Origin: Verrucomicrobiota bacterium
Lineage (GTDB): Bacteria > Verrucomicrobiota > Verrucomicrobiia > Limisphaerales > J093
Length of the DNA: 45,339 bases
Reading direction: 5' to 3'
Assembly (NCBI GenBank): GCA_012517065.1
Contig: JAAYVR010000004.1
Coordinates: 1 to 45,339, forward strand
This document shows positions 1-45,339 of this stretch, in pieces. Within the stretch, counting starts at the first letter, position 1; the number at the start of each line of letters is the position of its first letter. The notes under the pieces are model-generated. The model worked only from the letters and a program-made list of their open reading frames with translations, made no database searches and had not been told where the DNA came from. The position numbers were made by a program, and so were the translations under genes.

Positions 1-430
1 AATGCAAGGCTGGCGGGTTTGCATGATTGAAACAGGTGCAAGATCGGTCATCGGGTTGATGCGGCCGGGGACGGCCGCGCTCCCGACGCCGTCGTTTTTT
101 CCACCGCGTGCAGGAGCGCGGGCATTCTTGCCCGCACCCGGCCGGTCAAAGATCAGGCGCCGCGTTTACGTGATTGAAGCAGGTGCAAGATCGGTCGTCG
201 GGTTGATGCGGCCGGGGACGGCCGCGCTCCCGGCGCCGTTGCGTTTTCCAGCGCGTGCAGGAGTGCGGCGACTCTTCGCCGCACCAGGCCGGTCAAAGAT
301 CGGACGACGGGTTTGCATGATTGAAACAGGTGCAAGATCGGTCATCGGATCGATGCGGCCGGGGACGGCTGCGCTCCTGAGGACGGTCAAATCGCCGATG
401 ATCCAGGACGGGATCGGTCGGCTGCGCTCG
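1..430. repeat. Three tandem 147-bp repeat units
   Basis: The segment beginning GATTGAAACAGGTGCAAGAT at position 25 recurs at 172 and 319, giving two exact periods of 147 bp. Each unit carries the same GATGCGGCCGGGGACGG block followed by a GC-rich stretch ending near GGCCGGTCAAAGATC. The third unit is cut short near 385. Copies differ by scattered substitutions. An open frame runs through all three units, but it merely translates the repeat, so I do not call it a gene. The array lies directly downstream of the glycosidase-like gene that ends at 438, so it could also act on that transcript's 3' end. Confidence 0.85.
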
Positions 431-437
431 ACCCTGC

Positions 438-2408
438 TTAACGGAGCGGCGGGTCCACTTCCCACCGGTCCGCATCAAGGTCAATCGTGACGCAGGTGCC
501 GTCTGCAAACGAGGTTCTTTGCTTGCGGCGGGAAGCGTCAAGGAATTCGTGCTTTGTCATCTCGAGGAACGCGACACGGCGGTGCAGATCGCACATGGCA
601 CGTACTTGTTCCAGTTCGGCAGCCGACGGATTCATGCTGACGTACGGCATTCCGCCGTTCGCCAGTCCATGGAGAAAACCAAGGTCCTTTTCTGGTATTC
701 CCCATGCTCCTTTCCCGAGGGACCACGGGATCAGCAGTGCGTCGTGGTACACAAGGTTGAACAGCGGGACTGGAATGCCCATTGCCGGTCCGTTGCCGGG
801 CCCCGGAGTCAGCGCAAAAGGTCCGTGATGGACAAGGTCAAGATGCCTAACCGACCAATCGCTTGGTTCCTCGGAACTTATTATGCCGCCCCACGATCTC
901 ACAAAATCGAAGCATTCGCCCCTGTAACGCAAACAATCGCTGCGCGTCACGGGATGTTCTGGCGCGTAGCATTCCTCCGGTGGAACAACGCTGAAAACAT
1001 CCAGATACGCGCCTTTCAACTTCACCCCCGAAGCCAGAATTGCGCTATGGTTCTTTCGGACATGACCCGGCGCAAGGCTCGGGCAAAGGATCGATTGTCG
1101 GCCGCCAAACCATGTGCTCCCGTAGTAGCGGGTTCCGTTTTCATGCAGAACAGCGTGCCGATCGTTGTACGATCGCGCGTCGAGGTAATAATCGCGGTAT
1201 TGATCATGGATGGCGAACACGAACCCGAGCCGGTCGCATGCTTCTGCGAACTGTCTCATGCCTTCCCAGCCGCCAGCCTCGGGGCATGGCGGGAGCACAT
1301 CGGGATGGAGATTGTCGTAACCGCGCAATCCCCATCCGTCCAGGTGAACATATGCGTTTGTAATTCCGGCCTGAGACAACGCCTCGAGGTCTTTGGCGCG
1401 CTGGGTGAACGTGACGAGCTGATGATTCTTTGCGGGGTCATCCTTATGGTAATAGCTCGACTCCGGCTGAATGTGGTAAAGGATGCTTGTGTGAACCACT
1501 GGAACGCCGATCAACCGCGCGACAGCCGGATTGCGTGCAACTTTCTCCCGCAACGAGACGAATCGTCCTGTGGCAATAGCGTAGCGTCGGTACCTTTTCG
1601 CAAGATCAACGTAATTGCCGTCGTCCATGAAACAAAGCCTTGCCCGGCGCGGGTACGCAAAGCGGCCAAGCGAATGCACCCAGCGCGGCCCAATGCGTGT
1701 CGGACCACCTGCCGGGTGTTGGAAGTGACAGCCTGCGTCGTCCGGCGTCTCGAGCATGATCAACAGCGCTGATTTGCCCTGCTGATGTCCCCACCAAGGC
1801 TGATACAACCCACGCCCGAAACACATCGTGTCGTACAGCCAGACTTTCTCCGGCCAATCCTTGGAAAGAAACATGCCTTGCATGTAAGGCACAACTGTGG
1901 CGTCGAACGACTCCGGCATCAGCCCTCCCGGCCAACTGCATTCGACAACCCGGTCTGCACCATCCGAGGCAACCAGTGTCGCAACAAGTTCCTCTTCGGG
2001 TGATTCCAGACACAAGAAAAGTTGGAGAACCAAATCGAGCGGCTCCGAGCCGGCGACAAACTCGCCCAGTTCGATCTTGAGCCCTTTCTGGAAACCATTG
2101 TCGTAAACTGACACCGTCTTCCGCTTTGCACCGGCCAGTTCGAGGGCCACAGGTTTACCAACATGCCGAACGACGATGTCACCCGGTAACGAACCGGCCA
2201 TGTGCCATACCTTTGCCGGCGTTGTGACTCTGACGGCGAGGTTCGAATGATTAAGCTCGACCTGATGTTTGGTCCCGAGTATCTGGCTGGACCGGGTTTG
2301 CTCGTTGATGGTTACGCGGGGCAGATCAGGATTGACTTGTGCAACCGCTTGTTCAGCAGCGACAACCATCGCCAGCAGCACACTCAAGTTGCGGGTGAAC
2401 TTTGTCAT
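438..2408 (-). CDS. Secreted glycoside-hydrolase-like TIM-barrel protein
   Basis: The 656-residue product starts with a Sec signal peptide (about residues 1-23, cleavage after AVA). A beta-rich N-terminal part precedes a region from about residue 300 that reads like a (beta/alpha)8 glycosidase barrel. It includes a GAYLDVFSV segment, whose Asp could be the nucleophile, and an ISSEEPSDW segment, whose Glu could be the acid/base. Overall it resembles DUF5696/GH101-like putative hydrolases, and the substrate cannot be named. It is the last gene of a minus-strand operon, 45 bp after the GT2 gene, suggesting trimming or turnover of a glycan related to the two upstream transferases. Assignment of the catalytic residues is inference. 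Confidence 0.65.
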   Translation of the reverse strand: MTKFTRNLSVLLAMVVAAEQAVAQVNPDLPRVTINEQTRSSQILGTKHQVELNHSNLAVRVTTPAKVWHMAGSLPGDIVVRHVGKPVALELAGAKRKTVSVYDNGFQKGLKIELGEFVAGSEPLDLVLQLFLCLESPEEELVATLVASDGADRVVECSWPGGLMPESFDATVVPYMQGMFLSKDWPEKVWLYDTMCFGRGLYQPWWGHQQGKSALLIMLETPDDAGCHFQHPAGGPTRIGPRWVHSLGRFAYPRRARLCFMDDGNYVDLAKRYRRYAIATGRFVSLREKVARNPAVARLIGVPVVHTSILYHIQPESSYYHKDDPAKNHQLVTFTQRAKDLEALSQAGITNAYVHLDGWGLRGYDNLHPDVLPPCPEAGGWEGMRQFAEACDRLGFVFAIHDQYRDYYLDARSYNDRHAVLHENGTRYYGSTWFGGRQSILCPSLAPGHVRKNHSAILASGVKLKGAYLDVFSVVPPEECYAPEHPVTRSDCLRYRGECFDFVRSWGGIISSEEPSDWSVRHLDLVHHGPFALTPGPGNGPAMGIPVPLFNLVYHDALLIPWSLGKGAWGIPEKDLGFLHGLANGGMPYVSMNPSAAELEQVRAMCDLHRRVAFLEMTKHEFLDASRRKQRTSFADGTCVTIDLDADRWEVDPPLR

Positions 2409-2453
2409 GCGGCCAGCCTAAATTGCCGTCTGGTCATATTTCAAGTTCGGGCG

Positions 2454-3281
2454 TCAGCACGGACGTTTGGCGCCCGTGTTACCCATTGGCCGCGGCGGCG
2501 GGTTTTGGAGGGCTTTGTAAATCCAGCCCTCGATTGGCCTGAGAGGCCCGAGCCAGCAGTAAAACGGCGAATACACAAGACGCAGCCTCACTATCGAAAG
2601 AAACATCACCAGCGAAGTCCTGAAGTACCTGACCTTTGATCCGATATGATCTGTCCACTCGACAGGCGCCTCGATCATTGAACATCCCGCCCGTTTGAGT
2701 GCATACAGCAGGTTGACATCAAATGCCATGTCTGCGATGTGAAGCCATGGCAAGACCTTTTCAACCGCAGACCGCCGCAGAACTTTCGCCCCACACTGGG
2801 TATCGCGAATCCCAAGGTGGAAAAGGAGTTCAACAAGAAAATGAAACACCTTGCTGGCGAGCTGGCGGTGGCTCGGCTGGTATTGGTGAATGACAGAGCC
2901 AACGACACGACGCGATCCAACGACGCAGTCGTACTTCTCGCACAGCTCGACGAGTTTGAAAAAGCTCTCTGGGCCCGTTGCACCGTCTGCATCGACATAG
3001 CCCACCAGATCGAAACCTTCGCTCCGTTTGAGGCCTTCGATGAGCGCGCCGCCTTTGCCTATGCGCTCCGGTATGTCAATCCAGCGAATGAAAGGGGCTT
3101 CTTGCGAGATCTTCCGTGCAAGGTCGAGGGTGCGATCGGTGCTTCCATTGACCACGACCAGGATTTCGAAGTTGTCCGGGTAATGGTTGCGTGCGTATTC
3201 GGCGTAGCTCCGCAACGTCGGTTCAAGACGTTTCTCTTCGTTGTGCGCTGGAATCAGCAACAGCAGTTTCGGCCGGCGCAT
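2454..3281 (-). CDS. Family 2 glycosyltransferase (polyprenyl-phosphate sugar transferase type)
   Basis: A 275-residue GT-A glycosyltransferase. It opens with LLLIPAHNEEKRLEPTL, the nucleotide-sugar binding start of GT2 enzymes, then VVNGSTDRT and the metal-binding YVDADGATGPE (DxD). The overall shape matches dolichyl/undecaprenyl-phosphate glucosyl- or mannosyltransferases of the Alg5/DPM1 type, which charge a lipid carrier on the cytoplasmic face of the membrane. There are no clear transmembrane segments, so membrane association would be peripheral. It sits between the mini-FecR genes and the glycosidase-like gene on the same strand. The acceptor and donor are not readable from the sequence. 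Confidence 0.85.
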   Translation of the reverse strand: MRRPKLLLLIPAHNEEKRLEPTLRSYAEYARNHYPDNFEILVVVNGSTDRTLDLARKISQEAPFIRWIDIPERIGKGGALIEGLKRSEGFDLVGYVDADGATGPESFFKLVELCEKYDCVVGSRRVVGSVIHQYQPSHRQLASKVFHFLVELLFHLGIRDTQCGAKVLRRSAVEKVLPWLHIADMAFDVNLLYALKRAGCSMIEAPVEWTDHIGSKVRYFRTSLVMFLSIVRLRLVYSPFYCWLGPLRPIEGWIYKALQNPPPRPMGNTGAKRPC

Positions 3282-3396
3282 GGCTCTTGTTTAGGACAAT
3301 CGGATGCCCGAAGCAAACCCGAATGATCCCCATGCTCAACTCGGCGGAACAAACCTCAGCCAGCGCGCCAGCGTTGTCTCCACACCATCAGAGCGT

Positions 3397-3723
3397 TCAT
3401 CCGGCCGGGGCAGCGGGAACCGGCGAAGCACGGTTCGCAAACCTGACCGAACCATCTGGCGTCTGCAGCACGCAGAGCTGCACCTCCCGTCTCGGGTCAT
3501 AAACCTCCGTCAAGAAGATGCTTGGCGGGAAATTGGCGCGGATGGGTGGCACGCCCGGCGGTGGTTCAATTGGCGTCTCAGCGATTGTCTGGGCCATCAA
3601 GACTTCGAATTGTGATTCAGCCATCGGTTCGATAACAGCGTCGTCAGGCAACAAAACAATCCCCGTTATCGGCTCGCCGTTGACGCGAACCGATCCCTGT
3701 TTGCAGCGCAATAGAAGGGCCAT
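3397..3723 (-). CDS. Small FecR-like protein, copy 2
   Basis: This 108-residue protein begins MALLLRCKQGSVRVNGEPI and near its end has VLQTPDGSVRFANRA. Both pieces line up with the neighbouring 94-residue protein at 3805-4089 (MAIYLQNAQGPVYLNGRAV ... VQTPGGSVGIRA), so the two are diverged tandem paralogues. The G-V-x-NG opening and the TP-GS-V ending resemble the first and last strands of a FecR domain. There is no signal peptide or membrane segment. The middle is proline-rich (residues about 50-62). Function is unknown; FecR-like proteins are often encoded beside CHASE2 cyclases, as here. The family link is inferred from short motifs only. Confidence 0.55.
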   Translation of the reverse strand: MALLLRCKQGSVRVNGEPITGIVLLPDDAVIEPMAESQFEVLMAQTIAETPIEPPPGVPPIRANFPPSIFLTEVYDPRREVQLCVLQTPDGSVRFANRASPVPAAPAG

Positions 3724-3804
3724 AAGATCAAAAGGAGTTGTTGTCGAAGTTTTGGTTGAACATGGAACAAATGACTTCGGGTTCTGGCAGGTTTGGCGGC
3801 GGTT

Positions 3805-4089
3805 CTATGCGCGGATGCCGACGCTGCCTCCAGGCGTTTGAACCTGCCATCGGTAGGAGTAACGGTAATACAGTATCAACACTTGTTGAACAGGGGGCAC
3901 GTATGGCTGGACGTTCGAGCCCTGGCCAGAAACACTCGCAGCCACTGCGCCGTCAGAGCAAATCGTCACAGATCCTCCGGCACCAGTGGCAACACAGTCG
4001 GCCCATCTCAAGTCAATCCGGCCCGCTCCGGCCACAGCTCGTCCGTTCAGATAAACCGGCCCCTGCGCGTTTTGAAGATATATTGCCAT
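3805..4089 (-). CDS. Small FecR-like protein, copy 1
   Basis: A 94-residue protein. I place the start at ATG 4089 because it aligns with the MAL start of its paralogue; an in-frame GTG at 4095 would add two residues. The visible pattern is GPVYLNGRAV, then WADCVATGAGGSVTICSDG, then VQTPGGSVGIRA. This order (G-V-NG, D-x-V-TG, S-V-x-x-SDG, TP-G-S-V-x-x-R) is that of a stripped-down FecR domain. No signal peptide or transmembrane segment is visible. It lies 29 bp downstream of the glycosyltransferase-like gene and 81 bp upstream of its paralogue in the cyclase operon. The role is unknown. Confidence 0.55.
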   Translation of the reverse strand: MAIYLQNAQGPVYLNGRAVAGAGRIDLRWADCVATGAGGSVTICSDGAVAASVSGQGSNVQPYVPPVQQVLILYYRYSYRWQVQTPGGSVGIRA

Positions 4090-4118
4090 AAACACGTGCG
4101 GTCATGATTAAACCGAAC

Positions 4119-5249
4119 TCACATTTGACGAAATTCGAGCGGTTGCGTGCCTGCCACCAGCAGCTCGAAGCTTGCGCCGGGCTCCGGCTCGATCACTTCA
4201 GCGGACCACACCATGGATCCCTCGGCGGCCTGCCGACGCACATCCGCATTTGGATCCCTTATCCATACTGCACCTCTGACGTGTCGAAGCAAGGAAAAAG
4301 TCAGCCCGCCTTCCTTCCAAATCGCAGACCCTTTATTTGCCTCCGGTACAACCGGACTAATTGGCTCCTGCTGATCCAGCTTCCATCCTTCGATGGTTGA
4401 ACGCGCCTCAGGGAACCGGCTGTTTATGATGGCGATGAGATGGTTGACAAATGCAACCCGTGCATCCCGACAAACACGGTACGCAACTTTTGACCCCCAG
4501 AGATGCATGCAATCTGGATTGCGCTGAATGCAGACCCCGGGCAAATAGGCTTCCGTCAAAAGGCCGATGGATTCGTTCAGTTGAGCGGCACACATCGGCA
4601 GCAAACGCTGCTCCGCAAAAACCATCGGATCACTTGAGAGCGCATCCGATTCCGCACGTCCGGAAACACACCCCCCGGCTTCACGCGAGTACCGTTCCAT
4701 AAAGCCGATTGCAGTTTCAACATATAGCTCCTTCAACCTCGAGTCCGAGAACGCCACCATCGCAGCGTTTACCGGGTCAACTGTCCAGTCCCAGCAAGGC
4801 TGTTCGAAACCAAACCTCTTGAATTGCGTTTCATCGGCCTTGTACCACGGCCAGTTGCGGTCTTCGCGATGAAGCACTGTAACCGGGCTGGCTGGTTGCA
4901 GCGGGCGCCATAACACCGCGTCGAGGTCAACACAAACACATGGCGGTCGCATAACCTGATGAGCAAACAGTTTCCCAGCAGCCCAAAAAATCTGGGCGTC
5001 AAGGTTGGATGGCACTCTGTCAAGGTCTGTGGAAACGCCTCCATTGTATGCCCAGTCGAACCCGGCCTTTCTTGCGAAAGCCGCGCCACGGGAATCGGTT
5101 ATCAGCCGTATTTCAGAATGACGTCTTATCTCAAGGACGCTCAACAACCATGTCAACGCTTCGAAATCCCAAACAAACAACTCCTGAGCATCGGGCTGTG
5201 CGTCCGGCCTCAGAAGCGGCTTTGTCCAGAAAGAATGGTAATAGATCAT
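4119..5249 (-). CDS. Glycosyltransferase-like protein with DxD motif
   Basis: The product has 376 residues and no signal peptide. It opens MIYYHSFWTKPLL and contains CVCVDLDAVLWRP at about residues 109-121, a DxD-type metal/nucleotide-sugar site preceded by hydrophobic residues. This is typical of GT-A transferases that modify glycans (GT32- or DUF6734-like; I cannot settle which). A separate C-terminal part from about residue 300 is beta-rich. Its ATG overlaps the TGA of the upstream cyclase gene (ATGA, 5246-5249), so translation of the two is probably coupled. The coupling suggests that cyclic-nucleotide signalling and glycan synthesis belong to one pathway; that is inference. Confidence 0.6.
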   Translation of the reverse strand: MIYYHSFWTKPLLRPDAQPDAQELFVWDFEALTWLLSVLEIRRHSEIRLITDSRGAAFARKAGFDWAYNGGVSTDLDRVPSNLDAQIFWAAGKLFAHQVMRPPCVCVDLDAVLWRPLQPASPVTVLHREDRNWPWYKADETQFKRFGFEQPCWDWTVDPVNAAMVAFSDSRLKELYVETAIGFMERYSREAGGCVSGRAESDALSSDPMVFAEQRLLPMCAAQLNESIGLLTEAYLPGVCIQRNPDCMHLWGSKVAYRVCRDARVAFVNHLIAIINSRFPEARSTIEGWKLDQQEPISPVVPEANKGSAIWKEGGLTFSLLRHVRGAVWIRDPNADVRRQAAEGSMVWSAEVIEPEPGASFELLVAGTQPLEFRQM

Positions 5250-7432
5250 GGCCGGGTTTGCCTCTTCGTGTCTGAAGGAGATCGGGGCGGTGTTTCAAGT
5301 GTCCACGGCACCTCATAGACCTGGACAGGCGCCGGGATTCCTTCGAGGCGCAGCGGCTCGAGCCGAATGAAGGTATCAGCCAGTTCGGGTGCATGTTTTC
5401 TGACCTCTTCGAAAGCAAAAGCCGTTAGAATTATGCGGTCAGACCCGACGTGCTTTTCCAAGCGGCTGGCGATGTTAACTTCGCGCCCGAAAACGGTGTA
5501 ATTCGAGATGTTAGATTCCGACCCCATGAATCCCACCGTAACACAGCCCGAGTTTATGGCGCTGCCAACATGCAACACCGGGAGCAAATCAAGGGCCGCT
5601 CTACCGTCAGCTTGCCTTGCAATGTTGTCCTGCTGGCGCTGCTCATTCTCGGCCTGTCGCTGTTCATTTAGCGAATGCACCGCCCGGTGTATTGCAATCG
5701 CAGCCTTTACGCAGGCCAAAGCATGATCTTCCCTTGGGACTGGCGCGCCCCAAAACGCCATTACGCAATCTCCGATGTATTTGTCCAGCGTGCCGCCGTG
5801 TAACTTTATCACATCGGCCATCAAGGTGAGATAGAGATTGACAGTCTCGAGTGTTTGACGGGCTTCATGGTCCAACAAAGATTCGGCCGCCGCACCGCTC
5901 AAATTCCGTTCTTGCACGCAGGTAAGAACCTGCCGGTGCTGGTCTTCCATGAATCTTGTGAAGCCGCGCACATCAGCAAAATACACCGTGACGTTCCTGC
6001 GCGCTCCGCGAAACGACGACAGTGGCTTCTGGGCAAGCAGGTTAAAAATGCTCGGCGAGACAACCCTCCCAAATGCCATGTGCAATCTGCGGCGCTCGGT
6101 GCGCTCAACCACTATCCGCCAGCTTAGAAGGCATGTGTAGGTCATAACAAACGCACCCCCCAGAGGTACAGCCACTGGCAACCAATAACGACGCGCAACG
6201 TAGAGCCAACACGCCACAGAACAATACACCAGACAGAGGGACGCCATTGCCCCCAAACCCCACAATGGGCTCAAGCGCCAACCCGAAAAAGCCGCCGCTG
6301 CCGCCAAGCACACAATCAACACACATTCCGCCATCCAGCCAGTCCGGTGTATGAAGCGGTTTGTCAAAAGACTGTTGGCAACCGCCAAATGGGACAAGTA
6401 GAGAGGCGTCTTGTCGCTGACCGGCGTCATTCCCCAATCGCTGGCACTTTGGCCAGAGGCAGCAAACCCGATAAGAACCAGCCGCCCGGGCAACCGGCTT
6501 TGGACCGGTCTGCCGCCTTCCCTGAGCAAGCTCTCGATGTAGTACTCGGCGAACGCCCCTCCAAGAACAGCATCATCAGGCTGGCGCTTCGGACGTTTGA
6601 CGCTCCAGTCGATGTAAAACCGATTTGCCGAATCAGTGGGAATCAAACATTTGAGACCTGTTCCATTGGTCAGAAGGATGCTGCCGGGTTGAATAACGGC
6701 GTGGTCAAGATCAAGCCCTAATGCTTTGGCTGCCATCACAATCCCCAAATGCCAAACTCGCGCTCCATATGCCTTGTCATCGACATAGGCCGTGACCTTT
6801 CTGAACACGCCATGCACTGAACCCCGGCCAAGAATACCGTCATGCCCCAATGCAAGTGCATTCGTTCGGAAGAGATCGGGCACCAACAGCAGTTCAACCT
6901 CCGTGTCGCTCACGTGGGCCGGTGTTGTGGCCAGTACAACGTTCCCAGCCCTGGCCAGTTCGCGGGCAAAGTACTCGTCCGAAGACAGGTTTTCCACACG
7001 GTTCTCGACATAGTCGCGTTCAAGGTCCAAGAAAAAGAGATCCATCCCGATCACCTGTGCGCCTTCCGCTTTCAACTCACTGACCACGCGTCCGTACACG
7101 CTCCGTGGAAATGGGAATCTTTGTCTGCCAAATTCCGGTTGGTTGAGCATTTCCAAACTACTTCCGTCCAGCTCAACAGCGGCTAGATTGGTCGCAATAG
7201 GGAAGCTGAATCGCAGAGCAAGCTTCGCGCGCAGATCGAATGTGAGAAGCTCGATCGGTTCAAGAAAGCCCGTGGCTCGAATGATGCACAGCGCCAGTAT
7301 GACACCCGCCGCGATGCAGCAGGGGAGCAGTCTGATGAGCCGCTCTTTCACATAACCATTGCCGCACACTTGGCTTGTGCGTGGCAAGAAAAAAGGGTCC
7401 CCGCTGACCGGCGCTTTGCCAATGCACGCCAA
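5246..7432 (-). CDS. CHASE2-domain adenylate/guanylate cyclase
   Basis: A 728-residue membrane cyclase. A first transmembrane helix (about 33-52) leads into a periplasmic CHASE2 sensor (about 55-360, with the typical PFPRSVYGRVVSEL and VIGMDLFF segments). Three more helices (about 366-440) lead to a class III cyclase domain (about 475-700). Metal-binding Asp487 (YFADVRGFT) and Asp555 (KYIGDCVMAFWGAP), Lys551, and the VNIASRLE motif with the catalytic Asn and Arg are all present, so it should be active. A Gln/Glu-rich insert lies at about 588-612. The true start may be GTG at 7351 (residue 28), just before the hydrophobic region. It is the first gene of the six-gene operon running down to 438. 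The signal sensed by CHASE2 is unknown. Confidence 0.9.
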   Translation of the reverse strand: MACIGKAPVSGDPFFLPRTSQVCGNGYVKERLIRLLPCCIAAGVILALCIIRATGFLEPIELLTFDLRAKLALRFSFPIATNLAAVELDGSSLEMLNQPEFGRQRFPFPRSVYGRVVSELKAEGAQVIGMDLFFLDLERDYVENRVENLSSDEYFARELARAGNVVLATTPAHVSDTEVELLLVPDLFRTNALALGHDGILGRGSVHGVFRKVTAYVDDKAYGARVWHLGIVMAAKALGLDLDHAVIQPGSILLTNGTGLKCLIPTDSANRFYIDWSVKRPKRQPDDAVLGGAFAEYYIESLLREGGRPVQSRLPGRLVLIGFAASGQSASDWGMTPVSDKTPLYLSHLAVANSLLTNRFIHRTGWMAECVLIVCLAAAAAFSGWRLSPLWGLGAMASLCLVYCSVACWLYVARRYWLPVAVPLGGAFVMTYTCLLSWRIVVERTERRRLHMAFGRVVSPSIFNLLAQKPLSSFRGARRNVTVYFADVRGFTRFMEDQHRQVLTCVQERNLSGAAAESLLDHEARQTLETVNLYLTLMADVIKLHGGTLDKYIGDCVMAFWGAPVPREDHALACVKAAIAIHRAVHSLNEQRQAENEQRQQDNIARQADGRAALDLLPVLHVGSAINSGCVTVGFMGSESNISNYTVFGREVNIASRLEKHVGSDRIILTAFAFEEVRKHAPELADTFIRLEPLRLEGIPAPVQVYEVPWTLETPPRSPSDTKRQTRP

Positions 7433-7598
7433 CTGAAGTCACGCCGATGCACTGATGTGCTTTGCATGCCACATGAAAACCTTCCACCTAAAGGCGAGAC
7501 TCTGGCGGCCGTGGGCGCAGCAACGCCCAATGTGCCGAACAACGCATCGCTGTTAGAGCTGTTCTCTGTGCTGCAAAGTGTTTTTTCATAAAAGTTAT
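7433..7598. other. Gap between cyclase operon and transposase remnant
   Basis: This 166-bp stretch should contain the promoter of the cyclase operon, which reads leftwards from here. I see no convincing -10/-35 or sigma-54 element. No gene is supported. Confidence 0.3.
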
Positions 7599-8231
7599 TC
7601 ACAGTTCTGGGGTGGCGGGTGTGGGGGTCAGGCTCAGGACCCAGGAGCCATGCTTTTGCTGATTGAGAGCGTGCAGTTCGGCATCGTAGGGTTTGCGGTC
7701 GGTGAGCATGCGAAACAGGATTTTAAGCAACCGTTGGCCCAGGCACCTCAGGGCGCAGGAATGACTCATGCCCTGTTTGCGCTTTTGGTTATAGTAGGTT
7801 TGGCCCCAGCCGCTGGCGCGGCGGAAACAGTCGGCCCACAGATGGACGGTATGGCGCATGAACTTGTCGCAGGCGCGGCGCATACGGGTCCTATTGATCT
7901 GGCCGGACTGGTAATTAACCGGGGCGGTACCGGCCAGGCACTGGAGCACCTGATGGGTACCGTAACGGGCCGGATCGCTGCCAACAGCGGCCAGGAGCCG
8001 TGGGGCCAAGACTTCCCCGGCTCCGGGGAGGCTGCCAAACAAGTCGTGATGGGGATGGTTGCGGAAGAGGGTTTGGATCTGCTGGCGGTATTGTTTCAAT
8101 TGTTGCTCCAGGGTGCGCAGCAGTTGGCAGAGGCTCAGCGCCAACTGGCTCTTGGCCGCTACGATAGGACCGGAGGCCTTGAGCTTATCGGCTTGGGCGA
8201 AAATGGCCAGGCTGTAACGCTGCACGAAATT
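7599..8231 (-). pseudogene. IS110-family transposase, C-terminal fragment
   Basis: About 210 residues survive, compared with 340-400 for an intact IS110 transposase. The C-terminal Transposase_20 part is complete: a helical stretch, SLPGAGEVLAPRLLAA, QCLAGTAPVNYQSGQ (whose Ser is the candidate C-terminal catalytic serine) and RRACDKFMR. The N-terminal RuvC-like DEDD domain is missing. Reading upstream, the frame closes at a TAA at 8232-8234, and the following AT-rich DNA has no DEDD motif. An alternative GTG start exists at 8225, but the domain loss makes an active product unlikely. I found no IS110 ends. Confidence 0.85.
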
Positions 8232-8416
8232 TTATGAATTAAAGGGTTGTTTTTCTCAGGATGTTTTGAGATGGAAAGCCGGCTGGTTTCAAATTAACAC
8301 GATAAAAATGTCCCAGCGCCCCTTGTCAGAAGAAATGGTTTCCGAATGGGGCCAACTGAGGCAATGAATACGTCATCCAAACAATACACACAACCTCGCT
8401 GACCCCGGAACAGTAT

Positions 8417-8662
8417 GTGGCAACACAGGCTCACAAGCAAGTCAAACCTCCGGAAAGTTGGCCCAACTGCCGCCGGGTTGGTTCCTTGGGAGCGCATGGT
8501 TACTACCAACGCTACGTAACCGGGAACACAAAGAAAGAATTGCTGATTGCTGTTCGGCGGTTCAAGTGTCGAAGCTGCACGGTAACAGTCAGTAGTCTGC
8601 CATCCGGCCAGACGCTCGATGCAATCCCTGTAATTGCTTGGGCTGATGGCGCGCCGCGGTGA
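8417..8662 (+). pseudogene. Transposase-type zinc-ribbon (DUF6431-like) fragment
   Basis: A frame of about 81 residues contains ESWPNCRRVGSLGAHGYYQR followed by VRRFKCRSCTVTVSSLP. This is the C-x2-C ... C-x2-C zinc ribbon at the N-terminus of DUF6431/transposase-like proteins, in which the first knuckle normally begins CPNC. Here that first Cys is Trp, so one zinc ligand is lost. The rest of the family (helix-turn-helix and DDE part) is absent. The frame runs out where the next fragment begins, at about 8634. I treat it as insertion-sequence debris. Confidence 0.6.
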
Positions 8663-9047
8663 TGAGGCGGCTTTCCAATTCTTGAGGGACCATTGGGACC
8701 CGGCTTTTTGGACCTCTAATCCGCCTTGGAACTTCGAACTCGGTCATCACAGTGCCATCACCTTGGCCGGGTATTGCATTACGGGTCTTGCGCTAAGCGG
8801 ACGCGAAGAGGCCAGGAAGTTCCTCGACAGCTTCCTGGCCGTTGCTCCTGGTAATATTGATCCTAACCTCGCAACGGCCGTTGTGACCAGCGCATTCCAA
8901 TGGGCTCAGGTACAGAAATTGGGTTTGGAGCGTGCGCTTGACCTCGAGTTGCAAACAAGCTTAGAGCAGTACAGAGAATGGAAAACCGGTTCCGTTGAAG
9001 GAAGAGTATGGATGCAATGGCTCAAACGACACCGCCCCTCCGAATGA
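8634..9047 (+). pseudogene. HEAT-like repeat protein, C-terminal fragment
   Basis: The frame opens at a TTG right after an in-frame stop (8631) and encodes 137 mostly helical residues, beginning LGLMARRGDEAAFQFLRDH. The LGLMARRGDEAAFQFL segment looks like one HEAT/Armadillo-type helix pair. The remainder is not recognised. With no good start codon and its head inside transposase debris, it is best read as the 3' end of a gene cut off by an insertion. A short intact gene cannot be ruled out. Confidence 0.4.
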
Positions 9048-9237
9048 AGGTCCCGTCCATCGAGGCGTAACAGAGCTGGTCGGTTGGGATCACTCACTAG
9101 CTTTGAAACGAGCGGTACGAAAACAATGGGGTCGCGTTCAGCGGGACCGTCCTTGGAGGAGTCAGCGGGCCTCGGCTGGCACACGGTTTCCCGGCCAAGA
9201 CCCGCCGCTTGCTCGCTCGAGCAAAGGTGTCAGATGC

Positions 9238-11169
9238 TCAACGCGCCACGGCTCGGTAGAACCGCCGTCCAGGCGTGCCGGCGTCGGGATCGGTGTAGGC
9301 CAGCGTGCCGGCCATGTTTGTGACGGTAGCGGCGGTTGACCACGTTGCTAAATCCGGCGACACTTGGACCTCAAACGCCTGCCCTTGCCAGCATTGAATC
9401 TGCAACTCGCCCGGCTTCGCCATTCGCAGGCGGGCCGGCTCGGTTATGGTCAGAATCTGTTTCGGCGCCACATTGGCAAGCTCCTGGACGATCCCCGACG
9501 GCCATTCGATGCGGACCAGGTCGATGTTCGTCGCGTCGCCAAACCCGAGGTGGGCGTAGAGTTGGTTGCCGTTCTTACTGTCAGCGCCGGAAATGTCCCG
9601 GCGTTGCCACCGTTCCTGACCGCGATAGGTCGCTTTCACCCGGACCTTCGCCCCAATCGCCATGCGATTCGAGGCCGTCCCCACCAGTTTGATTGTCAGC
9701 CACGCGTTGCTGTTCCCATTGTTCCGGTAGAGGAAGTTCGTGGTGGGCACCTCAGCGACGTTATGGCCGTTGGCGACGAAAAGGTCGAGGAAGCCGTCAT
9801 TGTCGTAGTCCATCCAAATGCACTCCATAGTGCCGCAGACTGCGGGACTCGCCCGCTCGTTGACTGGGCTGCCAGTGGTGACGCGCGTGAAAGTCCCGTC
9901 GCCCTTGTTATGGTATAAGCGACTCGTGCCGAGGTAGTCCGCGACAACTAGGTCCAAGAAGCCGTCGTTGTCGTAGTCGGCCCAGGAACCTCCGTTGCAC
10001 CCGCCTCCGCCAGTGTCAGTCACGACCGGGCCAGTGGTGACGCGGACGAAAGCGCCGTTGCCCAGGTTATGGTAGAGGAGGTTCTGGCCACCCGAGACGG
10101 CGACAAACAGATCAAGGCGTCCGTCGTTGTCGTAGTCACCCCAGGCCCCACTCAGCCCAGAACCTCTCACCACCGCGTTAGTCGTCGTCACACGTTCGAA
10201 CTGGCCGCCCAGATTGTGATGAAGAAGAATGGGATTGGCGATGGCGACGAGATCCGGCCAACCGTCATCATCATAGTCGCCCCAAGCGCAGAATGATCCG
10301 TTAGCGGTTCCGTAGCCAACGATCGATCCCACCTCCGCCTTTGTTACGCTGCGGAACGTGCCATCACGCTTGTTCTGGTAAAGAGTGTCATTCGTCTTCG
10401 CGTAGAAATTCGGCACAAGTAGGTCTAGAAAACCGTCACGATCATAGTCCGCCCAGGCAAGGTGGATCGGGTACTCGGCGCCGGGGGAGGGGGTGGCGGT
10501 GAAGGTCGCGTCGCCATTGTTGCGAAAGAAATCCAGCGGACCGGCAACCTCCCCAAGAGTCGCGACGGCGACGTCAAGCAAGCCGTCGTTGTCGTAATCC
10601 CCCCAGGCCAACGTGGTCCAACCGCCGGCAGATTGGACGAAGGGCACATTCGTGATGCTGGTGAAAGTGCCGTCGCCGTTGTTGTGATAGAACCCATTCA
10701 CGCCCAGCCAGCACCGCCTTACCAGCAAGTCGATATAGCCGTCGTTGTCGTAGTCGCCCCATGAGCCAACACCACTTCTTCCCGTGTCGGTCACCACCGG
10801 GCCGGTGGTGATTTTGGTGAACGTGGGGTCAACGTTGAACTGGACCGCGGCACTGTTGGTCGTAGCGCTGGTGGCGTCGGTGACAATGGCCACGTAAGCG
10901 CCTGCGTCGGCGAGGCTGACGTTGGTAATGCTGAGGATCTGGGTGGCGGCGCTGAGGTTGACGTTGGTGTCGATCAAGTGGCCATTCGCCTGCCACTGCC
11001 AGGTATATGGCAAGGTTCCGCCGGTGGCGTTGGCAGTGAACTTGGCACCGCCGCCTGGGCTGGCCGATTGGTAAGTCGGCGAGACCGTGACGCGAAGTTG
11101 GCCGTTGACCGTGAAGACGGCCGCCGAGACGCTACTGAGCAGCAGGGTGAGGAGTCTGATGGATTTCAT
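9238..11169 (-). CDS. Secreted FG-GAP repeat protein with Ig-like and ASPIC/UnbV domains
   Basis: I place the start at ATG 11169 (MKSIRLLTLLLSSV), which gives a Sec signal peptide; the open frame extends 24 codons further up to 11241. After an immunoglobulin-like domain (about residues 30-115 of the mature form) come seven FG-GAP/VCBS blade repeats marked by W(G/A)DYDNDGxxDLxVA. The GDYDNDG loops are calcium-binding in such propellers. The C-terminal region (NAWLTIKLVG ... VRIEWPSGIVQEL) is an ASPIC/UnbV domain, as in CRTAC1-like proteins. It should be exported and bind calcium; partners are unknown. The coding DNA shows near-identical segments (for example CCGTCGTTGTCGTAGTC on the plus strand) at each repeat. 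Confidence 0.85.
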   Translation of the reverse strand: MKSIRLLTLLLSSVSAAVFTVNGQLRVTVSPTYQSASPGGGAKFTANATGGTLPYTWQWQANGHLIDTNVNLSAATQILSITNVSLADAGAYVAIVTDATSATTNSAAVQFNVDPTFTKITTGPVVTDTGRSGVGSWGDYDNDGYIDLLVRRCWLGVNGFYHNNGDGTFTSITNVPFVQSAGGWTTLAWGDYDNDGLLDVAVATLGEVAGPLDFFRNNGDATFTATPSPGAEYPIHLAWADYDRDGFLDLLVPNFYAKTNDTLYQNKRDGTFRSVTKAEVGSIVGYGTANGSFCAWGDYDDDGWPDLVAIANPILLHHNLGGQFERVTTTNAVVRGSGLSGAWGDYDNDGRLDLFVAVSGGQNLLYHNLGNGAFVRVTTGPVVTDTGGGGCNGGSWADYDNDGFLDLVVADYLGTSRLYHNKGDGTFTRVTTGSPVNERASPAVCGTMECIWMDYDNDGFLDLFVANGHNVAEVPTTNFLYRNNGNSNAWLTIKLVGTASNRMAIGAKVRVKATYRGQERWQRRDISGADSKNGNQLYAHLGFGDATNIDLVRIEWPSGIVQELANVAPKQILTITEPARLRMAKPGELQIQCWQGQAFEVQVSPDLATWSTAATVTNMAGTLAYTDPDAGTPGRRFYRAVAR

Positions 11170-11721
11170 AACGGTTTTCCGAGTAATGGGATCGCCTGTT
11201 TCAGACGGGCCGCGTGTTTTGGTTTCTGTGTTCGTTGGCATCGGTTCATGATTCGAACTTCACCCATCAGTGCGCCGTTTTGCGGTCAAAACGCTCACTG
11301 AAGTTGAAGATTGTTGGTGGCTATCCCGGGGCGCGTTGGCGTCCAGACGCGCATCCATGGAATGGATGAATGTGAACAGACTCGGCGTTCCTCTGCCGCA
11401 AACGAAGCCTGGCCGCCAGCAGCACAGTGATTGTCAATCAGATCCGGAATGTTGTTTCGTGTTCCACGGAATCCGTCATCGCCATCCCGGAACAGCATGG
11501 CGCCAGGCGGGCTGGCCACTGCCCCGAGATACACCCGATTGTACTGGTAAATGGAAGGGTGGCGGTAAACCCAGGTCGAGACGTTAGCACTTGTCTTTCT
11601 GGCCAAGATCGCCTCGCTCCCGCCCCACCACCACCAACTCCATCAGCGTGAACGCACGCGGCTGGGAAATGACGTGACGCCGACCAAGGCGGTTGGCTCT
11701 ACGCATACGCGGCTACAGACA
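11170..11721. other. Gene-free stretch between FG-GAP and WD40 genes
   Basis: About 550 bp. Short frames exist on both strands, but none has a recognisable domain or a convincing start. It should hold the 5' leader of the FG-GAP gene and the 3' end region of the WD40 gene. I see no promoter, terminator or repeat that I can defend. Confidence 0.3.
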
Positions 11722-12626
11722 TCAGCCGTCCTCCGGATCCAAGGTCACTCGGAGGCCGGGAACCGGTTGACCGTCCGCGTCCGTTAGCCAGACCGCGCCT
11801 TCCCACGAAGGCCCGAGCTCCACTGCGACCTTCAGCACGAGCACGTTGAGGCCGGCGTCCAACGTCACGCCGGTGACGACATCCGGCTCAGGGACTGGGC
11901 CGCGGTTGGGAGCGTGCCGATGTATTTCGTTCCCATTCAAATAGATTCTGGCCACACTCATGCAGGCCACTTTGAGCAAGAGCCCGGTCTGGGGAGCTTG
12001 CGCGTGGAGGTAGCAAACCGCGTAAGCCACGTTAGTATTATGCGGTGCACCCAGGAGCCTGTGGAAATCGAGCAGCGCATCCGAGAGTTGTACCTCGGTC
12101 CAGACCAGCTTATCTCCACCCACAGTGACGGCTTCACCCGCGCGGGGGTGCAGTCGGGCTTCGCGAGGTATCTGTTCCTGGGTGAGGGCAGCGGCCCCGC
12201 TTCGGGCTACATAAGGGATCGGTGCGAGCACCAGCCACTGCCTAATCGCGCCGATGTCGGGGCCGTGACTTCGGTAGGTGCCTGTTTGGAGCACGGGCGT
12301 TTGCCCGCGGTGCATGGCCACGTGCTGTTCGGTAGCGGCTTGTTCTTCGGCCCGCCAGGCTGCAGCCCTGGTTGCCGTAGCGGCTTCCCACACCCTGACC
12401 GTTGCATCGACGCCACCAGTGACGATCCGTAGGCCATCGGGCGAGAAGGCCACCGCGTTGACGGCATGAGCATGGCCCCTCAGTGCGAGCACTTCCCTCC
12501 CGGTGCCGGTGTCCCACACCTTGGCCGTGGACTCCCCGCTGCTGGTCAGGATCCGCCGGCCGTCTGGGGAAAAGGCCACGGAGTTGATGGCTGCCCTATG
12601 GCCTTTGAGGGTAAGAGCTGTTCCGC
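11722..12626 (-). pseudogene. WD40 protein with PVC-type jelly-roll tail, 5'-truncated
   Basis: The frame has two clear WD40 blades ([20 protein letters not shown], then [20 protein letters not shown]) and the preceding blade's end ([13 protein letters not shown]), readable upstream of the first Met at 12579. The C-terminal 150 residues ([45 protein letters not shown]) match the jelly-roll domain that ends many WD40 proteins and WD40-kinases of Planctomycetes and Verrucomicrobia. A propeller needs about seven blades. The upstream ones are gone, and the frame runs into a palindromic element (12630-12648). The missing head may have carried more blades or a kinase domain. Confidence 0.65.
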
Positions 12627-12629
12627 GTT

Positions 12630-12648
12630 TACGCGGAAATGGGAAAAC
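12630..12648. repeat. Palindromic intergenic element (TTCCGCG type)
   Basis: The sequence TTCCGCGTTTACGCGGAA forms a hairpin of CCGCGT with ACGCGG. The same palindrome occurs at about 34208-34225 and 45200-45217, and CTAAAGG variants occur at about 44914 and 45266. Here it sits exactly where the WD40 gene loses its upstream part. Confidence 0.75.
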
Positions 12649-12744
12649 TATCTGTCACGTCTCGGGCACGCTGAAGACGCGGCGCCCTGCCGCCCCAGAA
12701 ATCGTACGTAAAGCAAAGCAGACGCTCCACACGCGCCGATAATA

Positions 12745-12785
12745 ACGTGCCTGTCCCCATATCGGCATGCGCGGGGTTCCCACAC
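12745..12785 (-). repeat. TGTCCCCAT repeat, inverted partner of the 33.95-kb element
   Basis: The segment around CCTGTCCCCATATCGGCATG is the reverse complement of 33935-33975 with a few mismatches (there CATGCCGACATGGGGACAGA). It is an isolated end of repeat family C, which recurs three times between 33.9 and 35.2 kb. Confidence 0.65.
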
Positions 12786-12902
12786 AGACTTCAGGAGCCA
12801 TGAATCGGATCAAAAGGCAACCTACCGGCCATCCGGCAATGCGGGGGGGAAACCCAAACAACGAGCCTGTCACTTTATTCCTTCTCATGCACATCTCCCC
12901 TT

Positions 12903-13080
12903 CTCCCCGGCCAGCTCAAGATCACCTCCATTCTGCAAGCCGTTGACCAGCGCATCGCGGCGGAGGTGGCAAATGTCCAAACTGCAGAGGCGCTTTTCAA
13001 ATACCCTGCTGCATGAGCTGATGAGCAGAAAAAGGAGAGCAGAGTTCACCACAGAGGTCACATGGCGGACAGCGACATAA
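12903..13080 (+). pseudogene. Type I restriction specificity subunit (HsdS), C-terminal remnant
   Basis: Frame 1 (from 12915) reads LKITSILQAVDQRIAAEV and then QTAEALFK. This is the coiled-coil end of an HsdS subunit, where intact proteins read AEQ-x-KIxxILxxVDxxI. After one extra base near 13002 the second frame reads TLLHELMSRKRR, the normal family ending LLxxLMTGKxRV. So the last about 55 residues survive with a +1 frameshift and no N-terminal target-recognition domains. The following DNA (13045-13120) is a degenerate CACAGAGG/CTCTGTG inverted repeat. It cannot encode a working subunit. Confidence 0.7.
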
Positions 13081-13128
13081 GAAAACTCTGTGCTCTCGGT
13101 GCCTTCTGTGGTCAATTTTGGAGACTCT

Positions 13129-13291
13129 ATGTCCTTTTCCTCCGAACGTCATGTTGTGCAAAAACCCTCTTGTCCACCACACCGTCGAGGTGGGCTGGAT
13201 TCACCTTCCGCCGGAACAAGCACTCGTGGATGGCTTAAAGCGATCACTGAACTGGCCAAACCTTCTTTCTTGTTCGCTACCAAAGAATTAA
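13129..13291 (+). pseudogene. Type I restriction endonuclease (HsdR), N-terminal remnant
   Basis: From ATG 13129 the frame reads MSFSSERHVVQKP. One base further on (shift at 13165-13167, in a run of three C) it continues LVHHTVEVGWIHLPPEQAL, ending at TAA 13289. HsdR subunits commonly start with SERHxVQxPLIxxLxxxGWxYL, so this is the first about 50 residues of an hsdR gene with a +1 frameshift. The nuclease and translocase domains are gone. The order HsdS then HsdR matches a once-complete type I locus. Confidence 0.65.
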
Positions 13292-13343
13292 ATGCTTTGA
13301 CTTGTCAAATCGGGTTTGATTCATTGGATTCGCAAGAAGGCAA

Positions 13344-13499
13344 ATGGAGCGTCCAAAATGCTCCCCTTATGAACCGATAAAGCTGTCATTTATTGACAAT
13401 GTTCACAGTGGGTCGAACTCCGAACTTGGCAATGCTGGAATCTTTGAAACAGAACGTCGAGCGAATGCCGTGGCGCATGGTCACGCCTCGGTTGCATAG
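13344..13499 (+). pseudogene. Unidentified degraded ORF in the defence island
   Basis: From ATG 13344 the frame reads MERPKCSPYEPIKLSFIDNV and ends at TAG 13497-13499. The same frame continues past that stop with protein-like sequence (SLQVHERTEPCTIIEAVRKA) up to about 13670. I do not recognise the family. The residue composition looks like real protein, so this is probably a broken gene with an in-frame stop. Confidence 0.35.
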
Positions 13500-13670
13500 A
13501 CCGAACGTGCCTCTTTCGAAGTTCCCACTGTTTCCCTCCAGGTCCATGAGCGCACCGAGCCGTGCACTATCATCGAGGCCGTGCGCAAGGCGAATGACAA
13601 CAGCAAGCCGGCACAAAGAGATGGATCGGGAGGGGCCTCAGGAGAACAATGGGCGGCGCGGACGAAATCT

Positions 13671-13756
13671 AGGTCAACGGCGACTCGCGCATACCCGGCG
13701 CGCGTTCGTTGGACCCGATCTTCAAAAAGCGCATGTTTGAGAGTGTGGAGGCATAA
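13671..13756 (+). pseudogene. 3' end of a broken gene directly upstream of the DUF262 gene
   Basis: The frame ending at TAA 13754-13756 reads VNGDSRIPGARSLDPIFKKR and then MFESVEA. It is interrupted upstream by TAG at about 13671. It ends three bases before the DUF262 start, the spacing expected inside an operon. The family is not recognised. Confidence 0.35.
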
Positions 13757-13759
13757 AAC

Positions 13760-15520
13760 ATGGCTGACGTGTTATTCAAAAAGGTAGATTACACCCTCAA
13801 GAAACTCATCGAGGACATCCACGTGGGCGAGATTGGTCTGCCCGATATTCAGCGTCCCTTTGTCTGGCCACGGAGCAAAGTGCGCGACTTGTTTGATTCC
13901 ATGTATCGTGGCTTTCCCATTGGTCACCTGCTCTTTTGGGAAAATGGCTGTTCTGATGCGCATCGCACAATCGGGACAGATGGCAAGCAAAAAACGCCTC
14001 GTTTGCTGATTGTGGATGGGCAGCAACGCCTGACCTCGATCTATGCTGTGCTGAAGGGCGTTCCGGTAGTGAATGAAAAATTTCATCCCGAAAATATTCG
14101 CATTGCCTTTCATCCTCTCGAAGAAAAGTTCGAAGTATGGAATTCCGCCATCGAAAAAAATGTAGAATGGATTCCCGACGTGAGCGTATTATGGAAACCG
14201 GAGACCAGCACCTATGCCTTTACCCAGGACTTCTTGAACCGGTTGAAAACGCGACGTTCTTTTTCTCCCGAGGAAGAAAAAAGAATACCGGTAGCCATTG
14301 ATCGTCTGGTCAAGTTGCAGGACTACCCGATTACGGCACTTGAAGTGTCCTACTCGGTGGATGAAGATCATGTGGCGGAAATCTTCGTCCGCATCAATAG
14401 CAAAGGAACACGGCTCAATCAGGCCGACTTTATCCTTACACTGATGTCTGTTTTTTGGGACGAGGGCCGCAAACAATTAGAGGGTTTTTGTCGTCAAGCC
14501 AAGATACCACCCGTAGGCCACACACCTTCTCCGTACAACCACTATTTACTTCCAAACCCCGACCAGTTGCTTCGGGTGAGCGTAGCGCTGGGTTTCCGCC
14601 GGGCACAACTGGAGCATGTTTACTCTTTGCTTCGCGGCAAAGACTTGCAAACCAAGCAGTTTTCGGACGAACAACGGGAAAGGCAATTTGCCGTTCTGAG
14701 ACAGAGTCAAGCGTATGTTCTCGATCTTCAGAATTGGCATGAATTCTTTAAGGTTCTCAAGCGCTCCGGCTATTCCGGTTCCCAGTTTATCTCTTCTCAG
14801 ATGGCGGTGTTGTATGCTTATGCACTGTGGCTCATCGGGAAGCGCGATTTCCACGTTGATACGTATTGTCTGCGCGAGATCATGGCGCGTTGGTTTTTCA
14901 TGACGACCCTCACCGGGCGTTATACTAGCTCTCCCGAAAGCCGCATGGAGCAGGACCTGGCTCTTTTGCGTGACGCACACACAGCGGACGATTTTGTGCG
15001 TGTTTTGGATCAGCAAATCGAAGCGGTTTTCACACGGGACTACTGGGAGTTCACCTTGCCCAACGAATTGGAAACCGCCGCGGCTCGCAACACGGCTCAG
15101 TTTGCTTTCTATGCAGCCCTTTGCCTCTTGGATGCACCTGTGCTCTACTCCAACATGAAAGTATCCGCCTTGTTGGATCCATCAACAAAAGCAAAGAGAG
15201 CCGCCTTGGAGCGCCATCATCTTTTTCCGCGCCGGTATCTCCAAAGAATCAACATTGGCGAGGAGCGCCTCATGAACCAGGTAGCCAATTATGCGTTGGT
15301 GGAGTGGGACGACAATGTCAGGGTGTCTGACCGCCCACCTTCAGAATATGTCCCTGAACTAGAAACACGGTTCTCACCGGAGGCGATTCGTGAAATGTAT
15401 CACCTCCACGCTCTTCCGGAACGCTGGTACGACATGGAGTATCCGCAATTCCTAAAGGAAAGACAAAAGAGAATGGCGGAAGTGATCCGGCAAGGCTTCG
15501 AGAAGATTAGGCGAGAATGA
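13760..15520 (+). CDS. DUF262 (GmrSD-like) protein with HNH-type C-terminus
   Basis: A 586-residue intact protein. The N-terminal DUF262 domain (about 1-230, ParB/Srx-like fold) shows LPDIQRPFVWPRSKVRDL, then LLIVDGQQRLTSIYAVLKG (the nucleotide-binding DGQQR signature) and VAEIFVRINSKGTRL. A helical middle follows. The C-terminus has ERHHLFPRRYLQ (about 482-493) and NQVANYALVEWDDN, the H-H and N pattern of an HNH nuclease (DUF1524-like). This architecture is that of GmrSD type IV restriction enzymes, which cut modified phage DNA; target and nucleotide use here are unknown. No membrane segments. Its stop overlaps the next start (ATGA, 15517-15520). It is the only undamaged gene in the island. 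Confidence 0.85.
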   Translation: MADVLFKKVDYTLKKLIEDIHVGEIGLPDIQRPFVWPRSKVRDLFDSMYRGFPIGHLLFWENGCSDAHRTIGTDGKQKTPRLLIVDGQQRLTSIYAVLKGVPVVNEKFHPENIRIAFHPLEEKFEVWNSAIEKNVEWIPDVSVLWKPETSTYAFTQDFLNRLKTRRSFSPEEEKRIPVAIDRLVKLQDYPITALEVSYSVDEDHVAEIFVRINSKGTRLNQADFILTLMSVFWDEGRKQLEGFCRQAKIPPVGHTPSPYNHYLLPNPDQLLRVSVALGFRRAQLEHVYSLLRGKDLQTKQFSDEQRERQFAVLRQSQAYVLDLQNWHEFFKVLKRSGYSGSQFISSQMAVLYAYALWLIGKRDFHVDTYCLREIMARWFFMTTLTGRYTSSPESRMEQDLALLRDAHTADDFVRVLDQQIEAVFTRDYWEFTLPNELETAAARNTAQFAFYAALCLLDAPVLYSNMKVSALLDPSTKAKRAALERHHLFPRRYLQRINIGEERLMNQVANYALVEWDDNVRVSDRPPSEYVPELETRFSPEAIREMYHLHALPERWYDMEYPQFLKERQKRMAEVIRQGFEKIRRE

Positions 15521-15852
15521 TCATGCCGGACGCCATCCAACAATACGTCAATCTCGAAAACCGCCTGGTCCTGCTCGCCTGGCTCAACAGCCTTTTCGGC
15601 TACCGGAGCAACCGCGCCCTGCTGGAAGACTGCAAGGCGGTTGACGAAGGTTTTGGCCCGGATGAGCGCAACTTTCTTGATCATCACCTGATTGGCCGCG
15701 GCAGTCAGATGAAAATCCCCGCTGAGGACCTGGAACGCTCCGACGGCAACATCCGCCAACACTTGGAGAAGATGAACCGCAGGCGCACGAAGGCATTCGG
15801 TCGGACAACCCGCGGCCCGGTTGAACGTTGCGAGTTGAACGTTGTACGTTGA
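15517..15852 (+). pseudogene. Helicase-like defence protein, N-terminal fragment ending in a repeat
   Basis: The frame starts with ATG overlapping the DUF262 stop and reads MIMPDAIQQYVNLENRLVLL, then AWLNSLFGYRSNRALLEDCK, up to about residue 95 (MNRRR). The opening resembles the leader region of large DEAD/SNF2 helicases in restriction-like islands, from memory only. No helicase motif is reached. The last about 17 residues (GPVERCELNVVR) are translated from repeat element A1, which starts at 15807 and recurs at 44971, so the natural gene ends at the element's edge. An intact relative would run on for hundreds of residues. Confidence 0.5.
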
Positions 15853-15931
15853 AAGTTTTCATGGGTTGATCAGCTCGGTCGTCTTCTTGAGAACGTTCAA
15901 CGTACAACGCTCAACGTGCAACGTTCAGAGG
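15807..15931. repeat. Heptamer hairpin element, copy A1
   Basis: The left arm is CGTTG-type heptamers (GTTGAACGTTGCGAGTTGAA, then CGTTGTACGTTGAAAG). A central 38 bp (including GATCAGCTCGGTCGTCTTCT) follows, then a right arm with the complementary heptamers (GAACGTTCAACGTACAACGC, TCAACGTGCAACGTTCAG). The arms can pair into a long hairpin. The copy at 44971-45095 has the same length and nearly the same centre. The conserved left flank AACCCGCGGCCC belongs to the element, because it recurs at 44971 and 45323. Confidence 0.85.
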
Positions 15932-15979
15932 CATTACTGCTTACCTTCCACAACCCGAGTGCCAAAAACCCGGCCTGTT

Positions 15980-16020
15980 CAAAACCCTTCCGCGTGTTCC
16001 GCGTTTTCCGCGGTTGAAAA
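15980..16020. repeat. CGCGTTTTCCGCGG-type degenerate short repeat
   Basis: CCGCGTGTTCCGCGTTTTCC is a run of imperfect 9-mers. Related runs lie at 34718-34745 (TTCGTGTATTTCGTGTATTT) and, inverted, at 34905-34930. Confidence 0.5.
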
Positions 16021-16073
16021 CTTGAACCTGTACACTCCGAAACTCCAAAACTCCAGCCTCGGAAACTGTGGAT

Positions 16074-16168
16074 GAGCACGGGCTTTCAGCCCTTGCTGTC
16101 ACTGATTTGGACCACCTACCTGGGGCGGTGCCCCAGGCTGGTATAGATCGGGCCTTTGGCCCTATAAT
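16074..16168. repeat. GGGCTTTCAGCCC / GCCCCAGGCTGGTAT repeat, copy B1
   Basis: A chain of small hairpins: GGGCTTTCAGCCC, then CCTGGGGCGGTGCCCCAGG, then CGGGCCTTTGGCCC. The same chain with changes lies at 34405-34495 (copy B2), and its inverted form at 34607-34700. A partial inverted piece follows at 16295-16311 (GCGCCAACGGCGCGG). Confidence 0.8.
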
Positions 16169-16294
16169 CACCGCAATATTTCCCGTGTTCCTGAACAAAT
16201 ATGGCGTGAACTACAACCAAGCCTATGCGTTGGATCTAACATTCCACGCCGACTTCGGATTCAGCCCAGACCGGCGGCACGACCAGCCACCAAA

Positions 16295-16311
16295 GCGCCA
16301 ACGGCGCGGTC
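16295..16311. repeat. Inverted fragment of repeat B abutting the HEAT gene stop
   Basis: GCGCCAACGGCGCGGTC matches the start of the inverted copy at 34607-34623. It ends one base before the stop codon (16312-16314) of the last gene of the secretion operon. Confidence 0.6.
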
Positions 16312-17364
16312 TCATTCTGAAGATTGGCTGTAGGAAGCGCGAATCTGCTGTCGCACAGGTTCGGGCACGGTCTTCAACAGGCGATCAAGCTCATCGAGGC
16401 TGACATGTTGTCGGAGCCATTCTGTTCCGCGTCGTTGAAGCCGAGGGTCGGTATCAGCAGCGACCTTCAACATGAAAACGCCTGTCAGATGGCGCGGAAT
16501 ACTTGACTGCTCGAACACATCGACCATTGCCGATCTCACAGGCAAAGGTTGATCCGGGTAAAGCTCGGCGAGTTTGAAAGGCATTGATGGATTGGCCCCA
16601 GCCACGGAAGTAAAAGCTCTTTTTGCTCTGTCGCGTGTTTTGCTGTCTGGCGACCCGAGCATGACGAACAGCGGTTGCGACGATTCGAGATCGAGCTTGC
16701 GCAGCACCTGGATTGTTGCGGTGATTTCGGTGTCGCTTCCGCTTGTCGCAAGAAGGTCGAGCAAATCCGGCAGCGAAAGGGCGGCCTCACTCCCGTGTTC
16801 GGCGAGAATCGAGAGGATGTGCAATCTTGCGTCCTGCGGCGCGGTCTTGAGCGCCTGAGCAAGGGGCGGCAGGGCGTCTTTTCCAATGCGAGAAAGAGCA
16901 TGGACAGCAGCAAGACGCACCATGGGACTGCGGTCGGCAATGGCATTGATCAGGTCAGGTATGGCCGGTGCTGCGGCGGGGCCAATCAAGCCTAGACCTT
17001 GTGCAGCGCGTTTGCGATGCATGTCGAAGTCGGCCGGCTTGATGAGCAGATGGAGTTGGCGCTGTGCCCAACGCGGGAGCTGAGGGCCGATCTTTCGGTA
17101 TGTTGACAGGAGGAACGAGTCTTTCCGGTTGAGGATGTCTCTGAGTGTTTGGACTGCGTTGCTGCCGGCGAATGTCATGGTCTGTTCTGCGGCGAGGCGG
17201 GCGTTTTTATCTGAGGCGTCGAGGTCTGCAAGCCATTCCGTCAAGGTGCGTCCATTGACTGCGATAGGCGGCTTGCGAAATGCATTCGCGAGCAGGCCAA
17301 TCCCGACAGCAAAACCCAAGCCGGCAAAAAGAAGCAGGAACAACCGGCGTCTTGTGAGTCTCAT
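16312..17364 (-). CDS. Membrane-anchored HEAT-repeat protein
   Basis: A 350-residue protein with an N-terminal signal anchor (RRRLFLLLFAGLGFAVGIGL, residues about 6-25), so it is probably periplasmic or outer-leaflet attached. From about residue 120 it has HEAT/PBS-like helix pairs (AAAPAIPDLINAIADRSPMV, VRLAAVHALSRIGKDALPPL), a scaffold fold for protein binding. It is the last gene of the secretion operon, 30 bp after the response regulator. A start upstream of ATG 17364 is not needed. The role is unknown; in this position it might be an accessory factor for the secretion machine or simply a passenger gene. Confidence 0.7.
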   Translation of the reverse strand: MRLTRRRLFLLLFAGLGFAVGIGLLANAFRKPPIAVNGRTLTEWLADLDASDKNARLAAEQTMTFAGSNAVQTLRDILNRKDSFLLSTYRKIGPQLPRWAQRQLHLLIKPADFDMHRKRAAQGLGLIGPAAAPAIPDLINAIADRSPMVRLAAVHALSRIGKDALPPLAQALKTAPQDARLHILSILAEHGSEAALSLPDLLDLLATSGSDTEITATIQVLRKLDLESSQPLFVMLGSPDSKTRDRAKRAFTSVAGANPSMPFKLAELYPDQPLPVRSAMVDVFEQSSIPRHLTGVFMLKVAADTDPRLQRRGTEWLRQHVSLDELDRLLKTVPEPVRQQIRASYSQSSE

Positions 17365-17394
17365 GCGAAAGTCTGTGTCTCGGGTTGATTTGGA

Positions 17395-18780
17395 TTATCT
17401 GTCTGGATCGACCCTGTAACCGAGAGCGCGAAGCCTTTGAAGTTTGTAAACGAGAGTGCGCCTGCTGATGCCAAGGGCGCGGGCGGTCTCGGTGCGATTG
17501 AAGTCATGTTCGTGAAGTGCTTTCGAGATTGCCTCGAGTTCAATTTCTTCCAGGCTGCGTGCTGACGTTGTGGATGGAGCCGGCGTGCTGTCCGGATTCA
17601 GAGTTGCCTGTTGGATGCCAGCCAAAGTTTGCGTTGCCTGGCGAACGCGAGCAGGAAGGTGTTCGGGAAGGACCAGTTCGCCCCGGGACAACAACGCAGC
17701 GCGTTCCATTGCGTTTCTGAGTTCGCGGACGTTGCCCGGCCACGAATAATTCTCGAGGCAATCGATCACCGATGGCGAGAACCTTGCACGACCCTGTGTG
17801 AGCTCGGCCAGGAACTGGCTGGCCAGCGGGATGATATCCTCGCGCCGTTCGCGCAGGGGCGGGATGTGAATCTCGACCACATTGAGCCGATAGTACAAGT
17901 CTTCACGGAACCGGCCTTTCTTGACTTCTTCCTCGAGATTTCGGTTTGTGGCGGCGAGGATTCTTGCGCGCGTGTGCAATTCCACGTTTGATCCAACGCG
18001 CTGAAAGCAACCATCATGTGTAACCCGAAGGAGTTTGGCCTGCAGATGCGGCGACATTTCAGCGATTTCATCAAGAAAAATTGTGCCGTTTGATGCCAAT
18101 TCGAACCGGCCTATGCGCTGGGCAACTGCGCCTGTGAACGCCCCTTTCTCGTGGCCAAAAAGCTCGCTTTCCAACAGTGTCTCCGGAATCGCAGCACAGT
18201 TGACCTTCACCAGCGGACCGGATGCGCGCGGGCTCCACAGATGAATGACTTCGGCCACAATTTCCTTGCCAACGCCACTCTCGCCGGTGATCAGAAGACG
18301 AGTTTCAGACGGAGCGACCAGAGCCGCTTCGCGGAAGACGGCCTGTGTGAGCGGGCTTTCGGCGACGATACCCGGCGGGAGGCGTTTTTGTTCAAAAACG
18401 GCTGGGCCGGCTCCGGCAATTCCGGTTGCTTTTCGGACCAGAGCAAGGAGCTCATCAAGGTCAATCGGTTTTGCGAGGTAATCGACGGCGCCGTCGCGCA
18501 TTGCGCCGACGGCGTCGCGGATGTCGGCATATGCTGTGACCATGAGGACCGGGAGTGCAGAGTTTTGTCTGCGTGCCTGCCGGAGGGTTTCGAGTCCCGA
18601 GATGCCGGGCATGCGAACGTCGGAGATCATCATGTCGATTTGCTCTCGGCCAAGGATGTCGAGGGCTTGTTCGCCCGAGGCGACGGCGATGGTTTGGAAG
18701 CCCTGGTTTCGGAGGAACGAGTCCAAAAGGCTTCGTTGGCCGGCATCATCATCTACAATCAAGACGCGTGGAACGTTCAC
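17395..18780 (-). CDS. NtrC-family sigma-54-dependent response regulator
   Basis: A 461-residue protein that starts at GTG. It has three parts: a receiver domain (1-120) with the acidic pocket D10-D12, phospho-acceptor Asp54 (ISDVRMPG) and Lys104; an AAA+ domain (about 135-370) with Walker A GESGVGKE (166-173), the sigma-54-contacting loop GAFTGA (213-218) and Walker B IFLDEI; and a Fis-type helix-turn-helix at the C-terminus ([19 protein letters not shown]). All key residues for phosphorylation, ATP hydrolysis and sigma-54 contact are present. It lies 30 bp after the histidine kinase gene, its likely partner. A natural target is the sigma-54 promoter at 33755-33771, upstream of this same operon. 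Confidence 0.93.
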
Positions 18781-18810
18781 GGCCCCTAGTTTACACGAAG
18801 CATGCCAGTG

Positions 18811-20397
18811 TCAAGCAGCAGCCGCGAGTCTGAGATGAGAGATGCGGAAAACTGCGCCACGCGGCTGGTTGGGGAGGCACTCGATATCCCAGCCGTGTGC
18901 GAACACGATTTGCTGGACGACGGCAAGGCCAAGGCCGGTCCCGGTTTCGTGCGTGGTGAAATAGGGCTTGAATATTTCGGTGCGGTGTTCAGGCGGCACA
19001 CCCGGGCCGTTATCGCGTATTTCGAGTGCAGCTTCAGCGGGACCGGTCCGTTGGGCTGCGACCTGGATTTGCCCCTGAATTGGGACTGCCTGAATGGCGT
19101 TGAGAAAGAGGTTGAACAAGGCCTGGCGAAGCAGCGCTTCATCTGCTTCGATTCGCGGCAGGTCTTGTTGTACCACTAGCTGCACAGATTTTTCTTCGAG
19201 ATCGTGGGTGAGTGCACGGGCGACTTCAGCAACAACGGCGTTGAGATCGACGATTTTCCGATGCACTTCTCTGGGGCGTGAATAATTAATGAAGTCATTA
19301 AGCTGTGAAGTGACGCGATCGGTTTCTTCGATTATCTGGCGGGTTTTCTGGCGGACTTCTTCGGGAATCTGATCGAGCTTCGAGATGACCTGGGCCATTC
19401 CGCGGATGATGTTAAGCGGGTTTTTGGTTTCGTGAGCCAGACCCGCAGCAGCGAGGTTCATTTCCTTCAGCCGCGCGTTCAACTCAGCGGCGCGTGCGAG
19501 TCTGACTTCCAATTCTGAAGACCTGAGCAGGCCGCGCCATGCGAGACCAAAGCTCATGGCCGCGACCGTGCCGAGAGCTGTAATCAATGCACGGAGCCAC
19601 AGGTCGTGGCTTGCGGCAGCCCGGACCGGTGCCGTGGATAGCATCATGACGAAGCTGTGGACACCCTGTTTGCGGATGAGGGCTTGGAACTCCTGCTCGC
19701 TCATCCAAAATGGGCGACCGAAAGGCGACCGGTTCGGCCGTCCACTGCCTTCTCTTTGGGAACCGCGCGGTCCTGCGAGGTCACGTGGCGGCTCAGGAGG
19801 AAAACCAACAGCGGCTCCATCTGGTGGTTGCTGGGGCGGGCCACCTGGGTCCCGTGCCTCCGGTTGGCGGTTCGGATCGCGCTCGCGAGGAAACTGCGGA
19901 AAACGGTTCGTGCCGGGCCGATTTGTGCCAAACGGATTGTAAAGTTCGCTGCGTGGAATAACCAGTGTTGGATGAGAAGATTCCGTCTGGGATGCAACTG
20001 CGGTGACATTTGTCCCCAAATCCACCAAGTTAAGAAGCGTAACATGGTTCTTGTCCCAATGGGCGCCTGTGGGAAGCCCTTTGACGTCGAGATCGATCGG
20101 TTCGCCAGCGGCGGCAACGACTTCACCAGTAGCATTGAGGAGCGCGACCGCGTTTAGTTCATCAGGGTTGATCAAAGCTGTTAGCGCCGATTCGAGCCGC
20201 TCTCGCGATATGATTCCTCCGAACCGCCGCTGGGAACGCATTACAAGCCCAACTGTGCTGGATATGTCCTTTGCGCGGTTGATCAGAGCAGCACGCGCCT
20301 GGGCGCAGACGCGCTGGTGCTCGACAGCTTGCCAGACCACGAGCAGAAGCCACGCGGCCACAATGCCGGCGTAAACCCATGGCGTCCGTCGGCTCAT
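18811..20397 (-). CDS. Sensor histidine kinase with proline-rich periplasmic loop
   Basis: The 528-residue kinase has transmembrane helices at about 9-26 and 268-290. Between them is a periplasmic sensor of about 240 residues, whose second half (about 157-230) is a low-complexity Pro/Arg/Gly-rich linker. The cytoplasmic part has the H-box AGLAHETKNPLNII (His322), the N-box with LNAIQAV (about 431-437), G1 DNGPGVP (462-468) and G2 GTGLGLAV (486-493). This matches HydH/ZraS/PilS-type kinases that phosphorylate NtrC-type regulators, and the next gene is exactly that. It lies 43 bp after the secretin core gene. A reasonable inference is that it senses the state of the cell envelope or secretion channel. 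Confidence 0.9.
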   Translation of the reverse strand: MSRRTPWVYAGIVAAWLLLVVWQAVEHQRVCAQARAALINRAKDISSTVGLVMRSQRRFGGIISRERLESALTALINPDELNAVALLNATGEVVAAAGEPIDLDVKGLPTGAHWDKNHVTLLNLVDLGTNVTAVASQTESSHPTLVIPRSELYNPFGTNRPGTNRFPQFPRERDPNRQPEARDPGGPPQQPPDGAAVGFPPEPPRDLAGPRGSQREGSGRPNRSPFGRPFWMSEQEFQALIRKQGVHSFVMMLSTAPVRAAASHDLWLRALITALGTVAAMSFGLAWRGLLRSSELEVRLARAAELNARLKEMNLAAAGLAHETKNPLNIIRGMAQVISKLDQIPEEVRQKTRQIIEETDRVTSQLNDFINYSRPREVHRKIVDLNAVVAEVARALTHDLEEKSVQLVVQQDLPRIEADEALLRQALFNLFLNAIQAVPIQGQIQVAAQRTGPAEAALEIRDNGPGVPPEHRTEIFKPYFTTHETGTGLGLAVVQQIVFAHGWDIECLPNQPRGAVFRISHLRLAAAA

Positions 20398-20440
20398 ACG
20401 GCGTTCAACCTAAATGTTAGACTAATTGGCAAGCAAGCCA

Positions 20441-21646
20441 TTAACGTCTTGTTTTCTTGGCTGGTTTGGCCTTGGCAGGCGGGCTGTTTGTCACAGGAGG
20501 AACATTCCCGAGGAACGACTCGAGTTCGCTTTGTGTGAAAGCTGATTGCGACGCGCTAGCTGCGGAACGTTCGGCGCTCGACATGGCCGCGAGCTCGGTC
20601 GGCGTATCGACGATAGTCGGGGTCAGGAATATTAGCAGTTCGGTTTTTGTATTGCTATCGACGCGGTGGCGGAAGGCTGCGCCCAGCAATGGTATGTCAC
20701 CCAACAACGGTATTTTGCTTTCGGCGCGTTGATTCTGTTTTTCCATGAGGCCGCCGATGATAACGGTTTGGCCGTTGGGAACGACCACGACCGTATCTGC
20801 TGATCGCGAGTTGATAACCGGGGAACTGATTGTACCGCTTGGGCCGCTTGAAGTTGTAACCCACTGGCTCTTGTCTGCGAGATCGGAGATTGTTGGTGTG
20901 ACAATCATCTCGACCATGCCGTCCGACGTTATGAACGGAGTCACGGTCAACTGAATTCCTACCGTGCGGTAACTCACCGTATTGTACTGGTTCCCAAGCG
21001 TGTCGAATCGCGTGCCGCTAATGATTGGGACCTCTTTGCCGAGGCTGATGGTTGCCTGCTGGTTGTTCCGGGCAAGGATGGATGGGCGTGACAACACCTC
21101 GGTCTTTCCTGCGCGGGCTATTGCACGGAGCGTGGCCTGGTAATCGTTCGCAAGCACGGTGTACAGCCCGGCTCCTGGTGGGATCGGTGCAAAGCCGGAA
21201 ATGGGCTGATTGAATACATTGACGTTTGAGTTAACGACGCTGCCCAGACCCGAAATGCCGAAGGCGTGTGCTGCGCTGCCCTGTGCGGCGCCGTTGATCG
21301 ACCTGCTGATGCCGCCCTCGACACCGATGTCGAGGTCCTTGCTGTAGGTGGCTTCCATGAAAACCACTTTGATCAGGACTTGTGGTGGGCGGCGGTCGAG
21401 GTTCGTAACGACGTTGGCAATGTACTGAGCGGTTTCCTCGTCGGTTACCACCACCAGCTTGCGGGTTTCCGGGTCGCTCATAAACGTAGCAGCGCCTATT
21501 GAAGTTGCGCTCGGGTATGTGGTCGTGCCCGTGCGCCCAAATGCACCCCCCATCCCGAACTGGGCACGTGCTTCAGACGCGGCGAAAATGGCCAAGACCG
21601 CGGTCAAGCCGGCCAGGGCTTTGGAAGTTAATGTCGAGGTTGGCAT
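20441..21646 (-). CDS. gspD: Secretin core (outer-membrane channel) protein
   Basis: The 401-residue product has its own signal peptide (about 1-28, ending EARA) and a short FGMGGAFGRTG stretch. One N-type domain follows (LVVVTDEETAQYIANVVTNL), then the secretin domain (about 85-355): QVLIKVVFMEA, EVLSRPSILARNNQQATISL, VGIQLTVTPFI, VVVPNGQTVIIGGLMEKQ and KIPLLGDIPLLGAAFRHR. These are the classic beta-barrel/gate motifs of GspD/PilQ. At 401 residues it is far shorter than GspD (about 650), because the N0-N2 domains are encoded by the separate upstream gene. The C-terminus is Lys/Pro-rich. It lies 52 bp downstream of that gene. Confidence 0.88.
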   Translation of the reverse strand: MPTSTLTSKALAGLTAVLAIFAASEARAQFGMGGAFGRTGTTTYPSATSIGAATFMSDPETRKLVVVTDEETAQYIANVVTNLDRRPPQVLIKVVFMEATYSKDLDIGVEGGISRSINGAAQGSAAHAFGISGLGSVVNSNVNVFNQPISGFAPIPPGAGLYTVLANDYQATLRAIARAGKTEVLSRPSILARNNQQATISLGKEVPIISGTRFDTLGNQYNTVSYRTVGIQLTVTPFITSDGMVEMIVTPTISDLADKSQWVTTSSGPSGTISSPVINSRSADTVVVVPNGQTVIIGGLMEKQNQRAESKIPLLGDIPLLGAAFRHRVDSNTKTELLIFLTPTIVDTPTELAAMSSAERSAASASQSAFTQSELESFLGNVPPVTNSPPAKAKPAKKTRR

Positions 21647-21698
21647 AATATGTCCTTTGGATTTTCGGTGTTAACTGAAAACAGTTTTTGTCGCCAAG

Positions 21699-23414
21699 TT
21701 ATTGTCCGCCCATGCGCATGCCGGTGTTGCCGAAGCCGGTACCGCCCATGCCGGTATTACGTCCGAAGCCCATGTTCATGTTTTGCTGGGCGCGTGTGTT
21801 CAACTGGCTTCCTGCTCGATTTTGGCGGGAAGAACGCGCCCCGGTATAACCGCTGCCATAGGTTTGAGCGGGAAAAAGGCTCTGCAGAATTTCCTGAACC
21901 TGTTCGGGGTCGCTGTTCTGAACATCAAACACGAACACTTTTTGTTTTCGTGCAGGGTCGGAGTCAAGGTCGGCGACCATGGCCGCGATCTGGTCCATGA
22001 GATTGCGAGCGGCGCTGACCACGACCGATCTTGTGCGTGGGTCGGGTACTGCGACCACGCGGGTTTGCTTGATGGCACGCTCGCTGGTGTTCGCCGTGGC
22101 CGCTCCTCTGGCTCCACCCTGACCGGGCATCATTCCACCAAACGGCCCCCCGCCGAATCTGCCACCAAACTGAAACTGCCCCCTGCCCCCCTGTTGGCTT
22201 GTGGTCGGGTCCGGAAACAAGCTGGTAAGAAGACTTGCCATTTCCTGCGGGTCCGCATACTGGAGGTGGAACACCCGCAGCTCGGTAATCTCATCGATGT
22301 TTTGGTCGAGTTCAGCGATCAGCCCTTCGATGACTGGCATTTGATCTTCCGGTGCGCTGACAACGACGGCGTTGCTGCGTTCATCGGCCACGGCTGTGAC
22401 GCGCGGCTGTGGCGCGCGCCCACCGGCAGGTGTGGGTGTCTGCGCCCCGTCACCGCCCTGCCCGCCGGGTCCGCCGCGCATGAAATTGAAGAACCGGCCG
22501 GGGCCGCCCTGTTGATTGCGGTTCTGCGCGGTGTCTTGCTGGAACAGTTCCTTTATCACATTGGCTACAGACTTGGCATCGGCATACTTGAGAACCGCGA
22601 CTTTGACTTTTGAAACGCTTGCGATTGCTGTGTCGAGGGCCTTGACGATTTCTGCGATCCTGCGGATGTGGCTCTGGGTGTCAGTAACGATGAGTGAGTT
22701 GCCACCCTCGTTGGCGACCATGGTTGTTTGAACGAGCGGCTGCAAGTCGCGGCTCAATTGCACTGCGCTGATGAACTTCAACGGAATGATCTGAGTCACA
22801 ACTTCGTCTGTAACCGGGATTTGCTGCGGGTCGCTCCCGGTAAGCACGGGGCTGTACTGAGACTTCATTTCGGTGTTTGTAACGATCTTCAGGAAACGGC
22901 CTTTGAGAACGGCGGCATAGCCGTTCTTCGCGAGGACGGAATTGAGCACCTCAACGGCCTCTTCCTTTGTAAGCGGCTGGTTGCTCCAGACATCAACTCT
23001 GCCTTTGACGTCCGCACTGCCGGGCATGATGATGAATCCGGCAGCCTCGCTAAGGTAATTCAGCACGAGCTCCAGAGGCGCGTTGCGGAAGTTCAGACGC
23101 AGACTGCGCTCGCCGTCGGCCGCAACATGGGTGGGCGAGGGCGAAACTTCCATTGTTTCCTCCGACGATGCGGACTGAGTGTCGGAGCCCGGTCTTTCCG
23201 CGTCGGACCCGGTACTTGCCGGCTTGGATTCGCCGGTGTTTGCCGGTGAAGTGGCGGGTTGCGCTGCCGGGGTCACCTGCGCAGGCGCGGCATTGGGATT
23301 ATCGGAGCCGCCGCCGGGCCGGTCAGATGGAACAGCGGCTGGCTGTGCCACGGCGCCGGCTGCCAGAGCCAGCGCCCAGCCGAACATGATTATCATTGTT
23401 GTACGCGTTTTCAT
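21699..23414 (-). CDS. Secretin N-domain protein (periplasmic half of a split secretin)
   Basis: 571 residues: signal peptide (about 1-23), a Pro/Ala/Ser-rich linker to about 100, then an N0-like domain (LRLNFRNAPLELVLNYLSEA). Three N1/N2-like domains follow, each ending in a VxxxxxSNxVVVSAxxxxxxxIxxxIxxLD pattern (about 205-275, 335-375, 455-500), and finally a Gly/Met-rich tail (about 535-571). The beta-barrel domain is absent and is encoded next door. The ATG overlaps the TGA of the PilP/GspC-like gene (23411-23414). The stop is genuine: the next gene carries its own signal peptide, so a simple frameshift cannot explain the split. Confidence 0.85.
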   Translation of the reverse strand: MKTRTTMIIMFGWALALAAGAVAQPAAVPSDRPGGGSDNPNAAPAQVTPAAQPATSPANTGESKPASTGSDAERPGSDTQSASSEETMEVSPSPTHVAADGERSLRLNFRNAPLELVLNYLSEAAGFIIMPGSADVKGRVDVWSNQPLTKEEAVEVLNSVLAKNGYAAVLKGRFLKIVTNTEMKSQYSPVLTGSDPQQIPVTDEVVTQIIPLKFISAVQLSRDLQPLVQTTMVANEGGNSLIVTDTQSHIRRIAEIVKALDTAIASVSKVKVAVLKYADAKSVANVIKELFQQDTAQNRNQQGGPGRFFNFMRGGPGGQGGDGAQTPTPAGGRAPQPRVTAVADERSNAVVVSAPEDQMPVIEGLIAELDQNIDEITELRVFHLQYADPQEMASLLTSLFPDPTTSQQGGRGQFQFGGRFGGGPFGGMMPGQGGARGAATANTSERAIKQTRVVAVPDPRTRSVVVSAARNLMDQIAAMVADLDSDPARKQKVFVFDVQNSDPEQVQEILQSLFPAQTYGSGYTGARSSRQNRAGSQLNTRAQQNMNMGFGRNTGMGGTGFGNTGMRMGGQ

Positions 23415-24046
23415 CGTGCTTCCCTTTCGCGTTGCTGCATTAGTCTTTTGACGATGTCGTCCATCTCGGGGCTCGAGCTTGCCCTCGAACTTTCAGACGT
23501 ACCGGCGGGCGAGGAGGTGGAACTCGAACCTTCAGAGGCGTAAGAACCACTGTACTCGCCCAAAGTCCATTCTCCCTCATCTTCGCGTCGCATCTGCATT
23601 CCGACCTTGAGTTCCTTGACGTCGTTTGTGCCGGACGCGAGCTTGACGCGGTCAGGCGCGATTTCCAGGACGGTATAACCGGCGATAGAGCCCTTGGCTC
23701 GGACAGCCTTTCTATATTCGGGGCTTGTGCCGTCAAAGAACGCAAACCGGCCTTTATCGTACTCTAGTATACCCACAAGGCCGAACGAGTCCACACGATT
23801 CGGCCGGCGGCGTTCGGTCCTGCGGGATTGGCCTGACCTGCTGGCATTGAAAATGTTTCTCTCCGAGACGATTCTGAACGTGGAATAATCTGGTGCTGGC
23901 GGGAGTTTTGCCGGTGCGTTTGTGGACTCGGCGGCCAGGCTGGGCAGAATTACCGCAATAACGGCTGTCAGAATGGGCAAAACGCGGGCGCTCCCATGCA
24001 AACTCGCAGGACAAACGATCTTTGCAATGGCAGAGGCGGTGTTCAT
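23411..24046 (-). CDS. PilP/GspC-like inner-membrane secretion protein
   Basis: A 211-residue protein with an N-terminal signal or anchor (PILTAVIAVILPSLA, about 24-38). It then has YSTFRIVSERNIFNASRSGQ, the FxLxxxRNxFxxxR signature at the start of the GspC/PilP homology region. A small beta domain follows (about 85-160: FGLVGILEYDKGRFAFFDG, GYTVLEIAPDRVKLASGTND), and a Ser-rich tail. GspC/PilP proteins link the inner-membrane platform to the N0 domain of the secretin. Overlapping start/stop pairs (ATGA) on both sides tie it to the PilO gene and the secretin N-domain gene, which supports that partnership. Confidence 0.75.
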   Translation of the reverse strand: MNTASAIAKIVCPASLHGSARVLPILTAVIAVILPSLAAESTNAPAKLPPAPDYSTFRIVSERNIFNASRSGQSRRTERRRPNRVDSFGLVGILEYDKGRFAFFDGTSPEYRKAVRAKGSIAGYTVLEIAPDRVKLASGTNDVKELKVGMQMRREDEGEWTLGEYSGSYASEGSSSTSSPAGTSESSRASSSPEMDDIVKRLMQQREREAR

Positions 24047-24585
24047 TGTGTTTGCTTTGGGTTTAGAACCAGGCCGCTAACCTGGAGTGCGAGAGTAATC
24101 TGCTGGCCGGTGTCGTCTCTGGCTGTCAGGTCAAGGTCCTGAATACGCAGGGCCATGGGGTCGGATTCGAGATTATACAAAAACCTGGTGATTGATGGGA
24201 GATCACCGCTCGAATCGATCCGACACTCGATCACTGCAGCGTCGCCTTCGAGGCGTTTCCAAGCGGGCTTGACCGAAGTAACAGTGGCGCGACTTTCCTG
24301 GGCCCAGCGATCAATGGCACTGCAAAGCTGGGCTTGTGCGGCCGAGGGATCGTTCGTCAGCACATGCGGCCTTCTGACGTCCCACCACGATTGGATAACC
24401 TGGGCGCGGTTTAACAACTGGTTGCCGCGCACGTAGGATTCACGCAGTTTGGCGATTTCGCCCGAGCGATTCTTCCACGCACCGATCAGCGGCTGGACGA
24501 TTAATCTGTCTGCGGCCAGCAAACCTACGGCGCCCGCGGCCAGAATTGCCAGTAACTGCTGTCTGTTTTTCAGGTCGATGTTCAT
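24043..24585 (-). CDS. pilO: PilO/GspM-like inner-membrane protein
   Basis: I start it at ATG 24585, which overlaps the TGA of the PilM-PilN gene (ATGA). An open frame extends up to 24858, but that part only shadows the upstream gene. The 180-residue product has a short cytoplasmic head (MNIDLKNRQQ), one transmembrane helix (LLAILAAGAVGLLAADRLIV) and a coiled-coil and ferredoxin-like periplasmic domain ending LALQVSGLVLN. That is the PilO/GspM plan. PilO pairs with PilN to hold the assembly platform. Confidence 0.75.
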   Translation of the reverse strand: MNIDLKNRQQLLAILAAGAVGLLAADRLIVQPLIGAWKNRSGEIAKLRESYVRGNQLLNRAQVIQSWWDVRRPHVLTNDPSAAQAQLCSAIDRWAQESRATVTSVKPAWKRLEGDAAVIECRIDSSGDLPSITRFLYNLESDPMALRIQDLDLTARDDTGQQITLALQVSGLVLNPKQTQ

Positions 24586-26102
24586 GGCTGTGTAGGCGGA
24601 TTCCATTGAAACTTGAACGTAAACTGGAGCGGAGTCTGGCCACGCATTGTTTCGAGCTCGACGTTCCGGACCCCCTGCACGTTGCGCAATTGCTGGAGAA
24701 CACGAAGCAACGCCTGGTTGCTGCGCGCCGTGCCCGAGACCGTGACTGTCCCGCTGTCGCGTAGCTGAATTGACTTGGCCGAAACAGTGCCGTCTTCGGG
24801 AAACACCTCGGACAATCTCCGGAGAATCGTCAGCACACGGCATGACCTGTCGAACCATGGACGGTACCGGACGATCTGTTCCTGGAGCTGTTCAAGGCGT
24901 GTAACTTGCGGCCTGATTCCAGCCCATTTCGACCGCCAATAACTGAGTTGAACCTGCTGGACAAGGAAAGCCAGCAACACAAGCAAGGCAACGCTGCCAG
25001 CCACGATGCCCACCGTCACAAGTTTCCGGGAAGTGTAACGAGAAGCGATTTGCTGCCAAATGCTGACCTTCGGAGGCAAGAATTCGAAAGCCGGTTTCTG
25101 CCCGCTCAACCATCTGACCGCAAGAGTCAATGCAGGCGAAATCTCTGTGTCCGGTGGCACGGAAAGCCCACACTCGGTATCCGTGCAGCACCTGACCTGT
25201 TCCACAACAACCCCGAGCGGTTCGAGTCTTGGCCGAAGCTGTTCGGCAAGTTCGTCGGCAGCGTCGTTGTGCCCGAATATGCGCACGCGTTTCACAACAT
25301 CGCGCATGTCGATCGGCAACTGTCCCAGCGTAATTCGGAGTTCGCGCGTGATATGATCGATCTGAAACCGACCGTCTTCGACTCCTTCATGCTCGCCGAC
25401 GCCTTCGATTGTTCTTAGAACTGCGATGCCACCGCCGACGCTGATCTGCATTGCAAGATTCTGCTCGCCGGGCAGCAGGGCGATAATGCCAGACTGACTT
25501 TCGCCGTCCACTTTTTGCAGGGCCGTTATGCCCAGGGAAAAGCTCACAGGCTTGAGTTGAGCCGCTTTCAGCACCGTCTCGAGCCGCGTCACATGCTCGC
25601 GCGGCACGGCAACCTGAAGGATGTACGATTCGCCAGCGGGCGTCTTGTAGCGCGAGCTGGCCATCATGAGCGACTCAGGCGGATACGGGAACCCGCGTTC
25701 GGCCTCGATCTGGAGAAAACTGGCGAGGTCTGCTTCGGGGATGTCTGGCAACTTGGTCGAGAGCGTCAGCACCCATGCAAGCGGAAGCCCAACCACACAA
25801 GTGCGTTCGCGTATTCCAGCGGAAGCGAGATGTTTCTGGATTTCACGACCGACGAGGACAGGATCATCCGTCAACAAGTTGAGCGACAGCGGTGCACTGA
25901 ACGAGTTCCGGATTTCGGCGGAACCATTGGTGCGTCTGATGAGGACGACCTGCATTGCGCCCCCCTCGAACGCCAGCCCGAGCACGGCCCCACCCGGTTG
26001 CCGGCGGTTCCGCAGAACCAAAGTGCGCCCTGCAAACCGCAGTTGCAGCTTGCGGGCCTTTGATTCTGGCATTTCGGTTGATTTGGTCTGGGCGTCGCTC
26101 AT
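24582..26102 (-). CDS. PilM-PilN fusion (GspL-like platform protein)
   Basis: The start is ATG 26102 (MSDAQTK); the open frame extends 12 codons further. It encodes 506 residues. The N-terminal about 350 form an actin-like PilM/GspL cytoplasmic domain (GAVLGLAFEGGAMQVVLIRR, then VGLPLAWVLTLSTKLPDIPE). One transmembrane helix follows (about 365-385, VGIVAGSVALLVLLAFLV), then a coiled coil and a PilN-like periplasmic domain (about 430-506, SIQLRDSGTVTVSGTARSNQ). In type IV pili these are two genes, in T2SS one GspL; here it is one. It lies 37 bp after gspK and overlaps pilO. It should dock the ATPase GspE to the inner-membrane platform. Confidence 0.82.
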   Translation of the reverse strand: MSDAQTKSTEMPESKARKLQLRFAGRTLVLRNRRQPGGAVLGLAFEGGAMQVVLIRRTNGSAEIRNSFSAPLSLNLLTDDPVLVGREIQKHLASAGIRERTCVVGLPLAWVLTLSTKLPDIPEADLASFLQIEAERGFPYPPESLMMASSRYKTPAGESYILQVAVPREHVTRLETVLKAAQLKPVSFSLGITALQKVDGESQSGIIALLPGEQNLAMQISVGGGIAVLRTIEGVGEHEGVEDGRFQIDHITRELRITLGQLPIDMRDVVKRVRIFGHNDAADELAEQLRPRLEPLGVVVEQVRCCTDTECGLSVPPDTEISPALTLAVRWLSGQKPAFEFLPPKVSIWQQIASRYTSRKLVTVGIVAGSVALLVLLAFLVQQVQLSYWRSKWAGIRPQVTRLEQLQEQIVRYRPWFDRSCRVLTILRRLSEVFPEDGTVSAKSIQLRDSGTVTVSGTARSNQALLRVLQQLRNVQGVRNVELETMRGQTPLQFTFKFQWNPPTQP

Positions 26103-26139
26103 GCCGCGTGTTTCTCTTTGTATTGCGCAAGCCTGCATT

Positions 26140-27690
26140 TCATCTCACGGTTCCCAAGATGCGCGCTGCTGCTGCAGGGTCGGTACCGCTTGTCAGTTGC
26201 AATGCTTTGCGAATCTGACGGCCCAGCGGCCAGCCGAGCCTTGTCAGGTCTTGACGGTACAGAACCTTTGGCGTGCCGTCGCACATGTCGATCACAAATT
26301 TCACTCTGCGAAATCCCCGCCCGTAGTGTCCCACAGCAGCAATGTCCGCAGTGTACTGATAACTTCTGCTTGTGATGTAAGGACCAGCCTGAATCGCACT
26401 TTGGCGGTCAAGAACGTTTGCCACCCATGCAACAGACCGCAGATTGGCCGGGTTGCTGATCCGGTAAGAAACAAGTGCCGGCGCCATGTTGCTGCCAATC
26501 CCCGGCAGGCAAGCAAGAACAGCCTCCGAGGCGGTGTTCACATTCACAAGGCCGGGCATGTAACTGCTGTTCGTGGTGGCGATGTAATCCGCCACCTGAG
26601 CGAACTCATCTTCCGTCATGCCACTGATCAAGTAAAACTCGAGCGGACTTCCGAAACTTGGCGTGGGTGTGGGCTGTTGCGCTGGTTGGCCGCCGGGTTG
26701 GCCCCCTTGGCCGCGCCCGCCACCCTGTTGGCCCGGCTGGGCGCTGCCGAGTCCGACGTTAAGGAGTATTTCGTTGGCGCGTGTTGTGCCAAAGCGCTGC
26801 TGAAGCAATGTCGCGAGTTCGGTCTGGGCATTGGTGCTGGTGACATCAATTCGCTGTGTGCCGTCAAGGGCGGTGTTGGGTTCCCTGCTCCATATTGTCA
26901 GGTACTCGAACAACCCGGGGTCGAGACGTCCGTCAGCGTTGTCTGGCGGGGCGTTGGCGTCACCGTCGTTTTCGTTGAACTCGAGAACGCCGTTCATGTT
27001 CATGTCTTCGCCGTAGAGGACGGAGTTGGTCATTCCATATACAAGCCGGAGTTCTTCAACGGTCTCGAATGGCGCCTGTTTGCATCGGTATGGCGGGATG
27101 AAGTGCAAATAAATCTCTGGTGGAACACCAACTTCGAGGTTGGTCTGCGAAGCGTCGCGCCACGTGACTATGTTGGCAGCCAGATCAGGGGTCATCCTCG
27201 GCAGGCATTCGAGCATGGCTGCAGTGGCGGTGTTTAGATTCAGCTTGCTTGATTCATCCACCAGACCAAATGAGAGGTAGTCCGGCCCTGTTTGGATGAT
27301 GTTGGTGTTGCGTCCGATGACCCAGAACATTGCGTTGCCAACCTGAACAGCAGCCTGCTGGTAGCTCAGGAGATCGGGCAGTGAAGCACTGTTGGTCTGA
27401 ACCGTTGCGAGCAGATTTGTCAGATAACGCAAAGCACCTTCGATTGCCTGTTCTGCTTCGATTCCTGCCACGTAGTTGTCCGCTGCCCGGTATTCGGTGT
27501 AAGCCGATTGCGCAAAGTAAAGAGCCAATGCCACCAGCCCAAAGGCAATCCAAAGAACTATCACCAACACAGAACCACGCTCGCGATTCTTGGACGTCGC
27601 AAGACCAGCGGGCACACCCGGACCACAGACGGGCAGGGCCGCCCGGGCGGGCAGGCTGCAGGAATTGTTCTGTTGGACGATTCCCGTCAT
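26140..27690 (-). CDS. gspK: GspK minor pseudopilin
   Basis: The start is ATG 27690, overlapping the gspJ stop (ATGA). The 516-residue product has a long leader ending RERG before the hydrophobic helix SVLVIVLWIAFGLVALALYF, typical of GspK, which lacks Glu at +5. Family motifs follow: LVDESSKLNLNTA, LRLVYGMTNS and, later, LVNVNTASEAVLACLPGIGS (helix-hairpin-helix-like), spread over the usual long GspK body. A Gln/Gly-rich insert (GQQGGGRGQGGQPGGQPAQQ) lies in the middle. GspK caps the pseudopilus tip with GspI and GspJ, whose genes precede it. Confidence 0.88.
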   Translation of the reverse strand: MTGIVQQNNSCSLPARAALPVCGPGVPAGLATSKNRERGSVLVIVLWIAFGLVALALYFAQSAYTEYRAADNYVAGIEAEQAIEGALRYLTNLLATVQTNSASLPDLLSYQQAAVQVGNAMFWVIGRNTNIIQTGPDYLSFGLVDESSKLNLNTATAAMLECLPRMTPDLAANIVTWRDASQTNLEVGVPPEIYLHFIPPYRCKQAPFETVEELRLVYGMTNSVLYGEDMNMNGVLEFNENDGDANAPPDNADGRLDPGLFEYLTIWSREPNTALDGTQRIDVTSTNAQTELATLLQQRFGTTRANEILLNVGLGSAQPGQQGGGRGQGGQPGGQPAQQPTPTPSFGSPLEFYLISGMTEDEFAQVADYIATTNSSYMPGLVNVNTASEAVLACLPGIGSNMAPALVSYRISNPANLRSVAWVANVLDRQSAIQAGPYITSRSYQYTADIAAVGHYGRGFRRVKFVIDMCDGTPKVLYRQDLTRLGWPLGRQIRKALQLTSGTDPAAAARILGTVR

Positions 27691-28571
27691 GAGCTGGATT
27701 GTGCAGTCTGGTTGGTTTGGCTTGTTTGATTGGTCTGCGACTGAACGTAGATTGGCACCACAAGCTCGATTGGCGCCGGCGGTGTCAGGCGTTTCTCGCT
27801 GCCGGTGAGTTGGATGAGCACCTTGATCGCCAGCGGCAGCGAATTGGTCATCTGGGTCGAGTCCCAGTATGTTTGCCACTGCAACCCGTCGTAATAAAGA
27901 AATGCAAAGGTTTCAACACCGCTCAAGAGACGCTCCTGCGCCGGGTATTCGGGCACATCGGCCGGCAGCAGATTTCGAGTGACACATCTGACCAGGTCTT
28001 TCCCGGGCGCGCCGTTTGTTGATTCCATCAAGACATAACTGACCTGCTGTATGTCGGGCCACGGCAGGTTGTCATCGATGCTGCCCGTGGTTGTGTAAAA
28101 GAACGGGCTGGATTCGATTGCATCAACAAGCGGGATGGCGGTCAACAGCGAGCTACCAGATGCTGCAGAACCCCCTGAAGACCCCGCCGTGCTATAACCT
28201 GACGAAGCCGGCGACAACCCCATCAACGGACTCTGCAAACTACCCGAAAGTGTCCCGCCCGGCGGAACAATATTCGCAATATCCATCTTCATCAGCGTCA
28301 GCGCGCGTTGCAATGGAGCCAGTTTATCCAGTGCTTCCGCAGATTTGTTTCTGAGCCTCAGCGCACTGTAGAACACCACATTGATGGCCAGCAGAACAAT
28401 TGCAAACACGGCCACAGCTATCAGCAACTCGAGCAACGTAAAACCTCGCGCTGCCCGGCCGAAACGCTGTGGCTTGAACCGTCTTCCTGCAAACCCAGGG
28501 CAATACGCGGACACCCGCGCCGTTCTCTCAGCGAAAACGGTCGCTTTCGGCTGCGCCGCGATGTGTGACAT
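27687..28571 (-). CDS. gspJ: GspJ minor pseudopilin
   Basis: I start it at ATG 28571, 5 bp after the gspI stop; the open frame upstream only shadows gspI. 294 residues with a 43-residue basic leader, a prepilin cleavage site ARG/FTLLELL (Glu at +5) and the helix LIAVAVFAIVLLAINVVFYS. GspJ-type C-terminal features include CVTRNLLPADVPEYPAQERL and VETFAFLYYDGLQWQTYWDS. A low-complexity Gly/Ser insert (about 120-145) is unusual. It overlaps gspK by ATGA. It forms the tip complex with GspI and GspK. Confidence 0.85.
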   Translation of the reverse strand: MSHIAAQPKATVFAERTARVSAYCPGFAGRRFKPQRFGRAARGFTLLELLIAVAVFAIVLLAINVVFYSALRLRNKSAEALDKLAPLQRALTLMKMDIANIVPPGGTLSGSLQSPLMGLSPASSGYSTAGSSGGSAASGSSLLTAIPLVDAIESSPFFYTTTGSIDDNLPWPDIQQVSYVLMESTNGAPGKDLVRCVTRNLLPADVPEYPAQERLLSGVETFAFLYYDGLQWQTYWDSTQMTNSLPLAIKVLIQLTGSEKRLTPPAPIELVVPIYVQSQTNQTSQTNQTAQSSS

Positions 28572-28576
28572 TGGTT

Positions 28577-29041
28577 TCACAACAACGTTCCCGGGGCTAC
28601 GAGTGTGCTCAGTTGGACAGAATAATCCTGCCCTTGAACTGCAAATGACACCTCGACAGTGAGTATTTGCATCGTGACAGTCTGCAGTCCGGTCGAGTAT
28701 TGCGTCCAAAAATCCAGCTTTGACCTGTACCTGTACTGCAGGTCGCCTTCTTCGACGACACCGGTTTGGGCGGCACTGCTGGTCCGGGTTTGGCCTGTCA
28801 CTATCATCTCGTTCAAAAGCCGCTCTGCGATCCTCGTCGCCACAGTTTTGCGTTGGGCAACGGTGCTCGCGCGGCTGGCCACAAGCACACCCTGAACAGA
28901 CACCGGTATCACGATGGCCATGAACAGCAATGCAGCCAACACCTCGGCCAGCGTGAACCCGGCGCAACGGCGACGGAGGTCCTGCAGCCTCAGACCGGAG
29001 TTAACGCGCAACTTGTTGGAGTTGGTTTGTCTGAATTTCAT
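28577..29041 (-). CDS. gspI: GspI minor pseudopilin
   Basis: 154 residues; prepilin leader with cleavage at CAG/FTLAEVLAALLF (Gly28/Phe29, Glu at +5) and a hydrophobic helix to about residue 52. GspI-like QRKTVATRIAERLLNEMI follows. The gene overlaps the end of gspH by 41 bp (29001-29041), in a different frame. Confidence 0.85.
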   Translation of the reverse strand: MKFRQTNSNKLRVNSGLRLQDLRRRCAGFTLAEVLAALLFMAIVIPVSVQGVLVASRASTVAQRKTVATRIAERLLNEMIVTGQTRTSSAAQTGVVEEGDLQYRYRSKLDFWTQYSTGLQTVTMQILTVEVSFAVQGQDYSVQLSTLVAPGTLL

Positions 29042-29600
29042 AGCCGATGCGATTCTGCGATGCAGCTATGCAAACAGTTTGGTTTTCCTTTGTCTGCCGA
29101 ATCAGGATGCGGTCCGGACTTGTCTCGCTCAGATAACCGTCCGGGAGAAAACATATTACCCGCTGGCCGGTCCGGATTGGCGGTGCCATGGTCCAAAAAT
29201 TGGTCTGGATGATGGCTTGAGACTGTGGCAGCTCGATCTCGAGGGTGGGATCGACCGTGTACTGAAGAGCAAGCGGGTCCTCTTCGACGTATCCCGTTTG
29301 GGCTCTTAGTCCGTAAACCTTCTGCGCAGTGTCAATCCAAAGTATCATCGGAATCCCTTCGCTGGCGGCTCGACTCTGACCGTATCTTGTCAGGGCAAGG
29401 AACCTCCGCGCTTCGTGGTCAATTACCCGTCCCCGGAAGAACCGGGACAGTGAAGGCGCAGCATACCCCAGCACAACCACCAGCAAAGCCATGACCAGTA
29501 TCAGCTCGATGAGTGTGAACCCGGCGTGATACGGCTTTTCACGGTTGCGATGCCTGAGTTGGAGTTTGCCAGTTGGTAATGTCATCTTCGGTGCCTTCAC
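29001..29600 (-). CDS. gspH: GspH minor pseudopilin
   Basis: 199 residues (or 194 from ATG 29585); cleavage site HAG/FTLIELILVMALL with Glu at +5, then a helix to about residue 50. The GspH-type globular domain contains ARRFLALTRYGQSRAASEGI, a conserved feature of this family, and an IRTGQRVICFLPDGYLSET strand pair. It overlaps gspG at its start and gspI at its end. GspH links the minor tip complex to the main GspG shaft. Confidence 0.85.
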   Translation of the reverse strand: MKAPKMTLPTGKLQLRHRNREKPYHAGFTLIELILVMALLVVVLGYAAPSLSRFFRGRVIDHEARRFLALTRYGQSRAASEGIPMILWIDTAQKVYGLRAQTGYVEEDPLALQYTVDPTLEIELPQSQAIIQTNFWTMAPPIRTGQRVICFLPDGYLSETSPDRILIRQTKENQTVCIAASQNRIGYEIQTNQLQQVAR

Positions 29601-30021
29601 GTCCGTCCGGTCCCATCGAACTCAGATCATAGCCGTTTGGGTTGTGCCGGCCGGGATAAACATAGATGTAAGCGTTTTTCCATGGATCAAGTGGCACGGC
29701 CCCGTCTAGGTACGGCCCATGCCAGTTCTGCGCGTCGCGCGGCTGTTCAACAAGGTCTTGGAGGCTCTTTGGATACGACCCGTTATCCACCTCATACGCA
29801 TTCAGAGCGGTCTTGAACGTGCTGATTTGTGTCAGAGCCGCTGTCTTTCGCGCGCGCTCGGATGTGCCCGCAAAACGCGGAAGAACCAATGCCGCCAGCG
29901 TCCCCAGGATCACCAGTACTAGCAATAGCTCGACAAGTGTGAAGCCAGCAGACCGCCGCCGATGATTTGAACCGTGCGTTAGTGTTCGGACAATGATTGT
30001 TTCTGAACGGTGTGTGTTCAT
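29539..30021 (-). CDS. gspG: GspG major pseudopilin
   Basis: 160 residues; cleavage site SAG/FTLVELLLVLVIL (Gly26/Phe27, Glu at +5). The strongly conserved GspG region WHGPYLDGAVPLDPWKNAYI and YVYPGRHNPNGYDLSSMGPD follows, ending with GREGTEDDITNW. The acidic loop is the calcium site of GspG proteins. This is the shaft subunit of the pseudopilus. Its ATG overlaps the gspF stop (30018-30021), and its 3' end overlaps gspH by up to 62 bp. Confidence 0.93.
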   Translation of the reverse strand: MNTHRSETIIVRTLTHGSNHRRRSAGFTLVELLLVLVILGTLAALVLPRFAGTSERARKTAALTQISTFKTALNAYEVDNGSYPKSLQDLVEQPRDAQNWHGPYLDGAVPLDPWKNAYIYVYPGRHNPNGYDLSSMGPDGREGTEDDITNWQTPTQASQP

Positions 30022-31271
30022 TTTATGTACTGTTGGAGAGTGAATATCGGGATAACCATTCCGATGAAAATTGTGCCGATGAAACCTGCAATGAAAAACA
30101 GCATGACCGGTTCAGCAAGAGCAACCGCCGTCTTCAGCCGACGGTCCAACTCTGACTCGGTCACATCCGATATCCGAACCAGCTCCTGGTCAAGCTTGCC
30201 GCTTTCCTCCGCCACGGAAATCATTTCCAGAACCGAGCCCGGGAAAAGCATGGGACACTCAGCAAGGCTGGCACCCAGCGCCTTGCCTTCTTTGACGTGG
30301 TCGATGGCACTGCTGACAGCATCGACCAGAATCTGATTCCCTATTGACCGTCTGGCAACATTGAGACCGTTGATCAACGGAACCCCGGCGCTCAGCAACG
30401 TTCCCAGCATCCTGCAAAAGCGCGCCATCGCATACTGTGCGACAAGTGTCCCAAGTACCGGCAGCTTCAATATCACGCCCTCCCATGTGCGACGTCCGGT
30501 GGGCGAAACCATCCAGCTCCTCACCAGGTACGCTGCCACCACCAAACCCGCAACAACCATCGGACCGTACAGACGAATCGTGTCGCTGACACCCACAATA
30601 ATTCTGGTTATCAACGGCAACTGCGCGCCAAACCCGGCGAAAATGACCTGGAATTTCGGGATGAAGAAGACCAATAGGAACGTAAGCACACCCAACGCCA
30701 GCACCAACAGTATCGACGGGTACAGCAACGCGGTCATCACCTTCGTCCGCAGCTCTTTCTCGCGCGACTGAAAATCCGCAATCTGGCTCAATACAAGGTC
30801 GAGAAATCCGCCGGTCTCGCCAGCTTCAACCATCGCAACATAGACACGCGGGAACGTGTCGGGCGATTTGGCCATTGCATCGGCAAGCGACATGCCGTCC
30901 ACAACCAGGTCATGAATTTCTTTCCATTTTGCGCGCGCTGCCGGGTCGGATGTCTCCTTCTGAAGTATGACGAGTGCGCGGCTCAAGGGCACCCCGGCAG
31001 CCAACAAACTCGAGAGCAGGCGGGTGAAATTCTCGAGCATTCTTGGCGAAACACGCCGCGGACTTCCAAGTGACAGCGCGAACGGTTTGCCTGACCCGTT
31101 TGTTGGCGCCTTTTGAGCTGCGGGCTTGCCGTTGCCGCGTTCGACAAGACTGATCGGACGCAATCGCCGGCTTTCCATCTGCCGGAACGCCTCCTGCCGC
31201 CCGCTGGCTTCGAGCTCGCCTTCGGTGATCACACCGTCAGGCTGAAGTGCTTTGTATTTGAAGACTGGCAT
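30018..31271 (-). CDS. gspF: GspF inner-membrane platform protein
   Basis: 417 residues with two T2SSF domains (about 82-205 and 285-405). The first has FTRLLSSLLAAGVPLSRALV and MVEAGETGGFLDLVLSQIAD, the second MARFCRMLGTLLSAGVPLIN and VAEESGKLDQELVRISDVTE. Hydrophobic helices follow at about 180-200, 225-245 and 385-410. These are the standard GspF/PilC motifs. It starts 12 bp after the gspE stop and ends overlapping gspG. It is the hub around which the GspE ATPase turns. Confidence 0.93.
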   Translation of the reverse strand: MPVFKYKALQPDGVITEGELEASGRQEAFRQMESRRLRPISLVERGNGKPAAQKAPTNGSGKPFALSLGSPRRVSPRMLENFTRLLSSLLAAGVPLSRALVILQKETSDPAARAKWKEIHDLVVDGMSLADAMAKSPDTFPRVYVAMVEAGETGGFLDLVLSQIADFQSREKELRTKVMTALLYPSILLVLALGVLTFLLVFFIPKFQVIFAGFGAQLPLITRIIVGVSDTIRLYGPMVVAGLVVAAYLVRSWMVSPTGRRTWEGVILKLPVLGTLVAQYAMARFCRMLGTLLSAGVPLINGLNVARRSIGNQILVDAVSSAIDHVKEGKALGASLAECPMLFPGSVLEMISVAEESGKLDQELVRISDVTESELDRRLKTAVALAEPVMLFFIAGFIGTIFIGMVIPIFTLQQYIK

Positions 31272-31283
31272 GGGCGCGTCAGT

Positions 31284-33053
31284 TTAGCGGCGGACGGGCG
31301 AAACTGGTGACGGGCCGGCTGCCTCTGCAACAGCCGCTGGACTCCGGGGGACCGTGGACCAAGCGACTTCTTTTGCCGTTGTCACGCTCAACACTTCCTC
31401 GACGGTTGTAATGCCGAGTCTGACAAGCCGCCATCCGTCCTCAGCCAAAGTGCGCATCCCGGCACGGCGCGCTGCCTCGCGAAGTTTGTCTGCAGAAGCG
31501 CTTTTGAGGATCAACTCGCGAACCTCGTCATTAATGTCCATCCATTCGAATATGGCGTGTCTGTCGAAAAACCCGGTTTGCCTGCACTCGCGGCAACCGA
31601 CAGCCTTGTAAATGACTGCGTTGGGCGGGATGCCAACCTGTTCTTTGAAAGCCTGCGCTGCGGGTGATTTGTCTTCCTCTTTGCAGTGGCGGCAGAGCAC
31701 ACGAACAAGCCGCTGGGCCAGCACAGCTTCGAGCGAGGAAGACACCAGGTACGGTTCAACGCCCATATCGACAAGACGCGTCAAAGCGCCCGGCGCGTCG
31801 TTGGTGTGCAAAGTCGAAAACACAAGATGACCCGTCAGCGACGCCTGCACGGCAATTTGAGCCGTCTCGGTATCACGAATCTCACCAACAAGAATCACGT
31901 CAGGGTCGTGCCGGAGGATTGACCTGAGACCGCGCGCAAAGGTCAGCCCAGCCTTTTCAGAAACCTGAATCTGATTCACGCCTTTGAGCTGGTACTCGAC
32001 CGGGTCTTCAATGGTTATTATTTTCCGGTCTGAATCGTTGATTTCGCTCAGCGCGGTGTAAAGCGTCGAGGTTTTCCCACTGCCTGTGGGTCCGGTGACA
32101 AGAATGATGCCATGAGGGAGCTGCAACACCCGCTGGAAAGAGGCAAGAACACGCTCGTCCATTCCCAGTTCACGCATGCCTCTGAGAGTCGCGTTTTGGC
32201 GGAGGAGCCGCAGCACAACCGCCTCACCATGGATCATCGGAATGACCGAAACACGGATGTCAACCTCAGCTTCGTCGATCCGGACCTTGATTCGGCCGTC
32301 TTGCGGGAGACGCTTTTCCGCGATGTTGAGGTGACTGAGAATCTTGATGCGCGAGACTATGGCTGGCTGGAACCGCTTAAGCTGTGCCGGAACGGGCACG
32401 TCCTGCAAAACGCCGTCAATTCGGTATCTGATGCGAAATTCGTCTTCGAATGGCTCGAGGTGTATGTCCGACGCACGCAGTTCAATCGCGTCTCTGAGCA
32501 CCTGATTGACAAACCTGATGATCGAGGCGTCTTCGGCGGCAACATCAAGGTTGGTGTCTTCTTCCTGTCCCTCATCGACGACCTCGATTGGCGATTCCTC
32601 GTCGAGGGTGTCGATCGTGTCAGCGCCAACACCGAGGCGCTTCTTCATTTCGCGCTGGATGGCCTCGCTCGGCGCAAGAACAGGACGAAGTTTGAGCCCG
32701 GTCAGATTGCGCAGCGTGTCCAGGCCTTGCGTGTCAAAAAGCCGGCTTGTAGCAACCTCGACGATCCCATCCACCCGCCGCAGTGGAAGAAGCTCGTCCC
32801 TGAGCAACAGACGCGCCGGGAAAAGTGAAAGCACTTCTTTGTCCGGTTCGACGTCTTCGAGCGAAGTGTAAGGAAGACCGTATTCCTTTGCCAGCCAGCG
32901 CAAAACGTCTTCTTCAGACTGAATTGGCGCGGCCCCGGGGACGGCTTGTCGGCGCGCGAGCGTGCGAGCGTCCATGGCGGATAATTGCCGGGCAGCAACC
33001 ATCCGATCCAGCAGCTCATTTAACGCCGTGTCTGTATTTTCGTTCCCGTTCAT
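31284..33053 (-). CDS. gspE: GspE/PilB secretion ATPase
   Basis: 589 residues from ATG 33053 (a TTG at 33065 would add four). N-terminal MshEN-like region (about 15-140), then the T2SSE ATPase with LRASDIHLEPF, Walker A GPTGSGKT (325-332 counted from the TTG), the Asp box, Walker B ILVGEIRD (391-398) and the His box (GHLVFSTLHTND). Zinc-knuckle cysteines are C458/C461 and C491/C494 (CRHC, CREC). All catalytic motifs are intact. It lies 50 bp after the first gene of the operon and 12 bp before gspF. It powers pseudopilus assembly at the inner membrane. Confidence 0.95.
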   Translation of the reverse strand: MNGNENTDTALNELLDRMVAARQLSAMDARTLARRQAVPGAAPIQSEEDVLRWLAKEYGLPYTSLEDVEPDKEVLSLFPARLLLRDELLPLRRVDGIVEVATSRLFDTQGLDTLRNLTGLKLRPVLAPSEAIQREMKKRLGVGADTIDTLDEESPIEVVDEGQEEDTNLDVAAEDASIIRFVNQVLRDAIELRASDIHLEPFEDEFRIRYRIDGVLQDVPVPAQLKRFQPAIVSRIKILSHLNIAEKRLPQDGRIKVRIDEAEVDIRVSVIPMIHGEAVVLRLLRQNATLRGMRELGMDERVLASFQRVLQLPHGIILVTGPTGSGKTSTLYTALSEINDSDRKIITIEDPVEYQLKGVNQIQVSEKAGLTFARGLRSILRHDPDVILVGEIRDTETAQIAVQASLTGHLVFSTLHTNDAPGALTRLVDMGVEPYLVSSSLEAVLAQRLVRVLCRHCKEEDKSPAAQAFKEQVGIPPNAVIYKAVGCRECRQTGFFDRHAIFEWMDINDEVRELILKSASADKLREAARRAGMRTLAEDGWRLVRLGITTVEEVLSVTTAKEVAWSTVPRSPAAVAEAAGPSPVSPVRR

Positions 33054-33103
33054 GGGCCGCGCCAAAACCAGTTGTGAATGTAACCAACAGGATTGCTTGA
33101 ACT

Positions 33104-33676
33104 TTACTCCGCTGAAAGCATCCCGTCCAAAACCAACTGCGCCTCCTGACGAACGGTCAGCACCGCTTTCAGGTCTTTCTCAGCTTGAGCGAGCTTGGCT
33201 CTCCTGTCCTTTACTGCATTGCGATAAGCCTCGAGTTTCTGCTTGATCTCGGCCGCTGGTGCATTGGACTCGATCGCGTTCCGCAGTGCTTCTGCCTCGG
33301 GCATCGGGGTGGCACCAAATCGAGCCCTCCGATCCTGTGCTTGATCGCCCTGCTGGCCCCCTCTCTGGCCGGGACCGCGGCCAAACATGCCCATCCCCAT
33401 CCCGCCGAAACCGACGTCACGGCGAGCTTCCATCACCTTTGTAAGGCGTTGTTCGATAACCTTCCACTCCGCGTCGTCCTTGACACCCAGACGTTCACGC
33501 GTTCGTTCCATCATGCGTTGCCGCATCTGTTCGGGGTCGAAAGCAGGGCGGTCGCCTCTGTCACCACGACCCTGTCCACCTTGTTGGGCCATCGCCGTGG
33601 TAGTTGTCAAACCGATTAGCAGCGCCACGCCGCCAATCGCCAGTGTTTTCATCCATCGATTCATACTTATTTTCAT
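33104..33676 (-). CDS. Small secreted Gly/Met-rich protein at the head of the secretion operon
   Basis: The start is ATG 33676 (or 33664). About 190 residues: signal peptide (TLAIGGVALLIGLTTTTAMA), Gly/Arg/Gln-rich start, then helical RMMERTRERLGVKDDAEWKV, a GFGGMGMGMFGRGPGQRGG low-complexity loop, and two more helices with the repeated pattern RNAIESNAPAAEIKQKLEAY and RRAKLAQAEKDLKAVLTVRQ. Its size and helical layout recall CpxP/Spy-type periplasmic proteins, but the LTxxQ motif is not clearly present, so that is only a guess. It is the first gene after the sigma-54 promoter. Confidence 0.65.
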   Translation of the reverse strand: MKISMNRWMKTLAIGGVALLIGLTTTTAMAQQGGQGRGDRGDRPAFDPEQMRQRMMERTRERLGVKDDAEWKVIEQRLTKVMEARRDVGFGGMGMGMFGRGPGQRGGQQGDQAQDRRARFGATPMPEAEALRNAIESNAPAAEIKQKLEAYRNAVKDRRAKLAQAEKDLKAVLTVRQEAQLVLDGMLSAE

Positions 33677-33754
33677 TTTTGTGTGTTTGCTTGGTTCTTT
33701 GGGGCAGCCGTCAGACTCACGATTAGCACGCCGACGCGCGTCCCGCCGCCCAGT

Positions 33755-33771
33755 GTGCAATTGGCGTGCCA
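33755..33771 (-). promoter_or_regulatory. Sigma-54 promoter upstream of the secretion operon
   Basis: Read on the minus strand, the sequence is TGGCACGCCAATTGCAC. This equals the sigma-54 consensus TGGCACG-N4-TTGC with the -24 GG and -12 GC at the correct spacing. Transcription would start near 33745, about 70 bp before the ATG of the first gene. The operon encodes an NtrC-type activator (17395-18780), so the promoter and its activator are physically linked. Confidence 0.75.
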
Positions 33772-33844
33772 AACCCGCTTTTGCCCCTCCCAGCCTGCGC
33801 GACGCCTCTCAAATGTGCAGAAGCTGCGCTGGTTTGGGTTGCAA

Positions 33845-33863
33845 CTGCGCATTTCCTGCGCAG
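33845..33863. promoter_or_regulatory. Inverted repeat upstream of the sigma-54 promoter
   Basis: CTGCGCA-TTTCC-TGCGCAG is a perfect 7-bp inverted repeat about 75-90 bp upstream of the -24 element. That is a normal place for an NtrC-type activator site, so it is a candidate enhancer. It could also be a chance palindrome. Confidence 0.4.
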
Positions 33864-33960
33864 ATTCGCCGAACGCGCGGATTGCGCAATGCCCCACAGA
33901 TGCTCCCCCGTTCCAATCCTCGGCCCCTGAACTTGGTGCAGAAACCCCGCGCATGCCGAC

Positions 33961-34126
33961 ATGGGGACAGACACGTTGTTCGCGCATAAACACAAAGCGG
34001 CAGCAAGCTGCCGCACTCCAAGCGCCTCGCGCCTACCAACGCCCACTGCATCCGCGGCAGCGCGTTAGAAACCATCGGGATCAGCGGCGAGATCGAATGA
34101 GGCCATATGGGGACAGACACGTAGTT
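33961..34126. repeat. Repeat C, copy C1
   Basis: Begins ATGGGGACAGACACG, then GCGGCAGCAAGCTGCCGC (hairpin), CCAACGCCCACTGCATCCGC, GCGCGTTAGAAACCATCGGG, and closes with a second ATGGGGACAGACACG at 34107. Copies C2 (34954) and C3 (35095) follow the same order. ATGGGGACAGACAC ends occur in DNA next to REP-associated transposases in other bacteria; that link is from general knowledge, and no such transposase is present here. Confidence 0.8.
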
Positions 34127-34207
34127 GGCTGGGAGCGCCGCAGTCCGCACCTTGGCGCAGGCGCGAACCGCTGGGGTACCACAATCAGGACCAGAAAGCT
34201 TTCACTT

Positions 34208-34365
34208 TTCCGCGTAAACGCGGAACTCTGACAGCGATAGGTTGCTCTGCGCATTAGGCGATGCCACGCCCGCGGCCGCTAGAGTCCCGCCTTTAGGCGG
34301 CTTTGAAACGAGCATTCATCGAGCAGAAATACCTCTGAACGTTGTACGTTGAGCGTTGCACGTTG
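34208..34365. repeat. Composite element: two palindromes plus a half heptamer hairpin
   Basis: In order: TTCCGCGTAAACGCGGAA (34208), GAGTCCCGCCTTTAGGCGG (about 34281), then GCATTCATCGAGCAGAAATA, CCTCTGAACGTTGTACGTTG and AGCGTTGCACGTTG. The second half is the reverse complement of 45065-45147 with a few changes. Only one arm of the heptamer hairpin is present here. Confidence 0.7.
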
Positions 34366-34404
34366 GAGGTTCTCAAATACTTAATCGTCGGAAAACGTGC
34401 ATGA

Positions 34405-34700
34405 TCCGGGCTTTCAGCCCTCATTCATACCGATCTTGGGCCCGTCACCTGGGCCGATGGCCCAGGCTGGTATGGGACCGGGCCTTCGGCCCTCGAGTTG
34501 CTGATCCACGAACACCAACGGCCTGGAACACAGTCAGGGGCGTTCATGGCTGAAACAATCAACTGCGCTGGCATGGACAACGAGGTTGTCTTGGTCGGTC
34601 ATCGAAGCGCCAACGGCGCGGTCCATACCGGCGTGGGGCGGAGCCCCACGACAAGGGCCATCTCGGCATCACTTTCCGCAATCCAAGGCTGAAAGCCCGG
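34405..34700. repeat. Repeat B, inverted pair B2/B2'
   Basis: B2 (34405-34495) has GGGCTTTCAGCCC, CCTGGGCCGATGGCCCAGG and CGGGCCTTCGGCCC. B2' (34607-34700) carries GCGCCAACGGCGCGG, GTGGGGCGGAGCCCCAC and, at its end, GGCTGAAAGCCCGG, the reverse of B2's start. The pair encloses about 110 bp without a gene. It matches copy B1 at 16074. Confidence 0.75.
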
Positions 34701-34953
34701 ACTATCACAGCAACGTTTTCGTGTATTTCGTGTATTTCGTGGTTGGGACAATGCCCATCGAAGCCCACTCGCCCTGAACTCTCATCGGAATGAATCTATG
34801 GGTGTCGTGGTCTGGTAAGGCGGTGAGATTTGCGGGCTGGGGGGAATGGTGTCACGCAACCGAGCGGATTTGGGAGGAACCACCCGATGATTTGATTGGT
34901 TTCAACCACGAAAAACGCGAAACACGCGGAAGGGGTTTTGCGGATGACGCGGC
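34701..34953. other. Gene-free DNA with TTTCGTG-type short repeats
   Basis: Contains TTCGTGTATTTCGTGTATTT (34718-34745) and an inverted relative, AACCACGAAAAACGCGAAAC (34905-34930). No coding region is supported. Confidence 0.45.
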
Positions 34954-35220
34954 ATGGGGACAGACACGTTTTCGCGCATAAAAAAGCGGCAGCAAGCTGC
35001 CGCACTCCAAACGCTTCGCGCACACCAACGCCCGCTGCATCCGAGGGAGCGCGTGAGAAACCATCGGGTCAGCTGCGCAAGGCAACTGGGCCAAATGGGG
35101 ACAGACACTTAGTTTGTGCGTAAGAACAAAGCGGCAGCAAGCTGCCGCACTCCAAACGCTTCGCGCCCGCCAATGCCCACTGCATTCGCGGCAGCGCGTG
35201 AAAAACCATCGGGATCAGCG
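34954..35220. repeat. Repeat C, tandem copies C2 and C3
   Basis: Two copies of repeat C, each starting ATGGGGACAGACAC (34954 and 35095, a 141-bp period), with GCGGCAGCAAGCTGCCGC at 34985 and 35131. The second copy ends near GAAAAACCATCGGGATCAGC. A GTGCG/GCGC junction between the hairpins varies between copies. Confidence 0.8.
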
Positions 35221-35379
35221 CACCTTTCCTTGCAAGGGAGTCGCAGCAGATACTGTGCAACCCGGCGCGGCAGACTGGCCCAGTGGGCGCAGGAGCCGAG
35301 GCAGTGCCCGGCGGGCCCTTTGGTTCCGGCTACGCCGGGCTGGGAGATATGCGGGCTGGGACTGCTTGAGGCGGACCCG
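35221..35379. other. Gene-free DNA after the repeat C copies
   Basis: About 160 bp, GC-rich, containing CGGCTACGCCGGGCTGGG. It lies downstream of the oxidoreductase gene. No clear terminator or coding region is visible. Confidence 0.3.
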
Positions 35380-36786
35380 TCACGCCAGCTTCCAAGGCGC
35401 GCGGTATGGCCGCGTCAGGAGCTTGGCGGCTTCGTCGTCCCCTACAATGGTCTCGCTGTTGGCATCCCATTTGATCTTCCGCCCGACGAGCATCGAAATC
35501 AGGCCAAGATGACCCGGAATAGCTGAGTGATGCGCTGCTTCGACCGGCGTGATTGTGGGTTTGCGAGATTTGACGCAGTCGAGGAAGTTCCGCATGTGAT
35601 CGCGCGAATGATAGGCCTTGACCTTGCGGAGGTCTTCGGGCAGACGCGAGATGTCTTTGAGATCTTCCTTCGAACAGTCGAACCCGCCGCGGTCCACCCA
35701 AACCCAACCGTCGGTTCCGATCCATTTGGTTCCACTGCGGATGTCGCGGTGGCCGCCAGCGATGATAAGAGTGATATCGTTCGGGTACTTGCAGGTGATT
35801 CTGTATCGCGTGCAGGTGTTCCAGATGGCGTCTTTGGGTGGGAATTCGCCCTGACCCTCGACTTCGAGAGGCCCGATTTCGTCCGAACCCAATCCCCAGT
35901 GGGCGATGTCGCAGTGATGACCAATCCAATCGAGCAACTGACCGCCGCCGATGTTGTAGTTCCATCGCCAGTTCATGTGAACTCGAGCTTTGATGTAGGG
36001 CTCCATTTCGGATGGCCCGATCCACATGTCGTAGTCCAGCTCCGGGGGTGGCTCGGTGACTGCAATATTCCAGCCCGGGCTGCCGCGGGTGACTTTGGCG
36101 AGATTATTTGGCTTGTCCGGGAGCTGTGCAAGTTTGTCGAGCAGCTCTTTTGATGTCCCGGCAAAATCATGATGCCCGGCCGGAAGGCCGACCTCGACGC
36201 GTGTTACTTTGCCGATCAATCCGTTGAGCACGATCTCGACGGCTTTGTGGAAGTTCTCCTGCGAGCGCTGCCACGAGCCGGTTTGCCAGATGCGCTTGTA
36301 TTGTTGGACGGCGCGGACGATCGCCTGCTGTTCGGCGATTGTGCGGGCGAGCGGTTTTTCGCCGTAGATGTCCTTGCCATTCTTTGCAGCTTCGACTGCG
36401 ATGAGCGCGTGCCATGTGTCGGGCACAGCAAGCATGACGGCGTCAATGTCAGTTCGCGCCATCAACTCGCGGTAATCGTGGTAGCTTTTGCAATCTTTGT
36501 TGCCGTACTTTCCGTTGACGGCGTTGACGGCTGATTCGAGGTGCCCTTTGTCTATGTCGCAGGCTGCGACGACCTGGCAGTCGCGCTGGTTCATGAACGC
36601 GCCTGTGTTGCCGGGTCCCTGCATGCCCCAACCGACAACTCCCATAACAATTCGCTCGGAGGGAGCAGGTCTGCCTTCTCCGCCGAGAGCGCTGATTGGG
36701 ACTATTGTGGGGGCCGTAATGGCGATGGCTGTTCCGGACAAAAATCTGCGTCTTGATATTCTGCTAGTTCTGTTTGGCATATGCAT
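35380..36786 (-). CDS. Tat-exported Gfo/Idh/MocA-family oxidoreductase
   Basis: I start it at ATG 36786 (an ATG at 36780 is equally good); an open frame extends to 37110 without support. 468 residues: Tat signal SRISRRRFLSGTAIAITAP (about 8-26), then a Rossmann domain with VVGWGMQGPGNTGAFM, ACDIDK, and AVPDTWHALIAVEAAKNGKD-type GFO motifs. The DIYGEKPLARTIAEQ (EKP) motif is conserved, followed by the C-terminal sheet domain (MWIGPSEMEPY, MNWRWNYNIGGGQLLDWIGH). This family acts on sugars with NAD(P); exported members are frequent in Verrucomicrobia and Planctomycetes. It diverges from the deoxyhypusine-synthase-like gene across 114 bp. The substrate is unknown. Confidence 0.9.
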   Translation of the reverse strand: MHMPNRTSRISRRRFLSGTAIAITAPTIVPISALGGEGRPAPSERIVMGVVGWGMQGPGNTGAFMNQRDCQVVAACDIDKGHLESAVNAVNGKYGNKDCKSYHDYRELMARTDIDAVMLAVPDTWHALIAVEAAKNGKDIYGEKPLARTIAEQQAIVRAVQQYKRIWQTGSWQRSQENFHKAVEIVLNGLIGKVTRVEVGLPAGHHDFAGTSKELLDKLAQLPDKPNNLAKVTRGSPGWNIAVTEPPPELDYDMWIGPSEMEPYIKARVHMNWRWNYNIGGGQLLDWIGHHCDIAHWGLGSDEIGPLEVEGQGEFPPKDAIWNTCTRYRITCKYPNDITLIIAGGHRDIRSGTKWIGTDGWVWVDRGGFDCSKEDLKDISRLPEDLRKVKAYHSRDHMRNFLDCVKSRKPTITPVEAAHHSAIPGHLGLISMLVGRKIKWDANSETIVGDDEAAKLLTRPYRAPWKLA

Positions 36787-36900
36787 AACGAAAGTATGAT
36801 GGCCCAGGGCACAAGAATATTCGAGAAAAAACTGAAGCAAGTTCGGAATTGGCAAAGCCGGCTCGCAATGTATTCTCCTCCCCACACATAATCGAAATTT

Positions 36901-38109
36901 ATGAGCAAAAAGATTTCGCATAGGCGTTACAGAGAAGACCTTTCCGAAATGCCGGACTGGCTGAGGAAAAAAAAGTGCCCGCTCCGTGACAAGTTTTTGT
37001 CCGGACCGCGCATTCTGCCTCGAAATATCACTGGCAAGGAAAAGGTAAGCGACATCATCGACAAAACGTACCTTGCGTACAACGCGGCCCGCCTCAGGGA
37101 GGGCTGTCACTTGTTCGTAGAAAAAATGCTCGAACCGGACGTGACAATTGGCATGAGCTTCGCCGGCGCTCTCACGCCGGCCGGTCTCGGCTGTTCGTGC
37201 ATCATTCCCCTCATCAAAGCGGGGTTTGTGGATTGGATAGTAGCCACTGGTGCCAACCTATACCATGATTTGCATTTCGCCCTTAACTACCCGGTTCACG
37301 TCGGCAGTTTCAAAATGGACGACACCGCTCTCCGGAACAATGATATCGTCCGAATCTATGATGTCCTCCTCGGGTACAGCGATTGTCTGATGGCCACCGA
37401 CGAGATTCTCCGAAGCATTCTCGTTCAGCCCGAGTTCCAGCGTGAAATGGGCACCGCGGAACTTCATTATCTTCTTGGCCGTTATTGTGCCGAGTGGGAA
37501 CGCAAGAACGGACTCAAGGACGTTTCCGTCCTCGCGGCAGCGTATCGCGCGGGTGTCCCCTGCTACACCAGTTCTCCGGGCGATTCAACAATCGGAATGA
37601 ACGTCGCCGGTGTTGAGCTTCGCGGAAACAAGCTCCGAATTAATCCGTCCATTGACGTTAATGAGACGACCGCCTTCGTTCTGGCGGCAAAACGGTCCGG
37701 AGGCAAGAGTGGTGTGGTGCTTTGGGGTGGTGGGAGTCCAAAGAACTTCATGCTCCAAACAGAACCACAGATTCAGGAAGTTCTCCGGATCAAGGAGTAT
37801 GGTCAGGACTATTTCCTGCAGGTCACAGACGCAAGGCCTGACACCGGCGGGCTTTCGGGTGCCACGCCGAGCGAGGCTGTTAGTTGGGGGAAGGTCGATC
37901 CTGCCAGTCTTCCGGATGCAGTGGTCTGTTACACTGACAGCACAATCGCGATGCCTTTGTTTACCCACTACGCTTTGGCTCAGCACAAACCGCGCAAGCT
38001 GCGCCGACTTTACGATCAACGACCGGCTCTGCTAAAGGCTCTTAAGAAGGAGTACTTCGCCCACAACAAGGTCAAGATGATCGACGGCAGCGAGCCTGTA
38101 ATCGATTGA
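36901..38109 (+). CDS. Deoxyhypusine-synthase-like enzyme
   Basis: 402 residues, close to the length of eukaryotic/archaeal DHS. It contains [52 protein letters not shown] (NAD/spermidine region), and [15 protein letters not shown] with Lys331, which aligns with the catalytic lysine (human Lys329). Bacteria lack eIF5A, so the product is more likely a homospermidine- or other polyamine-forming enzyme. It could also be a member of unknown function. ATG 36901 has no Shine-Dalgarno sequence in front. tRNA-Cys lies 175 bp downstream. The intact active-site lysine suggests it works. Confidence 0.88.
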
Positions 38110-38284
38110 GCCGGGCACTGACAATATTGTGGCGCTGACGATGCTGACGGCATCGAACAGCCGGGGCGTTCATAAGGCCTGACGCATCGGAGTTTCGGCG
38201 TTTCCGTGTCGGCGCTTCGCTACAGCGGCCATGTCGGGACTTGCAGTTTGCAGCCTAATGCGTACAATGTTGTCGGTTTTTGAC

Positions 38285-38359
<75 letters not shown>

Positions 38360-38778
38360 ACCTTAATGGTTTAAATGCCAGCGGGTTGGAAATGCGGGGA
38401 TGGCAATCTTCAACGGTTTCTGCAACGATTTGGGCAGTTCGCCCACAATTCTGCGCCTGAGCGGTCAGTGTTCGCCCACTGCTCGCTGACCCGGAAATCT
38501 CACCGCTTGACCAGCCCACGACATGAACGAAGCTGGTCGCTTGACCCAGTTGAACATGCAGATTGCCCGCGCCTACTTGAACCGTATCGCCCCCCTACAC
38601 ATTAGGAAGGAAACGATGACCACCCCTCTGCTATAAGGAACGAATAAAGCCAGAACAAGTCATCAGGGGAAACCTCAGCGATGAGCAATTCGAAGCGCTC
38701 GCGGATGCCCTGATGGCAGTGAAGATGTCAAACCTGATGATCAAAACGCCGGGCTGTAGGCTCTGCGGTGCCGGAGCG
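38360..38778. other. Gene-free stretch with possible coding debris
   Basis: Between the tRNA and the PIN toxin. A 37-codon frame (38523-38636) starts MNEAGRLTQLNMQIARAYLN. A second plus-strand frame without a start reads IKPEQVIRGNLSDEQFEALA (from about 38645). Both look protein-like, but neither matches a family I know. They may be remnants of one frameshifted gene. Confidence 0.3.
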
Positions 38779-39190
38779 TTATGACTCCAACCTGCGATGA
38801 AACTCCCTGGGCGTGACGATCTCCACGCCGAAGGGCTTTCCCAGGGCCAACAGGTCTTTGTCCTTCGTCACGATGAACTCGGCGCGGCTGGCCAGGGCAC
38901 AAGCGAGAAATGGGTCATCCTTGGCGTCCCGACTGCGTCGCTTGCCCAAGGGGGCGGATTCCACCAGCAGAGCCACGCGCTCGATCCAGTCCAAGAAGGG
39001 GGTAGGGTCTTTGTCAGGACACTCCCGGCGTCCGATCCGCGTCGCCAGAGTTCGATATTCGTCCAGGATGGCCTCGGTGACTGCCAAGCGGCACTTCCGC
39101 CGCGCCAGTAGCACGAAGCAACGCCGGTTCTTCACTCCGGGGCCAGAACGCCGCCGAGACCACGACGTTCGTGTCCACGACGACAATCAC
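38779..39190 (-). pseudogene. PIN-domain toxin, frameshifted
   Basis: Translation would start at GTG 39190, overlapping the antitoxin stop (GTGA), and reads VIVVVDTNVVVSAAFWPRSE, the classic PIN opening with its first metal Asp. After about 17-20 codons the reading frame must shift by +1 (one extra base near 39125-39140) to continue RRCFVLLARRKCRLAVTEAI, LDEYRTL, AKDDPFLACALASRAEFIVT and KDKDLLALGKPFGVEIVTPR. The remaining PIN acidic residues are there. A single-base sequencing error would make it intact, so the pseudogene call is provisional. PIN toxins are RNases of the VapC type. Confidence 0.8.
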
Positions 39191-39468
39191 GCTTTGCGCC
39201 TCCGCTTTTCGGCCCGGTACTTCGTGATCTCGTCCTGGATGACAGCCTCATCTTCAGCAGTGATGGGTCGGGTGCGTCGTCCCGCATCCAGCGCCTTGAA
39301 CACCGCCGTCAGTTCGGCTTCGGTCGGCTCCGGCACAGGCGTCACGTAGAAGCCGTCCCCGACCTCGGTGATCCGCAGGGAGGTGCCTGGCCGGATGCGC
39401 TTGCGCTCGCACATAGCCTTAGGCAACACTACCTGGCGCTTCGTGGTCACTTTAATCGTCGTCGTCAC
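39187..39468 (-). CDS. AbrB/MazE-family antitoxin
   Basis: 93 residues starting at GTG 39468. The N-terminal swapped-hairpin DNA-binding domain reads TIKVTTKRQVVLPKAMCERK and RIRPGTSLRITEVGDGFYVT. The C-terminal half (AELTAVFKALDAGRRTRPIT, then an acidic/basic tail) would wrap the toxin. The gene order antitoxin-toxin with a GTGA overlap is typical of toxin-antitoxin operons, which such antitoxins repress at their own promoter. Confidence 0.85.
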   Translation of the reverse strand: MTTTIKVTTKRQVVLPKAMCERKRIRPGTSLRITEVGDGFYVTPVPEPTEAELTAVFKALDAGRRTRPITAEDEAVIQDEITKYRAEKRRRKA

Positions 39469-39549
39469 ACTCGTAAGATTATCCTACGCCCTGCTCTGGT
39501 CAACCGCAGATCGTCCCGCTTCAGCCGCTGGCTCCGGCAAGTCGCATCA
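39469..39549. other. Upstream region of the toxin-antitoxin pair
   Basis: Should contain the promoter and operator of the antitoxin gene (reading leftwards). The CGTCGTCGTCACACTCGTAA stretch just before the start has no convincing palindrome. Confidence 0.25.
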
Positions 39550-39770
39550 GCCGCTGCTGACAAAGCTGAAACTGTTGTTGGACAATTCCAGCCGGTTGAG
39601 CGTGCTGGCGCTTGCCAGCGCAACCCCCCGGTGATCCGGATTGAAACGGTACTGGCCCAGAGGATCGGTTTTGTTGCAGGCTGATGGCAGCAGAGAATTC
39701 AGCCGCAGCCGCTGGTGGTCGTTGTGGTCCTCGTAGCCCAGGGCTATGGCATAAACGTGCAGGTTATTCG
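39550..39770 (-). mobile_element. IS1380-family transposase fragment
   Basis: On the minus strand one frame reads NLHVYAIALGYEDHNDHQRL, then LNSLLPSACNKTDPLGQY and ASASTLNRLELSN. ALGYEDLNDHxxLRxDP and LASxSTLNRLE are signature pieces of the N-terminal half of IS1380 transposases. Only about 70 residues survive, without the catalytic core. Confidence 0.7.
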
Positions 39771-39948
39771 TTCCAAGACCCAGGCTGCGCGTTTCTATGT
39801 CAATTTTCCCCTGCCCTTGGCGGCGGCCATTGGACTGCAGGCTGGCGAGACGGTCGAATGGGAGCTGCTGGACCGTGGAGAGTTGCACTTGGTGCGCCCT
39901 TGTGCTGCGCCTCCCAAGGCCAAGAGTTGCTCGTCCAAACAGTGTTGA
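39750..39948 (+). pseudogene. AbrB-like accessory protein of an insertion sequence, truncated
   Basis: The frame reads INVQVIRSKTQAARFYVNFP, then LPLAAAIGLQAGETVEWELL and DRGELHLVRP. It has the strand-turn-strand of an AbrB/SpoVT hairpin and resembles small proteins encoded beside transposases in Verrucomicrobia (general recollection). Its upstream end runs directly into the IS1380 fragment on the other strand, so its own start is gone or replaced. Confidence 0.5.
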
Positions 39949-40066
39949 TCCTTCGACACTCTGTGTTTGACAGCGACTGCCAACCAAAGCGCAGAAACCC
40001 CAGTAGAATCGAGCCTCCGGCCGCACTTGCCGTCCAAATTATCAGTTTAGGTGTGAAATATCCGGG

Positions 40067-42412
40067 CTAGGGTTTTCGTTGAAACTCAACGACCGCACCG
40101 TGTCCGCCGCTTGCCATCACCCTGTGAATACTAATGTCGGTGACGTTCGTGGACAGCGAAGTATCCGGCAGCCAGACCCGGGCCGCGCGGAGTGGTGCCA
40201 GATGCCGCAATAGCGTGGCGTCGTCCACGGCGCCGCGATTGTCCAATGGACCGGCGCCCGAGGCGGACTTCGCGGGGTCGGGCTGCTCGCCAATGTTGGC
40301 AAGAAACTCGAATCCCTTTGGCGCAGCTTCTCTGTTGTTCGAGTTTACATTGCATCCGATGAGACCGCCCCGTGCCGGTGGTTGGGCCATGTTGCGCCAT
40401 ACATCGTCGGGGGTGGTTTTCTGCTCTATCCAAAACTGGTTGTTCAAGGCCAGCACGCTGGCGGCGGTACCGTCGCCGCGCAACTCGAACCGGCAGCTCG
40501 TCTTTGTCTCCACTGGCATTAGGATGCAGGTGGCCAGAGTGAAAAGGCCGCGAAAACTGTCCACGGCCACCGTGGGCGCTGCAGGGGAAGTGGCGTAGGA
40601 AAAGCGCGTGGCGTCGATGCTCAACGTGCCTGCGTCAGCCAGGCGCAGACCGCTCAAGGAATCATTGCTGCGTTCATGATAGACCCCGCGCACGACGAGG
40701 CGTCCGCCTCGGCGGACGTCGTATTGGCCTGCTGCCGAGCCAGTGGCGCCGGTGAAGATGCTGATTTGATTCGTGGCTTGTTCCGCGTCTGGTCCTCCCA
40801 GCACCTCGACCCAACGCCCGCCGTTGCCACTGCCTTGAAGGCAACGCAGCAGCACGTCGGTGTGGTCCAGGCCAGTCAAGCGCAGAGCGGCGGCGTTGGT
40901 GGTGCCGGGGGTTGGTCCGTTGACGTTGAGCTGATCGGCCAACACGCGACCGCCGGGCTGATCGCAGCGTTCCACGACGAGCGCCCGTGCCTGGCCCGCG
41001 TGAATGTAGAAATCACGCAGGGTGGCATGGCTAGGTCCGCCAATGCGCAGCACCACACCATCGGCTGGTCCTGTCCAATCGAGGCGGGTGCCAGTTTCGC
41101 CGGCGCTGTCGCCCACCAGTTGCAGGTCGCAGCCAGAAGGGACGTGGAGCGTTTTCGAGATCGGATAGCGTCCCATGGGCAAATGAACGACTGGGCGCTG
41201 TCCCGCCAATCTGGCGGCATTATCAATGGCTTGTTGGATCGAATCCGCGTCCGCACCCGGTTGGACTTCGAACACTCTCCGTGTGCGGCGCGGTGGCGTA
41301 GCGGGCAATGTCGGAAGGCGGTCAGCGATCTCGTTGGGCGCAACGACTTTTTCACCTAATCGCCGGAACCGTCCCCGCTCCTCAACCGCGTTGATCTTCG
41401 AGTACAGGTTGCCAACCAATGTCTGGTCGCCCCATGTCATGCGCACAGCGCACGTTGCACCAGAAAGGCGAAACTGATTGTCCACGACCAGATAGGGCCC
41501 GGCGTTGTCGAGGATGACTGCCCAATCGCCGGTCGGATCGAGCACTCGGTTCCCTGTTATGCTTACCGGCGAACCCCAAGTGTGGCCCGTGCCGAAGTCG
41601 AAGAAACAGCGCGACCCGACGCTGGTGTTGTTTGCGACTGAGAACACCATCAGGTTGACGCTGCTCAAATCCGCCACACGCGAGCGTAGGAAGAGCGATT
41701 CCCAGACATGCCAGTTGCCCATAACATTGTGGATGCCCCGCCCACAATCCTCGAATCGGCCATACCACACCCAGATGTCCATCGAGTTCCAGTTCACTGT
41801 TTGCACCCCTGTTCCGCATCGGACGAACTGGCAGCGCAGCACCGCATTTTCCGCCTGTCCGGCTGTTTGCGGTCCGCCAAAGACCAACCCATTGGCAGTG
41901 TCACGGAAGACGATGTCGCTGGTCTCGTTATACGTCGAGAAGGCCGGTCCGTACACCAAGGCGGTTCCTGCGCGCCCAGCTCCGTCAAAAGTCAAACGCG
42001 AGATTTTCGAGTACCAGGCATCCCACTGGAACATGGTGCCACCGGGATTTCCGTCCCAGCGGAGCACGGTACGCAACGGGTCCTCGCCGACGACTGCGAC
42101 GCCCTGGCAATCGGTATGGGCGCGCCGGGCTGTCCTGAGCGTCTCGGTCAGGCGATACACGCCGGCGGGGATGTACAACACGCAGGAATCTCTGTGTGCG
42201 GTTAGTTCATTCAATCCACGCTGGAGCGCGGCTGTGTCGTCGATCTCCCCGTCGCCGCGCGCACCGTAATCGCGCCGTGCATCCCGCCAACTCGGGAATG
42301 GCCCTGTGAACTCTTCGTCGCCTGTGGCCGCGGCTGTGAGTTCAAACAAAATGAACAGCAGAAAGACCAGGCCTTTGCCCCACAACATCGATTGCCTTTT
42401 GAGATTACGCAT
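40067..42412 (-). CDS. Secreted pectate-lyase-like beta-helix protein
   Basis: The start is ATG 42412 (MRNLKRQSM); the open frame extends 50 codons upstream without support. 781 residues with a signal peptide (LVFLLFILFELTAAATG). Two Pectate_lyase_3-type modules follow. The first opens WRDARRDYGARGDGEIDDTA (about 45-65 of the mature part) and CVLYIPAGVYRLTETLRTAR. The second opens FEVQPGADADSIQQAIDNAA and VVHLPMGRYPISKTLHVPSG. The D-Y-GA-x-GDG-x-x-DDT opening is typical of GH28/epimerase-type right-handed beta-helices, pointing to polysaccharide binding or cleavage outside the cell. The catalytic type cannot be deduced. Confidence 0.82.
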   Translation of the reverse strand: MRNLKRQSMLWGKGLVFLLFILFELTAAATGDEEFTGPFPSWRDARRDYGARGDGEIDDTAALQRGLNELTAHRDSCVLYIPAGVYRLTETLRTARRAHTDCQGVAVVGEDPLRTVLRWDGNPGGTMFQWDAWYSKISRLTFDGAGRAGTALVYGPAFSTYNETSDIVFRDTANGLVFGGPQTAGQAENAVLRCQFVRCGTGVQTVNWNSMDIWVWYGRFEDCGRGIHNVMGNWHVWESLFLRSRVADLSSVNLMVFSVANNTSVGSRCFFDFGTGHTWGSPVSITGNRVLDPTGDWAVILDNAGPYLVVDNQFRLSGATCAVRMTWGDQTLVGNLYSKINAVEERGRFRRLGEKVVAPNEIADRLPTLPATPPRRTRRVFEVQPGADADSIQQAIDNAARLAGQRPVVHLPMGRYPISKTLHVPSGCDLQLVGDSAGETGTRLDWTGPADGVVLRIGGPSHATLRDFYIHAGQARALVVERCDQPGGRVLADQLNVNGPTPGTTNAAALRLTGLDHTDVLLRCLQGSGNGGRWVEVLGGPDAEQATNQISIFTGATGSAAGQYDVRRGGRLVVRGVYHERSNDSLSGLRLADAGTLSIDATRFSYATSPAAPTVAVDSFRGLFTLATCILMPVETKTSCRFELRGDGTAASVLALNNQFWIEQKTTPDDVWRNMAQPPARGGLIGCNVNSNNREAAPKGFEFLANIGEQPDPAKSASGAGPLDNRGAVDDATLLRHLAPLRAARVWLPDTSLSTNVTDISIHRVMASGGHGAVVEFQRKP

Positions 42413-42758
42413 GAGCGTTTCCTGCGATTGGCCGATGTTCGAGTTCGGAACGTGCGTCCTCGCCATCGCTGGGGAAAACCGTTGATTCAGGTAATCGGCC
42501 GATGTGTACAAAGTCTGATTTGGAGCGACGCACAACCGACGTTCTTCGGAGGACGATCCCATTTCTCATCGGTCTTGATCAAGTCGGTTCATTGAGCCAA
42601 GCTGCAACCAGCGCCATGAGAATACAATCGCCAACCACTCTGCAAGCGCCAGCACCAGAGCATGCCCCCCTGATTTGCAGCGGAGCAAACGGACCGAACT
42701 GCCCCGCGGCTTGTGCAGTGGTCCGGTAGAATGACAACCATTCCCTGAACGTGAACGC
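42413..42758. other. Divergent intergenic region
   Basis: About 345 bp between the beta-helix gene (minus) and the Tat-signal gene (plus). It should hold both promoters. I see no definite -24/-12 or -10/-35 element and no repeat. Confidence 0.3.
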
Positions 42759-43633
42759 ATGAAATCCAAAACCTCTTCACACTCGATGACCCGGCGGCAG
42801 TTCATCGCCGCCCATGCCGGACTGAACGCCGCAATGGTTTTCGGATCACTGCCGGCTACCACCGGCGGGCGGCAAGAGAACGCGGCATTGACTTCGACCG
42901 TGCCAGAGAAGGCTACCGAAAACTCGACCATTTTGTGCAAGCAGCGCTTCAAGGCCGGCGGCCGAACGACGGGTTTTTCGTCGAGTTCTGGCGCATTTTG
43001 GTGGAATGGCCCGAGATCATCGCATGGGACCGGCTGTTCGACGCGGTGAAACATCAGGTGCTCGCCGATGTCAACGCTGCGGTGAAGCGCGTGCGACCCG
43101 GCCTGCAGGTCGGGTTCCACATCGAACACGTCAACTCCTTCAACCCGATCTTCCGCGCCACCCGCAGCTACAGTGACCTTGCGACAAAGGCAGACTTCCT
43201 CAAGGTGGTCGTTTACAACAACTGCGGTGGCGAACGGTACGCCAACTTCATCCGCAACGTTGGGTCAACTGTGTTTCGCGACGTGCCCGCAGAAGAATTG
43301 CTCCGGTTCAATAACCATCTCTTGAACTACGGCAACGAGGCAAAGTTGGACGAACTTCCCGCCTCGGGTTTGTCGCCCGACTACATCTTTCGCGAAACAC
43401 GGCGCGCGCTGACTGGCGTGCAAGGCATGTGCAAGGTCTATCCCGGAATCGACATCGGCATTCCTACGGGCAAAAACAGCCGCAAAGCCTCCCCAGACGA
43501 TACCTACGCCGCCGTCGCCGCTGCGCTCAATGCGGGCGCCGATGGGCTCATTCTGTCGCGCAAGTACTCCGAGATGCCGCTGGTGAACCTCGCTGCAGCC
43601 GGACGCGCAGTGCGCGATGCGACAAGAACCTAG
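42759..43633 (+). pseudogene. Tat-exported glycosidase-like protein, broken by frameshift/deletion
   Basis: The head (from ATG 42759) has a Tat signal, MTRRQFIAAHAGLNAAMVFG. About 35 codons in, the frame is lost. A different frame, open from about 42862 to 43633, carries ARERGIDFDRAREGYRKLDH, DGFFVEFWRILVEWPEIIAW and VGFHIEHVNSFNPIFRATRS, ending VRDATRT. The second frame looks like the C-terminal half of a TIM-barrel carbohydrate enzyme (VVVYNNCGGERY, GLSPDYIFRETRRALTGV, GLILSRKYSEMPLVNLAAAG). Intact relatives would need a middle part that is missing, so an internal deletion with frame loss near 42860 is the simplest reading. Confidence 0.6.
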
Positions 43634-43678
43634 AAACGCAACTGTCACCTTGACTGTACCCTGCCCGTGGTTCTCAAT

Positions 43679-43701
43679 CGTCAAGTCATTTCGATTTGAC
43701 G
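43679..43701. promoter_or_regulatory. Inverted repeat in front of the propeller gene
   Basis: CGTCAA (43679-43684) and TTGACG (43696-43701) face each other over 11 bp, ten bases before the likely ATG at 43712. This could be an operator or the terminator of the pseudogene in front. Confidence 0.3.
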
Positions 43702-43711
43702 TGTGAACATT

Positions 43712-44761
43712 ATGCGATTCTCACCCATCGTTTTTCATTCTTGGTTCTCGGTGAGCATCACGCTCGCCCTGCTGGCTGCTGAGCCCGCGCCCGATGGCCC
43801 GAGCCCGGCCGACCATCTTCCGCCACACATCCGCCAGGTGACATGGTTCGGCGAACGCGCTGACTGGTCGCACGACGGAAAGCGGGTTCTGTTTCTGTCG
43901 AAAACATTTGGCGACGCCATGGAGCTTGACCGCACCACGATGCGCATTCGCAACCTCACTGCGCATTACCCGCACCACGGGTACACGCGGGCGCTCTACC
44001 TCGCCAACGGCGACCTACTGCTTTCGGGGCCTGAGCAGTTTGATCCCAAGAAACCAGGCGATGCACGGGTCCAGTGTTGGCTCTATGTTCTCGACCGAAG
44101 CGGAAAGAATCCCCCGGTGCCGTTGGGCACCAAGTGCTCCGAAGGCCCGGCCGTCTCCCGCAAGCGACTGCACCTCGCATGGACACACGTCGCCGCCCAA
44201 TACCCGGATGAGATGCCCCCTGGCGGTTCACGCATGCAGGAAGCTGACATTGTGTACAAGGACGGGAAACCTTGTCTGGCCAACCAACGACTCATAATCG
44301 ACAGTCGCGATTTGCCTTTCAAGTGCACCCTTGAAACGCAGAACTACCGTCCGCCGGATGAACGCGAACTGATCTTCAGCGCCTATGGGTATCAGGGCAC
44401 GGAAGTCGTCGGGATCGATTTGCTGACCAAGACCATCGTCAACTACTCGAATGCGCCCGGCCAATACGACGAACCAGAGGGCATTTTCCCTGACGGTCGC
44501 TACACGCTCGTCGAATGCGACAAGCAGAATCTCAGGGGTGCAGGTCACGTTGATTTGTGGAAGTTGAAGCTCGACGGCAGTGGCGAGTACGAACGCCTCA
44601 CCCACTTCACCGACTATCCCGGCTACAAAGCGTCGAATCCGGTCGTCAGCGACGATGGCCGCTTCATCGCTTTCCAGATGGCGAAGTCAAGCGAAGCAGC
44701 AGGGGTTGGCCATGGCATCTTCGTGCTCGATCTGAGCCGACTGCCAACTGCCCCGCGATGA
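43712..44761 (+). CDS. Secreted TolB/PD40-like beta-propeller protein
   Basis: I start it at ATG 43712 (a GTG at 43703 is in frame). About 349 residues: signal peptide (FSVSITLALLAAEPAP), then propeller-like repeats with PD40/WD40-type strands: GERADWSHDGKRVLFLSKTF, CSEGPAVSRKRLHLAWTHVA, IFSAYGYQGTEVVGIDLLTK, GIFPDGRYTLVECDKQNL and NPVVSDDGRFIAFQMAKSSE. TolB-like propellers bind peptides or sugars in the periplasm. It lies 78 bp after the broken glycosidase gene and may once have formed an operon with it. Confidence 0.75.
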   Translation: MRFSPIVFHSWFSVSITLALLAAEPAPDGPSPADHLPPHIRQVTWFGERADWSHDGKRVLFLSKTFGDAMELDRTTMRIRNLTAHYPHHGYTRALYLANGDLLLSGPEQFDPKKPGDARVQCWLYVLDRSGKNPPVPLGTKCSEGPAVSRKRLHLAWTHVAAQYPDEMPPGGSRMQEADIVYKDGKPCLANQRLIIDSRDLPFKCTLETQNYRPPDERELIFSAYGYQGTEVVGIDLLTKTIVNYSNAPGQYDEPEGIFPDGRYTLVECDKQNLRGAGHVDLWKLKLDGSGEYERLTHFTDYPGYKASNPVVSDDGRFIAFQMAKSSEAAGVGHGIFVLDLSRLPTAPR

Positions 44762-44844
44762 CATTGCTTTGGTCGCGCGCGAAAATCTCAGCGGAGTGAA
44801 GGCACGGGCGAATCCGAGGGGGTTAGCGGTGAGATTTCCGGGTT

Positions 44845-44938
44845 AGAGTCCCGCCTTTCAGCGGAACACAACCAGATCACCGAAAAGTGCTCATGTTTGG
44901 TTTAATGGAATCGTTCCGCCTAAAGGCGGAACTCTGAT
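44845..44938. repeat. Composite palindromic element E1
   Basis: GAGTCCCGCCTTTCAGCGGAA, then about 50 bp (ACACAACCAGATCACCGAAA, AGTGCTCATG), then GTTCCGCCTAAAGGCGGAAC. The same order occurs at 45197-45290 (E2), 352 bp later. Confidence 0.75.
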
Positions 44939-44970
44939 GATCGCGGGGGACAATGCCACTCGCTTGGCAA

Positions 44971-45147
44971 ACCCGCGGCCCAGTTGAACGTTGTAAGTTG
45001 AACGTTGTAAGTTGAACGTTTTCATAGGTTTATCAGCTTGGTCGTCTTCTTGAGAACGTTCAACGTACAACGCTCAACGTACAACGTTCAGAGGTATGAC
45101 AGCTCGATGAATGCTCGTTGCAAAGCCGTGTAAAGGCGGGACTCCAG
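44971..45147. repeat. Heptamer hairpin element, copy A2, with conserved right flank
   Basis: Near-identical to A1 at 15807-15931: AACCCGCGGCCCAG, three CGTTG heptamers, a centre with GGTCGTCTTCTTGAGAACG, then CAACGTACAACGCTCAACGT and ACAACGTTCAGAGG. To the right it continues into CAGCTCGATGAATGCTCGTT and AAAGGCGGGACTCC, the reverse complement of 34281-34345. Confidence 0.85.
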
Positions 45148-45196
45148 CTGCCGTGGGCCTGGCTTCGCCCGAGGTGCAGGACAACCCGTTGCCGCC

Positions 45197-45290
45197 AGAG
45201 TTCCGCGTTTACGCGGAACACAGGCAGTTCACTGAACAGTGCTTCATCATCAGGCTCATGAAGCTGTTCCGCCTAAAGGCGGTACTCTAA
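45197..45290. repeat. Composite palindromic element E2
   Basis: GAGTTCCGCGTTTACGCGGAA, spacer (ACACAGGCAGTTCACTGAAC, AGTGCTTCAT), then GTTCCGCCTAAAGGCGGTAC. It parallels E1 352 bp earlier. The palindrome variants (CGTTTACG versus CTTTCAG) keep pairing in both arms or nearly so. Confidence 0.75.
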
Positions 45291-45322
45291 CGGCCGCGCG
45301 GGTCAACGCCACTCGGTTGGCA

Positions 45323-45339
45323 AACCCGTGGCCCAGTTG
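45323..45339. repeat. Start of another heptamer hairpin copy at the window edge
   Basis: AACCCGTGGCCCAGTTG equals the left flank of A2 (44971) with one change, and is preceded by the same GCCACTCGGTTGGCA context. The copy is cut by the end of the window. Confidence 0.65.

Follow-up and report, generated by a model that had tools for sequence, protein, structure and literature searches.

A predicted sigma-54 promoter with paired enhancer sites upstream of a type II secretion operon in Limisphaerales (Verrucomicrobiota)

Gene content of the locus

The window analyzed here, i.e., the whole stretch of 45,339 nucleotides, carries on its minus strand an operon for a type II secretion system (T2SS), with a predicted regulatory region upstream of it (Table 1). 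GspE, GspF, GspG, GspJ, GspK, GspM, and a secretin are all encoded in this one operon, which identifies it as a T2SS; the inspected intergenic gaps are about 10 to 55 bp, and the genes are presumably cotranscribed. The secretin is encoded by two open reading frames and not as a single-chain GspD, which is the usual, though not strictly defining, form in T2SS. The same split into an N-domain ORF and a C-terminal channel ORF (20441 to 23414 in the window) is found in the inspected relatives (L155 to L171 and L264 to L268), mostly with a separate signal-peptide-like start on each piece. A split GspD has been described for the mitochondrial T2SS-like systems of protists (PMC8134430).

Table 1. Predicted regulatory elements and genes of the T2SS locus (window positions)
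Feature	Position	Strand	Basis
Single further TGCGCA, within ATTGCGCAAT	33883..33888	-	Read from sequence
Predicted enhancer site A, TGCGCAGGAAATGCGCA, perfect 6-5-6 palindrome	33846..33862	-	91 bp ahead of TGGC, counted from its T; sequence conservation
Predicted enhancer site B, AGCGCAGCTTCTGCACA, 10/12	33814..33830	-	59 bp ahead of that T; spaced 32 bp from site A
Predicted -24/-12 sigma-54 promoter element, TGGCACGCCAATTGCA	33756..33771	-	12/12 consensus; kept in 69/73 activator-bearing genomes
First gene: helical protein of 190 aa, secreted, carrying a Gly/Arg-rich loop, possibly Spy/CpxP/CnrX-like	33104..33676	-	Orthologs in 194 of the 293 Limisphaerales genomes
GspE ATPase	31284..33053	-	T2SSE, 2e-138; MshEN
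GspF	30018..31271	-	T2SSF, 4e-61
GspG, major pseudopilin	29539..30021	-	T2SSG, 7e-31
GspH-like pseudopilin	29001..29600	-	N_methyl; position
GspI-like pseudopilin	28577..29041	-	Prepilin signature GFTLAEVLAALLFMAIV
GspJ	27687..28547	-	T2SSJ, 7e-11
GspK	26140..27693	-	T2SSK domains
GspL-like (PilM/PilN type)	24582..26102	-	PilN, 1.6e-5; position
GspM	24043..24591	-	T2SSM_b, 7e-7
GspC-like	23411..24046	-	Weak GspC_delta, 8e-4; position
Secretin part 1: signal peptide, N0, Secretin_N domains	21699..23414	-	Domain matches
Secretin part 2: C-terminal secretin domain, preceded by a separate signal-peptide-like start	20441..21646	-	Domain matches; sequence reading
Sensor histidine kinase; two apparent membrane spans flank a large extracytoplasmic segment	18811..20397	-	HisKA, HATPase_c; spans read from sequence
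NtrC-type response regulator: receiver, AAA+ with GAFTGA, Fis-type HTH	17395..18780	-	Domain matches
HEAT-repeat protein, possibly the last operon gene	16312..17364	-	Domain match; 30-bp gap

The operon also encodes a sensor histidine kinase and a response regulator whose three domains define an NtrC-type activator. Both genes are found on the same strand, 13.4 to 16.4 kb downstream, as the preliminary description of this DNA had it. The regulator is neither an orthologue of NtrC (nitrogen regulator I; 423 bits versus the TIGR01818 cut-off of 559) nor PrsR (324 bits versus a cut-off of 503), and the pair does not represent ZraR and ZraS (392 of 760 and 174 of 479 bits, respectively, far under the NCBIfam equivalog cut-offs). 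Its orthologs, mostly 63 to 77% identical, are found in about 130 of the 293 genomes of the order Limisphaerales and are clearly separate from the paralogs, which show ~45% identity and reach only about 48%. The genome encodes ten strong sigma-54 activator domains, i.e., nine in addition to this one, and contains a single rpoN match.

The product of the first gene has no significant sequence match in the PDB. The Metal_resist domain (Pfam family PF13801) is matched by 5 of 41 orthologs of this protein (best value, 1.5e-5), the window's own protein not being among them. The structure nearest to its AlphaFold model (mean pLDDT, 76.7) is CnrX, and Spy and CpxP are also listed, with Z-scores of 5 to 7, among unrelated helical chains. 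As a lead, the protein might belong to the Spy/CpxP/ZraP/CnrX superfamily.

The plus strand near the operon contains a gene for a bacterial deoxyhypusine synthase-like protein (PF01916, 1.6e-64; 36901 to 38109) and, past the operon's end, one for a restriction-like protein with the GmrSD N-terminal (DUF262-type) domain (13760 to 15520).

The -24/-12 element and the upstream palindromes

The promoter element, which consists of TGGCACG and TTGCA separated by CCAA, matches all 12 defined bases of the sigma-54 consensus TGGCACGN4TTGCW, including the GG and GC dinucleotides 10 bp apart, and 79 bp separate its -12 end from the ATG of the first gene (33676). The preliminary description, which reported a consensus-perfect promoter about 80 bp before the first gene, was accurate on both points. 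By itself, however, the perfect match is weak evidence, because exact matches to the consensus (two in the whole 5.26-Mb genome) are no more frequent there than matches to the reversed control pattern (also two). Within the window, it is the only exact match; matches with up to 2 mismatches number 11, the same as in shuffles, so that only the exact match is informative.

The operon might instead be driven mainly by a housekeeping or internal promoter, with the -24/-12 match being incidental. Sigma-70-like matches do occur inside the operon, including a 10/12 match before secretin part 2, and chance alone would yield about two exact -24/-12 matches per genome. The chance copy in this genome, however, is intragenic, being located within an RHS-repeat-like ORF, which leaves one copy genome-wide that lies between genes. 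The case for the predicted promoter is carried by its position and its conservation.

Conservation was scored in the DNA upstream of the first gene in 114 loci from Limisphaerales, 73 with an ortholog of the regulator and 41 without it, by looking for GG-N10-GC sites that score at least 9/12 and are located 30 to 180 bp upstream. Such a site is found in 69 of the 73 genomes with the orthologous activator, compared to a mean of 5.5 (maximum, 11) in dinucleotide shuffles, 2 in the reversed sequence, and 4 on the opposite strand; a conserved element at this position in related genomes was what the preliminary description had proposed to search for. Bases outside the required GG and GC are also kept (T in 69, C in 64, A in 65, and the T before GC in 67 of 71 upstream regions), whereas the spacer bases vary. 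With position, spacing, and nonrequired bases all retained far above the shuffles, an incidental match appears very improbable.

The -24 element is preceded in the window by two 17-bp palindromes of the form TGCGCA-N5-TGCGCA (sites A and B), and the perfect form, site A, is present in a single copy in the whole genome. The upstream regions of 71 relatives contain 142 TGCGCA words, compared to 11.7 in shuffles, with peaks at -91/-80 and -59/-48. A palindrome is found near -91, counted from the T of TGGC, in 60 of these relatives and near -59 in 57, and the spacing between the two is mostly 29 to 34 bp. This 6-5-6 layout with a three-turn spacing is the geometry of NtrC enhancers. The NtrC enhancers of glnA are paired 6-5-6 palindromes located about 32 bp apart with the half-site TGCACC; the palindromes described here share the paired layout but have the half-site TGCGCA and lie nearer to the promoter. 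Judged by their conservation, sites A and B are predicted to provide an upstream enhancer for an activator. On the comparative evidence, the predicted promoter and enhancer are real elements.

Distribution of the regulator and an ECF-like element in its absence

The -24/-12 element and the enhancer are found together in 69 of the 73 genomes that encode the regulator but in only 1 of 36 that do not, these counts sharing ancestry among the genomes, which the Fisher values computed for them do not take into account. The latter number omits five genomes because their contig ends make the absence of the activator unjudgeable: in G051, G189, G087, and G008, the operon is on contigs of 3 to 6 kb, and the 9.5-kb contig of G140 ends less than 2 kb after the start of the first gene. 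What looked like a class having the promoter and lacking the activator was made up of these five genomes. The lone activator-less genome with both elements, G181, keeps the kinase at the end of its operon and groups with G207, in which the regulator gene is unlinked, so that its lack of a regulator may be no more than a gap in the assembly. Among the regulator-bearing genomes, G045 has the activator in the operon with an ECF-like element and no -24/-12 element, and G028 retains only the -24 half. On the GspE tree, the promoter and activator states change about 5 to 6 times; independent contrasts of activator versus promoter type number 2 on well-supported branches and 5 on all branches, which alone is not significant.

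The co-occurrence and the genome-unique palindrome suggest this promoter as a target of the activator. The nine other strong activator domains of the genome, and the location of the regulator gene outside the operon in some relatives, would also fit a true sigma-54 promoter that is driven by a different activator, with the kinase and regulator of the operon controlling something else. However, the palindrome occurs just once in this genome and follows the presence of this particular regulator throughout the order, and the regulator itself is well conserved and has paralogs of at most about 48% identity, which makes control by another activator quite unlikely. The operon's own regulator very probably belongs to this promoter and enhancer.

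Both the -24/-12 and the enhancer motifs are missing from most of the activator-less genomes. A different element, GTAAC-N17/18-GTC, is found a short distance before the same first gene in 34 of the 41 activator-less genomes, such as L155 (G003), L157 (G001), L158 (G186), and L169 (G211), compared to 3 of the 73 with the activator and 0 of 114 on the reversed or opposite strand. It combines AAC and GTC elements with a fixed spacing and a conserved place, as in promoters of the ECF type. Nearly every member of a deep clade of 27 belongs to this type, and G001 and G003 retain an orphan kinase at the T2SS operon end, with no ortholog of the regulator found in either genome. The element is apparently an ECF-type promoter, found where activator-bearing genomes have the sigma-54 one. 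However, the pattern GTAACC-N16/17-GTCT is not enriched genome-wide above its reversed control, and no sigma factor has been linked to the element, the ten neighboring proteins scanned at activator-less operons including no ECF sigma factor.

It seems, then, that the T2SS operon has changed its sigma factor, with independent switches too few for statistical proof, and the direction of the change is not given by the tree because it is rooted at midpoint only. As an addition compatible with sigma-54 control in the window, it is on balance somewhat probable that an ECF-type sigma factor controls the operon in relatives and that the sigma-54 system replaced the ECF promoter or the reverse. The alternation at the same gene would represent a natural case of sigma-factor replacement. 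A more tentative reading, to which we give rather less weight, is that the same operon has switched within one order between sigma-54 with a dedicated two-component system and the ECF-like promoter, and that the kinase and the first, periplasmic protein form a sensor of the envelope or secretion state that tunes the synthesis of the machine.

The predicted circuit and related systems

In five relatives (G011, G061, G173, G207, and G120), the activator ortholog is encoded elsewhere with no kinase beside its gene, and the kinase and the T2SS promoter region, with its TGCGCA words and a -24/-12 site of at least 9/12, stay with the operon. The conserved arrangement is therefore a kinase in the operon and a regulator in trans, and the persistence of the promoter and enhancer words where the activator has moved (G173, G207, G120, and G011) is as expected of a trans-acting regulator. 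Neither an enhancer palindrome nor a -24/-12 element is found upstream of the relocated regulator in the loci scanned (G061, G173, G207, and G120), the G207 locus having one 10/12 match downstream of the gene. Autoactivation of the regulator would thus be confined to some lineages, and the loop would be optional, though plausible in the window. The feedback between the channel and its own transcription proposed in the preliminary description holds at most as the gene order in this genome, and the unlinked regulator in five relatives argues against anything more general. Its other proposal, that a sigma-54 promoter drives the T2SS operon, gains strong support from the order-wide conservation of the predicted promoter, the newly recognized enhancer pair, and the absence of the promoter where there is no activator.

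It is highly probable, in our view, that the T2SS operon is transcribed by sigma-54 from the promoter at 33771 to 33756 on the minus strand and activated by its own NtrC-type regulator at sites A and B. The membrane kinase encoded near the operon end would phosphorylate the activator, dimers of which would bind palindromes A and B, three helical turns apart. Bound activator would then remodel the closed complex via DNA looping, and sigma-54 RNA polymerase would start near 33745. Read-through of the operon would raise the level of the kinase and, in this genome, of the activator as well, which would close a conditional positive loop. The kinase might sense, at a guess, an envelope or secretion-load signal, perhaps modulated by the possibly Spy/CpxP-like product of the first gene. 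The defined promoter, two predicted enhancer sites, and a named regulator represent a directly testable circuit that is kept throughout an order of Verrucomicrobiota whose genomes are mostly metagenome assemblies.

The novelty that the preliminary description saw in sigma-54 control of a T2SS operon is tempered by a 2025 genome-scale study that predicts such promoters for T2SS genes, mostly those of Myxococcia and less so those of Polyangia and Planctomycetia (PMC12316311). Those promoters are likewise computed -24/-12 elements but come from another phylum and a class-level enrichment; the part of the study consulted names no enhancer or operon-borne activator and mentions Verrucomicrobiota classes only for other functions. 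In an earlier survey, sigma-54 is linked to the exterior of the cell, and secretion is one of the overrepresented categories (PMC3162934). No paper that joins sigma-54 and T2SS in Verrucomicrobiota was found in the literature searched. T2SS machines export degradative enzymes, and the regulation of their synthesis outside Proteobacteria is little known.

The predicted circuit resembles several known systems. PrsK-PrsR of the XrtA/PEP-CTERM system is also a two-component pair that works with sigma-54 and is associated with an export system, but there is no exosortase among the identified genes of the operon described here. ZraP-ZraS-ZraR consists of a periplasmic Spy-like protein, a membrane kinase, and an NtrC-type sigma-54 activator, which would correspond to the candidate Spy-like first protein, the kinase, and the activator of the T2SS operon; here, however, the predicted target is a secretion machine, and the ZraS and ZraR scores are as low as noted above. 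In the PilS/PilR system, a membrane kinase and an NtrC-type regulator, together with sigma-54, control a type IV pilin gene, i.e., a component of a related type IV filament machine. Whereas PilS/PilR targets the pilin gene, the promoter described here heads the whole T2SS operon, kinase included.
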